NCBI GenBank assembly: GCA_949130485.1
Contig: OX422185.1
Coordinates: 14,135,011 to 14,199,010, forward strand
Reading direction: 5' to 3'
Source of the DNA: Agelas oroides
Lineage: Eukaryota; Porifera; Demospongiae; Agelasida; Agelasidae
DNA length: 64,000 nt
Position numbers and translations under genes: made by a program. This document shows, piece by piece, positions 1 through 64,000 of this stretch. Below the pieces are notes generated by a model that was given only the letters and a program-made list of their open reading frames with translations, had not been told where the DNA came from and ran no database searches. Within the stretch, counting starts at the first letter, position 1. Each line of letters opens with the position of its first letter.

Positions 1-803
1 TTGTACAACAAACCAAAGATGGCCCATATCTGAACCTGAATCTTGCGAGCAAGCGCTACCTCTACCACCATACGAAGCACCCAGCAGAAATAAAAGCACC
101 ATGAACTTACAATAGACAGATCTCTCAACACACAGCGTATGTATCGTCTCGAATAAGCTTGCTAACTGGGAGATGCAGTGTTTGAAAGTTCACTGTGCGT
201 TGAGCTTATTACTTATTCATACCAGGTTTGATGACGTCATGCGGTCACGTGGGTGGAATAAATTTCGAGGTCTGCGTGTAGACTGCAAGTGTAAAAATGA
301 CAGTCTTACTGTGCCACAATGCAAGGATGTTTGTACACTGTGTACTGGAAAATACTCTGTTGTCAAGTGTTAGCACAAGTACAACAGGCACAAGTGCTAA
401 TACAACCAACAGACTTGTCATATTTCCAGCTCAGAATTATACACTTACCATGTTTGTGTACATGTAAGATGTAGTACAGATGAGTGATGTTCCAGTAAAC
501 AGTAACTGTGTATACGTAAAACTATTTATGTACAAACACTGTCAAGCAATAATGAGAGCAATAATGTTGAGCCTCCATAATCATATTCACAGTACAAAAT
601 CCTCATGTATATTATGTGTTTATCATGTAAGATCACAACAATATAATAACAGTGTAGAGTCCCATAAAAACTATGTAGACATAGTACAGAGGGTGAACTA
701 TCACCCTTGTATGCGAGTAATCCTTCACACACGTGATAAGTCCATATTGTACTGACTTTAGTACATGATGTGTGTATAAGAAACCATGTGTCTCTTTTTG
801 CAG
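1..803. other. upstream intron/flank of gene 1, with one transposon end
   Basis: No coding exon is visible here. Short open frames lack splice context or codon character. Around 230-285 there is a sequence whose reverse complement matches the left end of the 11106-11991 insertion: it contains CAGTCTACACGCA, then a TTCCACCC block and a TGACGTCAT block in the same order. It therefore looks like the right end of another copy whose body lies outside the window. The stretch ends in a polypyrimidine tract and AG at 802-803, the acceptor of the NACHT exon. The first exon or exons of gene 1 must lie to the left of the window. Confidence 0.6.
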
Positions 804-2415
804 GGAGGTACTCAGAAAGGCTGAAATCCCGCTACACATCCAAACCCAAATACTCGCAAAACCAGTGGCCTCCTCAAGGGGCCAAAACGTTTTTTAACTT
901 AGCCTTGATCAAGGAAGAGACTGTACGAAAGGGAGAGATATCAGATGAATTTACAAGACTGACTATAACCGGAAAGTTAGACGACATTTTACAAATCAAA
1001 AAGCCAATTAAACTACATGAAATTTTCAATGAAACTGACGACCGTCAAAAGATGACAGTCCTTCTTGAAGGACCCCCCGGGGGGGGGAAAACAGTTTTAA
1101 CACTTCACCTCTGTTTGGAGTGGGTAAAGGGAAAGTTATTTGAAGACTACAAACTTGTTATTCTAGTACGACTGAGAGAGCCAGCCATTCACAAGGCAAA
1201 AGAGATCAAAGACATACTACCACTTGTCGAGATGGAAGATGTTGAAATGCAAGATGTAGCAAAAGAGATAGTAAGTAACCGTGGAAGTGGGGTCCTTTTC
1301 ATAATGGATGGCTGGGATGAACTACCCAAAGACATTGAAGAAAATCACATCATTCGCCAAATCATTGTCAGAGAAGTATTATCTGAGGGTGCTGTTGTCA
1401 TAACATCTCGACCGACTTCATCAGCAACTCTTCATAGGCATTTAAAAGTATCATCACACATCGAAATATTAGGGTTTACCCCTTCAGAACTTCATGAATA
1501 TTTTACTGAACATTTAGACGGCAACAGCAAAGCAGCTAAAGCAGATAAAGCAGACAAACTTATGCTAAAGATCAGAGCAAATCCCACTGTGGCAGGAACC
1601 TGTACCCTACCACTGAATGCTGCTATTCTTGTACACATATTCGATTGTGATGGAGATCTACCAACTACAGAACACGGCATCTTTGAGTCTCTGATTCGAA
1701 ATTGCATTCATCGTCACCTAAAAGAGCGAGAACCCCAGCATGAAGTAAAAGCCATAAAGTCCTTGTATAAGCCCACTCCAAAAGTGCAAGATCAATACAA
1801 TGAACTCTGTAAGGTAGCTTATGAAGGTGTGATGGACGATCGTGTCATCTTTGAACTTTCTGAGCACTTCAATACCCTTGGTCTGCTTCAAGGAGTGGAG
1901 TGCTACACTTCATATGGAACTGAATACTTTTATAATTTCCTTCATCTGTCCATCCAGGAGTTTTTGGCTGCACAATACATTGCAACGTTTGAAGCAGCTA
2001 AACAGGTAGCAGAATTCAATAAGCTATTTGGTCAAGCTCGTTTTGCATCAACATTTAGGCACTACTCTGCCATCACAAAGTTGGCAACTCCTGGAATTAA
2101 AGAGATAGTACTTCGAATTTTAAAACGATGTGCAGCTGACAATCCTAGTGGTGAAGACAAGACTCACTTGTTGTCGCTTCTAAACTGTTTACATGAAGCG
2201 CAGGAACCCGCTTTGTATGCATTTGTAGCTGACAATCTTGGGCCAAAACTAAATCTCCAGAACATTACCCTAAACCCGGCAGATTGTTTATCCATCAATT
2301 GCTTTCTAAGAAATGTCACAGAAATTGAAGTTAATCTCTGGAACTGCTCTATTGGTGATGAAGGTGTCAAAATGTTGTTTTCAGAAGATCAAGTGTATCA
2401 GCTACGAAGTTTGAT
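804..2415 (+). CDS. NLR-family NACHT domain exon (gene 1, 5' partial)
   Basis: This large exon encodes the NTPase module of a NOD-like receptor. The order is a pre-NACHT linker (WPP..., then an EISDEF/TITGK block), the NACHT P-loop GPPGGGKT (1070-1093), Walker B LFIMDGWDE (1295-1321), a sensor-like TSRP motif, a winged-helix/post-NACHT region with FLHLSIQEFLAAQYIA, and the start of the LRR region (VNLWNCSIGDEGV). The acceptor tract TCTCTTTTTGCAG ends at 803 and the donor GTAAGT starts at 2416. The 3' boundary is phase 2; the 5' boundary also needs one base from an upstream exon. The ATG at 770 lies in the intron and is not the start. NLRs sense microbial or danger signals in the cytosol and oligomerise through NACHT; in sponges they usually carry an N-terminal Death or CARD-like domain, which would lie upstream of the window. 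The family is confident; the ligand and name are unknown. Confidence 0.93.
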
Positions 2416-4599
2416 GTAAGTTCCCACATATAATTAAACATATTGTCAGGAACAGGTGTACACAGAGTGCTTACATACGTATTAGTAGACCTGTTGAGAA
2501 ATGCTTAATTAAATGTCCACTAAACTTGAAGTATGAATACATTTCCCCCTCACCTAGCATAGCACTTGTGGCATTGCTATTAGCCTCATTCCCAGACTCT
2601 CCCCTCGACCTGTTGAAAAAAAGAAAGGAAGGGGAAAGCCTGGTATTGATTCACATGTGATATAGCGGCATGTCACAGCAATGATTGCTAATGTCGTGAC
2701 ATGTTCACATAGCCACATGATAGGCTGACTCAGACAGCTAGAGTAATACTACTGAAAAAAGTGGGCTGTGACTGTGTCTGTGAGATTATGAATATTTTAG
2801 GCTGGGTGTATCTTTTCTGTTAAAGCCTTGTTACCAGGTCTTCCCCACCTCCAGTATTTTATCACTTCTAGTACGCATTTCATAGAGATCACATTGTGTG
2901 TGGTGGGTCATGTAACATCAAGTAGACAGAGGGTAGACACGCCAGGGCGTACAGCCTAAGAAAGTATCTCAAGGCCTTTCCTTGTAATGACCACTTAGGT
3001 GCACTAAGAACTGAGTCCAGCAGTTTTGTGCTCACCACCTAAATTACACTTGCGGCAGACATTATTGCACCATAAACAGGAAGCCAGTTGTATTATGTAA
3101 ATATGTGATACCTTGGAATATAATTAAGTACTTGGCTGCCTTGGTAACCAGAGATCATTGTAGGCCTGTACTTGCACTGTTCCTTATAACAATGCTCAGT
3201 CTTGTTTTTACCTCGTACGACTAAAGCATGACATGATATATACTTTAACAGTAGAAGTCGTTCTGCCAAGCGGTTTGGTCAAATGTACTTACGAGTCACA
3301 TGCACAGTGTAAGGTAGCACATGCCAGCTATATACCTCTGAATCATTGCCGCTTAGAAACTTTATTTGCCAGAAGTAACCCATGCTGAGATCATCAGAAC
3401 AGAGCTGGAGTGTACTGATGGATTCAAGTGAGAAAAATCCAGTCATCTAATTTCATCATGGGAACAGTTTGCAGGTTAACCCTAAAGGTGCAAAGTAGAA
3501 GTTAAAAAGCCCTGTAAGTGTGGCATATACCGGTATTTCCCAAATCCAGCAGTTTGGAAAGAGGTATTGATTGATAAAAAGTTGAGCCAGATGAAATAGA
3601 ACGTAATAGCGCAGAAACAATTGTAAAATTTTGCTCACGTAAAATCTGCATATCACATTTAGTGCACTGATACACACAAGAAGTGACATCACAGCAAACA
3701 GTAAGGATGGAGCTATATGTAACAAAATCTACATACCACGTTTAGAAATTATTTTGTTCTGTGAACAGCTTTAGCACTATTACAAAAATTAGCATGATTA
3801 TCATTATCATATGTCTAACTCATGCAAATGCATGGGAGTCAATGGGCCTTGTAGCTGTGCACAGTTTATAAAAATCCATAATTTTTTTACTACAAGTCAC
3901 ACCAGAATCCGTATCAGTACTACAAGTCACACGAGAATCTGTATCAGGTACTACAAGTCACATGGGCTGTGTCTGAACGTGCAATGAAATCGAAGGTTCA
4001 TAGGATAAAATCATAGTACCAAGCTATAGTAGGTAAAACATCACAAGTTTGTTGCCGTTGGCATTGTTACTCATGCTGCGCACTTGTAACAATATAGATG
4101 GCGACTTGTATAATTTTTTAGACTTATCACATTGGGCAAAAAATCCTGCACATCAGTTGTCTAGCTTAACAGGCTTCTTGATGAACAGGTGCTCAGATGA
4201 GTGGTCAGCCTTGATTGTTTCTCACTGTGTACTAGTGTTACATCATGCTTTGTTTTTCAATCTTTTTAAACTTGGTGTTGTTACTATAGCGGTGTTGACA
4301 GTATACATTACATACAAGGGTGCATGACGGGCAAAGGGAAGAGATTGCATGTAACTCTGTAAACGGAAAAATGATTTTAACAGCAAAATTCTAATGGTAT
4401 AGTTACATGTGATTTCGACATTAGTGACCTGCTGTAGTACACTTTGTTGTAAATCAGCGAATTTCTTATCTAGACTCACTACTAGCTCTTACCAGTGTAT
4501 TTTATGCCCTACGCTTGGCCAGCAACTCCAATGAACTCAGTTGTTGATCGGAGGTGGTCTTTGAGCGAAGTGTGTAGTAAAGTACCTGTGGGCATTGCC
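2416..4599. other. gene 1 intron 1, first part
   Basis: No exon is supported. At 2580-2650 there is a decayed end of the dispersed TAGCCTCGTTCCCAGGC family (reading TAGCCTCATTCCCAGACTC). A roughly 31-base direct repeat occurs two and a half times at about 3893-3966 (units beginning TACTACAAGTCACA). Open frames on both strands at 3456-3725 and 4049-4327 show no recognisable domain or splice context, and I treat them as chance. Confidence 0.6.
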
Positions 4600-5202
4600 T
4601 AGCCTCGTTCCCAGGCTCTCCCCGCTAAGGAGGGGGAGAGCCTGGTACATTTTATCACGTTCGTGACGTCAAGGGTAGACGCGAGGTAGACACGACTTAA
4701 TTGCGCGTGGGCACACACGGAATCCCGCCCATGTCGTTCAGAGCTCGTGATCGAGGCAAGTACACGCATAGCTAGCTACGATGGCATGAAAACTGCTGCC
4801 TACAGCAGCCGTAAATTGCAAGGTAGACAGGTTTAGTAGATTCTCAGAGTGTCAGACACGGCACCTGATGGGCTGAATGGCAAGAAGTTTCATGATTTGT
4901 TGTGTGTTGTAAGCTAGCGTCGTTGTTCGAGTTGTTGCCACTGACTCAAGAAATCGACTAGTTCTACGTGGACAACTATATGTCGCTGACTGCAAAGACG
5001 AAGGTAACACACACACTAAAGCCACACTTACCTGTAAAGAAGACGGTAGTAGTCATTTAAATGCTTGTGCTTGAACGTGCGTGGGCGCCCAGCTTAGTCC
5101 ACCCCCGCATAATTAAGTCGTGTCTACCCTTGACGTCATAGACGTGATAAAATGTACCAGGCTCTCCCCCTCCTTAGCGGGGAGAGCCTGGGAACGAGGC
5201 TA
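4600..5202. mobile_element. foldback/MITE-like element with about 100-base terminal inverted repeats
   Basis: The left end starts TAGCCTCGTTCCCAGGC and runs through a TCTCCCCGCTAAGGAGGGG hairpin, then a GACGTCAAGGGTAGACGC block to GACTTAATT. The right end (about 5094-5202) is its reverse complement with small indels. The interior has no open frame, so it would be non-autonomous. It belongs to the commonest inverted-repeat family in this window. I found no clear target-site duplication at this copy. Confidence 0.85.
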
Positions 5203-5844
5203 AGCAATGCTCACAGCACAAAGGACAAACACGGCATTACTACTGTCAGCCGTCTACACTTGGATGGCGTGCTAACTTTGTGTCTCAAATGTTGTAAAAG
5301 CAGCAGCCATTGCCACCCCACTTTGTTGCATACAACAGTAAGGAATATGTGCACACTTTAGTGTTTTTAGTGACTGGAAGCTGGCTGCAGCCTGCTTTTA
5401 TCTCGTGAGCCAGGCTCACAAGATTGTCAGTATCTTCAAAATGAAAACACATGCCACAGGAGCCACTGTTAGAAAAGTCTTGCCAATCTTGAGATTTCAG
5501 TTTCTACTTAGGAAGAAACCGCAGTATATTCAACCCATCATTTACAAAGTGGGCATGACTGGACAAGGACCATGACCCTTACAGTTTTCTTTTTGCAAGT
5601 GTCAAGATTCTAGTGGCATGTATGCAACAACTGGGAGTTAAGAGGTATTTACTACAGAGCACTTTACTATAAAATTTTTGTCAATTTCAACCTGCATCAT
5701 GAGGGATGCTCGGACTTCCTACAAACTGTCTATGCACTCAATCCCAATGAATGTGGGCTAAGGCTATAGGAGTCTATTCCAACCACATTAAGTGTCTTAT
5801 ATAGATCTATATGTGACTCAACCATTATTCCATTGTGTATTTCA

Positions 5845-6090
5845 ATCATGTTACGTACCACATTAGTGTTGCAGTGCAGAACTTTCATGAAGGGACTGAA
5901 TACCAGACACATCTATACAGCGCACATGAGCCACTCTCAAGTTCTGCACTACACTATTTTGAACAATCATGTTACGTACCACATTTGAAGTGTTGCAGTG
6001 CAGAACTTTCATGAAGGGACTGAATACCAGACACATCTACACAGCGCACATGAACCACACTCTCAAGTTCTGTACTACAGTATTTTGAAT
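5845..6090. repeat. tandem duplication of a ~122-base unit
   Basis: Two adjacent units each contain CAATCATGTTACGTACCACA, GAACTTTCATGAAGGGACTG and a CACACTCTCAAGTTCTG-like end. Copy B of the surrounding duplication has only one unit (about 12311-12440), so the extra unit arose, or was lost, after the larger duplication. Confidence 0.85.
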
Positions 6091-7992
6091 GTGGTACTGC
6101 GATTGAAACACACCACTGCCACATACGTATGCTTTACCTGGCCTAGTATTTAGGGAGGTGCACATTTTGCCTGCACATAATCATTAGCTGTGGACACAGG
6201 AGCGTAATGCATGAAGAAAGGAGCACAAAGTGCATCCATATGCCAAATTTCATGGAACTAAAGCTAGTGTGGTTGCTCATTAGAATGGTGTTTCTGCACT
6301 GTCTAGTGTAGCAGTGACAATCATTCTCAGGAGGAATGCACCAGCAGGAAACAAACTGTAAGCCAAAAGGAGGTGTACTTGAAACCGAATGCTGCATAAT
6401 ACGGCACCCACTTTGAACATAACGTGTTGTTAATGGAATACAATGGATAGCTAATGGAGCATAACATGAGTAAAAGTTCGGAACAACCTATGTGGCAGTC
6501 CTGGACAGAAATCAAAGAATATTATTAATCTATCACATATTTGATTGCATCACCACGTCCAAAGCACTGCATGTACCACTGAACTTTCCTTGAGGGCAGG
6601 GCACAAAGTGTGGTAACTGCCTTCATAGGTTGGCTATTAGTGCAGCAGCGACATGTTCATAGACACACCTTTTTATAGAACTACATAAATGTGGACATGA
6701 GCCACAAATTTTCTCAGTCTAATTTTCTACAAATCCAACTTGACCATGAAAACTACACCTTGTAAAAAACAATTTGCTATACGGTACAAACCCAATACAC
6801 GTGTATGGTTGCATTAATCACTGACCTTAGTCTTTTGGGCTCCAAGCAGTAACTGGTGGCACTGAGTTGTTGTTGGCTTTCAATGAGTGGGCACCTATTA
6901 GAGTGTAGAACAAGCACAAAACCTCATTAACCCCTACAGCTGATTACATTCATTGGGAAAGATAAAATTTGGGAGGAGTCCTGACTAACAACTAATCAAC
7001 TTCTCACCCAATATTACATGTTTCCATTGCAGTGCACAATTTGTATTTGTATATGCATCCATACAAATGTATACACAGGTATGTAAATGTCAATGCGCAC
7101 ATGGAAGTAACCCCTAAGACATGAGGACAGAACATTTTAACAAGATGTGTTCAACTGTTAGTGTCAGAGATATGTTTTAGGACCATCAACCTGGAGGTGC
7201 TGTTGTGCAACATATAGGCAAACATAACGGTCCAAGCCATAGTAGTGATGAGGCTGAGGACACTTTCCCACAAGCTGAGTGGCTTGAGTATCACCACCAT
7301 CATCCTCTTCCCACAGCAGCAAGCCCAATGTCCAATACTTCCATTTTTCACAAGAGTGAAAGTGACAAAATGTCAAACAGGAAAGATGGTATTAACAACG
7401 AAGACCTGTATGTGCATGATGCATAGATGTATAGCCTCATTTCCTGGCCACTACCTGGCTTTTGTTTCTGGCAGTACAAAGTATGGGAGCTCAACAATGT
7501 CCATTGTATTTTATTATGTAAGGAGGAAAAGGTAGCAAAACATAACTGAACATAGGTAGGTTGCTGATTGTACCCATACATGATGCATTACCCACACCAC
7601 AGTCAGAGGTCACTGTGTTCTAGTCATTTACATGTGTAGAGAAGGCTCCAACAAAGCATGAAAAACATCCTGCAACTGTGCGGCTCACACTGCACCCTTG
7701 CTACCACTCCTCAGTTTATTAGGTCAGACTATATGGAATATACGAATGTGTCATCAATATTTTCACTATAATGATTGCGGTGCTACATGATATGTTAGTG
7801 CGCCACCACTTCTTGACCGCTAAGAACCTTAGTGCCACAGCGTAAAACAGCACTAACATTCTTTGACTTCACACAACTAGCTGACAATCATCGTGCTTAA
7901 ATGACATGCATCTTTTGTTCATGTTCCTGCCTGATCAACTGTGACAAAGTGTACTTGAAACGTTACATGTAACTACACATACCTCATGTATT

Positions 7993-8634
7993 TGTGACCC
8001 GCTGAGCGAAAACCCGGCACATTGCGCATTTTATGAAAATCGAGATAAGATCGGAAATCGGTATACCAATGTGTAATTGTGTGGCAGGAAAAGAATGGAA
8101 GTGATCGGTTGCTTGGATCCCAAGCTACAGAGCGCAATGCGTAGCAGATGTGGAACGCAACTTTTCGAGAAAATGCAATGTTTTTACGTTGCTACGGTAA
8201 ATTTTAATGTCTCCATATACTATCGTGTTATGTAAATTTACATGTTTTCTTGTAAAAAAGCAGCTTGGAAGTCGGCAAAGACAGTTGGGAAAGCCAGTGG
8301 TTGTGAAAGAGGGGGCTTACATTGTGTCTATAGAATGAAAGACAACCATATACGGACTGGAAGCTGGTAAAATCGCGCTTTTTGAAAAACGCGTCAAGCT
8401 GTCCATAGCAACGCGTTCCCATATTTCACTGGCCTGCCTGTGAGTTCGAGCTTATATCGTCTTTTTAGTAGCAGAGCCGAGCTTCATAATTCAGTATGAT
8501 ACAGTCCAAGCCCCCTGTGACACGTTGGTATAATATTCTGAGTTTAGCTGGGAAACTACCTGTAAGGATAAAATCGTCCCTAAATCAAATTCAATATTTG
8601 CGCAATGTGCTGGGTTTTCGCTCAGCGGGTCACA
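7993..8634. mobile_element. MITE-like element inserted in duplication copy A
   Basis: Terminal inverted repeats of about 35 bases begin GTGACCCGCTGAGCGAAAAC on the left and end GTTTTCGCTCAGCGGGTCAC on the right. The matching place in copy B (about 14133-14142) reads straight through as an empty site (GTATTTTTCAC), while here ATTT stands on both sides of the element. That fits insertion with a 4-base target duplication. The 640-base interior has no convincing protein. Confidence 0.9.
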
Positions 8635-10168
8635 TTTTTCACTTTCTATAAATACTGTAATCTCTGTAATTCTGTATCCTTTCTATTTATAGCACACCAT
8701 AGCAAGCTTAGGTTAGTTCTATCTTTGTGCAGCTGAAGAAGGTCGAGTCAAAAACATTCTGCGTTGCTGTTGCAATTTTAGCAAAGCTCAAAGAAGTCAG
8801 TTTTAATAGTAAGAATAAAGTTTTGTTAAGTGAAGTCCGAAAGAAATTCTCTGCATATATGCTTCAGTTAATATTAAAGCTAAAAACTTTACATGCAATT
8901 TCACTCACACAGTTAATTACATCATATCTGTCACATGACAGAAATTGGTGGAACTGCAATTACCACCATACATGGCATAGAGCCTCATGAACAGAATTTA
9001 TACCAGGATCCCCACTGATCCCCCGGCATACTTGGATGCTACAAGCGCTTACCTGTTTAATCTCTGTAAATCTCTATAAACTTTCCGCACAGCCAAGAAT
9101 GGAATGTAATTTTTTACGTGATTCTTAGAGCTTGTCCTACCCCCCCTGGGTAAGAGTAATGAAGCCTTGTAGAAGCCAAATTCTAAAAATTTTTTCTGCT
9201 TACTGCTGCTTCTTGAAGAACTACAAACTACAGCTTCAAAACAATGCCAATATTACCAGAAAAGAATAGGTTGGGTGTTGGAAAGTGCATCATCTTATAA
9301 CTAGTTGTTCAGCCAAGAAGGTGGGAAGGGAGGGTAGGTGCATGCCCCAAGATCACTCCAGACTATGGCATGCTTTGCAAGTCATCCCTTTGGAACATGT
9401 TCAGACAGGTATTTCTTATATACTTCCTACAGCCTCAGTACAACAGCTATACCAACAACTACCAGTTGCTACTTTAGGCACTAATTTGTCTATCACAATG
9501 TCTCAACATGAAATTAGGAACTACTATTTAGCCAATCATAAAATGTGTGGTCAGTTCAGTTGACATTTGATTGGTTCTTGTTGTACATGGCTAGCCGCGT
9601 TCCCAGGTCATTCCCAGGTTTTATCTCGCAGTTGTGAAGATAAATCAGGAGAAGACCTGGTACCACTCCTACATCACAAACCAGAAATGGTGGACGTGGT
9701 TGTGGGCATGATTTTGTAATGACGGCAAAGTGCCCACACAATATTTGGCCAGCGGGGGGCCAGTACTGGTGATTGAGCCAGGAAAGTTTGCCTGAATGTT
9801 TTACAAACAGCTACAGGTTTCACAAGTATCAAGTTACTAACAAGCGATATGTAGGCATAAGTGGAAAGTGATATACACACTTGTTGACTTAAAGGAATCA
9901 GGAAAGCAGCAGCCTGAGGGCAAGTGCATCGCTTGGTGTCAAAACAAGTGTCTGCACTCTGGCCACAATCAAAGAAACAAATGGTGATGCTACTTGTAGA
10001 TGTAGGTATATGCACGTTACGATATGTGGCTGTTCTAATTAGAGTGCAGACACTTGTTTTGCAGCACACTTGCCCTAAGGCTGCTGCTTTTCTGATCCCT
10101 TTCAGTCAGTACAGGTCTCGAATAGCTTGAATGTTTACAGGTGAGAACATTCACTGTCCGGATTTATC

Positions 10169-10274
10169 TACCGTATGGCCAGAAAATTTGGCGGAGACTT
10201 AAATTTGGTGGATTGGCGGTCAGACAAGCGAACCGCCAAATTAAATTCCGCCAAATTTTTGTCCAAAATACCTA
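10169..10274. mobile_element. short inverted-repeat element (~106 bases)
   Basis: The left arm TACCGTATGGCCAG...AATTTGGCGGA pairs with the right arm TCCGCCAAATTTTTG...AAATACC. It sits exactly at the right edge of duplication copy A. A related GCGGGAAATTTTCGCG end lies at about 23549-23632. Confidence 0.75.
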
Positions 10275-10700
10275 ATCGGTGCCCAAGCGTCCGGGCACAA
10301 GACGTCGATCAGTCGACATCGTCGATCAATCGCAAGGCGAGCGTAAACTAGTGTCAAGTGGACTAGACTATGGCGTTACTCAAGTATTTTCGTCCAGCGG
10401 TACCCACGAAGGCCACTTCCCTCACAGAGAGAGAACTACAAGAAGCAAACGCTGGCGTAAAGAAGCCAAGAATAGCTACAGTCATGAACAAATAGCACTT
10501 GGCAGCTGCACAGGATGCAGCAGTTATTTGAGCACAAGTAAACACTGGCCATGCTCCTTCTGTATGTCTTGCAAACATGTTTGCATATGTGTCATGAAAT
10601 CATGGAGGTGTGTGAGTGTCAGAATCCCTTAACATTATGGTTTAAAAAAGAGCAATTGGTAATTTTAAGAGTGAACTTTGTTTTATGTCTCTCTCCACAG

Positions 10701-10784
10701 CCTTAAAGAAAATGAAATCAGTCCACAAGGATGTGAGGCGATAGCAATTGGACTCAAACACTGCACAAAGCTTGAATATCTCAA
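10701..10784 (+). CDS. gene 1, LRR exon 1
   Basis: This is one ribonuclease-inhibitor-type leucine-rich repeat in an 84-base exon, reading LKENEISPQGCEAIAIGL followed by KHCTKLEYL. The acceptor is TCTCTCCACAG and the donor GTGAGT. It starts with one base and ends with two, so it joins in frame to the NACHT exon (junction codon ATC) and to the next LRR exon. LRRs form the sensing horseshoe of NLRs. It lies in the short gap between the two copies of the 5 kb duplication. Confidence 0.88.
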
Positions 10785-10894
10785 GTGAGTATTTGAAATC
10801 TATTTTTACAGCAAATTTATATGACAACACTTCTTAAGTATGTGGTAAGAATTCGTTGGGGTAATGTTGCAAGCTCAGTATCAGTTACGTGTCT

Positions 10895-13800
10895 TAAATG
10901 CAGCAGCCATGGCCATCCCACTTTGTTGCAACAGTAACGAGTATGTTCATGCTTTAGTGTTTTTAGTGACTGGAAGCTGGCAGTGGCCCGCTTTGATCTT
11001 GTGAGCCAGGCTCACGAGACTGTCAGTATCTTAAAAGTGAAAACATTACCATGGGAGTCAGTGTTAGAAAAGTTTTGCCAATCATGAGATTTCAGTTTCA
11101 CCTTACAGTCTACACGCAAACCTTAAAATTGATTCCACCCGCATAACTATGTGACGTCATCAAATTCTGGATGAATACGTAATAAGCGCTGTATTTCGTA
11201 GTAGCAAACTTGGATCGAAATGATACTTACACATTGTGTTGTGAGGGCTGCCAAGTGTAAGTTCATAGTGTCACTGTACCTGCTAGGTGCTGCATACGGC
11301 AGTACAGATTACGTTCACTTACAGGACAAAAGTGCAATCCTGAGTCATTTTTGATTTAATGCACAATTAGGGGCAACGTGGAGCTAGAACACGATCTTCA
11401 CAGTACATTCAGCACTATAACATATTCGAGTTAGAAGCCAAAAGCTCAAGTCTCACGGTAGATACGAAGCGTACAATATCGGAAAAAATGGCTTCACAGG
11501 CTCAAACGTAGACACGGTACAGAACACGCTAAGAAAGCGCAACCAGCACTACATAGCCCTTCCGGCTCATAGCTATAACTTACAAAATGTCCAATCTCCA
11601 TAGCTATCGTATTCTCTGAGATACAAGCACTTATGCAAGAGTCCTAGTGACCACTCTCAGCTGTGATCGATTTTTGATTTGGCACACACCTAGGGGCAGA
11701 ACGGCCAACTGCTCCATAAATTTCTGGACACGTTTTTTCCCACTCTGACTACGCAATAACTTTGTCAAACTCCAAGTACTTTTCCAGTTATGATGGAGCA
11801 AATTCACGATATTGTTCAGTAAATTCCCGGGAAGTTCCCGGCACTTCCTACGCCAACTGAATGACAGCTGTATTGTGAACTGTTGGGTGCTAATGGTTTA
11901 CACAAGCTGAACTTTTAGTTGACTACTTGTAATTGCTAATCTGATTTTGTAAGTGGAATAAAATGTATGGGAAGTCTGAGGCCTGCGTGAAACCTCAGTA
12001 TATTCAATCCTTCATTCACAAAGTGACCATGACTGGACAAGGACCATGACCCTTACTTTTTTCTTTTTGCATGTGTCAAGAATCTAGTGGCATGTGCATG
12101 TTTGCACCAACTGGGAGCTTAAAGGCATTTGCTAACAGAACACCTTACTATACAATTTTTTGTCAATTTCAACCTGCGTCATGAGGGATGCTCGGACTTC
12201 CTACCAAACTGTCTATGCACTCAGTCCTGATGAATGTGGGCTAAGGTTGGGACCACATTAAGCGTATTATAGCTATATGTGACTCAACCATTATTCCAGT
12301 GTTTATTTCAATCATGTTACGTACCACATTTGAAGTGCTGTAGTGCAGAACTTTCATGAAGGGACTGAATACCAGACACATTTATACAGCGCACATGAGC
12401 CACACCCTCAAGTTCTACACTACAGTATTTTGAATGTGCATGCAATTAAAATACACAATTGGTTGTTTGGTTTCTATCCAGGACTGCCACATACGTATGC
12501 TTTACCTGGCCTAGTATTTAGAGAGGTGCACATTTTGCCTGCACATAATCATTAGCTGTGGACACAGAAGCGTAATGCATGAAGGAACACAAAGTGCATC
12601 CATATGCTAAATTTCATGGAACTAAAGCTAGTGTGCTTGCTCATTAGAATAGTGTTTCTGCACTGTCTAGTGTAGCAGTGACAATCATTCTCAGGAGGAA
12701 TGTACCAGCAGGAAACAAACTATAAGCCAAAAGGAGGTGTACTTGAAACCCAATGCTGCATAATACGGCACCCACTTTGAACATAAGGTGTAGTTAATGG
12801 AATACAATAGGTAGCTAATGGAGCATAACATATGAATTTTCTGTTTAATTTTCTTTACAAATCCAACTTGACCATGAAAGTTACACCTCGTGAAAAATAT
12901 TTGCTATACAGTACAAACCCAATACATGTGTATGGTTGCATTAATCACTGACCTTAGTCTTTTGGGCTCCAAGCAGTAACTGGTGGCACTGAGTTGTTGT
13001 TGGCTTTCAATGAGTGGGCACCTATTAGAGTGTAGAACAAGCACAAAACCTCATTAACCCCTATAGCTGATTACATTCATTGGGAAAGATAAAATTTGGG
13101 AGGAGTCCTGACTAACACCTAATTAACTTCTCGCCCAATATTACATGTTTCAATTGCAGGCACAATCATATTTGTATATGCATCCATACAAATGTATGCA
13201 CAGGCGAGTAGAGGTATATAAATGTCAATGCGTACACGAGTACAGGTATGATGCACACATGGAAGTAACTTCCCTAAGACATGAGGACAACAATTTAACA
13301 AGATGTGTTCAACTGTTAGTGTCAGTGAGAGATGTTTTAGGACCATCAACCTAGAGGTGCTGTTGCGCAACATGTAGGCAAATGTAGCAGTCCAAGCCAT
13401 AGTAATTATGAGGCTGAGGACACTTTCCCACAAGTTGAGTGGCTTGAGTATCACCACCATCATCCTCTTCCCACAGCAGCAAGCCCAATGTCCAATACTA
13501 CCATTTTTCACAAGAGTGAAAAGTGACAAAATACAAACAGCAATGATGGCATAGACGACAAAGACCTGTGTGTGCATGATGCATAAATGTAGCCTCGTTT
13601 CCTGGCAACCGCCCAGCTTTTTGTCTCTGGCAGTACAAAATATGGGAGCTCAACAATGTCCATTGTATTATATAAGGTAGCAAAACATAACTGAACATAG
13701 GTAGGTTGCTGATTGTACCCATACATGATGCATTACCCACACCACAGTCAGAGGTCACTGTGTTCTAGTCATTTACATGTGTAGAGAAGGCTCCAACAAA

Positions 13801-16125
13801 GCATGAAAAAGATCCTGCAACTGTGCAGCTCACACTGCACCCTCGCTACCACTCCTCAGTTTATTAGGTCAGACTATATGGAATATATGAATGTGTCATC
13901 AATATTTTCACTATAATGATTGCGGTGCTACATGATATGTTAGTGCGCCACCACTTCTTCACCGCTAAGAACCTTAGTGCCACAGCGTAAAACAGCACTG
14001 ACATTCTTTGACTTCACACAACTAGCTGACAATCATCATGCTTAAATGACGTGCATCTTTTATTCATGTTCCTGCCTGATCAAGTGTGACAAAGTGTACT
14101 TGAAACGTTACATGTAACTACACATACCTCCTGTATTTTTCACTTTCTATGAATACTGTAATCTCTGTAATTCTGTACCCTTTCTATTTATAGCACACCA
14201 TAGTCTTTGTGCAGCTGAAGGCCGAGTCAAAAACATTCTGCACTGCTGTTGCAACTTTAGCAAAGCTCAAAGAAGTCATTTTCAATAGTAAGAATATAGT
14301 TTTGTTAGTCAAGTGAAGTCCAAAAGAAATTAGTATTTTTGCCTTCGCTATTGTCTGCATATGCTTCAGTTAATATTAAAACTAAAAACCCTACCATTCC
14401 ACTCACACAGTTAATTACATCATATCTGTCACATGACAGGAATTGGTGGAACTGCAAGTACCACCATACATGGCATAGAGCCTCATGAACAGAATTTATA
14501 CCAGGATCCCCACTGATTCCCCGGCATACTTGGATGCTACAAGCACTTACTTGTTTAATCTCTGTAAATCTCCATAAACTCTCCGCACACCTAAGAATGG
14601 AATGGAATTTTTTATGAGATTCTTATAGAGCTTGTCCTACCCCCCTGGGTAAGAGTAATGAAGCCTTGTGTGATGGACTACAAATTAGATTACACACAGG
14701 AAACCACAAGGTTGTGTCACTTAAGTGCGTCATAATGAGATCATAACTCATGGGTAGCAGCTTTTGTGCAGAGCTGTTATATTTCGGACGAAATTCCAAA
14801 TATCTCAGGAACAGCATTCCAGATTGGGACAAGCAACAAACCATTCTGCACGCATTGGCCTTTACAGCAACGTTACATATAAGGTAGAGGTCATAAATTG
14901 TGTGGGCTATGATAATTTTAGATATGCTTGGCATGCTGTACGAACACATTTTTAGCAATATTGTTCAAAGTCTTCACAGCAAGCGGTCAAGCATATGTCA
15001 CCATAAATGGAACAATAGAAACAAGTTTAACTTATTTTCTCAGAATTTTCTACCATGATCAAGTCAGACACCTGGAATATAGAATCATTATACAAGCCAA
15101 GTTCTGAAATTGTTTCGGCTTACTGCCGCTTCTTGAAGAACTACAAACTAAACAGAGCAGTCTTAGAGTTTCAAAACAATGTGAATATTGCCACAAAAGA
15201 TTAGGTTGGGTGTTGGAAAATGCACATCTTATAACTAGTTGTTCAGCCAAGAAGGTGGGAAGGGAGGGTAGGTGCATGCCCCAAGATCACTCCAGACTAT
15301 GGCATGCCATCCCTTTGGAGCATGTTCAGACAGGTATTTCTTATATTCTTCCTACAGCCTCAGTACAACAGCTAATCCAACAACTACTCTTGCTACTTTC
15401 GTCACTCATTAGTCTATCACATTGGATAAACATATATCTCAACATGAAATTATGAACTACCATTTAGCCAATCATAAAGATGTGAATCAGTTGACATTGC
15501 ATTGGCTCTCATTGTACATGGCTAGCCACGTTCCCAGGTCATTCCCAGGTTTTATCTATCAGTTGTGGAGATAAATCTGGAGAAGACCTGGTACCACTCC
15601 TGCATCACAAACCAAAAATGGTGGGTGCGGTTGTGGGCATGATTTTGTAATGATGGCAAAGTGCCCATGCAATGTTCGGCCGGAGGGGGCTAGTACTAGT
15701 GATTGAGCCAGGAAAGTTTGCCTGGACATTTTGCCAACAGCTACAGGTTTCATAAGTATCAAGTCACTAACAAACGATATGTAGGCATAAGTGGAAGGCG
15801 TTATACACATGTGCGTTGACTGAAAGGAATCACGAAAGCAGCAGCCTGAGGGCAAGTGCATCGCTTGGTGTCAAAACAAGTGTCCGCACTCAGGCCACAA
15901 TCATCAAAGATAAGCAAATGGTGATGCTACTTGTACATGTAGGTATATGCAAGCTACAATATGTGGCTCTGAGCCTCTACACATGGATGTTCTAATTAGA
16001 GTGCAGACACTTGTTTTGTGGCACACTTGCCCTCAGGCAACTACTTTTCTGATCCCTTTCAGTCAGTACAGGTCTCAAATAGCTTGAATGTTTACAGGCG
16101 AGAACATTCACCGGCTGGATTTGTC
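10895..16125. repeat. copy B of the ~5 kb direct segmental duplication
   Basis: It matches 5285-10165 in the same orientation. It differs by an 886-base insertion (11106-11991), about 430 extra bases at roughly 14668-15096, and a gap of about 230 bases relative to copy A near 12835. No exon was found. The longest frame on the - strand (13119-13577) is open only in this copy and matches no family I know. Confidence 0.9.
11106..11991. mobile_element. insertion in duplication copy B, ends related to 230-285
   Basis: The segment is absent from copy A, where the flanking sequences (a TTTCAGTTTCTACTTA-like stretch and AAACCGCAGTATATTC) are nearly adjacent. It begins CAGTCTACACGCAAACCTT with a TTCCACCCGCATAAC block and ends GAGGCCTGCGTG, an imperfect inverted repeat. 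The same end occurs reversed at 230-285. No transposase frame is seen, so it is probably non-autonomous. Confidence 0.75.
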
Positions 16126-18126
16126 TATGTACCTTTGACAACCAATTTGGACTATCCTTACACATAGTAAACATGCCACATTGAAGATGATTAGATATAG
16201 ATTTTGTGTTTGTGAGGTATAGTGCTGCCACTCAGAACAGGCATGCAAGACTCATACTAGATTAAAAGTTTAACACTCGGATACATGCTCACTATTGATC
16301 GAATGGCTGCTGGTGGAGGGAGATGTAAGATAGTGAAATCACTGAGCATCCCATTTTCAAACAAGTCCAAAGTATTCAGTTGTGCTTCTGGTTTGTATGG
16401 CTCAAGATGCCAGCCTTAGAAAGGGTCATTTGCATAGTGCTCCCAACATATGTTAATGAACTGGTAACTTATTGGCAAGAACAGGAAGAGTATACTCACA
16501 AACAATACACATACACAGACTAAGGTGTGTAACCATGGAAACACTGGTCTTGATATAACTAACCACAAGCCCACAAGCACACTTCACTATATACACAGTT
16601 TACACAGTGCATTGGTCATAAACACAGGGACAGGAAGTGACAAAGTTGTTGCCCCAAAACATTTGGTGACACATACTGTATTCACCCCTTGTTAAGTGCA
16701 TATGCTAATGTCTCTATAGGAAGGAAATGAGTGCCCAACAACAAAATGTGTGCCTAACAGCGAGATACATTGTGTGTTTTATTTAGAGTACTGCATGTAA
16801 ACCAACACTTAACACCGAACATGCACTTATAAACAGAATGCACTTAACAATGTGTGCGTACAGTATGCATACAGTATGCACACAGATGCACACACACACG
16901 TACTACACATACACACAATCATAGATGCCAACACATGCCAATGCATGAATACTGGATGGAGGAAATCTTCCCCAGGGTTAAATTTTCCCCAGGGTTAAAT
17001 TTTCGATTTTGCCATCATTTTAGTGCATAGTATAGCCAGTGAAATTATAATAAGTTGGTTTGTGTTTGTTGTCTAGTAGGAAACCTTGATTCTCGTTCTA
17101 AACCAAGGACTGAATAGTACTGTGAGTCCTACCATGGGAAAAGGGTACAGGCTGAAATTGATCATAGTTGTTGATATGAAAGCTGGGCTCTGTTTGGAAG
17201 GACAAGATTGCTAGAGGGCTAAGCAACATTGTGCAGCCTGATAAACTGGCTGCTGTAAAATGCAAGGCTAACTGATGCTACCCAGTGCTGCAGGGGATGG
17301 CAAGGTTGTCCCAATTCACTTGCCAGGCTTTGTGTACAGGTATCAGATAAGCTTATCATGATAGGTTCATAGGGTCAGGCAAACTGAGGCCGATTCAAGA
17401 CAGGAACAGACCCTGGTCTAAGTCAACTACTTACCAGCTACTGTACAACATTTCTAGTGCAGTGGCTGCTCATGGTTCTTCTTAGCCTATACAGTTTATA
17501 TAGCATTGTACCAGCAAGGAAATCATCAAGGCCTACCACGTACTAGACTTGCTCTGTGCCCCTCTACAATTTCAGGATACAAACACTGTACAGTGGGAAA
17601 GTTTTGCGAGGCAGAAATTTGCATAATTTTGGCCATAAGAATAAACATCATTGTTTCTTAGGCAATTGTGCATGCCAATTTCCACCCACATGACAATTTT
17701 GTCACATGACAGTTTTCCCACAAGTGTGTACATTTACCTTCGTAGCCAGTGCCTCACGTCAATTTTTCAACTCTCAAAATACACCCACCAACTTTGAGGA
17801 CCCACTTAACCCATTACACCCGATAGCGGCCAAATGCGCCCGTGAAATTTCTTGCACGTCGGGGTGAATGGGTTAAGTTCACTCTCCATGGGTGTATTTT
17901 TGGGAGATTACAGTACGTACAGTTTACATAGTCACAAACATGGGGACAGGAAACACATCCCAATGAATTTAGTGACTTTACACACGAGTGCAATGCAATA
18001 TGAGTTAAAACCATTTCTGCTACGGTGCCACGACAGTGCCAAAAATGTGACTACAGAATACATACAATCCAATATCAAATCTGCCACTGTAGTGCTGTTC
18101 ATGTGTAATTGTTATTACATTCACAG
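16126..18126. other. gene 1 intron, between duplication copy B and LRR exon 2
   Basis: No exon is seen. A 20-base unit is tandemly repeated at about 16970-17010 (CCCCAGGGTTAAATTTT). The stretch 16861-16915 is CA/TGCA-rich simple sequence. A small inverted-repeat element lies at 17807-17876. Confidence 0.55.
17807..17876. mobile_element. 70-base inverted repeat bounded by TTAACCC/GGGTTAA
   Basis: The left end reads TTAACCCATTACACCCG and the right end CGGGGTGAATGGGTTAA. Flanking bases continue the symmetry: a TCTCAAAATACACCCA stretch (from about 17772) mirrors TGGGTGTATTTTTGGGAGA (from about 17889), so the structure may be about 135 bases. TTAA termini recall piggyBac-type MITEs, but this is only a resemblance. 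Confidence 0.6.
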
Positions 18127-18201
18127 CCTCAGCTATAATCACATTGAAATTCGAGGAGCGTTGGTAGCAATGGAGAAGATGGTCCATCTTCAGGAATTAA
18201 A
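18127..18201 (+). CDS. gene 1, LRR exon 2
   Basis: A 75-base exon encodes LSYNHIEIRGALVAMEKMV and HLQEL, a shortened RI-type LRR. The acceptor is ACATTCACAG and the donor GTAAGT, with phase 2 on both sides. Its second half is almost identical to LRR exons 3 and 5, pointing to recent exon duplication. Confidence 0.85.
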
Positions 18202-18534
18202 GTAAGTTGAACCAGCTACCACAATGGAAGGTGTATACCAAACTTTTACATGGAGCAGACAAGCTTGTAACTGCAAATCTCTTGTGTAGTGCAGGAATTG
18301 AAACTTACAAAAATTGTCTACACTGTATGCAAATATGGTTACACCCACTGTATGATGGAATGCTTAAAATATATTGCAGGTGAATATAGTTCAGTGCATC
18401 GCTTACAGAGTCTGGCACATCACATGCATTGCTGCTAACCATTAAGTTCATCACTTTGGTAGATTGTACTGATCAACTCTTAAGCTGCCATTCTGGTGAT
18501 GTTCATCCATAATTACTTGTATTTACATTCACAG

Positions 18535-18609
18535 CCTCAGTGGTAATGAGTTGGGAGATGAGGGAGTTCAAATGGCCATGGAGAAGATGGTCCATTTTCA
18601 GGAGTTAGA
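18535..18609 (+). CDS. gene 1, LRR exon 3
   Basis: A 75-base exon encodes LSGNELGDEGVQMAMEKMV and HFQEL. Acceptor context TTTACATTCACAG and donor GTAAGTTGA match those of exon 2, so intron edges as well as the exon were copied. It has the best LRR consensus of the set (LxxNxLGDEGV). Confidence 0.87.
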
Positions 18610-19527
18610 GTAAGTTGAGCTGGCTATCACAATGAAGGGAAGGTGACTTCAAGCAAAGTGATCGTATCTGGCTGATTTTTGCTGTATTGCAGTGGTGGAT
18701 CTAAGATTTTGCAAAAGGAAGCTCAGATTGGGCAGCATAAATTATGATTGTGTAAGCATGCAGGAGGTAGGGGAGTCTGGGGGCAAGCCCACCCTCAAAA
18801 TCTGGATGCTATCACATTAGTGGACCGCGAATGTTACTGGTCTCACATAAGTATGAAGTGGTATCTTCACAGTACTGAAGTACTTTACACACACCATGGT
18901 ATAGAACGATGGTGCAACTTGGGATAAGGTGTCTGACTTTGTTAGAGCTGGCACCATGTACACTTTCAGCTGGAGCTAGTAATAGGAACTTCACAAGTCA
19001 TTTTGTGCTATTGTGTCCCCAACCTTGAGGTAACACATTGAAATGCCTGAATCATGCACAGACATAAGTGATTATCTGCCAAATTGCAGAAAAGTTTCAC
19101 AAAATTTAGCTGTTAGGAGGGACTCTTGTAGTGTCACTTTTTGCTTTCCAGGCTGCCACAGTACATGCAGAATGTGCTGGCACCCGGATGCATGCAAGCC
19201 CTGGCAGTGGCACAGGGGTTTCCATGGCAACCATGGAAACTGGTCTTGATCCACCACTGAAATATGGTTATGCTTACAAAGGTATTTATAGTGCATTTAA
19301 TCTTAGAAAACTGCTCAACATATGCTAGTTCAGTATATGGTTTCTTTGCTCTAGAGTATGGCACCAATGTTTACATACTGTATAAGCTAGAACAGTGCAG
19401 ATGCTTTGATTTGTATTATTAGCTTTGCTGTTTTTGGAGTTGATGACATCAGGTGAATTAACATTTGCCCCATGTTAACTGCCATTGTAATGTATGTCAA
19501 ATAACGTACACTTTATTACATTTGTAG

Positions 19528-19584
19528 CCTCAGTGGTGATGAAAGAGAAGCTGGAAGAGCCAAGCCAGCCATGAAGAAGTTAAC
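19528..19584 (+). CDS. gene 1, LRR exon 4 (short, degenerate)
   Basis: A 57-base exon encodes LSGDEREAGRAKPAMKKL. It keeps the splice phase and the CCTCAGTGGTGATGA start of its neighbours but lacks the second half of the repeat and most hydrophobic core positions. It could be a decaying exon that is skipped, or a short spacer repeat. It stays in frame. Confidence 0.6.
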
Positions 19585-19886
19585 GTAAGTACAACAGTGG
19601 CCGGAACAGTACAATACCCCTCCAGCCACAAGTTTATAAGCTTACACTCAAGGATGTAAGAAACGGTAGTTGGGGAAATCTGAGTTCATAAAAATTTTCA
19701 GGAAATAGGACACAATGGACATATAGTGTGAGTGCATAATCATTAGTACCGTGTTTTCATGTACAACATGTACAGGATAACTATAAAATGCTATAAGAAT
19801 AATTTATGATCAACAGTAATCATCTGATGATATTCCTTCTGAACTGCCAGAGGGGTGATTTTTATGACTTTCACCTACATTTACAG
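19585..19886. other. intron between LRR exons 4 and 5
   Basis: About 300 bases of AT-rich intron. Nothing beyond the splice sites is recognised. Confidence 0.6.
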
Positions 19887-19970
19887 GCTCAGTCAGTGTC
19901 GAATAGGAGATGGTGGAATGAAGTTATTGTCTACATGCATGGAGAAGATGGTCAATCTTCAGGAGTTACA
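19887..19970 (+). CDS. gene 1, LRR exon 5
   Basis: An 84-base exon encodes LSQCRIGDGGMKLLSTCMEK and MVNLQEL, a full-length 28-residue RI-type LRR. The acceptor is TTTACAG and the donor GTATGT, phase 2 on both sides. It shares MEKMV and LQEL with exons 2 and 3. Confidence 0.87.
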
Positions 19971-21817
19971 GTATGTGACTTACAGAAATTACATTCAATG
20001 TTTTGTTAACATCCATGGATGCCCTACATAAGTTAAGGTTGACCTAGCTACGACAGTGGTCTTAATCTACATACAAAATACCCAAATATTTGGCTGGAAT
20101 TATATTTGGCAAAATGGCGTCCAACCAGCTGCAAATATACATTGATAGAATGTAAATTTGCATGCATGGCATTTGGGTGATCACAAAAGTCACGATGTAA
20201 TTTGCACGTGTCCTTCCGGGTGATTGTCAGGAAGTCTGCATGCGTATACAGTGGGAGTTTAATGCACAAAAACTATTCTTGGCCATGTTCTTGAAATAAG
20301 TAGGCCTACAAGCAAAATCATCACTATTCCTATGTAGAACTGACAGAATTTGTTGTGATGTATTAAATTCTCCACCAAATTTTCCAGCTATATGGTCACT
20401 ACATACAGTAATCATATCTGTGTTTACAGTGTGTTAAACAGCCATTAGTATGTGTATGTGTAGTTAAAAACCTACCTACAACAGTGTTGTATGTCCTTAA
20501 TTTATCTGAAGCATGAACCATGCCCAACCATTTTATAGCTGTTACAAAAGCTTCCATGTAGTTACCATAAACTTTCTAATTGCCGAGCGCAGCGAGGCTT
20601 GGTAATCGTGACGTAGCGCCTCGGTAGCCACGTTGCAGTCTCGGCCCCGGGAACGTCAAATGTATGTCACGGTTTTGGCCCCTGAAAGTTTGGCAGTAAT
20701 CTTCATCTGTTACTGTACTGGGTGTGAGTAAATACGTAACAATCGAGCGAGGTATTTTAGCTCGACGTCCATCGCTCTTGACCTCGAGGCTAGATGGCGA
20801 TAGCAAGTGAACGAGTTCGTAGTGAACGTCCAGTCAAGCTTCTATCGGTCGGTTAATGGTATTGAGCAAGCTCCGCGTAGCAATCCAACCTATGTCATTT
20901 CAACGGTTGGAATCAATTTCTCTGAACACGGCGCCTACATGAGAGATTACATGAACTTCAATAAACACACCTACATTTGCTACTTCATTTATAATATTTA
21001 TTTGACAATTTCATTCCTACATATCATTCACTGCATGTTTGTAGTTGCCAGGCTCTGCTTTGCGCGAGGCTTGCTGCATGTCATGTACCCCTAGTTAAAC
21101 TATATACTGTTAACAGTAATTCCAATTCACAAAGGTGCCTTGTTGGGAGATAAAGCTGTTTCTCAAGCTCTTAGCTGAGCTTCGTTTTGGGAGGCCATCT
21201 TCTAATTAGTACAGAATGACATAACAGCTAGTCTAACTTATGCTCAAAGATTTGATGCTTTGATTGCTGGCCTACTGGATGCTTCAGTACCTGCTTCAAT
21301 AGGCTGGCACAGTCAACCACGGTTAAAATACACTGCACAAACTCGCGTGAATGAAGAACAGTCCTAATTTAAAGGCTCCCTCCCAAAACAGCTGTAATGC
21401 CAAGAGGGCACCCACTTTGGAGCAGATAAAATTATTTTCAGGCTATGGGATACCTTGATTGGAGACATACCTTCGCACCATAATTAATCGGTGACCATAT
21501 TTATACTTTCACATATTACAACTTCCTGTATGCATGCCCATGACAAGTTTGTGCACTTTCTACGTGGGGCTAAAAAGCTTAGTGAGATCTGGGGGTACGC
21601 CCCTCCATACTGAGTACTAATGAGGCTAGACCACACCTTTTGATATCATCAGACTAGAAAGGCAGGATGGGGCAGTAGTACTGGATCAGCACAGAATAGC
21701 TACAAGCATATAGATTACTAAGCCATTATCAGATAAAATAGACACAAATAATGCTTGTTAGCATGCTTGTCACTTTGTCCATCCAAGTTGAGAACAAAAA
21801 GTTTTATGGTATATAGG
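19971..21817. other. gene 1 intron; CpG-rich patch at 20577-20960
   Basis: No exon is supported. At 20577 a CpG-rich patch starts TTGCCGAGCGCAGCGAGGC. A similar start recurs at about 46228 (TTGCCGAGTGCATTAACGCG), and an inexact mirror-like GTTGCCAGGCTCTGCTTTGC lies at about 21046. I read it as a repeat rather than a promoter. Confidence 0.45.
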
Positions 21818-22040
21818 TACAGTAGATTTTGCGAAAGTCTTGCAACAAGCGTAGCTGACAGTGGAAAACTACACTGTGTTTGAACCAAGACGAAGGCTAG
21901 CCTTGTCCCCAGAGCCTGGGGACTAGGCTAGACGAAGGCATGCTGAGGCGGGTAAGATATAATCAGATTCATATGTGATAAATCAATTGTGGTTTTCGCT
22001 GTTCAGCTTGCTTGTTGCAAGACTTTTGCAATCTGCTGTA
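21818..22040. mobile_element. 223-base MITE-like element with a nested hairpin
   Basis: The left arm TACAGTAGATTTTGCGAAAG continues TCTTGCAACAAGC. The right arm GCTTGTTGCAAGACTTTTGC continues AATCTGCTGTA. Both ends carry TA, as in Tc1/mariner-derived MITEs. Inside (about 21897-21934) sits a hairpin with CTTGTCCCCAG and CTGGGGACTAGGCTAG arms, an end of the other common family nested in this one. Confidence 0.85.
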
Positions 22041-22261
22041 ACAAAGGTTATATGTGATTGTAAATAGATCTATGGATCTTACATACATTACACATAAAGC
22101 TTACAGGGTGGTAGACATTGGTAGGGAGGTAACAGTGACAAGTACTTCTACAAGTTCATGCAATACAGCATATACTGGTATAGTACCAGTACATCACGTT
22201 TTAACATGACTGTGTTGTCGATGTTGATTCTCTACATACCACTGTTCATTGTATCAACTTA

Positions 22262-22516
22262 TAAACAATCTGTTTGATTGTTTGATTGTTCCCTTCTGAC
22301 TGCTTTGTTGCTTGATTTACGGCAGTTCAACAGGGGCCCTTTTAGTATCTGAAAAATATTGTGGACTTGTTGATCCCTGTCGCTTGCATAAATTTGTTGA
22401 TCAACTGTCACCAAGTAAGTAAGTTAGTAAGTTAGTAAGTTGGTTCACACTGTTGATTCACCACAGAATGCACAATGGTTCTGTTGATGTTTGCATTAAA
22501 CATTAGTGCTCTACTG
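22262..22516. repeat. dispersed repeat, copy 1 (partner at 26620-26935)
   Basis: It shares with 26620-26935 the ordered blocks TTTGTTGCTTGATTTA, TAGTATCTGAAAA, GATTTGTTGATC-like and TTGGTTCACACTGTTGATTC. Downstream, an AACCAGAGATACA(A/G)TCA block also recurs (23445 and 27323), so the duplicated region may be longer. A GTAAGTAAGTTAGTAAGTTA simple repeat lies inside copy 1. Confidence 0.75.
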
Positions 22517-23548
22517 AAGCTTTGCCTTCAACTGTGAGTGTGAAGTGTCTTATGCGCACCCGTAACAATGCAGTCGGCAACAAATTCGTGATATTTTCCG
22601 GTATACCTTTGTACTATGGTGATACTTATATAATAACACAAAAAGCAAAACTTTATAATTATCCGTACACTCTAATTCATACACACCCCTTTTGGGTGGT
22701 ATTTTACATCTTGCAGTTGATTTGTAAAGTGCAAACAATATATAGCAAAAGGTTTGGGCACAAGTGCAGAGAGGTGGCCCAAGGTAGTGAGATAGCGTTA
22801 CTGACATCGAGAAGTATGAACAAGCACGCTTTTTCGACTCCTGGTAGTGATCACACAGCCAGGTAAGATGGCAAAAAAAAAATTGAAGACGCTCAGCACT
22901 TTGCTTTTAGGAATTATCCATGTGTTTGTCCAGCTAGATGCTGCAGCATGTGACTGATGCTATCTTCCCCTTTGAAGTTCATCGATAGCCTCAAACCAAA
23001 AAAAAAGCAGATCGTTACCATCAAAGCACCTCCCGGCCTACTTCAAACCTGCCTGTATGTGTCTCACAGGGAGTATAATCCTGTAGTCTGGCCTTTCAAC
23101 AAACAAACAGAAATTGACTGTAATTTTAGTGTAGCAGAGTAGTATGCAGGTTACCAAAAGAACTTGGCACATGCGTGAACATGTGTACCAAGCTCTTTAT
23201 TCTCCTCGCCTGCATGAGAGCCTGGGAATGAGGTTAGTAGAAAATACTATAAGTCTGGGTGATAATAGCGATAGTTTGAGATATCGCAATAAGCCCGTAA
23301 CAATGGCGTCACAAATGGTAAGTTGAATACTCAAATGTTCATAACAGCTGTGCCATATGTCAAACTCTGCTTAAGCTCCGATATGTTTTAGGCCTATGGT
23401 CTCTTCTCTTAACAGTCCTTGTTGCATGTCTGCAGCTGTTCAAGAACCAGAGATACAGTCAACAATTGGTCGATTGACACCAAACCCTGCCCCACCCAGT
23501 CCTCAATCAAAAATGGATTCCAACACCCATAAGAGGGTGTTACCATAT

Positions 23549-23640
23549 AGCGGGAAATTTTCGCGGGTCCAAATTTTCGCGAAAATCCCGTTTCCCCTCC
23601 AGAAGAAATTTTCGCGGTTTTAATTTTCGCGTTTAGCTGT
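23549..23640. mobile_element. GCGGGAAATTTTCGCG-type element end
   Basis: TACCATATAGCGGGAAATTT opens a run of short inverted blocks (TTTTCGCG/CGCGAAAA), ending near 23636. It resembles the outer ends of small inverted-repeat elements. It lies just upstream of a captured HIRAN-like first exon, which may be its cargo. Confidence 0.6.
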
Positions 23641-23727
23641 AGAACACGAGCTATTGACCACGCCCCTTAACGTGTGCGTCATGTTGCCACGCCTCCGTCG
23701 AGCTCGCGCTTGAGACACGTGTCAAAT

Positions 23728-23827
23728 ATGGCTGATGGTCGAGTGAGTTTTTCGGTTGAGGCGGTGGTGAGAGGCTACCATGCCTACAAGCGCATCTGGG
23801 CCGCTGTCTATGGCGAAGAATTGCCGT
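23728..23827 (+). pseudogene. HIRAN-like first exon fragment
   Basis: The ATG at 23728 opens MADGRVSFSVEAVVRGYHAY followed by KRIWAAVYGEELP, ending at a GTGAGT donor (23828). The pattern VEAVVRGYHxYKxxWxxxxGEELxC is, from memory, the start of small HIRAN-domain proteins common in cnidarians and sponges; HIRAN domains bind DNA ends or forks in helicase-related proteins. The conserved continuation (Cys, then an EPxN region) is not seen downstream, where tandem repeats follow. It is therefore a first exon alone, probably carried by the adjacent element, inside an intron of gene 1. Confidence 0.6.
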
Positions 23828-23867
23828 GTGAGTATAACTATAAAATCCAAATCGAACTATTAGAGTA

Positions 23868-24330
23868 TTTTCAGAATACTTACTCCAAAATGAAAACAAA
23901 CATCAGATTATGAATGTACACATCAAATGGAACTGTTTGATACCCATTTTGTCCAGTTTGGTCCAGTATTACCTGTTTCAGGGATGAAATTGTTAGTTGC
24001 AAGTAACCAATACATACCTAGACTATTTTCAGATAACTTACTGCAAATGGGAAATAAACATCAGATTATGAATGTACACATCAAATGGAACTGTTTGATA
24101 CCCATTTTGTCTAGTTTGGTCAAGTATTACCTGTTTCAGGGTTGAAATTGTTAGCAAGTATACATGTAACCGATACCTATAAGTCACAACCATACCTAGA
24201 CTATTTTCAGAATACTTACTCCAAAATGAAAACAAACATCAGATTATGAATGTACACATCAAATGGAACTGTTTGATACCCATTTTGTCTAGTGTGGTCA
24301 AGTATTACCTGTTTCAGGGATAAAATTGTT
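23868..24330. repeat. tandem repeat, ~160-175-base unit, three copies
   Basis: The units share AAACATCAGATTATGAATGT, ACATCAAATGGAACTGTTTG, ATACCCATTTTGTC and TATTACCTGTTTCAGGG. Copies begin near 23893, 24055 and 24232. The second unit ends differently, and the third resembles the first more closely at its start. Confidence 0.88.
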
Positions 24331-24352
24331 AGCTATAGTACGGGTTGGGATA

Positions 24353-24590
24353 AGATTCCACTATTACAGGCTGCTCTCCTATATAGGAGAAAAATAGTGG
24401 AACTACCACTGAATTCCTTCCCATATTATATAGGAGAGATTTAGTGGATATCCATCCTATATTATATGAGAGGAAAATAGTGGCAGTTCCACTAAATCTC
24501 CCCCATATAATATAGGAGAGACATAGTGGATACCCACTAATTCCCTCCTATATAATATGGGAAAGGAACATCACCCTTTTTATTATATGG
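24353..24590. repeat. cluster of alternating inverted repeats (TATATAGGAGA blocks)
   Basis: TCCTATATAGGAGA, CCCATATTATATAGGAGAG, TATTATATGAGAGGAAAATA and CCCATATAATATAGGAGAG alternate with CCACTAA/TTAGTGG blocks. Several nested foldings are possible. It looks like a compound of short palindromic elements; no coding content. Confidence 0.7.
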
Positions 24591-26304
24591 AAGAAAAAGA
24601 GTGGGAATACTTCCTGGAATGTAGTCCTTATGACATCACCATCCCAAGAACAACTGCATAGTCTTCGTGGACAAAAATGTGATGGCAGAAATTAATGCTA
24701 GTCTCTTCGCTTGGTCTTCGTCTGTGCACCTTGATCCTCGGTCACTCCTAGGTCTCACAATCTTAGTAGCAGCCTTCCTTAACAGTAGTAAGCATGGCTC
24801 CTATGCATGGTACTGTAGCTAGTCTCTGGGGACCCCGAGTCTGACCATGACATCATGATACCGGACAAGGAAAAATGCTGGCAAACATGCACTGGACTTG
24901 CTCACACAGCCTCTGTGGTGAGATAAGAGCCCTAGACACATAGTAGCTAGCTCGACCTTGAAGAACAGTGCCAGCTACACAAGTTAGCTTTAACTATGTA
25001 CATTCACTGTTCCATTCCATTTTCCATTCAACTGTTCCATTCCATATTCCAGTCCAGTGATTAGAGACACCCCATGGAGGTACATGTTCTACCAAAAGGA
25101 TGGTATATGTGTGTGCTATGTGGAGGGGGGTATGTACTGAGATTAGTTCACATCTGAACAAAACTTTAATGGCAAAATTTCAACCAGCCTATGCTATGTT
25201 CATACTTTTCCTTTGTTTTATTTAGCCATCTGCTGGTCTACCTAATCTCAGTACATTTGATTCCTATGGCATCATGTCTCTAAACAAGTATGTAACTGAT
25301 CTAACTCTATGGAGGGGGGTATAGATATAATGTGTGTGTGTGTGACCTATCTGTAGGGTGGTACATTTATGTGTGTGTCCTGCATTTACCTTGAGTGTGG
25401 TATGTAGAGGTGTATTGTGCATTCTATATGGTGGGTAGTACGTATGTATACATACATGTACATACCACCCTCCATGTAGGGTGAACAGACATGCACATAC
25501 ATACAGGGCCTTAGCAAGCTATAGGTGTTGTGGCCAAAGTCCTGTGACTGTAAGCACACAGCAGCTAGAAGGGTCTCGGGCCATGCTTCTCCGGGAAATT
25601 TTTAAAACTAGATGTTTGGAAATCACAAAAAAATCTATGTTTCTTAGCAAACTAGATTCTGATTCACTACAAACCATATGGAGTGATATCGCAGATTCCA
25701 CGTTTAAACATATCTGTGTGTACGTGTCACAGCCGGACAGACCTGTTTCTCCCAGCCGTAGGCAATACCACCTGACACATCAAGTCTTTGGCTTTGTGGC
25801 AGCTAGTGAAGGAACAGCCACTGAGTGAACCAAAATTGCTGTAAATAGCACAAATCCAGATGCTGCGTTGCCTTGAGGTAGTGTTTGGGGAATGACATGA
25901 CTTGTAGCTACTATCTTGGACTCTATGTAGTTCAAGGTGCATGTGTGCCAGTTGGATCCACAAAAAAGTGGTCGGGCCAAAACCTGACATGCCCGACCAC
26001 TTTGCTACTGCCATGACATACCACTTTCCTCATAGGACACACACACATCCTCCATAGAGCTCACTGAGAGCTTTATTCTGGTGTATGGATATTTTGATAA
26101 TGGCTAGTGCATGCAGTTTTTGACGGAAGTTTGACACCCAGAATTGCTACATTTGTAAGATGTGGGAAGTTAGCTACACTTGCATGTTTATACCATTAAC
26201 AGTCTTTGCTAATATTTCAGGCAACATTCACGATGTCTAGTTTGGTTCCTAGACCTCCTGCCCATACAGGAAGGATCTGGGAACCAAACTGCATGATCAT
26301 GTCG
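24591..26304. other. gene 1 intron
   Basis: No exon is supported. Between 25070 and 25480 are GTGTGTGT and TACATACATGTACATACC simple repeats. Open frames at 25481-25828 (+) and 25727-26014 (-) overlap each other and match nothing I recognise. A short palindrome at about 26237-26297 pairs TAGTTTGGTTCCTAGA with TCTGGGAACCAAACT. Confidence 0.5.
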
Positions 26305-26509
26305 TACCGTGAATTTCAGGTTGGTTGTCCAAGAACTTGTTATTGAACTTTGAAATTAGCCAATCAAATTCAGAGAAAGCCAAGTTTCAGCATTCTTTGA
26401 TTGGTCGATTTGAATCAACCAATCAAGATTGCCAAAACTTGTGATTCTGATTGGTTAATTTCAAAACTCAATGTTGCATTGCCTGACAACTGATCTGAAA
26501 TTTACTGTA
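26305..26509. mobile_element. 205-base MITE-like element
   Basis: The left arm starts TACCGTGAATTTCAGGTTGG and includes TTTGAAATTAGCCAATCAAA. The right arm includes TTCTGATTGGTTAATTTCAA and ends CTGATCTGAAATTTACTGTA. The arms are imperfect reverse complements over about 75 bases. TA stands at both tips. No coding content. Confidence 0.82.
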
Positions 26510-26619
26510 TTAAAAAGCTGGGCAATGAATACGTCGCATGAAACAAGCCCCTCCCTCTTCTCAGAGGAAAGTTAGTCACCGTGTCACTTCTGAAAGTGTT
26601 TGTGGCTGATTGACAAAAG

Positions 26620-26935
26620 ATCCGTTTGATTGCTTGATAGTTCCCTTCACCATCTTTGTTGCTTGATTTATGGTAGTTCAAAGAACAAAATATCAACCAG
26701 GCTCTTATAGTATCTGAAAACATCTTGTTGATTTGTTGATCCATGTCGCTCTCAGTTTACCTTGATTTGTTGATCAGTACGTTAGCTTGATTCCATTTCG
26801 ATTCTGGTCACAAATGCTTCTACATGTGACATGTAAGTACCCCTTTCAAGAGGTTTGGTTCACACTGTTGATTCACCACAGAACACACAGTGGTTGTGTT
26901 GATGTTTGGATTAAACATAGTACTCTATTGAAGCC
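26620..26935. repeat. dispersed repeat, copy 2 (partner at 22262-22516)
   Basis: Same orientation as copy 1, with shared blocks in the same order and moderate divergence. It is non-coding as far as I can see. Confidence 0.72.
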
Positions 26936-26999
26936 TCACATTTCTTCAAATGTAAATGTGCTAACAAGGTCAACAATCAAAGATACTAGCAAGTAGTGT

Positions 27000-29900
27000 G
27001 CAGTGTCAATTATCGACTGGTACCAATTATCGGACAGTAGAATTTAGAAAATCTTTCACACAAATTTTGAGTAGTTTATGTGAATGTGTAGTAAGTATTA
27101 ACTTACGGTCAGTGCATTGCACAGTCAGCATGACAGTTTTCTGCTTAAAACACACACTATAAACTTGGGATACTAAGCACCGGTGCCTATTTTTGAGTTT
27201 TGCAGACAGAAAGGGTGCTTATAATCATGGGGTGCTAATTTGTAATATGGTAGCGTACAGCTGTATGGGAATGTATTATACCTAGAGTTTATATCCCTGC
27301 TAATTCCTGTCCCATGTTTCTAGAACCAGAGATACAATCAGCAATCAAATTGTCGCTAACTCGGCCCACCGATGTAAAGTAGTTGGAAGTAACGAATCCC
27401 TGAGAGGTTTTTTGCTAACTCTTGGATATGTTTTACCAGTAAAAGTCTGAATCAGCATTTCACTTTCATTTATGCAGACATAGGTGCCTTTTATGTGGGC
27501 TGCCTAGTTTTGCATGAGTACTTGTAAACAGCTGATGTAGTTGTTGTAATCAAAAACTTATTGTTTTGTATGGTGTGCCTATTATACTGTATGAAACACA
27601 CTACATGTGTTAATATTGGCACTGTTTGTATATCACCAGACCCTCTTCTCTTGGGTGATATGCGACTATTGAATGTCCTGTGTGCCATAGCAATATTTTT
27701 TCCTTTCTGGAATGAAGACATTTTGGAGGCGTTTGTGCTGAAGTGTGTCCACAAGAGAGGGGCTCCACTGCACACTCTTATAGGCTATATCCGCAGTAGA
27801 CAGGCTAAGTTCAAAATGGTAGATTTACACAACTAACTGCATCTGCTAAAGACTTCACATATACCCACAGCAGGAAATTGATTACTATTGTATGAGGGCT
27901 TGAACCTACCTGTGGAAGCCTGTAAACATCAAAACTTCTGCCTCATTACTTGTGCATGTAATGTGTCAAACTAAAGTTACAAATTTGACAAGTTGTGCAG
28001 AAATAAGTGGAGAAAGTTAGGGGATACTTGGAGGAATATTCAGGAAGCAGGGGATAGCACAATGAAAAGCTTGGCAGTAATCTGCCCAGGCCTAATGTAT
28101 GAAATGATGAGTGTGCCATGGAACCCTCTGTTGTGGACACGCTTCACAGTACAAATGTGTCCAAAGTGGCAAGGTGTCCTTATTCCAGGTGGAGAAAATG
28201 CCAGGGCACACAGTTAAACTTTACTTCATGATAAAGCTGTGTCAGAAGAGGGCGGACAAGGTTGACCTTTGATAACCTGGGGTCATCACTAATTGAATCT
28301 TGAAATTGCAAGAGTGTACATAGCTACATAAAACCCCCTTCCCACTTTAGGGGAGTGTTAGTGAGTTCATATAGTTTTGTATACCACCCTTGAGTAGTCG
28401 CCATTTGCCACACATCTGGAAGGAAATAGATGCCACTGTTGAATAGTTGCCATGTGTAGTATTTATGTAGTATATATAGTGACCATTTGCTATGTAGCAG
28501 TCCTTGAGATAAATGTTGATCGTCATCCTAAGTATCTGCTTCCTCATACATAGGGAAGGCCTCCCTATGTATGAGGAAGCAGACACTCTGATTTTCTGCT
28601 TCACAGCAAAGCAATGGGTATACACATGCAAACAGTGCTAGTTTCATAGTCCTTGTTTAGGGAGAAATATCTCCCTCCCTTAAAGCTTTCTTATAAGTTT
28701 GTTGTCAAAGTATACTGGTTCTTGCATCATGTATAGTTTGGTCTCAGAAGTCACCAAATGTGGTCTAAGACAATTTTCATGCGAGGGGCTGCCCCCTACA
28801 TGGCTGGCAGCAACAGTGGCCAGCTGGGTACTAACTTCCCTCTCTACACAAGCAATCTGTCCCTTCCCTGTACACAAGCTTCCTAGTAACGAGTGACAGC
28901 CAACTCATCCAGCGAACTCAACTTGCTACATTTTCTTGAGTTCTTAGTTTATGCTGAGTTTAGCTGAGTACCCATCTTGGAATAACCAATATCCACGTCA
29001 AAGTAAATGCTGAAGTATGTAGTTGCAGAATCTGTATGTGGAAGTGATATTACTGGTATGTGCATGAGTTTGTTGACCTGCACACCAACATCTATGAAGA
29101 CCTACAAAGTTTACCTAGTGCAACCACCCATGTGTACATCCTGGTGTGGCTAGTATTCCCCCCTTCCTCCACATAACCCCATTATTGTGAAGGTACATCA
29201 GGGTCAACACGTCTCAAGTTAGCTCAGTAGTGTAATCTACAGCTAGTTCTGGGGCCAAGCCTATGATAGCCTCTCCTGTTTGAGTACACCATACACCTCT
29301 TGGTTAGTCAACAATGAAAGCTGGTGTAAGTCCAGTTACTAAGCCCACTGACTCATTGTGAAAAGCATGTCCTCCTCATTCTCATAGCACAAAGCAATGG
29401 CTGATATGCAAGGCTTGGGAAATGCCAGGGTCTAGATGAGTCTGTTGCCACATGTTACTGAAACAAGGTTTTTACCATTTTTAGAATGCTGCCATTAAGG
29501 TCACTTTATCCATCCTTTGTAGTTTCTGCTCATGAGCCTCTATGTATGTTTATATAGGTAGGTGATTGCTATATCGCCCATTCCTGTCAAGTGATACATA
29601 TGATGCAATTAAGTTGTGGGTGGTAGGGTAGGGTAAACGTTTCAGTTCTATAATATCAACAAGCCACTATACAAAGAAACATAAAAACACGGATGTATCA
29701 ATGTATGAACAGTACTAATTCTTCCACACTAGTAGTCCATTCCCAGGTCCCACCCCACTTTCCATCACTTGCAGCAAGGAAAAGTGGGAGAGAGCATGGT
29801 ATGTTTCCTCCCGTGAGCATGATGTAATGTGCTGCAATATTCTGTGTATTGTTCAACCAACTAGACACCTAACACTTTGTGTACGACACAGTCATCCCCC

Positions 29901-30192
29901 ACTAGCTAGAGACCCTTTTTACCATCCTTTCTATCGCTCACATGAGAAAAGATTTCAGGCATTCTCCCACTTTTCTGTACTGCGAGCAACAAAGGCTGGG
30001 CGTGGCCTGGGAATGAGGCTAGCACACTAGAGTATCTCAAATAGCCTGACCAAGCATTAACACAAAATGTACTATGCAACAAGGATAATGGTGTGCCATT
30101 CTATACAGTTTTTGTTGTATATGTATAGTACATTGGTACACTTTAGCAGTGGGTCTGTACTGAGAATGATGCTCATATTCTCTCCCATTCAG
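27000..30192. other. gene 1 intron before LRR exon 6
   Basis: No LRR exon is found. An open stretch at 27620-27836 follows an AG and reads PDPLLLGDMRLLNVLCAIAI and onward without a recognisable domain. A near-perfect palindrome lies at 28535-28583. From 29730 to 30022, inverted-repeat-family ends (CATTCCCAGGTCCCACCCC and GCCTGGGAATGAGGCTAGC) face each other and probably bound a decayed element. Confidence 0.5.
28535..28583. repeat. near-perfect palindrome, 49 bases
   Basis: The arms are TCTGCTTCCTCATACATAGG and CCTATGTATGAGGAAGCAGA around a core of a few bases. The loop is too short for a usual pre-miRNA. It is more likely a transposon end-to-end junction or a young inverted duplication. Confidence 0.8.
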
Positions 30193-30276
30193 CCTCCAGT
30201 TCAACGGTCTGACTGATGGCTGCATTGGTACGCTGATCGACATTATCAAGACAGCAAAGTCTCTCAAGACAGTATA
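30193..30276 (+). CDS. gene 1, LRR exon 6
   Basis: An 84-base exon encodes LQFNGLTDGCIGTLIDIIKT and AKSLKTV, an RI-type LRR with the LxxNGLTDxxxxxL pattern. The acceptor tract is TTCTCTCCCATTCAG and the donor GTAAGC, phase 2 on both sides. It lies about 10 kb beyond LRR exon 5. Sequence similarity to exons 2, 3 and 5 is low, so this is an older repeat. Confidence 0.8.
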
Positions 30277-30439
30277 GTAAGCCATGTTGTGATCAGTTTC
30301 TAGTGACTGGACTACACATACCGTAATTATTCGAATACTACGTAAGCTTAAAAAATAATTAGGTTGTGACCTTACGTTAGATTGGATTCATCATAAATTT
30401 CTGAAATTGAATTTCTTACATAAAATTAGATCTTACGTT

Positions 30440-30800
30440 GCATAAGAATCACTACGTGAAAACGCGAAGGCCTGCTCTCGTAAGCTAGGTAAGTGCATGG
30501 CTGGTGTTCCTAAAATTGTGTGCAGAATCACTATGTGAAAACCACGAAGGCCTGTTTTCGTAAGCTAAGTAAGTGTATAGGTATAGCTGGTTTTTCCTAG
30601 AATTGTGTACAGACTTCGATGAACTCTGTAACTGATGAAGGCAGTACCAAGTGTCTTGTGCTACCTAGGTAAGTGTACAGCTGGCTTTTCCTCAAATTGT
30701 GTACGTACCTAGGTGAACTCTGCAACCAAGAAGTACTGGGCGTAGCTAGTGTATAGCTATTTTCTCCTGGAATTGTACACAGACTTCGCCGAACTGTGAA
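30440..30800. repeat. degenerate tandem repeat whose units carry splice-like sites
   Basis: About four units of roughly 90-110 bases share a middle of CTA(A/G)GTAAGTG, then (A)GCTGG(T/C)TTTTCCT and AATTGTGTACAG at the end. Each unit therefore has a donor-like GTAAGTG followed by a polypyrimidine tract and a CAG acceptor-like end. The enclosed pseudo-exons contain in-frame stops in several phases. Confidence 0.7.
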
Positions 30801-30884
30801 GACAGTATACCTGTTTGTGAGACTGGTAGAAAGAGACTACCAAAACTTGCTCACTTGCACTAATTCTCATGTACTCTCCAACAG

Positions 30885-30974
30885 CATTGAAGGGAATAAA
30901 ATTCAAGATGAGTGTGCCACTGCACTGACTGATGCTCTGAGAATGAAAGGGAACCAGAGCTTGAATACACCAAA
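30885..30974 (+). CDS. gene 1, LRR exon 7
   Basis: A 90-base exon encodes IEGNKIQDECATALTDALRM and KGNQSLNTP. The NKIQDECATALTDAL core is a clear RI-type LRR. The acceptor is TACTCTCCAACAG and the donor GTAAGG, phase 2 on both sides. The final part departs from the LRR consensus, as a C-terminal cap might. Confidence 0.82.
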
Positions 30975-33202
30975 GTAAGGAATGTACCATGATAAGTTCC
31001 CATGAGTCCATGCTAGTACTGGCACATGCTGTATCTCACATGAGTATGTGAGGCATGAAAACTACAGCTAAAATGTTTTACCAACTACTGCATTTAAGGT
31101 GAGATCACTGTAAATTTTTTGAAAGTTATATCTTTGTACTGCCAATACACCAGGATAAATATTTAGGAGTTTAAAGTTTTATCCTACTTTGTTTGGCACT
31201 CATTAATATACCAACTTTCAGTCAATGCGCATAAAAAATTTTGAGCAATATGAGAGCACATACATGTCAACTGTACCTTATGTAAGAAAGAAAACATTAG
31301 GAATTGTGTATGCTTTAATCTTGGAAATGGATACCCTCCTCAAATACACTCCTTTTTTAACTTTGTTCTATGCCATATAAGTACACTACCATATACTCCA
31401 CGATAGCAATGTGTGCAGTGTATTTGAAGTTGGTCTTGTTGCTGCATTATGACACAAACCATATGCTGTAGTTTCAGAGATGGGATCATTCATGTTTTAT
31501 TTTAGATGCAAGGAACTTCAGCCTATTCTTAGCATGTTAATTTTATTGAGAATAATTTTGCAGGTCCTTGAATGATATTTTCTATGGAAAACTCTGTTCT
31601 ACTGTACAGAGTGTAGATTTGGGAAATTTTTGACCTGAAATGTTGCAGCTCCCTAATTACACTCCAAATAAAAATTAAAGGGTCTATGTAAATAGCAGAA
31701 TATATTACCCTTAAAATGCAAATTATTACACCCCAAGATGCAACATAGAGGATCCAGGTAACATTGTAATCAATTAAGTAAGTAAGTAAGTAAGTAAGTA
31801 GTTAAATAACATAATGTAATACACAGGCCACAGGATGCATTGGACATCCAATCTGACTAACTAGTGATATGATTCCTCATCAAGGGGCGAGCCTGAGAAA
31901 GCAGCAAACTGCTGATTTACTACTTCGTCATGGCACACAGCAGGATTTGTCAATGTCGACTGCTTAAGCCAAGTTTGATAATGCATATAAGTAGCGGCTA
32001 AGTCTCACCAGAGATAAATACAAGTATCACATATGCCAGCCATTTCTCCAGCCAGGGCAGCTAACTTGGCTACACATGCATGGACTAAGCTTTACACCGA
32101 AATCATGTGTTAAATTTCTGGCATTAATGAGTGCAGTTTATGCATGGCCCGGCTACCTGAAGCGACTCAGTCAACCACTGTCCATATTGAATTTGTACCA
32201 CCTGTGAGTGTCCTGCCATCGTTGGTAGAAGCACAAACCAGTGCCACGTGTGCTTCAACTTCAGTCATCTTCGCTCCAGGTCCCCGACACTGCACTCTGA
32301 CAGTAGCCCTCCACTGGCCTTCACATGCTTCATGATATCGATCTTCGTGAAATATTTGAATGCGCTTATTTAAAATTTACGGTAAGTGGTCGATCCAAGC
32401 AAACAAGCAAGCATAGATACACACACACGTGCACAATGCAGTCATGCTAGTGTGGGGCTTGCTCAGGCTCGCCCCAAATATTTGTTAATGGCATGGTGCA
32501 CTTACCGCAGGAATGAAAATTTGGTTCACCAACAAACTTCCCTTCACCAGCTACACCACCCTCACTCCTCACAGTGATGCCAGAAGGACGTTACATGCTT
32601 ACATGACGTCACACATTCAATATGCCTACGTATAACATCATTGCTTCCTGTATTGAGCATGTTACTGTACTTTGGGCTAATAGTACGTGTGTAACGTGCA
32701 AGTATAGACTAGGTGAAGGCGTAGCCATCAGATTTGAAGTTGTCAGGTTTGTAGTGGGTGCAGAAAACGCTACAAGTAGGGGGATCTGAGGGCATGCTCC
32801 CCCAGAAAATTTTTGGAATTTAGAGGCTATGAGATTGCTTCTGAGATCTTTTTGGGCCAATACAATGCTTCTCGGAGGCCAGACGACAGAGTTTCACATG
32901 TATGAATATCTATCCTTTCTGCCCATTGCATTTTACAACACTGGTTTCGGCTTTCCAATCGTTGCTTATGTCGCAAGCCACACCCTTCACAGATGAGGCT
33001 TGCGAGACTAATCGTTCACTTGGAAGAAGGGAAAGTTGGGTGGAAGGAAGACTTGGAAGAGTCCTTTCACACTGTTTGAAGCCATCTTGCAAGTTTCAAC
33101 ATGTCACCTGAGAGGTGAGAAGGGGAGGCTGAGGGGAAAATGCATGGTCTGTAAAATACAAAAGTATAGAACTTCGTTGTTCACAAGGAACACGGAACTC
33201 AG
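30975..33202. other. gene 1 intron before the candidate last exon
   Basis: Mostly AT-rich intron. A (GTAA)n tract lies at 31772-31800. At 32780-32830 there is a GGGGGATCTGAGGGCATGCT motif related to repeats at 59390 and 62428. No further LRR exon was found. Confidence 0.5.
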
Positions 33203-33455
33203 AGCAGCTGAGCCACTGCCCATTCGTGCAGCTGCCTCCTCTAGTGGAGGAGTTTTGAATGAACCCAATGTTGACTCGCTGCCACTAGCTGCACTAGAGC
33301 AGTTCAAGGACCAAGCTGCACTAGAACAGTTCGAGGACCAAGCTACTGATCGGCTGCTACTCTTTGTATTGGAGGGATACGAAGACTCAGGCACAACACA
33401 AAAAGAGGATACTAAAAAGACACCAGCCAAGAAGTCAACTAAATGCTGTTTGTAA
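33203..33455 (+). CDS. candidate last exon of gene 1
   Basis: After the AG at 33201-33202 the frame is open to TAA at 33453-33455. One base completes the codon begun by LRR exon 7 (AAA, Lys), so the phase fits exactly. The 83-residue tail has an ASSSGG linker, an imperfect internal repeat (LAALEQFKDQ and AALEQFEDQA), a hydrophobic DRLLLFVLEGYE and a Lys-rich end, KKSTKCCL, with paired cysteines near the C-terminus that could be lipid-modified. The polypyrimidine tract is weak and I recognise no domain. The assignment is an inference from phase and position. Confidence 0.4.
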
Positions 33456-33460
33456 AGATG

Positions 33461-33658
33461 TACCGTATTCTCTCTAAAATATGGACATAGTAACTCGTAA
33501 CAAAAGTGCGGCTGACAACTCACAAAAAGGACGGCACTAGAGATCTCTCTAATCCACACTGGACACTTCCGTTCAGAAATTAATAACTCTCTAAAATTTC
33601 CGGACACTTCAATTTTGAATTATTTTTTGCTGTCTGCTATTTTAGAGAGAATACGGTA
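33461..33658. mobile_element. 198-base Tc1/mariner-type MITE
   Basis: The ends TACCGTATTCTCTCTAAAAT and ATTTTAGAGAGAATACGGTA are perfect inverted repeats of 20 bases, bounded by TA. The interior repeats TCTCTAAAATTTCCGGACAC-like blocks. It lies six bases downstream of the candidate gene 1 stop codon, so it may form part of the 3' UTR. Confidence 0.9.
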
Positions 33659-35555
33659 CTACGTTTTTGCTGTAAATGATCATAACAAGCAAATTTGAAA
33701 TTTGAAAATGAAATATGGAATATCAGTGGCTAGTGTTCTAAGTATCAAGTACCTAGTGTCTACAGGTCTAGTCATTGACCAATCGGGTTCCAGAATGACT
33801 TCCAGCTATAGTCTGAACGGAAGTAGAAACTGCTGCCCTTCCTAACTACATGTGCTCAGTGTATGGAGTCCTCACACATATTTTAATTTACACCAGCCCT
33901 AACAAAACATACCTCCTGGAAGCATGCACACATCCCCTCTCTATGTTTTGTTGTGCCACCTGACCTTGTACTCTGTGTCAGCTGCTGCTTCTTATTACGG
34001 TAAGCTATTTAAACATTTGCTCAGTTGAGCTTCCGGCCCGGGACGGGCGTACTTGCTATGAATAATGTTATAAATGGTGTATAGCGGCAAGCGTAAGTGT
34101 AGGGTTACCTGTGAATCACCGACTAGTTCGAGTTTTTTTATTTGAGAACGATAGGTGGTGAGTGCAATACCCAGTAATTTATGCTGTTCTTTCGTGTTTG
34201 AATTGTTGTAATAGCTTCAGCCATTATCGTGCTATTCCAGTGGAAAGTAGAAAGAAGAAGTCAGAAGATACATGATTGGCCGTATTAGCGACTTGCTGGT
34301 CTGGTACTTTAGCGATGCTTTCCACCAAAGTTAGCTGTCCTGTTGGTCATGCAAGCACTCAATGACTGATATGGCTCATAGAGGCCATTGACTAATCTAA
34401 TTGAGGGTAAAGCTTACTTTGAAGAAGCCTAACGTAAAGCAAACACTAAACATGATAAAGAATTAGCATTACACTCTGAAGTGTCCTATAGCTATGGTAA
34501 GTCTGGAGCACTAAACTCTAGGTTCTTTGAGCATCCTGGAGTGTGGTTTAGACATATAACGTTGAAGTAATATTTTCACGTATCGAAAGAATATATGTAC
34601 AAGGCTAATTTTGGAGGTTACACCCCAAGATCCAAATAATAGGTTTATCATTTCAGAAGAATCATTGGACATCTAATGTGTTGGTTAGTGCCATCCACAT
34701 CTGACATGCTCATATGACTGTAGCTGTACACAGTGCAGGCAATCTTTATCTTATTGGTTACAGCTAAAACTTAACTAATTTTTCCTAACAACTACATGGA
34801 CACTGATAGGCTGAAAATCAATAGTGCAACCATTGACCATTTGCTTACAAGGTTGTATATCCAAAACCAAAACAAACATACATCAAAATGTATTTGTAAA
34901 TTGTTCCACTCACATGCAGACGTAAATGACACTACTCTTGTATGTCCACGTATAACAAGCATATTACTGACAGACATTTTCCCACTTTCATTACACAGTC
35001 AAAATGTGCAGGCACAGCAGTCAGAGACAGGTGAGTCAATAGGTACTGTATGTGTCCTCTGTTCTGACATGTATTGGACGGACTGCAGTAGCATGCATAC
35101 TAGGCGAATGCGGTTGCATTGTGGGGCGAGCGTGAGTGAGTTGTATCGTGTATTTATAGGCAGCATGGTAGTTACATATTCACTGCATGTTTGCAATGTA
35201 TCTGCACAATGCACAATAGGGTATTTATACAAATTTATGCATCGGCAGTCTGGGTAGAGTGCCTATCTATAGCCCTATATCTCTCTGCTTCATTAATCCT
35301 TCCTGCCTTTGCTCGGCTGTTTCTGCCACACGTCGGGCTCTCTCTCTCTCATTCTCGTGTGTGCAGTAGCCTGTTTTCCTTGTCTTGCGATGGTTTCAGA
35401 GCTCTTCTTGAAGTATTTAGGATATACATGCTCATTACAAGCAGCAAAACAACTATAAAATCTGACTATAAAAGCGTGTGCACATGTTCCCAATTAGATG
35501 ACGTGCATAGTGTCTGTACGCGTGCACTGGACGTACGACGTACGATACATATATA
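33659..35555. other. intergenic region
   Basis: No supported gene. The open frame 34796-35257 has no domain, and its opposite strand is also open. Nothing else is recognised. Confidence 0.45.
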
Positions 35556-36132
35556 TACCGTAGTGTCCCGCAAATACGCCCCCCCTCGCGCATAAGCACC
35601 CCCTGCACTTTTAGCGCAAAGTCTTGCAGAGGTATTTTTATCCCGCGCATAAGCCCCCCCCTCCCCAAACAATATATGGCTGTTACTAAAATTTACCGAC
35701 AACTATGTGTGGAAGTCCCGTGTAGAAATTGAAGGTTATTCCGTCGTGTATTTCGATCGCATCGCTTTTTGCATCGCTCTTTTCATCGCTGGCTCATATG
35801 CGCTTCGTAGCTATTCATGCATCTACGAAGCATGTATGAGCCCCGCCCTTAACGGAAGTTCAGCGATATGGCGCTTCAAACACAGCAATGCGATCGAAAT
35901 AAATGACAGAATAACCTTCGATTCTGCCACTGGTATAATGAACATCCTTCCAGATAGCAACTGCAAAGTTGTCAAATGCGTTGTCTTCGACACGAAGTTG
36001 TGGGTGGGCCACCGGAAGGGAGGGCGTATTCGCGAGAGAAAATGTCGCATCCCGCGTATAAGCCCCCCCCCTGCGCTTTGTACTAAGGCTAAGGTTGCAA
36101 AAGGGGGGGCGTATTTGCGGGACACTACGGTA
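35556..36132. mobile_element. 577-base foldback element
   Basis: The left end TACCGTAGTGTCCCGCAAAT continues ACGCCCCCC. The right end GGGGGGCGTATTTGCGGGAC continues ACTACGGTA. A second inverted pair lies inside (GTTATTCCGTCGTGTATTTC near 35740 against GAAATAAATGACAGAATAAC near 35898), so almost the whole element can fold. The 35707-36198 frame spans the arms and is a by-product of the repeat, not a gene. Confidence 0.9.
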
Positions 36133-37013
36133 CTAGGGGAATGCAGTGCATTGTGGGGCAAGTGTGAAGGGGTTGCATGGTGTATTAGCGGTTCATAGCA
36201 TTACCTTTTCCCAGTTGAATACGGTACATCTCACATAACAATAATCTCATTCCCAGGTCTTCCCCACCTCCAAGTATAGCCTGTAAAACTAGAGGTGGAA
36301 AATGCCTGGGGATGAGGCTAGCATATCAAGATTAATGTATGCCAGTTTTCATGGAGCAATATAGCTTGGGTATGTGCTCATCGTACACACTCTGTGCCAT
36401 TACTGTGAAATGGTAGCTACTGCTGCAGGCAACAAGGCATTTGGAGGCGGCCTGAAGGGTTGGAAGAATGAGGGTTCAACATCCTAATACGAACAAGTAT
36501 ATTCTGTTGGTTTCCTGTGTCTCCAACTTATTCACACCTTGGCACTGTCTCCTCAAGTCATGGTCTAGTATAGTGGATATTTTCTGAGCACATACAGCTG
36601 TGGGATCAGGATTCCCTTGGCTATGGAGTATGGAGTCAGACCTTTCTTGATGTAGACTGTTTGTCAGCCCTTTTCCTGAGCACAATTACTGGAGGTTTGG
36701 TATGGAGTTTCAGAAGCTCTTTTCTAGCTGTTGCTCTGGTTCGGATTCCCACAAGCAAATCGCTCTGCCGGCACTGAGTACTCCCCGTTGGTGGCAGAGT
36801 CACGCAGCACATTAATAAGCAGTCTCCGTCTTGCTAGTCGTACCTCCCTTTCCTCGCCGTTTTCAAGTCCCTGTTGTGTTGACTCCCACTGTTCAGCCTC
36901 TGTCCTGCTAGTCTGATCTCTTGAACAAGAGTGGTTACATGAACCAAAGTGCTATGTGGAAATACTGCATCGCGCACAAATAGGGCAGAATGTATATACG
37001 GAGTACGCATGTA

Positions 37014-37051
<38 letters not shown>

Positions 37052-39378
37052 GATATAGACAATTTTCCATTTTCACCACAAGTGTGAAATTCTGCCGTTC
37101 AACTCACTAGTGTGGGGCTCGCTCACGCTTAATCACACTTATCATGCTACACTGTGTTGGACAAAATACCATAAACTCTGGTGATTAAGTGCACCTCACT
37201 ATTAGGCTTACATTATTTATTAGGCACTTGCATACTTCCTGGTACGCAGCATCATGTATTAAGCACATGTGCATTAAATAGAGTTTATGATGGGCGGCAA
37301 GAGATCAAGTGAAAACTATAGCATTGAGAGCACACAGCAAACTCAGTCACCCTGAAGTCAAAGAACTACACGCGGTTTTTTCCCACTTCAGGCTAACATA
37401 AAGCTTGCAAGCTACATACTTCACGGCTTACGAGACAGGAATTTCTACGCATGGAGCTCGATCCGCATATCTTGAATACACAAGGGCTGCGAACCACACT
37501 TTCTTTGAGGGGGACAGTGTCTTCGCGTCTAATGATCAGCTGCATAGTGCTGCTAATACATGCATGTGTTGGGCGTGGCTTTAATTGCATCCCTTATTCA
37601 GCATATATCCTCTTTGGGTGCACATTTGCTTATACCACTTACACTCATAAGCACATGCGCTTATTAACCAGAGTCTACAATATAGTACACTCTCACTAAT
37701 AAGCCCTCTTGCTTTTTTTATCCCAAGTTCTTACATTGGTAAATTTTACTCGTCTAAACTCACTGTAGTGAGTGTCTTCTAGAATATCTCGTGTCCTGTA
37801 GAAAGCCAGTTTAAGGCTTCTAGTTTAGCCTAATAAACACTGCTATCGAGTGTTTTGACCAGCAGTGCTGCTGCACTTTCAGATACATTTAGTACAACAA
37901 AGTTACCAAGGATATTGTTGACCTCGCATTGAACCCAAGGGTGTGTATTTGAAACTAATTGAATATTTGAGTGAATACCTCCTCCCAACCAGTGCAGAAA
38001 ATGTGAGTTATATAAGTGAGTGTATATGGTATTCAATGTCCCAACGACCCTGCACCTCCTTGTGTAGGAGGTTCTATCTTGAGTGAAGCTTGACTCTTAC
38101 TTCAAGTGGATAAGAAGCAGTTAACAAGTGATTTAGGAACTTGATATGGCTCTTTGTAATTCAGGGAAAGGAAACCCTAATCAGCTAAGAGAACAAACTC
38201 AACTGTAAACTGGCAAACAATATTAATGTGATGTGAAACACTATGACAACTATGCAAAAGTTATGAGCAACATCTTTTAAGCTACTTGTCCTTTCCTGTC
38301 CCTACTGACTTAATTGCTTGAGACGTGATACAAGTTGGGCATTTGAGATATGTCTAACAGGGTTAGCTACAGCTAAAATGACTGGTGTGTTTTTGTGTAA
38401 TGGCGCTGGAAGCTTGACTTCACCATCTCCCAAGTTGTTGGATTTGTTTTTGCGAAACTACTATGCAACTGTTGCATGTAATTCTGAAGCTGCACATGTG
38501 TACATATTAAAACAGTTGGAGTGACATCCAATCTGTAGAGGTGTTTGAGGAACTAATGTCTGGCAGGTGCACAATTAGCAATTAGCAATGTGGAATAGTT
38601 GGAATGTCAGTGCCTATTGTCATTATGTGACTTCATGGGCTTCTGGTGCATGTCGAGCTCTAGAAAAATGCCATTATATTTGATCGAAAAAGTCTGTGTA
38701 GAAAAATACTTGCATAAATGCCTCGTACAATGAACCGTTTGAGGCTTATAAAATTTATGTGGTAAGTAAACTAATGTGTTAGGTTGTATAGGAAATAGAC
38801 AGTCAATTAGATCCCTCAAACTCTAATTGCACTCTGTGTATTTCCCCTACAGCTGCCAAGAGCTGTCGTTTAACCGATTTGTAGCATGTTAATGACACAA
38901 TACTGCAAGAAGCTTATTGGATGTTGCCATGATAATTCAAAACGCTATAGCTTTACTGAGTGAGCTAGCTGCTGGCACTGCTCAAGTTGAGTCACACAAT
39001 AGAGCTGCTGGTAGCAATGGGAGCAGCTTGGGACTTCTGTAGGCAACAGGTTCAGTGTAGATTTAATAGTCCTGAGAAAATTTAATTTCATTTTCTGGTA
39101 TACAAATTGTATCGAAAAAGAACATTTTAGTTTGAATAGGCCTAGGTGAAGTTTTTGAATAAGTAATATACATAGGCACCACTGTATCATTACCCATGCT
39201 AGTTTTATATAGTTATCGGTGATGGAAGTTGGAAAGTAATGTTTTCTTGAATGTAAAGCACGACTCTAACCAATCAGGGAAATTTTCTTCAAACTAATTA
39301 TTACTAGTTCAATTAACCCCAAACCTGGAAAAACTAGTTAGAAGTTAGTTGTCGCTAACCATTGAGTAGTTTTTACAG
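36133..39378. other. intergenic region or 5' introns of gene 2
   Basis: A short TAGCCTC-family element lies at 36243-36320 (AATCTCATTCCCAGGTCTTC against GCCTGGGGATGAGGCTAGC). A (TA)n microsatellite lies at 37017-37048. No coding exon was recognised, although the 5' exons of gene 2 should be here or to the right. Confidence 0.45.
37017..37048. repeat. (TA)n microsatellite
   Basis: An uninterrupted TA dinucleotide run of about 16 repeats. Confidence 0.95.
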
Positions 39379-39426
39379 GGTGCATGAATGCATACTACAA
39401 GGACTGGGAACTGTACACAAGCCACA
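39379..39426 (+). CDS. candidate small exon upstream of the PNP exon
   Basis: Flanked by a TTTTTACAG acceptor and a GTGAGT donor, it reads CMNAYYKDWELYTSH in phase 1 at both ends, which joins in frame to the exon at 41401 (junction codon AAT). At 48 bases it is short enough to occur by chance. The supporting evidence is only splice signals and phase. Confidence 0.3.
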
Positions 39427-41057
39427 GTGAGTTTGTGAGTTTTATAATTCCCATGGCAAAGGGCAAAGTCTTTTTACTGTGTGTGGGGTTATACTTATAT
39501 CTTACTCCCTCAATAACCCAAATACACCAAGAACTTACTTACGTCATCTATAAGGGGAAAGTATAAGCAATATAACATTGTATGCAAATAACTACTACCA
39601 ATCCATATGTGCAGAAGTAATGCAACAGCATGGACAGATGGGTCAAACATATTTCTGGGGCCGGCTAGAGTTGTTTCGTTCCCAGACTTCCAGTTTGTGG
39701 TGACAATATCACATGGACGCAGAAGTCAACTGTAGAGCAGGGGAGGCCTGGGAACAAGAGCATGATGCAAATGCATATTATTACTGCAGCACAAGTTTTG
39801 AACTCTTGCTCTTGTCAAAGTATGAGCAATACATGCAATGATATGTCATGCTATAATTAAAGAGCAGGTTTACTATGAGTGTGCAACCACCAGGTACTAA
39901 ACTACATCAACTGCAAACATGACAGTGGGACTTGTGGAGGGAGCATGCACAAGGGATTAGCTGCCTACAGTAATGCTTTTAACATTTGTGTACTGACCAA
40001 CAGTTGAAAGCAGACCTTACCAGACAGTGCACTGTTTTATCCAGCCCAGGTCGAAACATTTGTTGTATTCTATTAAAATTTGGCTAGTGTTTTACTAAAA
40101 AAACAACCACTATTTATGTCAGTGTAACATAGTTCATTGGTTGTGCATAGGATAATATAGGGTTGCCAATGTGAAAAATCAAACACAGAATCAAACAAGG
40201 CACATCCAGAGCTCCCTAATGCTTAAACAATCACACACTAAATCTTCACCTCCAAGCATATATCGCATACGAACTGCACCGAAACTGATTTATGTGGCTA
40301 AGGGGTTTGTGTATGGGTGGTATCACCAGAATGATGTAATGCAATTGAGCACCCTGGTTTTGCCAAAATGTTGCTGAAGTGTAGGAGTTTCAAATATTCA
40401 AACTTGAGTTTCAAAGGTTGCTTTTCAAAAACAGTGAAGCGTTTTCTTTCTTTCTGGTAAGAAAATAATTGCTGAAACTTTGAGAATTAGAATTTATTCC
40501 AGGTAAGCAGTTACAATGAAGCAATCGCTCCTAGTTCAGGTTTTTGAGTCTTTGTCCAAAATAATAACATAAAACAGGTTTGGTAGTGATTGAAAGTTCT
40601 TTGCCATTGGCACACAATACAAATGTGATATGGGTCTGGATGAGGTTAAGTGATTTAGGACCACGATTGTAAACTTTTTATGACTAACTAGTTTATTGTC
40701 CAGTTAAATTTGTCATTTAAATCTGAATAGAACAGTTTTTGTTGCATTTAAATTGTTGTAGTATGAGTGGTGATATTTTTGAAAATTCAAAAATGATATC
40801 TCCACTTATACAGCATCGATTTGGATGAAAAGACCATTACGTACACTCAGAAAATGTGGCTGTACTCATAAATTGTACCTAAGCAAAGACTGAAAAGCTA
40901 TCACTAACCTCAACTGTGCCATTGTCACAGTTTCAATGGTGTTAGCCAGTATAGAAACAGCTTTAGGTAATAATGATCAAACACACTGTGTTTAGGTGGT
41001 AATCTATTGTATTTGAAAAATGCATAACCAGAATTAATGTCTTTATGAACTGGGCCA
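39427..41057. other. intergenic/intronic stretch
   Basis: A TAGCCTC-family remnant is seen at 39672-39760 (GTTCCCAGACTTCC against GGGAGGCCTGGGAACAAG). No exon was recognised. Confidence 0.4.
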
Positions 41058-41310
41058 AGTGTGCAACTCCCATATGGTTTCTACACCCACCATCTGGATA
41101 TGATGACGTAGGCAATCAGCAGTGAATATTGTAAGCTATGAAAACACAGCAGTAAACAGGTGGGTTTTTGCTACAGTGTTCACATAGCTAATGTACACTA
41201 GCACCTAGAATGGCTTCGTGTTCAGTACCTGATAAGCATATTCACTGCTGATTGTCTACGTCATCCTATCCAGATGGCCGGGTGTAGAAACCATATGGGA
41301 GTTGCACACT
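41058..41310. mobile_element. 253-base MITE-like element upstream of the PNP exon
   Basis: The left arm AGTGTGCAACTCCCATATGG and the right arm CCATATGGGAGTTGCACACT are perfect at the tips, and the inverted repeat continues through about 75 bases (GATGACGTAGGCAATCAGCA against TGCTGATTGTCTACGTCATC). It ends 90 bases before the acceptor of the PNP exon. Confidence 0.9.
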
Positions 41311-41400
41311 CTTAGTGTTATAAACTCTTGACTGGGCCAGTTTTGATTAGGCACAAGAATGATATACAAGTACTGATTGCAGTCATACTCCTCTTTACAG

Positions 41401-42273
41401 ATCATTCAGAGCCAAAATTTCCTTCAACCGAGTGGAAAAGCCTAATGATAAAAATTAGTCCAGTTATTTTGGACATTCAGCAAGCAGATGAGACTACAAA
41501 GAATGCAGTACAGTTGTTTGCAAAACAAGTGGTGCTTATTCTCCATACATGCAACCAAAGTGAGTATTGGGCAGCACTTGAGAGGCTAAAGCCACCAACT
41601 AGAGAGGATGATGGTGAAATTAAAGCTCGTCCCATCCAGTACTCACAAGATGGCTCAGTAATGGGGTGGTTTGCAGGTTATAGGGCTGCTGTTGTAAGGA
41701 CTGAACAAGGGACCAAAGGTCGCAGTGTTCTTACAAAAGCTCTTACTAAATCATTTCCAAATGGCCAAGTGATCATAGGAACTGGTATAGCATATGCCAA
41801 TGACCAAAAATGCAATTTAGCTGATGTCCTCATTTCTGAACAGTACACTGTATCAGGAGGTGCAATCACAAATCATGACCTACATCAGCAGATTGACCCT
41901 AATGTAATGAAAGTCTTTAAGGATCCAGCAAACGATTGGTCGGCCAAAAAGAGTTTCACTTGTGCAAACAATAATCGAACATCAGTTGCTCATATCGGTC
42001 ATATTGTCAGTGTCTCATCACTTGAAATGCTGAGGGAACAACTATTGCTTGCTCCAAATTCCATTGGTGGTGAAATAGAGGGATGGGTTCTTTTTGAGCT
42101 GAAGAAGATGCTAAAAGTTCAAAACGAAAAAGACATCGAAATCATCATCATACATGGTGTTTCTGAGTATCATAACCTCACAATGGGAGATAAATGGCAG
42201 TGGACAGCTGCCAAAGCAGCTATAGATTGCATTCACTACTGCCTAATCAAAAGCGGAGGCACCGAGTTTAATG
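41401..42273 (+). CDS. PNP/UDP-type nucleoside phosphorylase domain exon (gene 2)
   Basis: This 873-base exon encodes about 290 residues of the nucleoside phosphorylase superfamily (PNP_UDP, as in MTA/SAH nucleosidase and purine nucleoside phosphorylase), which cleaves the N-glycosidic bond of nucleosides. Visible landmarks are a Gly-rich GTGIAYAN segment (41778) with CNLADVLIS strand, the ribose-binding-like GGEIEG (42066-42083), and GVSEYHN (42156) followed by WQWTAAKAAIDCI. In active relatives the equivalent of VSE is usually (I/V/C)(S/C)D with a catalytic Asp, so here Asp appears replaced by Glu. The acceptor CTCCTCTTTACAG and donor GTAAGG leave phase 1 on both sides, and the donor codon joins directly to the Roc-COR exon. 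PNP domains also serve as effectors on fungal and bacterial STAND proteins. The ATG at 41328 is intronic. Linking this exon to the GTPase exon is an inference across a 5.7 kb intron. Confidence 0.82.
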
Positions 42274-42711
42274 GTAAGGAGACTTTTCTGGTAGAATTCT
42301 TAAAAGATAGGAATAGTAATGATATTAATGACACTGCTAGTAACCGTTATTGTCTTAACGTGGCTATTTGCCTGTAGTAGGACTGAGGAAGGGCTTGCAT
42401 CATAGCAATGGCAGAAGCCCAGTACCATAGACTGATAGTGAAGGGGTTGCATTTGCATGGAAAACTTCATGATTGGACGTATCTACATTTGCATATACTC
42501 CTTCCTATTTGTACAATCATTCATACAGCTATGAATATTGCAAGGGAAGAAGCAAGAGGTACGTTTTAATAGTGCAATTATTGTACGTAGTGTAACCTAA
42601 TACCCACCACCCCAGCTTTAGTACTGCAAGCAAAATAAATAGAGTGGAGGAGTGAGAGGAATGCTATTTCTGGAAGAGCATGCACGTAATCATGAAGTAA
42701 AGTAGTAGTCC
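42274..42711. other. gene 2 intron, first part
   Basis: No exon is seen. The PNP reading frame runs on into the intron to a stop at 42375-42377, which would be the end only if the intron were retained. Confidence 0.5.
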
Positions 42712-43472
42712 ATATGGCCGTGGAAAACGCTGAAGTGCTGAAACCAAAGTACGGAAACGGAAGTACGGAAACCGAAGTACGGAAGTGAGCCGCCTATCAG
42801 TGTCTAGTGCCTTACTGACTCACGACTGTGCCCTGTAGCCAAAGGGTGACTGTCTCCAAGCGATGTGAGAGCTGAGTACTGACGCATCAGACTCCAGTGA
42901 GCACTAACACAGTCGTTTAGCATGACAAACTCACGAAGTGGGTGTTGTCTTGTCTTGGTCTCATTCCGAGACTACGGTGACTTTGCTATTAGCCTCGTTC
43001 CCAGGCCCCGCCCAGCTTTCCGTCGTGGAAAAGTGGGGCAAGCGACGGAAAGCTGGGTGGGGCCTGGGAACGAGGCTAATTCGCTAGTGTCTCTGGAGTA
43101 GTTTTGGAACTCGTTGAGTCAATTTCGCAAAGATTCTCGGTAAGGAACTATGACAACACTCGCATCTGCATCACTGTCACGAGAACATCAAGAACATAGA
43201 GCCTGCATAGTTGCCCCACTCACTTGGTTTGGATCTGACCACACTCACTTGCAGTCACATGTATCATGATAGCGATGCTCGCTGCAGTCCTAGAGCCCAA
43301 GATCCGGCTCTCACATCGCAGGTATGGAGTCACCCTTTGGCTACAAGGCCTCAACCCACACAATAAGGCACTAAACACCGATAGGCAGCTTTTCTTCTCA
43401 CTTCCGTTTTCCGTACTTCCGTTTCCGTACTTCGGTTTCAGCACTTCAGCGTTTTCCACTTGCCCCATATGG
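42712..43472. mobile_element. ~760-base foldback element with nested second element
   Basis: The arms are about 190 bases: CCATATGGCCGTGGAAAACG and CTGAAGTGCTGAAACC on the left against GGTTTCAGCACTTCAGCG and CCATATGG on the right, continuing through AGTACGGAAACGGAAGTACG blocks and AGCCAAAGGGTGACT/AGTCACCCTTTGGCT. A decayed single end of the same family lies at 58970-59030 (CACTTCAGCATTTTCCACCT). A separate element is inserted at 42988-43080. Confidence 0.9.
42988..43080. mobile_element. 93-base TAGCCTCGTTCCCAGGC-family element nested in a foldback
   Basis: ATTAGCCTCGTTCCCAGGCC faces GGCCTGGGAACGAGGCTAAT, with an inner pair CCCAGCTTTCCGTCG and CGACGGAAAGCTGGG. It is almost a single hairpin, among the best-preserved members of this family here. 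It lies inside the 42712-43472 element, so it arrived later. Confidence 0.88.
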
Positions 43473-46400
43473 CCTGGAAAATTGCCCACTACAGTAGATA
43501 TGTGTAAAATAATTTGTATCATGATTGGAGGGTGTATCAAAAGAGCCACCACAGGCTAAGCAGTGTACTGATGTCAAGGCACATCCATGTATCCTAGAGT
43601 ATACTAGGCTTCAATGGCAGGAGTAGCTTTCATCAAAACTTTGAAAGCTGCAAGTCAGCTGTACGTCAGCTGGGCGTATACGTACCCTGGGCTTATGCAG
43701 GTGCACAAACATCCCTTTCGAGGTTACATTACAGCAACATGTGAAACCTAATTTGAGCAGGAGGGGCTAAGCCCACTGCTCTATTTAGGTTACCCCTGAA
43801 AATGCAGCTCCAAAAAAAAGTTGCTTTAACTTCAAACTTTATGTGTGTGCAAATATTTTCGCATAATGAACATCGATGTGCCAGCCAGTGTTGGTGCTCC
43901 CCCTCTCAACACACAACTTCTGAACATGCAGGTACAGATAAAGTCTTTATGGTTGTGTGGTTCTCAAGATACAATTGTTTGTCCGCCTTCATGCCGGCCT
44001 AGTTACATGAAACTAAATTTCTGAAATACATGAATCAAGAACAATTGTCTCTCAAGAACCACACAATGCATGAAGACGGGACTTCCACTGTTACATTGGC
44101 AAGGACCTATAGGTCCCAATGATACTAGTATTGTTGGCCTATTGCGTAGCTGGGTGTATCCACAGCGAAAAACTACGAAAATCTACTGTCTGATCATTGA
44201 GGGAATGACCCACTCAACTTTTCGGCAACACCCCTCAATGCCCAAGGCAGCTACGGTAACCAAAACCAGCCATGCAGCAGCGGGGTGTTGCAGCTCCCCA
44301 ACAGTGCAGAAATCTTGCCGAGAGTTCCTTCAGAAAAGGAACAGGAATCGGCATCCGAAAATACATCATTTTAGCCAATTATTGAATGTTTCAGACTATT
44401 ACGCTAATCACCTCTAGTGCAAGCAGGAATTGATACTCGAGTTTCATTTTTTAGTCATCGGATACGTTGGACTCCACCTTACTTCCCATGGCATAACCGA
44501 GTATCTGGCTTAGTCTTCATGTACGAGCGTCCAATTGTCACTGGCGTCCGAGTGTTGATACTTTAATCATTTTCAAGTGTTTTCATGAGTAACAGGGCTG
44601 TTAATGGTAACATTGCTGGCAAGAAATCACTGAGCCCAGTGGCAAGTCACTAAACAGGCAAATGATCTTTCTTCAGTCAGGCTAGCATGGTTGAAGCTCT
44701 TACAATGATTAGAATGTTAAGAAGCAGCATGTAATACTGGTACTGCACCCACAACATAGCATTTTCACAGAACTTGAACTATTTGGTGACTCTCAAGCAT
44801 TCCCATACTTAGGTTTGCTCACTAAATTCATAGCTATGTCATTGGAAATTTAGCTGAACACATGTTTGGATAGCTGATAGGAGACACTACAAACTCTGGA
44901 CGTAGGGCTTGAAGACTGGACACCCAAATCCCAGGAATCCAAGAACGCATAGCTTTGGTGGCTATGTTGCACTTTTGACAGAAATTCAACTAGCAAATTA
45001 TTTCTCAGTACTACTGTTTATCTGGAAATAGTTGTTGTAAAAAGTATTTTTGTGGTGTGCATCAACCACAAAAATTTTAAAAATGAATACATTTTACAAC
45101 AAATTATCAATACAGTCAGCACATTTTACACACAGTTTTACAGTGCAGCTAGCTAGTTGTTTCAGTTCTTCGATACCTGTATGCAGGTGACTCATGTGTG
45201 TCAAACATGTGACAACTTTCTCAGTTTCTGGTAATTGTCCGTCTTTACTACCAGAGTATGTGTCTACAGTGTTCCTTTGTTCTTTTTTAAATGGTGATGC
45301 AAGTAGTTTGCCAATAGCCATGTGGCAACCACGAATCCAGCAAGCTGTTCATACTCCATGTTCTCTTGACTTATGGACTGCATAGTCACATTCCAGATCA
45401 CTAAACTTGGGAATGTGGAATTATTTTAATACTGTTAAAAATTTGTGTGGGTATTCTAGACCACCAAAATATTTTTACATGAACTAATAAAACGTAAATT
45501 TCTAGATCTATGGTATAGCATTTTGTATGTGCATAGCAAATGCATATTACGTGCTTGCAGTGGTAGAGCCATGAATGTGGGCTTGAGCAGAATGTGGATT
45601 TTCACATCCACTAGCTTCTTTGATCTCTGCATTTCCTTCTTTATCTAGCTACATAATGAGCTCCCAGGGTGTCAAATGTCATGTGCATGTTGACCTCCAT
45701 TCTCACAAACCAAGACCCTCACATGTCTCTCCTGCTTTTTGTCTGTGAGTCTGTTTTTTTCTGAGACTAGTAGCAGTAAAGTAGACTACTCTGAAGTTAG
45801 AAGATAATGGTGCATTGAATGACAGCTCAAGACAAAGTCATGAGTTTTGGACCTGCAGCATAATTTGGCACAGATTGCCGGTACCTAATTTTTTGTCATA
45901 ACAGCTGCAGTCCAACAGAGCCCTCAGAGCTCTGCATGGGTTCCTGTAATTTGAAAATTTCAAGTGATGCATTTTCATGGCATAGTCCAAGAATGAAGCT
46001 AGAGTTTGAGAAGCACAGCCTCAAGCTCTATTCATATCTGAGGTATGAAGAAACTTCATTTTCTACTTTACCAAAGGTTCTTACAATCCATAGACAAAGG
46101 TACGTAGCTAATGTATTTATGCTTGCTGTACATCCCACTCATGGTGGCGTGTTGCTGCTGGGTGTGTAGCATGCTGTTAGGACTTGAGCTTCGAAAGCTG
46201 GCAGCCTTGTTGTACATTATTGTTCATTGCCGAGTGCATTAACGCGAGGCTCTGAATGGGGGATCTATTCTCAGGATGTGCGTATGTACGTACGTACGTG
46301 GCGGTCACACTTAGGAATTTGCAGTCATGCTTAGGAATGTCAATTTGCGCTCATGCTCGGAATGTTGATTTGCACTCACGCTCAAGAATTGGGCGTCATC

Positions 46401-47957
46401 GTGAAACGTGCATTATGCAAGGACGTCGATGGAGGACAGAGTTGGGGGGTAGATGTTTGCTGGCAATGGAGGACAGGGAGGACAGCACAGTTGGGCCTTC
46501 ACAACGTACGTATTTGGCAGAGTCAAGTGCAGAAACAAGTGCTGAACGCAGCTGACGGCGAGCGACTCTGACGAAGAAAAAAGCAAAGAAGTCAGTCCAT
46601 CGTAGAAGCCAAGAGCAAGAAGAGAACAAGAAAGAGTTCAAAAGTAGAAAGCACGTACTGGAGAGTCTTCATAAGCCAGGTATTGTTCTTTTGGCTCCCA
46701 CTAAACCAGCAGTGCACAATTTCTGACACTTCCTCCGCGCGCCCCACCTGCATGCGCAGTGCGCATGGACACACTGGTGCATGGCGCGGTGCGAGGCATC
46801 ATACGTATGTCTAATTATTTACTGTCAACTGATTCAAGGGCAATGTAAACATACATGGACGCTAATGCATTGTTGAAATGACATGACACTGCGATGTAGA
46901 ATAAAGGTTATCACTGCTGTGTGAAGTATTATTATCATCTAAGATTATGACTATACATGGCACTTTTTCCTGACTAAATGCGGAAGCACTTAAAGAGCGA
47001 CGACTCACCTCTTTGGCAAACTTTTAAGTTTCTCGACCCATGAGCTCTCCTCTACATGACTGCAGTACAAACAATTATGAAAATTGGAGCTATTTAAGGG
47101 ATATAGCATTGGTAGTATCTGTCCCACTGGAGTGAGCATGAGTAACCCCAACACCAGCATCGTCTGCCGGAAAATGTGCTTCAACCAACTGTCCCAGTTA
47201 CGTGTGCACCAAAGACATAACGCAAAACAATGCACATGACACATTGTACAGGAGGGCATGTGCAAGTGCTACGTAGTTGTTCACAGAAGACAGAGGGCGG
47301 CAGAATTTTCTCCCATGCATTGCAGACAAGTTGATCTTTTCAAAGGTAGCATGAAATTCTTTCGCTAGACAGCTTAAAGTTTCAATGGCTAAGCCATTGT
47401 GCCTGTTCAATAGTGCTATGCAGTTTAATAGCCAATGTTTATATAGCATGCATGGCTGCATTGAAACTCATCCAGTCTGTAAAGCTACCTCTGAAAAAGA
47501 TAGGCTGTGTGCACAAAGACAGCAGAGATTCTCGTACTAGCTTTGTGGTCACGTGTCATAGCTTTATGTGTAGGCATTTACTTCTGCAGTTTACTGATAC
47601 TTTGTACACAAGCTGTGTAGTCAGCATGCACTTCACTTAGCCACACAATGATAAATCATTTGCCTGGTAGATAGTCGAGTAGTAGTACATGTACAGTCCT
47701 ACTATTCTACTTCTATGCATGGATCAGGATAGACAGAATTGAAGCTTGTTGATTGTTTCTGGAGTGTAATTATTGTTGCTGTTTACATAGTATCCAATTA
47801 AGGGTCAAAATTTACTTCCTTTCCTACAATGGTGATATGTAAGGATATTACATGTGTTTACTGATGGGCATAGCATTTCCTAGACTCCTCCCTTATTTTG
47901 GCTCAGTGTATGATGGGCTTCTGTTTCAATGTTTACATCCTTTTTTTTTAACTACAG
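43473..47957. other. gene 2 intron, second part
   Basis: No exon is firmly supported. The stretch 43798-43930 is repeated in inverted orientation at about 53205-53330 (TGTGCCAGCCAGTGTTGGTG against CACCAACACAGGCTGGCACA). A CpG-richer patch at about 46225-46810 begins TTGCCGAGTGCATTAACGCG, as does the patch at 20577, and contains a GTACGTACGTACGTGG run. It could be a repeat, or a promoter if the GTPase exon starts a separate gene. Open frames at 44070-44417 and 45936-46169 match nothing. Confidence 0.45.
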
Positions 47958-50251
47958 AGCAACATTATGAAGCCTATCAGCAAGCATTAAAAGATGAAGC
48001 TGCAATACCACTGAAGTATTTGAAAGTTCTATTTTTTGGCCCTCCACGAACAGGTAAGACATCCATGAGACGTCGCTTGATTGGAGAGATTCAGAACCTT
48101 GCGAAGGAACCTGTTCAAGTAAGTACTGGTACAGCAGAACATTACGATGTCATCATTAAGGAAGACAAGAATACCGCTTGGACAACTCTCGTAACAGAAT
48201 CAAAGTGGTCAAGTATAAAGGTCTTGTGTGGCAAAGAAAAGAACACTCATTTACTGGATGAAGAATTGCGGCTTCTCTACCAGCTTATTTCTAAAACTCA
48301 AAATAAGTCTCATCATATTCAAACTGAAGATAAACCTTTAGATGAAAATAGTTCTCCAGTTTCTCCAAACGAAAACAGTCCTTCAAAAGGAAATGAGTCT
48401 TTGAATCAAAGCAAGTCTCCTGTTAGGGATAAACAACAAAGTCCAGTCAAGGATAAAGAAAAAGTTTCAGGAACCAAAACAACTGAGAGTAATTCCAACA
48501 CCTCTGTTCCTTGGGTCGGGCAAGAGCATGAACACAGTGCAGAATATATAGAAAGAAAAGAAATTGACAAGGAATTTGAAGCTTTTGATCAATTCTTGCG
48601 TGAATCTGGAGAGGGACAAAATAAGGATTTACAGGAGGGAACTATCCTTATGAACATGGTTGACACAGGTGGTCAACCAGCATTTCTTGAGATGCTTCCA
48701 GCCTTGACAATGGGCCCAGCACTTTACCTCATTTTCTTCAGGCTCAACCAAGAACTGAAACAGACATACGAGATACAGTATGTCAGTAAAGACACTGAAG
48801 CGGTTCCATTAGGTGATTCTTCATACACAGTTGAAGATGTCATCTTTCAAGCTCTATCAAGCATAACATGCTTCAGCTGTGCTTCACCTAAGAAAGATAA
48901 CATGCCAGTTCCATCTCATGCTGCTGTACTTGTAGGCACACACAAGGATAAACTTGAAAGTGATACAGATGCTAAAGTTAAGGCTAAAGATGACGTACTT
49001 CGAAAAAATCTTGACAATATCTTGAAATGTGACTTCCATAAGATAGACCAGACCATTGTGCATAGTTTTTCTGATAAACAGCTTGTGTTTGCAATTGATA
49101 ACATGACAGGAGATAACGCAGAACTGACATCTGTTCGTAAACGGCTTCAGCAAATAATTGAGCAAATGTTCCAAGACCGTAAGTTTGCCATTCCAGCTTC
49201 TTGGCTTATGTTCAGCATCTTTCTTCGTAAAATGGGAACAAGTATCATGAATTTATCACAGTGTCGCATGATTGGAGAAAGACTGAATGTGAGTGATACA
49301 GATGAAGCACTGTGGTTCCTACACCACTGCGTTGGGGTCCTGATGCACTTTCCTGAAGTAAACGAGATCAAAGACGTTGTGATTTGTAATCCTCAAATTG
49401 TCTTTGACAGTGTTACATATCTGATTTTGGACAGCTTCAGGATTGAGTCGGTACATGATTCGGTTTGTAACAAGTTCAAAGAAGCTGGCCAGTTCCAATT
49501 TAAGGACATTCAGAAGATACCAGAAAGTACAGGTGACAGCCTTTCCCTTCCAAAGCTTGTGAAACTGCTTAAATACCTTAACATCATTTCACCCATCACA
49601 CCTGAAGGCAGTAGCCCACAATCTGATGTTGTGTACTTCATGCCTGCTGTACTCAGATATGCCAAAGAAGGTGAGCTATCCATGAAGCAAAGAACCACAG
49701 ATCAACTCCCTCCTCTGATGATTCATTTCAAGTGTGGCTTTGTACCTGTTGGTGTGTTCTGTGCCAAGATAGCCAGCCTTGTTTCTCAAGGGTGGGAACT
49801 TTGCGACAAAAGTGGTAATATTTTGTGCAAGAACATAGTCACATTTCGAATGTTTGATGGTACCTATGACATTACCCTGATCTCAATACCTAAGTGGTTT
49901 GAAATTCACATTTCTCGCATTGCAGCTCCAGACAGGCCATTGCATGAGATCTGTCAAATAGTTCTAGAAACTGTCTGTAACACTCTTGACCAAGTGATCT
50001 CCAAGATGAATTACGGACAAGTTTTTTGTTCTGATGAAACACCCTATGAGCTGGGTTTCAAATGCCCAAAACATCTAAATGATGATCACTTGGCCATTAA
50101 CAAGCCAAGGTATGGAGTAGAAGTGCCATCAAAATCTTCAAAGTCTCTCTGGTTGTGGTTAAACTACCATGAAGGAAAATCAATAATGAAGTGTGATAAT
50201 GAACGCATGAAGGTTGAGCCTATTGATCAAAGTCTTGTCTGGTTTGGAAAG
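47958..50251 (+). CDS. Roc-COR (ROCO) GTPase exon (gene 2)
   Basis: This 2294-base exon encodes a Roc (Ras of complex proteins) GTPase and COR dimerisation region. The P-loop GPPRTGKTS is at 48038, the switch-II motif DTGGQP at 48662 and the G4-like GTHKDK (in place of NKxD) at 48935. The COR part follows with PASWLMFSIFLRK and VKLLKYLNIISP, then a C-terminal region (FKCGFVPVGVFCAKIASLV; WLWLNYHEG). Roc-COR proteins such as LRRK2 and DAPK1 act as GTP-regulated dimers. Unusual is a spacer of about 200 residues between the P-loop and switch II containing a Ser/Pro/Lys-rich tract with repeated SPV and SP motifs (about 48350-48465). The acceptor tract TTTTTTTTTAACTACAG sets phase 1 at the start; the donor GTAAGT leaves phase 0. 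The ATG at 47852 lies in the intron. Confidence 0.9.
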
Positions 50252-50325
50252 GTAAGTCAATCCTGATTTAATTGTCTAGTTCCACTTATCGGATTTATGC
50301 AGTTGTCATGCTCAATCCTTTTTAG

Positions 50326-50335
50326 GGTATATCAG
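50326..50335 (+). CDS. predicted 10-base microexon (gene 2)
   Basis: CAATCCTTTTTAG precedes GGTATATCAG, and GTAAGG follows. The GTPase exon ends in phase 0 while the Ig exon starts in phase 1, so they cannot join directly. These ten bases (Gly-Ile-Ser plus one base) convert the phase exactly and complete a Val codon with the Ig exon. Inference from splice signals and phase. Confidence 0.65.
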
Positions 50336-51470
50336 GTAAGGACACCTCCCATGGCATACAGTTACTGGCAAGTGTTGTTGGAAAAGGACAATGATGTGCA
50401 AGTTGATAATGACTTTGATTGGTCTTGCTTGATTTGTGGTAATTCTACAGAATTTCCCCCAACTGGACTAACATAGTAGCCTGGATTTATGGCCAATAAT
50501 CACTGGAGTCCAAGGGCATAGCTCAAAGACAAGTGTTGGTTACAATTAATTCCAGGCCACCATGCTATAACTGTTAATCCTGATTGGTCCGTGTTGTGAT
50601 TATGAGAGCATTCTTGGTGATTACTATACACAAAAGGTATGTAGTTTACACTATGTACAAGAGTTTACTATAAGTTGATTTGACATGCAACTTATAATCA
50701 CCTGTATTGCAGTGTACTATACTCCTTTTCAAGGTTACAAGGTATTAAATATAATATTTGCTGTGAATATCGAAGTTATACCCTAGTTTGCTGCTACCTA
50801 GATATATTAAGTGTATACTGTCTGGTGAACATCAAGGTGTTAGGACATTGAGTTGTCAATCATACTGTAGTGCTCATACATAGCTAGCTACATAGCTTCC
50901 TATCAAAGGCACTTAACTAGTAAGTCTTCCTGGGAAAGTAGTAGCATTTCCAAGCTGTGTCTCACTCTTTAGTATACAAGTATGTGTGCGTATTGTTGTT
51001 AGTGAAATGTGAAGCCTCCAAGGTAAGCAGACATGTGCTACAACTGCTGGCCAAAGACTAAAGCTCGATGATGGAATGTGGTTCTACATGTGTGTATTCC
51101 AGTAATTAATTTCTGCAGTTCCATTATTTAGCATTTTCCAGTAAACCCCCACCCTCGCAAACAATTACTGGGAAGATTTGGGTTGAAAAATAAACAATTC
51201 ATCATGTCCAAATTAACATGACTTTGATTTGCACTAACCAGTCCATGAGAATTTCTCCCAACACCTTGCCATGACAATAGATTTGATGTGATAGAAACTA
51301 AATAGTATAATCTGAAGCTTTTACATGCATGACATTGTGATTGTAGAAAGAACACTGCAAATTGAGGTGCACTGTGTCATAACTGTAGAAGTTGGCAGTG
51401 ACTGAGATTTATTTTGTGAAGTTTCTACTGTGTTGAAGTTAAAACGTGTGACTCCTTTTCTTCCTCACAG
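50336..51470. other. gene 2 intron
   Basis: AT-rich intron with no recognised exon or repeat. Confidence 0.5.
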
Positions 51471-51743
51471 TCAACATCACCCAACATCCAGAACACCAGT
51501 CAGTAACCACTGGAGCAAACATAAAGTTTCATGTTGAAGCCACAGGACATGATGTTCTACAGTTTCAGTGGCAAAAAGATGGTAGTGATATGGACAGCAA
51601 TGAACCTCGGTTCCAGGGTGACCGTACCAGTACCCTGCAAATTCGGTGTGTAGAGAAAAGTGATGAAGGTCACTACAAATGCCTCGTGAAGTATTTCTTT
51701 GAAAAGAGTGGAAAGCCTTCATCTGAGGCTAAACTTAGAGTTT
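51471..51743 (+). CDS. Ig-like domain exon (gene 2)
   Basis: One 91-residue immunoglobulin-like domain is encoded in one symmetric phase 1 exon. Seen are HPEHQSVTTGANIKFHVEA (A' and B strands), the core Trp in LQFQWQKDG, STLQIRCVEKSDEGHYKC with the DxGxYxC F-strand motif, and AKLRV (G strand). The usual B-strand Cys is Phe/Val, so the standard disulfide is lacking, as in many cytosolic I-set domains. Ig-like modules mediate binding; next to a cytosolic GTPase and a Death domain it probably acts inside the cell. The acceptor is TTCTTCCTCACAG and the donor GTAAGT. Confidence 0.87.
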
Positions 51744-52532
51744 GTAAGTTGTGTTCTGTGAATGAGTGGTTAATGCTACTACAACTGGCTAGTTGATCTG
51801 CCAAATTCCTATGCCATACCCCCTGCTCCTATGCAGGAGCAGGGTGTGTGGCATGGGCGTGGTCAAGGAACAAGTAGATGGGTGACACTGACATATAAAG
51901 TAAACTCTGTGGTTTTACTTGTATCTTCATGTCCACTAACAACCATAAATCTGGTCAAAAAACATGATAAAAGCACTGGACCCAGGCTTTAAGTCCCCTG
52001 TGTAAACATACTTATAACTTATAGCCACTGTGGTTGAGAGCTGCGAATGTTTGAGCTGCATCCGATGATACTTGCATTGAATCTGGCCCGCTACCCTGGC
52101 TGGAAGAGACTGTCTCCCTCCGCTTGGATGGTGCTTCTAAGTACTACTGATACTGTCGTCTTGCTGCAGGTAAGCTTTCCACTGAACATCAGTATTTTTA
52201 CCGTACATGATTTTTCACATGCTTAACCGGAAACGCTATTTTTAGTAACACTCAGCACCAGCTGTCATAGATTATGCGAAGTTGCATGCCCTTTCACTGC
52301 CCTTGGCTGCACAAAGACAAACAGTGAAAGAAATAGTAGCCACAGCATCTCATCAAATGTGGTATGTGTGTGCCACGATCTAATGTACCACAAGCTGACA
52401 ACCTATGTTACACTGGTCAACTTGAGTGACTAGACAGTCACTGCAAACTCTCTGCCGTAATGAGTATTTAAGTCTTGGTTGACCAAATTAACCCAGGCTA
52501 GCCTGGTTAGTCTTAATAAAGCAGCATTTTGG
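51744..52532. other. gene 2 intron
   Basis: No exon is recognised. A short inverted repeat near 51818-51855 pairs ACCCCCTGCTCCTATGC with GCAGGAGCAGGGTGT. Confidence 0.45.
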
Positions 52533-52839
52533 TAGCCTCGTTCCCAGGCTCTCCCCGAGCGCAAACAAAAAATCAAAAGGAAAGGGGAGAGCCTGGTAAA
52601 ATTTATCACATGAGAAACGTCATAGGTAGAGAGAACTTAATTACAAGTGGGTGAAAGAATGAACTCGCCCACGCTTTATGTTACTCGTTCGGTTGTGAAA
52701 GCTTTATGACTGACAGAATGGGACTAGGTAGCACTACGCTACATTACCTGGCAGTATGGCAAGCTATGGTGAGCGTACACAGACCCGTACATTCGTACTG
52801 CAAGCGACGGAAAGCTGGGCAGGCCTGGGAACGAGGCTA
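52533..52839. mobile_element. TAGCCTCG-family element with perfect 9-base target duplication
   Basis: It starts TAGCCTCGTTCCCAGGC and ends GCCTGGGAACGAGGCTA. GCATTTTGG stands directly on both sides (52524-52532 and 52840-52848). A 9-base duplication is typical of Mutator-like and some other cut-and-paste families. The left half resembles the 4600 element (TCTCCCC, GAGAGCCTGGTA, ATTTATCAC), while the right end carries GACGGAAAGCTGGG as in 42988-43080, so it is a chimera of two subfamilies. Confidence 0.9.
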
Positions 52840-52860
52840 GCATTTTGGGGTAGGAGAAAA

Positions 52861-52937
52861 ACATGGACGGGACTTGAACCTGTGACTTTCACCTTAGTAT
52901 GCTGATACTCTACCTTTTGAACCAGCAAGCCCATCTG
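52861..52937 (-). tRNA. tRNA-like sequence, probably pseudogene or SINE head
   Basis: Read on the - strand it contains a B-box-like GGTTCAAGTCC in a T-arm with CAGG/CCCG pairing, and a 7-base anticodon loop ATACTAA (anticodon ACT, Ser-like) between stems pairing at four of five positions. A short D-arm (TGCT/AGTA) precedes it. The acceptor stem does not pair. I therefore take it as a tRNA-derived relic. Immediately beyond it is the right target repeat of the 52533 element. Confidence 0.5.
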
Positions 52938-54425
52938 GCAAGAACCGCCACAAGTTTATCCTTAAGAACACTTCCTTCCACCTAAATGACACTTGCTGTG
53001 GTGGGTAGTGGATTGTTTTGTGTGACCAGGTGATGTTTATGCTGGCAAACTATGTTACAATGTTCAACTTGAGTGACTATACAGTCGCTGCAAATTCTCA
53101 GACATAATGGATATTTAAAGTCTAGGACAACCAAACCCAGCTTAGCCTGGTTAGACTGAATAAAGCAGCAGGGAATGAACAGTAACGTAACACTCTACGG
53201 TCCTTATTTACAACATCTTTTCGAAGTTGTGTGTTGAGTGGGGAAGCACCAACACAGGCTGGCACACCAATGTTCATTATGTGAAATTTTCTGCACATAC
53301 ATAAAGTGTGAAGTTAAAACATAATGGGATATGGAGATCGGACATTCATGGCTTAAATGGGTGGGCCAGTTATTGGCATTTCGGACCATAAACACAATCA
53401 CACCAGCCTTTGCAACTATCACTATACAATTATTGCTTATGCACAAATCTACTAAGAGCTAGTGAACCAAAAGACCAATTAGTATTATAAGCATCCTAAT
53501 TTTCACCATCCTCTGACTTCATAATTTTTCAATTTGGTAAGTAGGGGAGGAAAGCATGTGAAGATTGCCAGTGCAAATACAATGTCATACTTAGCCTCAT
53601 ACCCAGGCCTCCAGGAAATAGCCTACTCTTTGAATAAGTACAGATTACCCACTTTATTTTGCTGGACATCAGAAACTTGTGTAAAATTAACACTAACACC
53701 AATCAGTCAGTCCAGTTTGCAAGAATTGTTTACAAATTTGTCCATTTCAAGTAAACTCTATGGCATGTGAATGATGCCCTTTGCAAAGCAATATGATGCA
53801 GACCCTTGCTGCAAAAGCAATAGCAGTTCTGACTTCAAATTCTTCCTAATATGCCTCCTAACCTATTCCTAGGCTCATTGAAATGAGCCTGGGAACAAGG
53901 CTAACACATGCTGTGAGATCCATCCTTCCCAGACCCTCTTGAAACACACAAAAATGGTCTAATGTTCTGAGTGATGTTTCTTGTCGAATGGCCTACTGTG
54001 TAAGGAATGTTGTATTTGAACTTTTAAATTTGGTACTAAGTGTTCTGATGGGTCAGTGCACAATGGACTGCTGCATGGTATAGCTTACAAAAGCTTGAGA
54101 AGGCTGTGAAGTCTCTAGGGAAAGCAGAGAACAAGCTACGAGGCAAGGATTTTTCTACCTCCAAATTTGACCAGTCACATAATAACACGTTCTGCAGGTT
54201 AGTTAAGGTCTAGTAAGGAAGTGTTGTGTGTTTGAAGCAGTTAACTATCTAGTTGGCTGCCCTGAGAAGCAGATCTCAAGGTGGACACTGCAAAGTTGTC
54301 AGTTCGTCTAATAAACTATAATGTCGCACATTATATAGGTGTGGTCCTCTCCATATAGTGATCTCTCACCTGCATTTCCCACCATTTACATTTGGTTGTT
54401 TTGATCTATACTTATGATTGGTTAG
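52938..54425. other. gene 2 intron
   Basis: It contains the inverted copy (53205-53330) of 43798-43930 and a small TAGCCTC-family hairpin near 53868-53904 (CCTAGGCTCATT, AATGAGCCTGGGAACAAGGCT). At about 54090-54199 an exon-like stretch, LQKLEKAVKSLGKAENKLRG, is bounded by AG and GT, but its phase (2 and 2) does not fit the neighbours. It may be an unused or alternative exon. Confidence 0.45.
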
Positions 54426-54509
54426 GTTTGGAATCTGAGTCTAGTTTCTCAAGTTTAACACCCAAGAGGAAGCATCCAACTGCTGAGGAGATCCCAGAAG
54501 TTGAACTGA
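54426..54509 (+). CDS. linker exon before Death domain (gene 2)
   Basis: An 84-base exon, phase 1 on both sides, encodes LESESSFSSLTPKRKHPTAE and EIPEVEL, a Ser-rich then basic and acidic linker with a PKRKH patch that could act as a nuclear signal. It joins in frame to the Ig exon (TGT, Cys) and to the Death exon (ACC, Thr). The acceptor is TTGGTTAG and the donor GTATGT. Confidence 0.72.
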
Positions 54510-54584
54510 GTATGTATAATGTAATGATAGTGGTAACTGTTTATGAGACAGATCTGTGAGATTTCCTACACCTTGTACATACAG

Positions 54585-54862
54585 CCATTGGTGACCTTCT
54601 TGAAGTCACAAACTACTTGCAATACCTTGGCAAGACTGACATATACAATTTAGGGCTGATTCTTGGGTTGTATTATCCTCATTTGAAAAACATGGAGAAC
54701 TCAGAGACATTTAGAGATGACATGATAGCTGCATGGCTGCAGAAAGAAGACAAAGTACTCACGAAGGGCTTGCCAACATGGGGAACATTAGTGAAGGCCC
54801 TGAGAGACTCAAGAGTGAACCAAACTGGAGTTGCTGCGAGTATTGAAGCAGAAAAACTGTAG
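54585..54862 (+). CDS. Death-domain terminal exon (gene 2)
   Basis: The exon encodes a six-helix Death domain: IGDLLEVTNYLQYL, then IYNLGLILGLYYPHLKNME, FRDDMIAAWLQKED, GLPTWGTLVKALRDSRV, and a C-terminal helix with GVAASIEAEKL before the TAG stop at 54860. The W..LV.AL pattern is the conserved core of Death domains, which assemble signalling complexes such as those of TNF receptors, MyD88 and the PIDDosome. The acceptor TACATACAG sets phase 1. It completes gene 2, giving at least about 1,270 residues from 41401 onward. Confidence 0.88.
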
Positions 54863-55354
54863 TAGTGCAAACTTTGGGTACAAGCATAGCATAATACACA
54901 ACTAGTATGTAGGATACTATTAATATGAGAACAGTTTTGATGATTGTTATACTATGCAGCTGCAAGCACACACACACACAATCTAGCTACTCTCAGTGAT
55001 TCAGTCAAGTTTATACCAAGGAATCAATGGCTTCAATATTAATGGCTGTTATTCTTCTTGTTGGTGCTCTTTGTTTCCATGAGGCATGTTTCTGCTCTAC
55101 CATAAAATCAGAATAAGCACCCATAGAAAATAAGCACCCCATGAATATAGGCACCTATTTTGATTACAATGACCACATCGCGTTCATAAGCACCCATACA
55201 AAAATAGGTACCCCAAATAAACCATCTCCAAATGTAACCAAGCTATTGACTAACCCAATGTTATGTTTAGTCTGCATTCCTTGTATTAAAGGTCATGCAG
55301 GTGACATGCCTATTCATTGTCACTTACTAATGCTGTATACACATGCATATACAG
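54863..55354. other. gap between gene 2 stop and unit 3
   Basis: A short (CA)n tract lies at about 54967-54980. Repeated ATAAGCACCCATA-type blocks lie at 55115-55210, remnants of a repeat. No promoter or first exon for unit 3 is recognised. Confidence 0.45.
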
Positions 55355-55552
55355 TTGGAGGAACACCTGATAGTGCTGCTGGATCGACCTCAAGCTCTGC
55401 TGGTGCAACAGTTCCACCAGTGCACTCCTCAGCTCAGCTGTCAACCCCACTCACCTCTTATCTACAGCCCAGTATGCACCATCAAGCTCCACCATCACAC
55501 CAGGGACAGCAGCCTCAAATGCCAATCACCTCCCAATTTCAACAGCCCATGG
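55355..55552 (+). CDS. Ser/Pro/Gln-rich exon (unit 3)
   Basis: A 198-base exon, phase 1 on both sides, encodes GGTPDSAAGSTSSSAGATVP through TSQFQQPM. It is low-complexity and probably disordered. The acceptor is ATATACAG and the donor GTAAGT. The phase also allows splicing directly from the gene 2 linker exon (junction codon ATT), bypassing the gene 2 Death exon. Confidence 0.7.
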
Positions 55553-55779
55553 GTAAGTTAAGTAATGTAAAATCCACCATTCCTCTATAGTGTGCAGTTT
55601 CAGAACCATACTTGTTCATCCAGGGGGGATGGCCTGGAGACCAATACTCCTGGCAGCCCATTTGGTACAATTTTAGGCACCCTGGAAAAGGGACCGTGGG
55701 GTGTCCACATCATTGCTGTCATGTATTGTAAAGGTAGTTAGTGCTACCCTTATGCTACTCACATCTCTTATCATACCAG

Positions 55780-55836
55780 TTACAAGTGTGCCACAAATGC
55801 AGTTACAACCAGGAAACCAATACCCACCTCAACAAG
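55780..55836 (+). CDS. small Gln/Pro-rich exon (unit 3)
   Basis: A 57-base exon, phase 1 on both sides, encodes TSVPQMQLQPGNQYPPQQ. The acceptor follows CTCTTATCATACCAG and the donor is GTAAAT. Composition matches the exons on either side. Confidence 0.65.
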
Positions 55837-56512
55837 GTAAATAATTACTATGGGCAGATTTGTACGTTTGTAAGGTCATGGTAACAGATCCAGCAGGTCC
55901 AACAGCCACTGGACCAAAGTTTGGTGTACCAACTAGCCTGTAGAAAGTCACAGAGCATCAAATTGGAAAACTGAAGTATAGTGAACCACATTGAAAAGTG
56001 CCATTCAATTCAGTACAACACGTTTTGCAACCTACACCATTATGGTGATGAAGACAGAAATGTAGACAGTAACTGCTGGAATTCAGAAGCCGTTTTTACC
56101 TTAGAATGGCCTCAGAAGGGTTCTGAGAGCATCTAAGTTGTAAACATTTCCTGGGTGTCATGTGCCGTATGGTTCACACATGCTTATAGTTGTTCTAGAC
56201 TTCCAGAACATTGAAAGAGTGCTTACTATAGTACGTACCTTACTTGCTTCTATCACTTCCTTACCACCTTTTGCAAATGTAGGACTTCTATTCCTTATAT
56301 GGAATGTTAGAACTATTCAAATGATACTAGCGTTCAGAAAGTTTTTCCACTGACCATACTTTGTGGAATTATAAGCAGAAAGGCAGGGAAAACATTTTTC
56401 ACTGCTTTTCCACTGCTGTGTGAGCAACAAACCAACTGTGTAGGCCTGAAAGAAAGGCTGATAATGACCCAGAATCATGCATTTTGACACTGATAATAAT
56501 AGTTATGTTTAG
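55837..56512. other. intron of unit 3
   Basis: No clear exon. At about 55890-55922 a phase 1 stretch DPAGPTATGPKF lies between an AG and a weak GTGTAC donor; this is only a possibility. Confidence 0.4.
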
Positions 56513-56807
56513 TATGTGTGTACTGACACACTGAAACCAACTGAGAGGCAGTTGATGATTGAGTTGCATAATACTGTAGCCAGCAACTTGCGACCCATAG
56601 GCACTTTTCTTGAAATTCCTATTGGAGAATTAAATACAATCGCTGAACGTGAGCGTGGTGACCCCCAGAGGTGCCTCATGGAGATGCTGGGTGTGTGGTT
56701 GCATCGAACCAACCCACCAGCTAGCTGGCCTGATATTGCTGATGCGGTTGAATTCACTGGAAGACCTGATATTGCAAAGCAGATTAGTCAGAAGTACTAT
56801 AAGTTAG
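56513..56807 (+). CDS. second Death-domain exon, phase-mismatched
   Basis: The sequence reads TERQLMIELHNTVASNLRPI, TFLEIPIGELNTIAERERGD, RCLMEMLGVWLHRTNPPASW and PDIADAVEFTGRPDIAKQIS, a complete Death domain with the CxxxMLxxWL and W..I..A. helices. The acceptor appears to be GTTATGTTTAG at 56512 (phase 0) and the donor GTTAGT after 56807 (phase 2). Neighbouring exons are all phase 1, so inclusion would need a converter exon or would shift the frame. It may be a decaying duplicated exon or belong to a different isoform. The open frame continues to a stop at 56909. Confidence 0.7.
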
Positions 56808-56909
56808 TGGCTACACTTGCAGCTAGTGTAGCATGTAATATGTTAGCATTTTCAGTCCAGAAGCCAGATATAAACTATAGCCACTTTAGGATGCATATTG
56901 CAGTGGAGT

Positions 56910-56967
56910 AGGAACGGGGGGGGGGGGGGGGGCAGTGGCCCCCCCCCAATAATCCAATAGGGGGGGC

Positions 56968-57004
<37 letters not shown>

Positions 57005-57110
57005 AATCAGGCTCCATGTTATAGTATATATTATACTATATCATGCTGATGGTGATCATACCTTACTCCCTCCCAATACACCTTGCCCCCCCCCCCCCCC
57101 CCAATCCAAA
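56910..57110. repeat. poly-G/poly-C inverted tracts
   Basis: Runs of 18 G, then 9 C, 7 G and more than 30 C, with a further 18 C at about 57087. GTGGAGTAGGAAC on the left faces GGTTCCTGCTCCACTG on the right (57112-57128), so the whole is an inverted-repeat element with homopolymer interior. Run lengths are probably unreliable in the assembly. Confidence 0.75.
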
Positions 57111-57289
57111 ATTGGTTCCTGCTCCACTGTATTTTATTATGTATTAGAGCTTTATACATGTTTATCCAAGCCTCTTCCAAGATCCTGGGAATGAAGCTGT
57201 TTTCATTAGCTATTCAGAAATGCTTGCTTATAATCAATCTGATTTCCTCCTTGTAACCTGATACTATCTCTGATTGCAATCATTTGTAG

Positions 57290-57793
57290 GCGTTTTAGGA
57301 ATGCAGCCACAACCTGTTTACAACCAGCCAACAATGTATTCAGCACAGCAGCACATGCCACAACCACAACCTTATGCTCAAACACAACATGAAGTGCAGC
57401 CATTTCAGCACCCGCAATTCTTTGCATCTACAACTTACCCGCAACAGCAGCAGACAGGGCAACAAGGGTATGGCATGCCACAGCAAAATGTCACCATGCA
57501 AGCACCTCAGCAAATGCAATCTACATTCCAGCCACAAATTCCACCAGGAATGTATGCCCACCATATGCTACAGTTCTATTTTCAGCCTGCAGCTCAAGTG
57601 CCCATGCAACAACAACAGCAAGCGGGGAACTACCCCATCCCCCACCAACAGCAGAATGTACCACATGCACAACAACCATTTCCAGGCTCAGCACAGGCAG
57701 GGCACATACCTCAACAACCTCCTCAGTCCCAACCACAACAGGTGTCATCTCTTCCACCACAGCCCAGTACCAGTCAAACATCAACCGCTGATG
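57290..57793 (+). CDS. long Gln/Pro-rich, prion-like exon (unit 3)
   Basis: A 504-base exon, phase 1 on both sides, encodes 167 residues rich in Gln, Pro, Met, Tyr and His (for example MQPQPVYNQPTMYSAQQH, YPQQQQTGQQGYGMPQQN, VPMQQQQQAG). The composition is that of a prion-like, phase-separating segment; no folded domain is visible. The acceptor is TTTGTAG and the donor GTAAGT. All three frames are open over much of it because of the CA-rich composition, but only this one fits the splice phases. Confidence 0.78.
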
Positions 57794-58169
57794 GTAAGTT
57801 GTAGCTGCGGAACAGTTAGTTTGCATCAAACGATCCAACAAGCATCTGCTTGAGATGTGTTTTCTTGATTTTGCTACTCAGGGAAGGGAAACTCACATAT
57901 TTATCAAGCCACAGTAACTGTTGTTCTCGTCCTCTGTCGTTGTGTTTCCTATCAAGTGTAGGGAGTATATATGGATCGGCTAGGGTCAATTTTCTTTCCA
58001 AGTCTACGGGATAGTTTGCAATCTATTTAGCATGTCTCAAGCATTTTCTCACCAATCTCACTCATTCTGCACCAGGTTCTCACTCATTTTCGGTCTAAGA
58101 GGTTGAGATCCCTGATATAGAGAAAGTTTGGATACTTGTCAATCAACACCATAAGCATTGTAGTGTACA
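57794..58169. other. intron of unit 3
   Basis: No feature is recognised. Confidence 0.4.
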
Positions 58170-58508
58170 CAAGACTTAAAAAACATTAAAAATGTAAAAA
58201 GATGTAGGGATGGCATGCCAAAAAGTGTGCAAACAAGGTAGGGATAATGCATGAAAGCAAAGGTCAACATATTGGCATTAACCTCGTCCCCAGGCCACAT
58301 TCCATCTCCCACATGTTGGCTCAGGGACGAGGCTAATATGATCTAGCAGCATTGCATCAACTGTAGTGTGAAAAAGATGTAGGGATGGGGCTTTGCCAAT
58401 ATGTTGACCTTTGCTTTCATGCATTATCCCTACCTTGTTTGCATACTTTTTGGCATGCCATCCCTACATCTTTTTACATTTTTAATGTTGTTTTTTTTAA
58501 GTCTTGTT
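58170..58508. mobile_element. foldback element with nested TAGCCTC-family insert
   Basis: The left arm (ACAAGACTTAAAAAACATTA to GGTCAACATATTGGC) and right arm (GCCAATATGTTGACCTTTGC to AAGTCTTGT) are reverse complements over about 110 bases. The loop holds a second small element at about 58278-58338 (TTAACCTCGTCCCCAGGCC against GGGACGAGGCTAA). Two copies of GATGTAGGGATGG flank the right loop region. Confidence 0.88.
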
Positions 58509-59216
58509 TCTGTACTTTTTTGATGTTAATTTCAGTTACAGTTACACATAAGTGTAATCACAACACCAGAACTTGAAACGGCATTAACAGTTTAGTAGTG
58601 GTTCCAGGCATGTATTAAATAATTAGGCCTATGTGTAATATAGCCAGCTAGAACCTGATGAAGGGCCAACCACTCTTCCTACCAAACTTTGTGAAACCAA
58701 TTTCAGTTGTCAATCACATGACGACTGACCAGCTGCAGCACAGAAACTACTATCCTACTGACAACTGACCATCCTAGCTTTACAGTTCAAAGGCTATTTT
58801 TAGTGTAGCTACAAGTAGGCAGCTGAATGCAGCGCCTTACCTACGTAGTGTTCATAAGCCTTGCCCAATGCCGGCGGGAGGAAAAGACCGTGACAGCCAA
58901 GCGTACTGCCCGCAGTGACTATTTGCAGGAGTAAATCTGTAATTAGATGAGCCACTTTCTTCCCACTTTTGTATTTCTGTTTCCATTCTTTGGTTTCCAC
59001 ACTTCAGCATTTTCCACCTGCCCTTCACAAGATGTACAGCAAAACGGTTGTGATTGTTTCTCTCCTTGCACCTCGCATGTAACTTAAAAAAATAATAATA
59101 AAATGGTATGGTATAGCCAGTGGATATAAGAGCTCACGCAGTTGTAGTTTACAGGACACGCGATATAATATTACTTGACAAGCCCTGTAACAATCGTACA
59201 ATATAACCTTACGTAC
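58509..59216. other. intron of unit 3
   Basis: A decayed single end of the 42712 foldback family lies at about 58970-59030. No + strand exon is recognised. Confidence 0.4.
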
Positions 59217-59365
59217 TTTTGTCCGTCCAGTCTAGAGTTGTCAGCTTGAATTTCTTCTTCTTCCACTTCATTGATGCCGAGCTTGGCACACACCGACTTC
59301 CAGTTCGTCAGCGACTTTGCGATGTCCGCCAAATGACAGTCATCGGTGATTTTCTGCTCTAACAT
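59217..59365 (-). CDS. Death-like domain exon on the - strand
   Basis: On the - strand, an ATG at 59365 opens MLEQKITDDCHLADIAKSLT, then NWKSVCAKLGINEVEEEEIQ and ADNSRLDGQ, ending at a GTACGT donor (59211-59216). The ADIAxxLxNWxxxxxxLGINEVEEEEIQADN pattern is that of helices 2-4 of Death domains. Only the first half is present, so more exons should lie to the left on the - strand; I cannot identify them. Upstream on the same strand is the 59387-59768 duplicated block. It is antisense to an intron of unit 3. Confidence 0.6.
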
Positions 59366-59386
59366 GTGTCGTTTTTGTGGCGAAAT

Positions 59387-59768
59387 ATAGGGGGGTCTGG
59401 GGGCATGCTCCCCCAGATTAAAATTAGGTGCTCTGAGATCACTTCTGAGATCATATTTGTACCCAAATGCCACTAGTCCGACTAGAGTGGATGACGGGAG
59501 TAGGCCTAATACCGCCGTTCGCCACGATACACGTCAGTCATCACAAGGCGTTTTCAGTCACTATAGTCATAGATATATGAGACGTCTCATATATCTATGC
59601 TGTAGTCGACCTTGTACGTGTCGGGCCTGATGAAGTGGGCATCTTATAGACAAATTGACGACCTAGTTTCTACTTTGTACTTCACGTTGAAACTAGTTCA
59701 GACTGAAGGGCAGAGACTTGTACTTGCAGTATGCATGCGTAATAGCATAGATATGGTAATAGTATCAA
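59387..59768. repeat. recent duplication, copy 1 (partner 62425-62809)
   Basis: The two copies differ, by eye, at one substitution and one 3-base indel, both in the ATAGATATATGAGACGTCTC palindrome region (59567-59600). They begin at GGGGGGTCTGGGGGCATGCT, a motif that also recurs in variant form at 32785 and 18770, suggesting a transposable-element end. The frame at 59612 is open in both copies, but near-identity gives no coding evidence. Confidence 0.93.
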
Positions 59769-59956
59769 GCTATACAGGAGTGCTGCATTATCATGTTGGT
59801 CTTCAGCAACAACCTGTTAACTGTCCCCCTATACTGATACTTAGTCTTATATAGCTACCCCACTGTTTGATTTACGAGACTACATGTGTACAGAGAACAC
59901 AACACTTGTTGTAACTTGTGGTGATGATTGACTTCTCTGACCCTTCTCTTTTCCAG

Positions 59957-59983
59957 GTGATCCTGGTAATAGCATTCGCAGAG
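59957..59983 (+). CDS. 27-base small exon (unit 3)
   Basis: The acceptor CTTTTCCAG and donor GTAAAT enclose DPGNSIRR, phase 1 on both sides. It joins in frame to the Gln/Pro-rich exon (GGT, Gly) and to the final Death exon (GGC, Gly). Confidence 0.65.
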
Positions 59984-60198
59984 GTAAATATATACCGTAG
60001 CTACCAATTAGTGCACATGAGTTGGAGTTCAGCAGCTTTTGTATGGAATCTATCACCTTTCATTCCATGTTTATGAAAGTATAGCTTGTGGTTGGTAGTA
60101 CAAACCCTTCTTATTATACAAGACAATATGTAGGATACATGGACATGCAGTTGGTGTGCTAATATGGGGCATGTTAGTGCATGCAGACAGATTCAACC

Positions 60199-60535
60199 CA
60201 GTGGCGGATTTAGAAATTTAGAAAGGGGGGTTCAGCCACTGGCAGGCGAAGTGCAGCCGAAAATTTTTGGGTTGTCACGCCCACTTCCGGTCACGTGAAT
60301 GCATTCCTGACTCGAGATATTCTATGTCTGAACTGAATATCTCGAAGCAACTCTAGGCCTAGTCAAACATCTGGAGATCAGTAAGAAACTGATACGTGAG
60401 TGTGTAACTGTGCCTGGTTATTGTTGCTGCATAATCATTTGATGGACTCGTGCAGTTATGTACACAAAAACCATTACTAGCCGCCAAAGGGGGGTGCATT
60501 TGCACCCCCCCTTACCCCCCCTAAATCCGCCACTG
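60199..60535. mobile_element. hAT-like MITE with short target duplication
   Basis: The terminal inverted repeats are CAGTGGCGGATTTAG and CTAAATCCGCCACTG. CAGTGGCGGA ends are a familiar signature of hAT-type MITEs in many animals. CAACC stands directly on both sides (60194-60198, 60536-60540), shorter than the usual 8 bases. The interior has GGGGGG and CCCCCC arms and no protein. A single similar end, CAGTGGTGGATCTAAG, lies near 18692. Confidence 0.88.
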
Positions 60536-60584
60536 CAACCATAGTGGTCATGGATAACTAGCTACATTTCTCATTTTTCTGCAG

Positions 60585-60892
60585 GCGATAAACCAGTTCT
60601 GACCAAACTGCTGAAATTTCCTGGCAGACGTGGGAAGATTAACATTCCTGAACAGATTGGCACAAACTACAAAACATTCGGGATATTTCTGCTCAGAGAC
60701 GATAATGGAACAATCATTTCTGGCATTGAACGAGCAAAGATGCACGCTGCAGATGAGATTAATGAAACCATCTTGGAGAGGTGGATCAGTGGAAAAGGCC
60801 AGGGACCCTTAACATGGGATACTCTGGTGAAGTGCTTGCGAGACACAGAACTGAACGTCCTTGCTGATGAAATTGAAGAAGTACTACGATGA
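60585..60892 (+). CDS. Death-domain terminal exon (unit 3)
   Basis: The exon begins DKPVLTKLLKFPGRRGKINI, then IGTNYKTFGIFLLRDDNGTI, ISGIERAKMHAADEINETIL, ERWISGKGQGPLTWDTLVKC and LRDTELNVLADEIEEVLR, ending with TGA. This is a full Death domain with the same ERW/AAW, LTWDTLVKxLRD core as the 54585 exon. The acceptor is TTTTTCTGCAG, phase 1. The two terminal Death exons are clearly related but diverged, suggesting an old duplication. It ends either a separate gene or an alternative isoform of gene 2. Confidence 0.88.
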
Positions 60893-62424
60893 TATTTCCA
60901 AAACATGATAAACATTGTTAGTTGGTGTGTATGTCATGCAGATTCTATTGTGTGTGTAGTTAACAACTATATGCTACACGTAGGTGAACAATGGACCTAC
61001 CAACAAACGTTACCAAACTGCACATGGTAGGGGGGAGTTTGGTATATGGACAGTTTAATATAAGTTGTCTGTGTTCATACAAAATTACTGTGATACAAAG
61101 AAGCAAGTTGCTAGAAGTATGTGCAACTAATTTGCATCACCCACGCACACAGCAGTAAAGGAATAGCTAATACATTTGTGTGTTGTATTGGAATGTGTGC
61201 ATGTGATGCACATGCTGGTTTCCTCCAAGTTGTGGGATGCTGTTTTTTTTTTTTTTGGTTTACCAGTGTTTACACAACAACTGAAGAAGGAAACAGCCGT
61301 CATTACTTCTTGTGCTGATTTCATTTCACTACCCATATTGCACAGCGTGCACTTGTCACAGATGTGGGCAAATGGCTACTGCAAGCAGATCAGTTTGTAC
61401 ACTATAGTTTGTATATCCAGATAAAACCTCTGCCTTTAGGTTCTATCACAATCCACTTGGATTAGGCTAGTCTCGTACCCAGACCCTCCTCCAAAGAGGA
61501 AAGGAGGGTCTGGGTACGAGACTTGGAGGGTTGAAGGATGTCTGGGTTCGAGGCTACTACCTTCCTCATCCCAGAAAGACATGCAGGCAAAAAAAAACAA
61601 AAAACAAAAAAACAAAAAAAACTCTACACATAACAGTCCCTATTTCACCACGTAACTGAGGAATCAACAGGAGTCCAAATAGCTACTTCTTGGACCAGGG
61701 ATCTAGGTCACATGCAACTATACCACATGACAGACTCTTGGCCGAACATGCATCCACCCATTGATAAGGACATGCACCTACGTGTTCTGTTGGACAATCA
61801 GACTGAAGTATCTGGTAGCCAGCTACATCTGAACAAAGTTCATTTTCACTTGTGGGAGTGATTATATGGGAGGTCATAATGAGCGTGTACTGCGAGAAAG
61901 GTATTAGTGGTGCGGTTGTTGTGGACACTAACACAGTGGTTGCAAGTTGTAGCCGCGAACCCAACTTGGCTTTCCGTTCCGGATTCTGTCTCGTATAGCT
62001 TTGGAACAGGAAGCCTGGGTTCAAGGCTGCGATTTTCGGTTTTGGGCGCAGTTTATACGGAAATCCGTAAAACACCGCGTCACGCAATCCAACTTTAACC
62101 CCTAGCGCACTGAAAACTGCAAAAAGTCGTTATCCGAGACAGCGAGCAACAGACAACTTGATAATAGAGCAATAACTACAGTAGACGCCGGCTATGTGAG
62201 GGTGATGTTTTTATTATGTTTAATGCCTACAATTAATGTTAGACTGTGTGGTTTTTTGGGCCTCTTCAGAGGGAGTGGCAGGTTTTGGGCACCAATCTTT
62301 TATTATTTAGGCCATCTTTGTGGAGCCATTCTTGACCCTCTTGGTATTCTGGCTCAGAGGCAGTGGAAGGTGCTTGAGATTGGGGGGGGGCACCGATGAT
62401 GGTGCGTGCGTAAGAATGCACACG
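60893..62424. other. downstream intergenic region
   Basis: A TAGCCTC-family hairpin lies at about 61467-61556 (TAGTCTCGTACCCAGACCCT against AGGGTCTGGGTACGAGACT, then a GGTTCGAGGCTA end). An A-rich simple repeat lies at 61589-61622. The frame 61683-62087 (-) spans repeat sequence and has no domain. Confidence 0.5.
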
Positions 62425-62809
62425 ATAGGGGGGTCTGGGGGCATGCTCCCCCAGATTAAAATTAGGTGCTCTGAGATCACTTCTGAGATCATATTTGTAC
62501 CCAAATGCCACTAGTCCGACTAGAGTGGATGACGGGAGTAGGCCTAATACCGCCGTTCGCCACGATACACGTCAGTCATCACAAGGCGTTTTCAGTCACT
62601 ATAGTCATAGATATATTATGAGACATCTCATATATCTATGCTGTAGTCGACCTTGTACGTGTCGGGCCTGATGAAGTGGGCATCTTATAGACAAATTGAC
62701 GACCTAGTTTCTACTTTGTACTTCACGTTGAAACTAGTTCAGACTGAAGGGCAGAGACTTGTACTTGCAGTATGCATGCGTAATAGCATAGATATGGTAA
62801 TAGTATCAA
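62425..62809. repeat. recent duplication, copy 2 (partner 59387-59768)
   Basis: Same orientation as copy 1 and almost identical, with a 3-base insertion and one substitution in the central palindrome. Unlike copy 1, no Death-like exon lies to its left, so the duplicated block ends at the GGGGGGTCTGGG motif. Confidence 0.93.
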
Positions 62810-63967
62810 ACACACGAGTTCAAGACCCAAGGTGAGCTTTACTGATCATAGTTACTCAGGCCTACCTCCAGGTTCCAGGTCAAGAATTGGGGGGGCTAAG
62901 GCCCCCCCTAGCCCCCCCCCCCCCCGGTTCCACCGCCTATGTTCTGGCTTGTCTTCTCTTGACTCCTCCTTCATTGGTCTTTATACATTGGCTTTCTGCC
63001 ATGAGACCACACAGATGCTATGAAATATAGATGTATAAATACAGCACTCTTTAGGCTGTTCTACTCATAACTATCAGTCCGTCCAAAGTTGTGAAAGGCA
63101 TATGCAATTGTTGAGGTAGGTGTATGAGATCTTTTTTTTTTTTGTAGGCACTGCTGAAAATTACAGAGACTGGAGCCACTGCTTTCTGTCATTTGGTTTC
63201 TGTTCTAAATGTCTTGCATGAGAATCTAGGAACAATCTGTGAATGCAGTAGTGCTGTCATTTTCGCGTTTGAGCATGTACATACAATATAAAAATGTTGA
63301 GGGTGAGTCATAGTATTCTATTCATTTTTGATATACCTCAATCACTTGGCTGAATAAAGCAAGAATTCAGTGATTTGGGTGCATGTATATTATGTTGTAA
63401 ATAAAAGTAACTGAGGAGTCTCACCAGCATTGCCCAGTGGGTTAAAAGGACTACATCTTCATAGCCTTGTTGCTGGAAATTTTGGAAGAACTGGGACCCC
63501 AAAACAAGGACTTGTTTAATATTTAATAATAGAAGCATGTCCTTATCGCAGTCTGTATGATTATCTCTGAAGTTTCCTGCTGGATTAGGTCCATGTATGT
63601 AGCAATGACATGTGTTATTTTATTATCAATAACATGATCAGTTGTGTGTCAGGTACTTGGTCATCAAGCTGTGTTGGTCCCGGAAGTCTACAAGCATGTA
63701 ACAGTAGAACTATTGGTCTCTCTTCAGCAGATGAAAAATATAATTTATAATCATGATACAAATATTGTTATACTCTCTTTTAACTCATAGAAGAGCATAT
63801 AAATGTATGTATGGGTCTTGTTGAAGGATAATAGCAGTGCTCACTGGGATTATCTGAAATGCACTAAACACAATGTTATACTGTAGAGTCCAAATTGAGC
63901 ACCAACAGTTCTTATATAATAATACCTTGGAGTCATTCAGATGGAACCACCATTTACTGTCTTTCAG
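62810..63967. other. intergenic region at right edge
   Basis: GGGGGG and CCCCCC tracts at 62889-62925 suggest one more poly-G/C element. No gene is seen. Confidence 0.4.
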
Positions 63968-64000
63968 TGAACGACAAACAGCAGAGTAGTGTCCAGTGTT
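63968..64000 (+). CDS. possible exon start cut by the window edge
   Basis: TTTACTGTCTTTCAG precedes TGAACGACAAACAGCAGAGT; in phase 1 this reads NDKQQSSVQC. The splice site is good, but only 33 bases are visible, so this is a weak candidate. Confidence 0.25.

Follow-up and report, generated by a model that had tools for sequence, protein, structure and literature searches.

A candidate DAPK-like Roco gene with PNP-fold, Roc-COR, immunoglobulin and Death-fold exons in the sponge Agelas oroides

Can a single animal protein join a PNP-type domain to a Roc-COR GTPase and a Death domain, and would the PNP domain of such a protein still cleave nucleotides? This question is raised by positions 41401-54862 (+) of a 64,000-nucleotide stretch of the Agelas oroides genome (G000:C3:14135011-14199010, hereafter the window), which we analysed together with searches of 259 Mb of genome sequence in 141 contigs. 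Roco GTPases have been studied chiefly through LRRK2 and DAPK1; in this family Roc-COR is a nucleotide-driven dimer switch, and in DAPK1 it is followed by a Death domain. On balance, we favor the interpretation that the locus is a gene, complete at its 3' end and incomplete at its 5' end, for a DAPK-like Roco protein composed of a PNP-fold domain with a damaged site, Roc-COR, an immunoglobulin (Ig) domain, a linker, and a Death domain.

As the preliminary description had it, six exons join without frame conflict; the spliced translation comprises 1269 codons and a single terminal stop, AG acceptors are found at all six exons and GT donors at the first five, and all five junctions (phases 1, 0, 1, 1, and 1) are in phase, which is weak evidence alone as five in-phase junctions are expected by chance about once in 243 cases. 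Exon 1 opens at an acceptor and has two bases left over, and at least one 5' exon carrying the start codon must thus be missing. The forward frames of the 9.9 kb preceding exon 1 (31501-41400) yielded no Pfam domain. A CARD-like exon located approximately 0.7 kb 5' of another PNP copy (L021) was considered as the missing N-terminus and rejected, as none is present in the window; the exon has 14 genome matches including itself, of which one other lies within 10 kb of a PNP exon, on the opposite strand. The corresponding frame, CARD-like or otherwise helical and with a start codon (L021:506-823, +, beside the PNP exon at C8:9.27 Mb), has no Pfam match. The maximum 19-residue hydropathy across the spliced protein is 1.64, indicating no clear membrane segment, and the DAPK-like Roco protein is probably cytoplasmic.

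The domains encoded by these exons were identified by profile searches and by predicted folds. The Roc GTPase and COR share one exon (47958-50251), in which the P-loop GPPRTGKTS and the motifs DTGGQ and THKD are intact and COR is adjacent, the combination that marks a Roco protein; its COR-A (E 1.5e-6) and Roc (E 0.0017) matches are both under the Pfam cut-offs. A profile of 20 Roc-COR relatives finds, at 1.8e-6, the solved structure 4wnr, which is listed as "Leucine-rich-repeat protein" and which we take to be Methanosarcina Roco2. A 10-nt micro-exon, GGTATATCAG (50326-50335), is followed by the Ig exon (51471-51743), which matches Pfam I-set at E=1e-14 (54.8 bits against a cut-off of 23.7) and in which, by eye, the first canonical Cys appears to be absent, and by a linker exon of 28 codons (54426-54509) that was called from splice signals and frame alone. 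The terminal exon, which carries the stop (54585-54862), is predicted to encode a Death-fold domain. Sequence-level Pfam and PDB profile searches were negative for Death, with no PF00531 match for the window exon or 10 relatives; a structure predicted from a 17-member alignment (pLDDT 94.1) is a helix bundle with seven helical segments. When this model was used in a Foldseek search, the first 23 of 56 matches were Death or CARD structures, the best being 2of5_H (probability 1.00, TM 0.69, E 0.05), and none reached E 0.001.

With regard to the first exon (41401-42273, approximately 290 aa, with a phase-1 acceptor and a phase-1 donor), a Pfam scan with PF01048 gave no match, and the identification as PNP is based on matches of paralogues and on the predicted fold. 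Among five paralogues scanned with PF01048, L010 passes (26.7 bits), L012 and L029 fall below the cut-off, and L007 and L030 have no match, while a 20-member PNP profile finds MTA/SAH nucleosidase (MTAN) in the PDB at 1.9e-7. The best of five AF2 models of the window exon has a pLDDT of 71.9 and a pTM of 0.78 (the five span 40.2-71.9), and its top Foldseek matches are MTANs (E approximately 1e-9, TM to target approximately 0.66), so that the exon is predicted to adopt a PNP/MTA-SAH-nucleosidase fold. Comparison with PADLOC models suggests a relationship of this domain to PNP-type immune effectors: 19 of 20 aligned PNP copies match "Effector, PN-superfamily", presumably a CBASS effector model, at E<=0.1 (best 1.8e-13), and 18 of the 20 match PDC-M60C (best 3.4e-15). 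The window copy itself matches PDLC00759 weakly (E 0.0035, 13.9 bits), and no match was obtained in PADLOC scans of its duplicate (see below) or of three exons from other PNP genes, the latter being too short for a good control. A search for relatives of the PNP profile across the genome contigs collection confirmed none of 57 pattern matches.

The order and identities of the domains given in the preliminary description are borne out by fold, profile, and Pfam evidence, and by a duplicate with the same order; of the profiles it had named for checking, Ig is above its Pfam cut-off in the window copy, Roc and COR are below theirs, and PF01048 and Death give no match.

A key issue is whether the PNP and Roc exons, separated by an intron of 5.7 kb (42274-47957), belong to a single transcript or to two neighboring genes, one with PNP ending within 42274-47957 and the other encoding Roc, Ig, and Death from a 5' exon of its own in the same interval. 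We used neighbor order across the genome to evaluate this, covering 23 PNP places (from 28 matches, with three split pairs merged and two fragments dropped), all 132 COR matches (COR-A, E<=0.001), all 76 Death matches, 86 of 147 Ig matches (the weaker ones being dropped, none of them near COR by inspection), and 20 of 105 NACHT matches (by inspection, no dropped match is near PNP). These match numbers are lower bounds, as 105 of 314 candidates were scored for NACHT, 150 of 161 for Death, 150 of 354 for Ig, and 148 of 298 for TRADD-N-like exons, and the Death search detects solely the Death subtype of the window. At 5 of the 23 PNP exons, a COR match follows on the same strand within 20 kb, against 0 in each of the three other orientations; none of 20,000 circular shifts reached five (maximum, four) when 22 of the 23 PNP exons were moved, all but that on the small contig C38. 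Counted among the five loci are the window gene and the duplicate; another, at C3:0.58 Mb, has a TRADD-N-like exon between PNP and Roc. At the remaining 18 PNP exons no COR match was found within 20 kb downstream.

This strand-specific order argues against two genes, as does the matching phase of the PNP donor and the Roc acceptor; all 16 close PNP exons (the window and L007-L021) are able to end at a phase-1 GTAAG or GTGAG donor, and all 16 close Roc exons (window, duplicate, and 14 relatives, leaving out L048 and L049, in which the match starts inside the exon) have a phase-1 acceptor at their start. In the interval itself, a scan of the three forward frames gave no Pfam domain, read-through beyond the PNP donor shows no conservation in the duplicate, and no coding match resembling a shared 5' exon was found between the interval and the 1.5-kb flanks upstream of 14 other Roc loci; the matches obtained with L047 lie on the opposite strand and resemble a repeat. 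The sequence directly 5' of Roc is common to the window intron and the PNP-Roc locus at C2:2.97 Mb (E 7e-5). Two genes would nevertheless account for the length of the gap and for the presence in it of AATAAA at 42634, 45486, and 46900, and most close Roc copies have no PNP upstream yet start at an acceptor, meaning that those Roc exons must rely on different 5' exons; the 5.7 kb could also conceal a short terminal or first exon. Taken together, a single transcript containing the PNP and Roc exons is probable from the genomic sequence, whereas two neighboring genes are unlikely, with an appreciable residual chance. The same intron also carries a palindromic, MITE-like element with 55-nt inverted arms (96%) at 42720-43459.

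For the 3' part of the gene, related Ig exons follow COR within 6 kb on the same strand at 15 of 132 COR matches (2 upstream on the same strand, 0 and 0 on the opposite strand), and the Death subtype follows within 12 kb at 9 of 132 (0, 0, and 1 in the other orientations); COR, Ig, and two Death matches occur at C10:3.66 Mb, and COR with seven Ig matches at C3:0.57 Mb. A fixed order of all domains is argued against by two observations, i.e., at 4 of 23 PNP loci (C2:17.4, 2.72, 2.80, and 2.97 Mb) related Ig exons lie 6-11 kb 5' of PNP and on its strand, and neither Ig nor Death was found in the regions searched at two PNP-Roc loci (at C2:2.97 Mb, in the 6 kb downstream of Roc). The Ig exon at these four C2 loci may precede PNP or belong to a neighboring gene; related Ig exons within 12 kb downstream of PNP occur at just 2 of 23 loci. 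Phylogenetic groupings similarly do not support a single ancestral PNP-Roc fusion: the PNP-linked Roc of C2:2.97 Mb clusters with the window pair (support 86/93, under the 95/80 mark) and that of C2:2.72 Mb with PNP-less Roc (88/82), and in the PNP tree the C2:2.7-3.0 Mb copies are not joined to the window pair.

The duplicate, on the minus strand of contig C2 (17.385-17.408 Mb), contains PNP, Roc-COR, Ig, and Death in this order, is 68-78% identical to the window protein, and carries the micro-exon GGTATACCAG between the same splice sites as the GGTATATCAG of the window. Upstream homology between the two copies ends approximately 60 bp before the PNP exon, within the 1.5-kb upstream flank of the duplicate. 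Introns are nearly as similar between the copies (76-88% nucleotide identity) as exons (81-90%), and the duplicate by itself thus cannot prove a single transcript; its domain order may reflect inheritance rather than selection. The same comparison bears on whether the locus is a decaying duplicate and not a working gene, a reading that would fit exons scarcely better conserved than introns, pairwise dN/dS values of 0.48-0.89 across modules, and the interruption of the duplicate's Roc exon by approximately 6 kb, which leaves it matched as two pieces (positions 1-286 and 277-769). Against this, all six window exons are open and their splice sites and GTPase motifs are intact, making decay a quite improbable explanation; the aligned pieces of the duplicate likewise contain no stops.

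If the favored single gene is accepted, the question remains whether its PNP domain is active, as the preliminary description had assumed in proposing a nucleoside-cleaving effector. In the profile alignment, GGEMEG aligns with the Met-Glu of MTAN, which we take to be ribose binding, and GVADY with the Asp that we take to be catalytic; MTAN titles in the PDB name the mutants Glu12Gln and Asp197Asn. While 18 of 20 aligned PNP copies retain GGEMEG and the Asp, the window copy has GGEIEG and SEY and the duplicate GGETKG and SEY, so that the catalytic Asp is replaced by Glu in this pair only and the MEG Glu is in addition replaced by Lys in the duplicate. The pair forms a fully supported clade with a stem of 0.35, whereas the remaining seven inner branches of the 16-row clade measure 0.018-0.06. 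Continued activity in the window protein, with Glu replacing Asp, would be in keeping with the MTAN fold and family membership, with the open frame and a dN/dS near 0.5, and with retention of E226, aligned with the MEG Glu of MTAN, and of E54, aligned by eye alone with its E12. The substitutions confined to the pair, its long stem, and the missing PADLOC match of the duplicate make such activity improbable, and loss or alteration of activity in the window/duplicate clade appears likeliest. With Glu in place of the catalytic Asp and a changed ribose-site motif in both copies, the PNP domain of the window copy is probably non-catalytic or altered, and a working nucleoside-cleaving effector is therefore not upheld for this copy. 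The full catalytic site is retained at two other PNP-Roc loci, C2:2.72 and C2:2.97 Mb.

Some PNP exons elsewhere in the genome have varied partners, suggesting that PNP behaves as a mobile module. PNP is followed by NACHT at C3:0.55 Mb and, at a locus whose PNP match is broken across frames and contains a TAG (C22:6.97 Mb), by Death (PF00531, 1.2e-9) and NACHT (1.5e-25). TRADD-N-like exons follow PNP at C3:0.58 and 0.64 Mb; these exons, named from descriptions in passages of PMC8195603, have no Pfam match; their genome matches number at least 150, with many of them on C1 and C3. Exons 3' of PNP with a likeness to the DED/TRADD-N units described for Amphimedon lie at L014:20-1231 (-) and L013:404-1354 (-). 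On C17, PNP is followed by a Death exon (PF00531 at 0.0069, short of the cut-off), and two copies have a weak COR-B match ahead of PNP (0.038, behind another weak match, in the one scanned). The two PNP exons just before NACHT, in a genome with at least 105 NACHT matches, agree with the earlier proposal that Roc-COR stands in place of NACHT on PNP proteins. For the window gene, a search of the four domain exons and, in forward frames, of the two longest introns and the 9.9 kb upstream gave no NACHT; the GTPase of this gene is Roc-COR, not the STAND NTPase of an NLR.

Based on knowledge of the Roco family, Roc-COR in the window protein would act as a nucleotide-driven dimer switch that, once activated, may cluster Death domains and thereby recruit Death-domain adaptors, with Ig as a putative protein-binding arm. 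The likeliest role for PNP in the window clade would be nucleotide binding, oligomerization, or that of a worn-down effector, while nucleotide cleavage upon activation of the GTPase could be carried out by the intact PNP domains at C2:2.72 and C2:2.97 Mb. A more general proposal, which we put forward tentatively and consider rather unlikely, is that a single PNP exon type, keeping one splice phase, has been joined to Roc-COR, NACHT, and TRADD-N-like modules, and that the enzyme in the PNP-Roc-Ig-Death protein serves, with no nucleotide cutting, as a nucleotide-binding sensor or regulator gating a Death-domain GTPase switch.

Like DAPK1-type and other animal Roco proteins, the window gene has Roc-COR followed by Death; unlike DAPK1-type proteins, it shows no kinase or ankyrin repeats and has an N-terminal PNP-fold domain and an Ig between COR and Death. 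PNP effectors with ATP nucleosidase activity were reportedly the subject of work by Rousset et al. in 2023. The window gene similarly has a PNP-superfamily domain at the effector position, but its switch is Roc-COR, its PNP site is damaged, and its PADLOC match is weak (0.0035). PNP effectors are described for bacterial defence and fungal NLRs in passages of PMC10197012 and PMC9966839, the former presenting PNP_UDP as a frequent N-terminal domain in fungal NLRs and also as a bacterial immune ATP nucleosidase. Passages of PMC8195603 describe AP-GTPase and COR proteins akin to DAP kinase and report at least 24 alternative domains on the bacterial AP-GTPase-COR proteins; those named there are GT4, TIR, DRHyd, caspase, trypsin, FGS, and EADs, and PNP is not among them. 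These prokaryotic conflict systems, as presented in that part of the source, likewise combine one switch with interchangeable effector or adaptor modules and occur as multiple paralogues per genome, but have N-terminal LRRs and a C-terminal variable domain, whereas the window gene is from an animal and has the effector-type domain first. The same source lists PNPase among the variable domains of Amphimedon Death/TRADD-N proteins and gives 357 TRADD-N proteins for Amphimedon, with which the at least 150 TRADD-N-like matches found here fit; its section 10 makes no mention of Roc-COR for sponges. The Amphimedon expansions are likewise combinatorial, with PNPase and Death-like domains, and TRADD-N-like exons follow two PNP copies here, but no TRADD-N-like exon was found in the window gene. 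We found no description of the order PNP-Roc-COR-Ig-Death in searches of open-licence papers, in agreement with the suggestion that this order is unmatched; the fusion is not isolated, however, but belongs to a combinatorial family.

The 132 COR-A matches, some apparently joined to PNP, suggest that Roc-COR can replace STAND NTPases as an immune or cell-death switch in animals, as in bacteria, and hint that the exchange of immune effectors on GTPase switches may extend to animals. PNP sites that are intact in some copies and damaged in others, on a common chassis, provide a natural contrast for the role of nucleotide cleavage.

Finally, several other features were observed in the window. An NLR-like NACHT exon (PF05729, 3.5e-22) is located at 740-2419 (+), and a candidate downstream gene at 55303-60892 (+) contains P/Q-rich frames and two Death-type exons, at 56513-56908 (PF00531, 0.0002, just under the cut-off) and 60545-60889 (0.078). 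A reading frame shared nearly letter for letter between 59171-59533 (-) and 62266-62571 (-) is probably a recent repeat.
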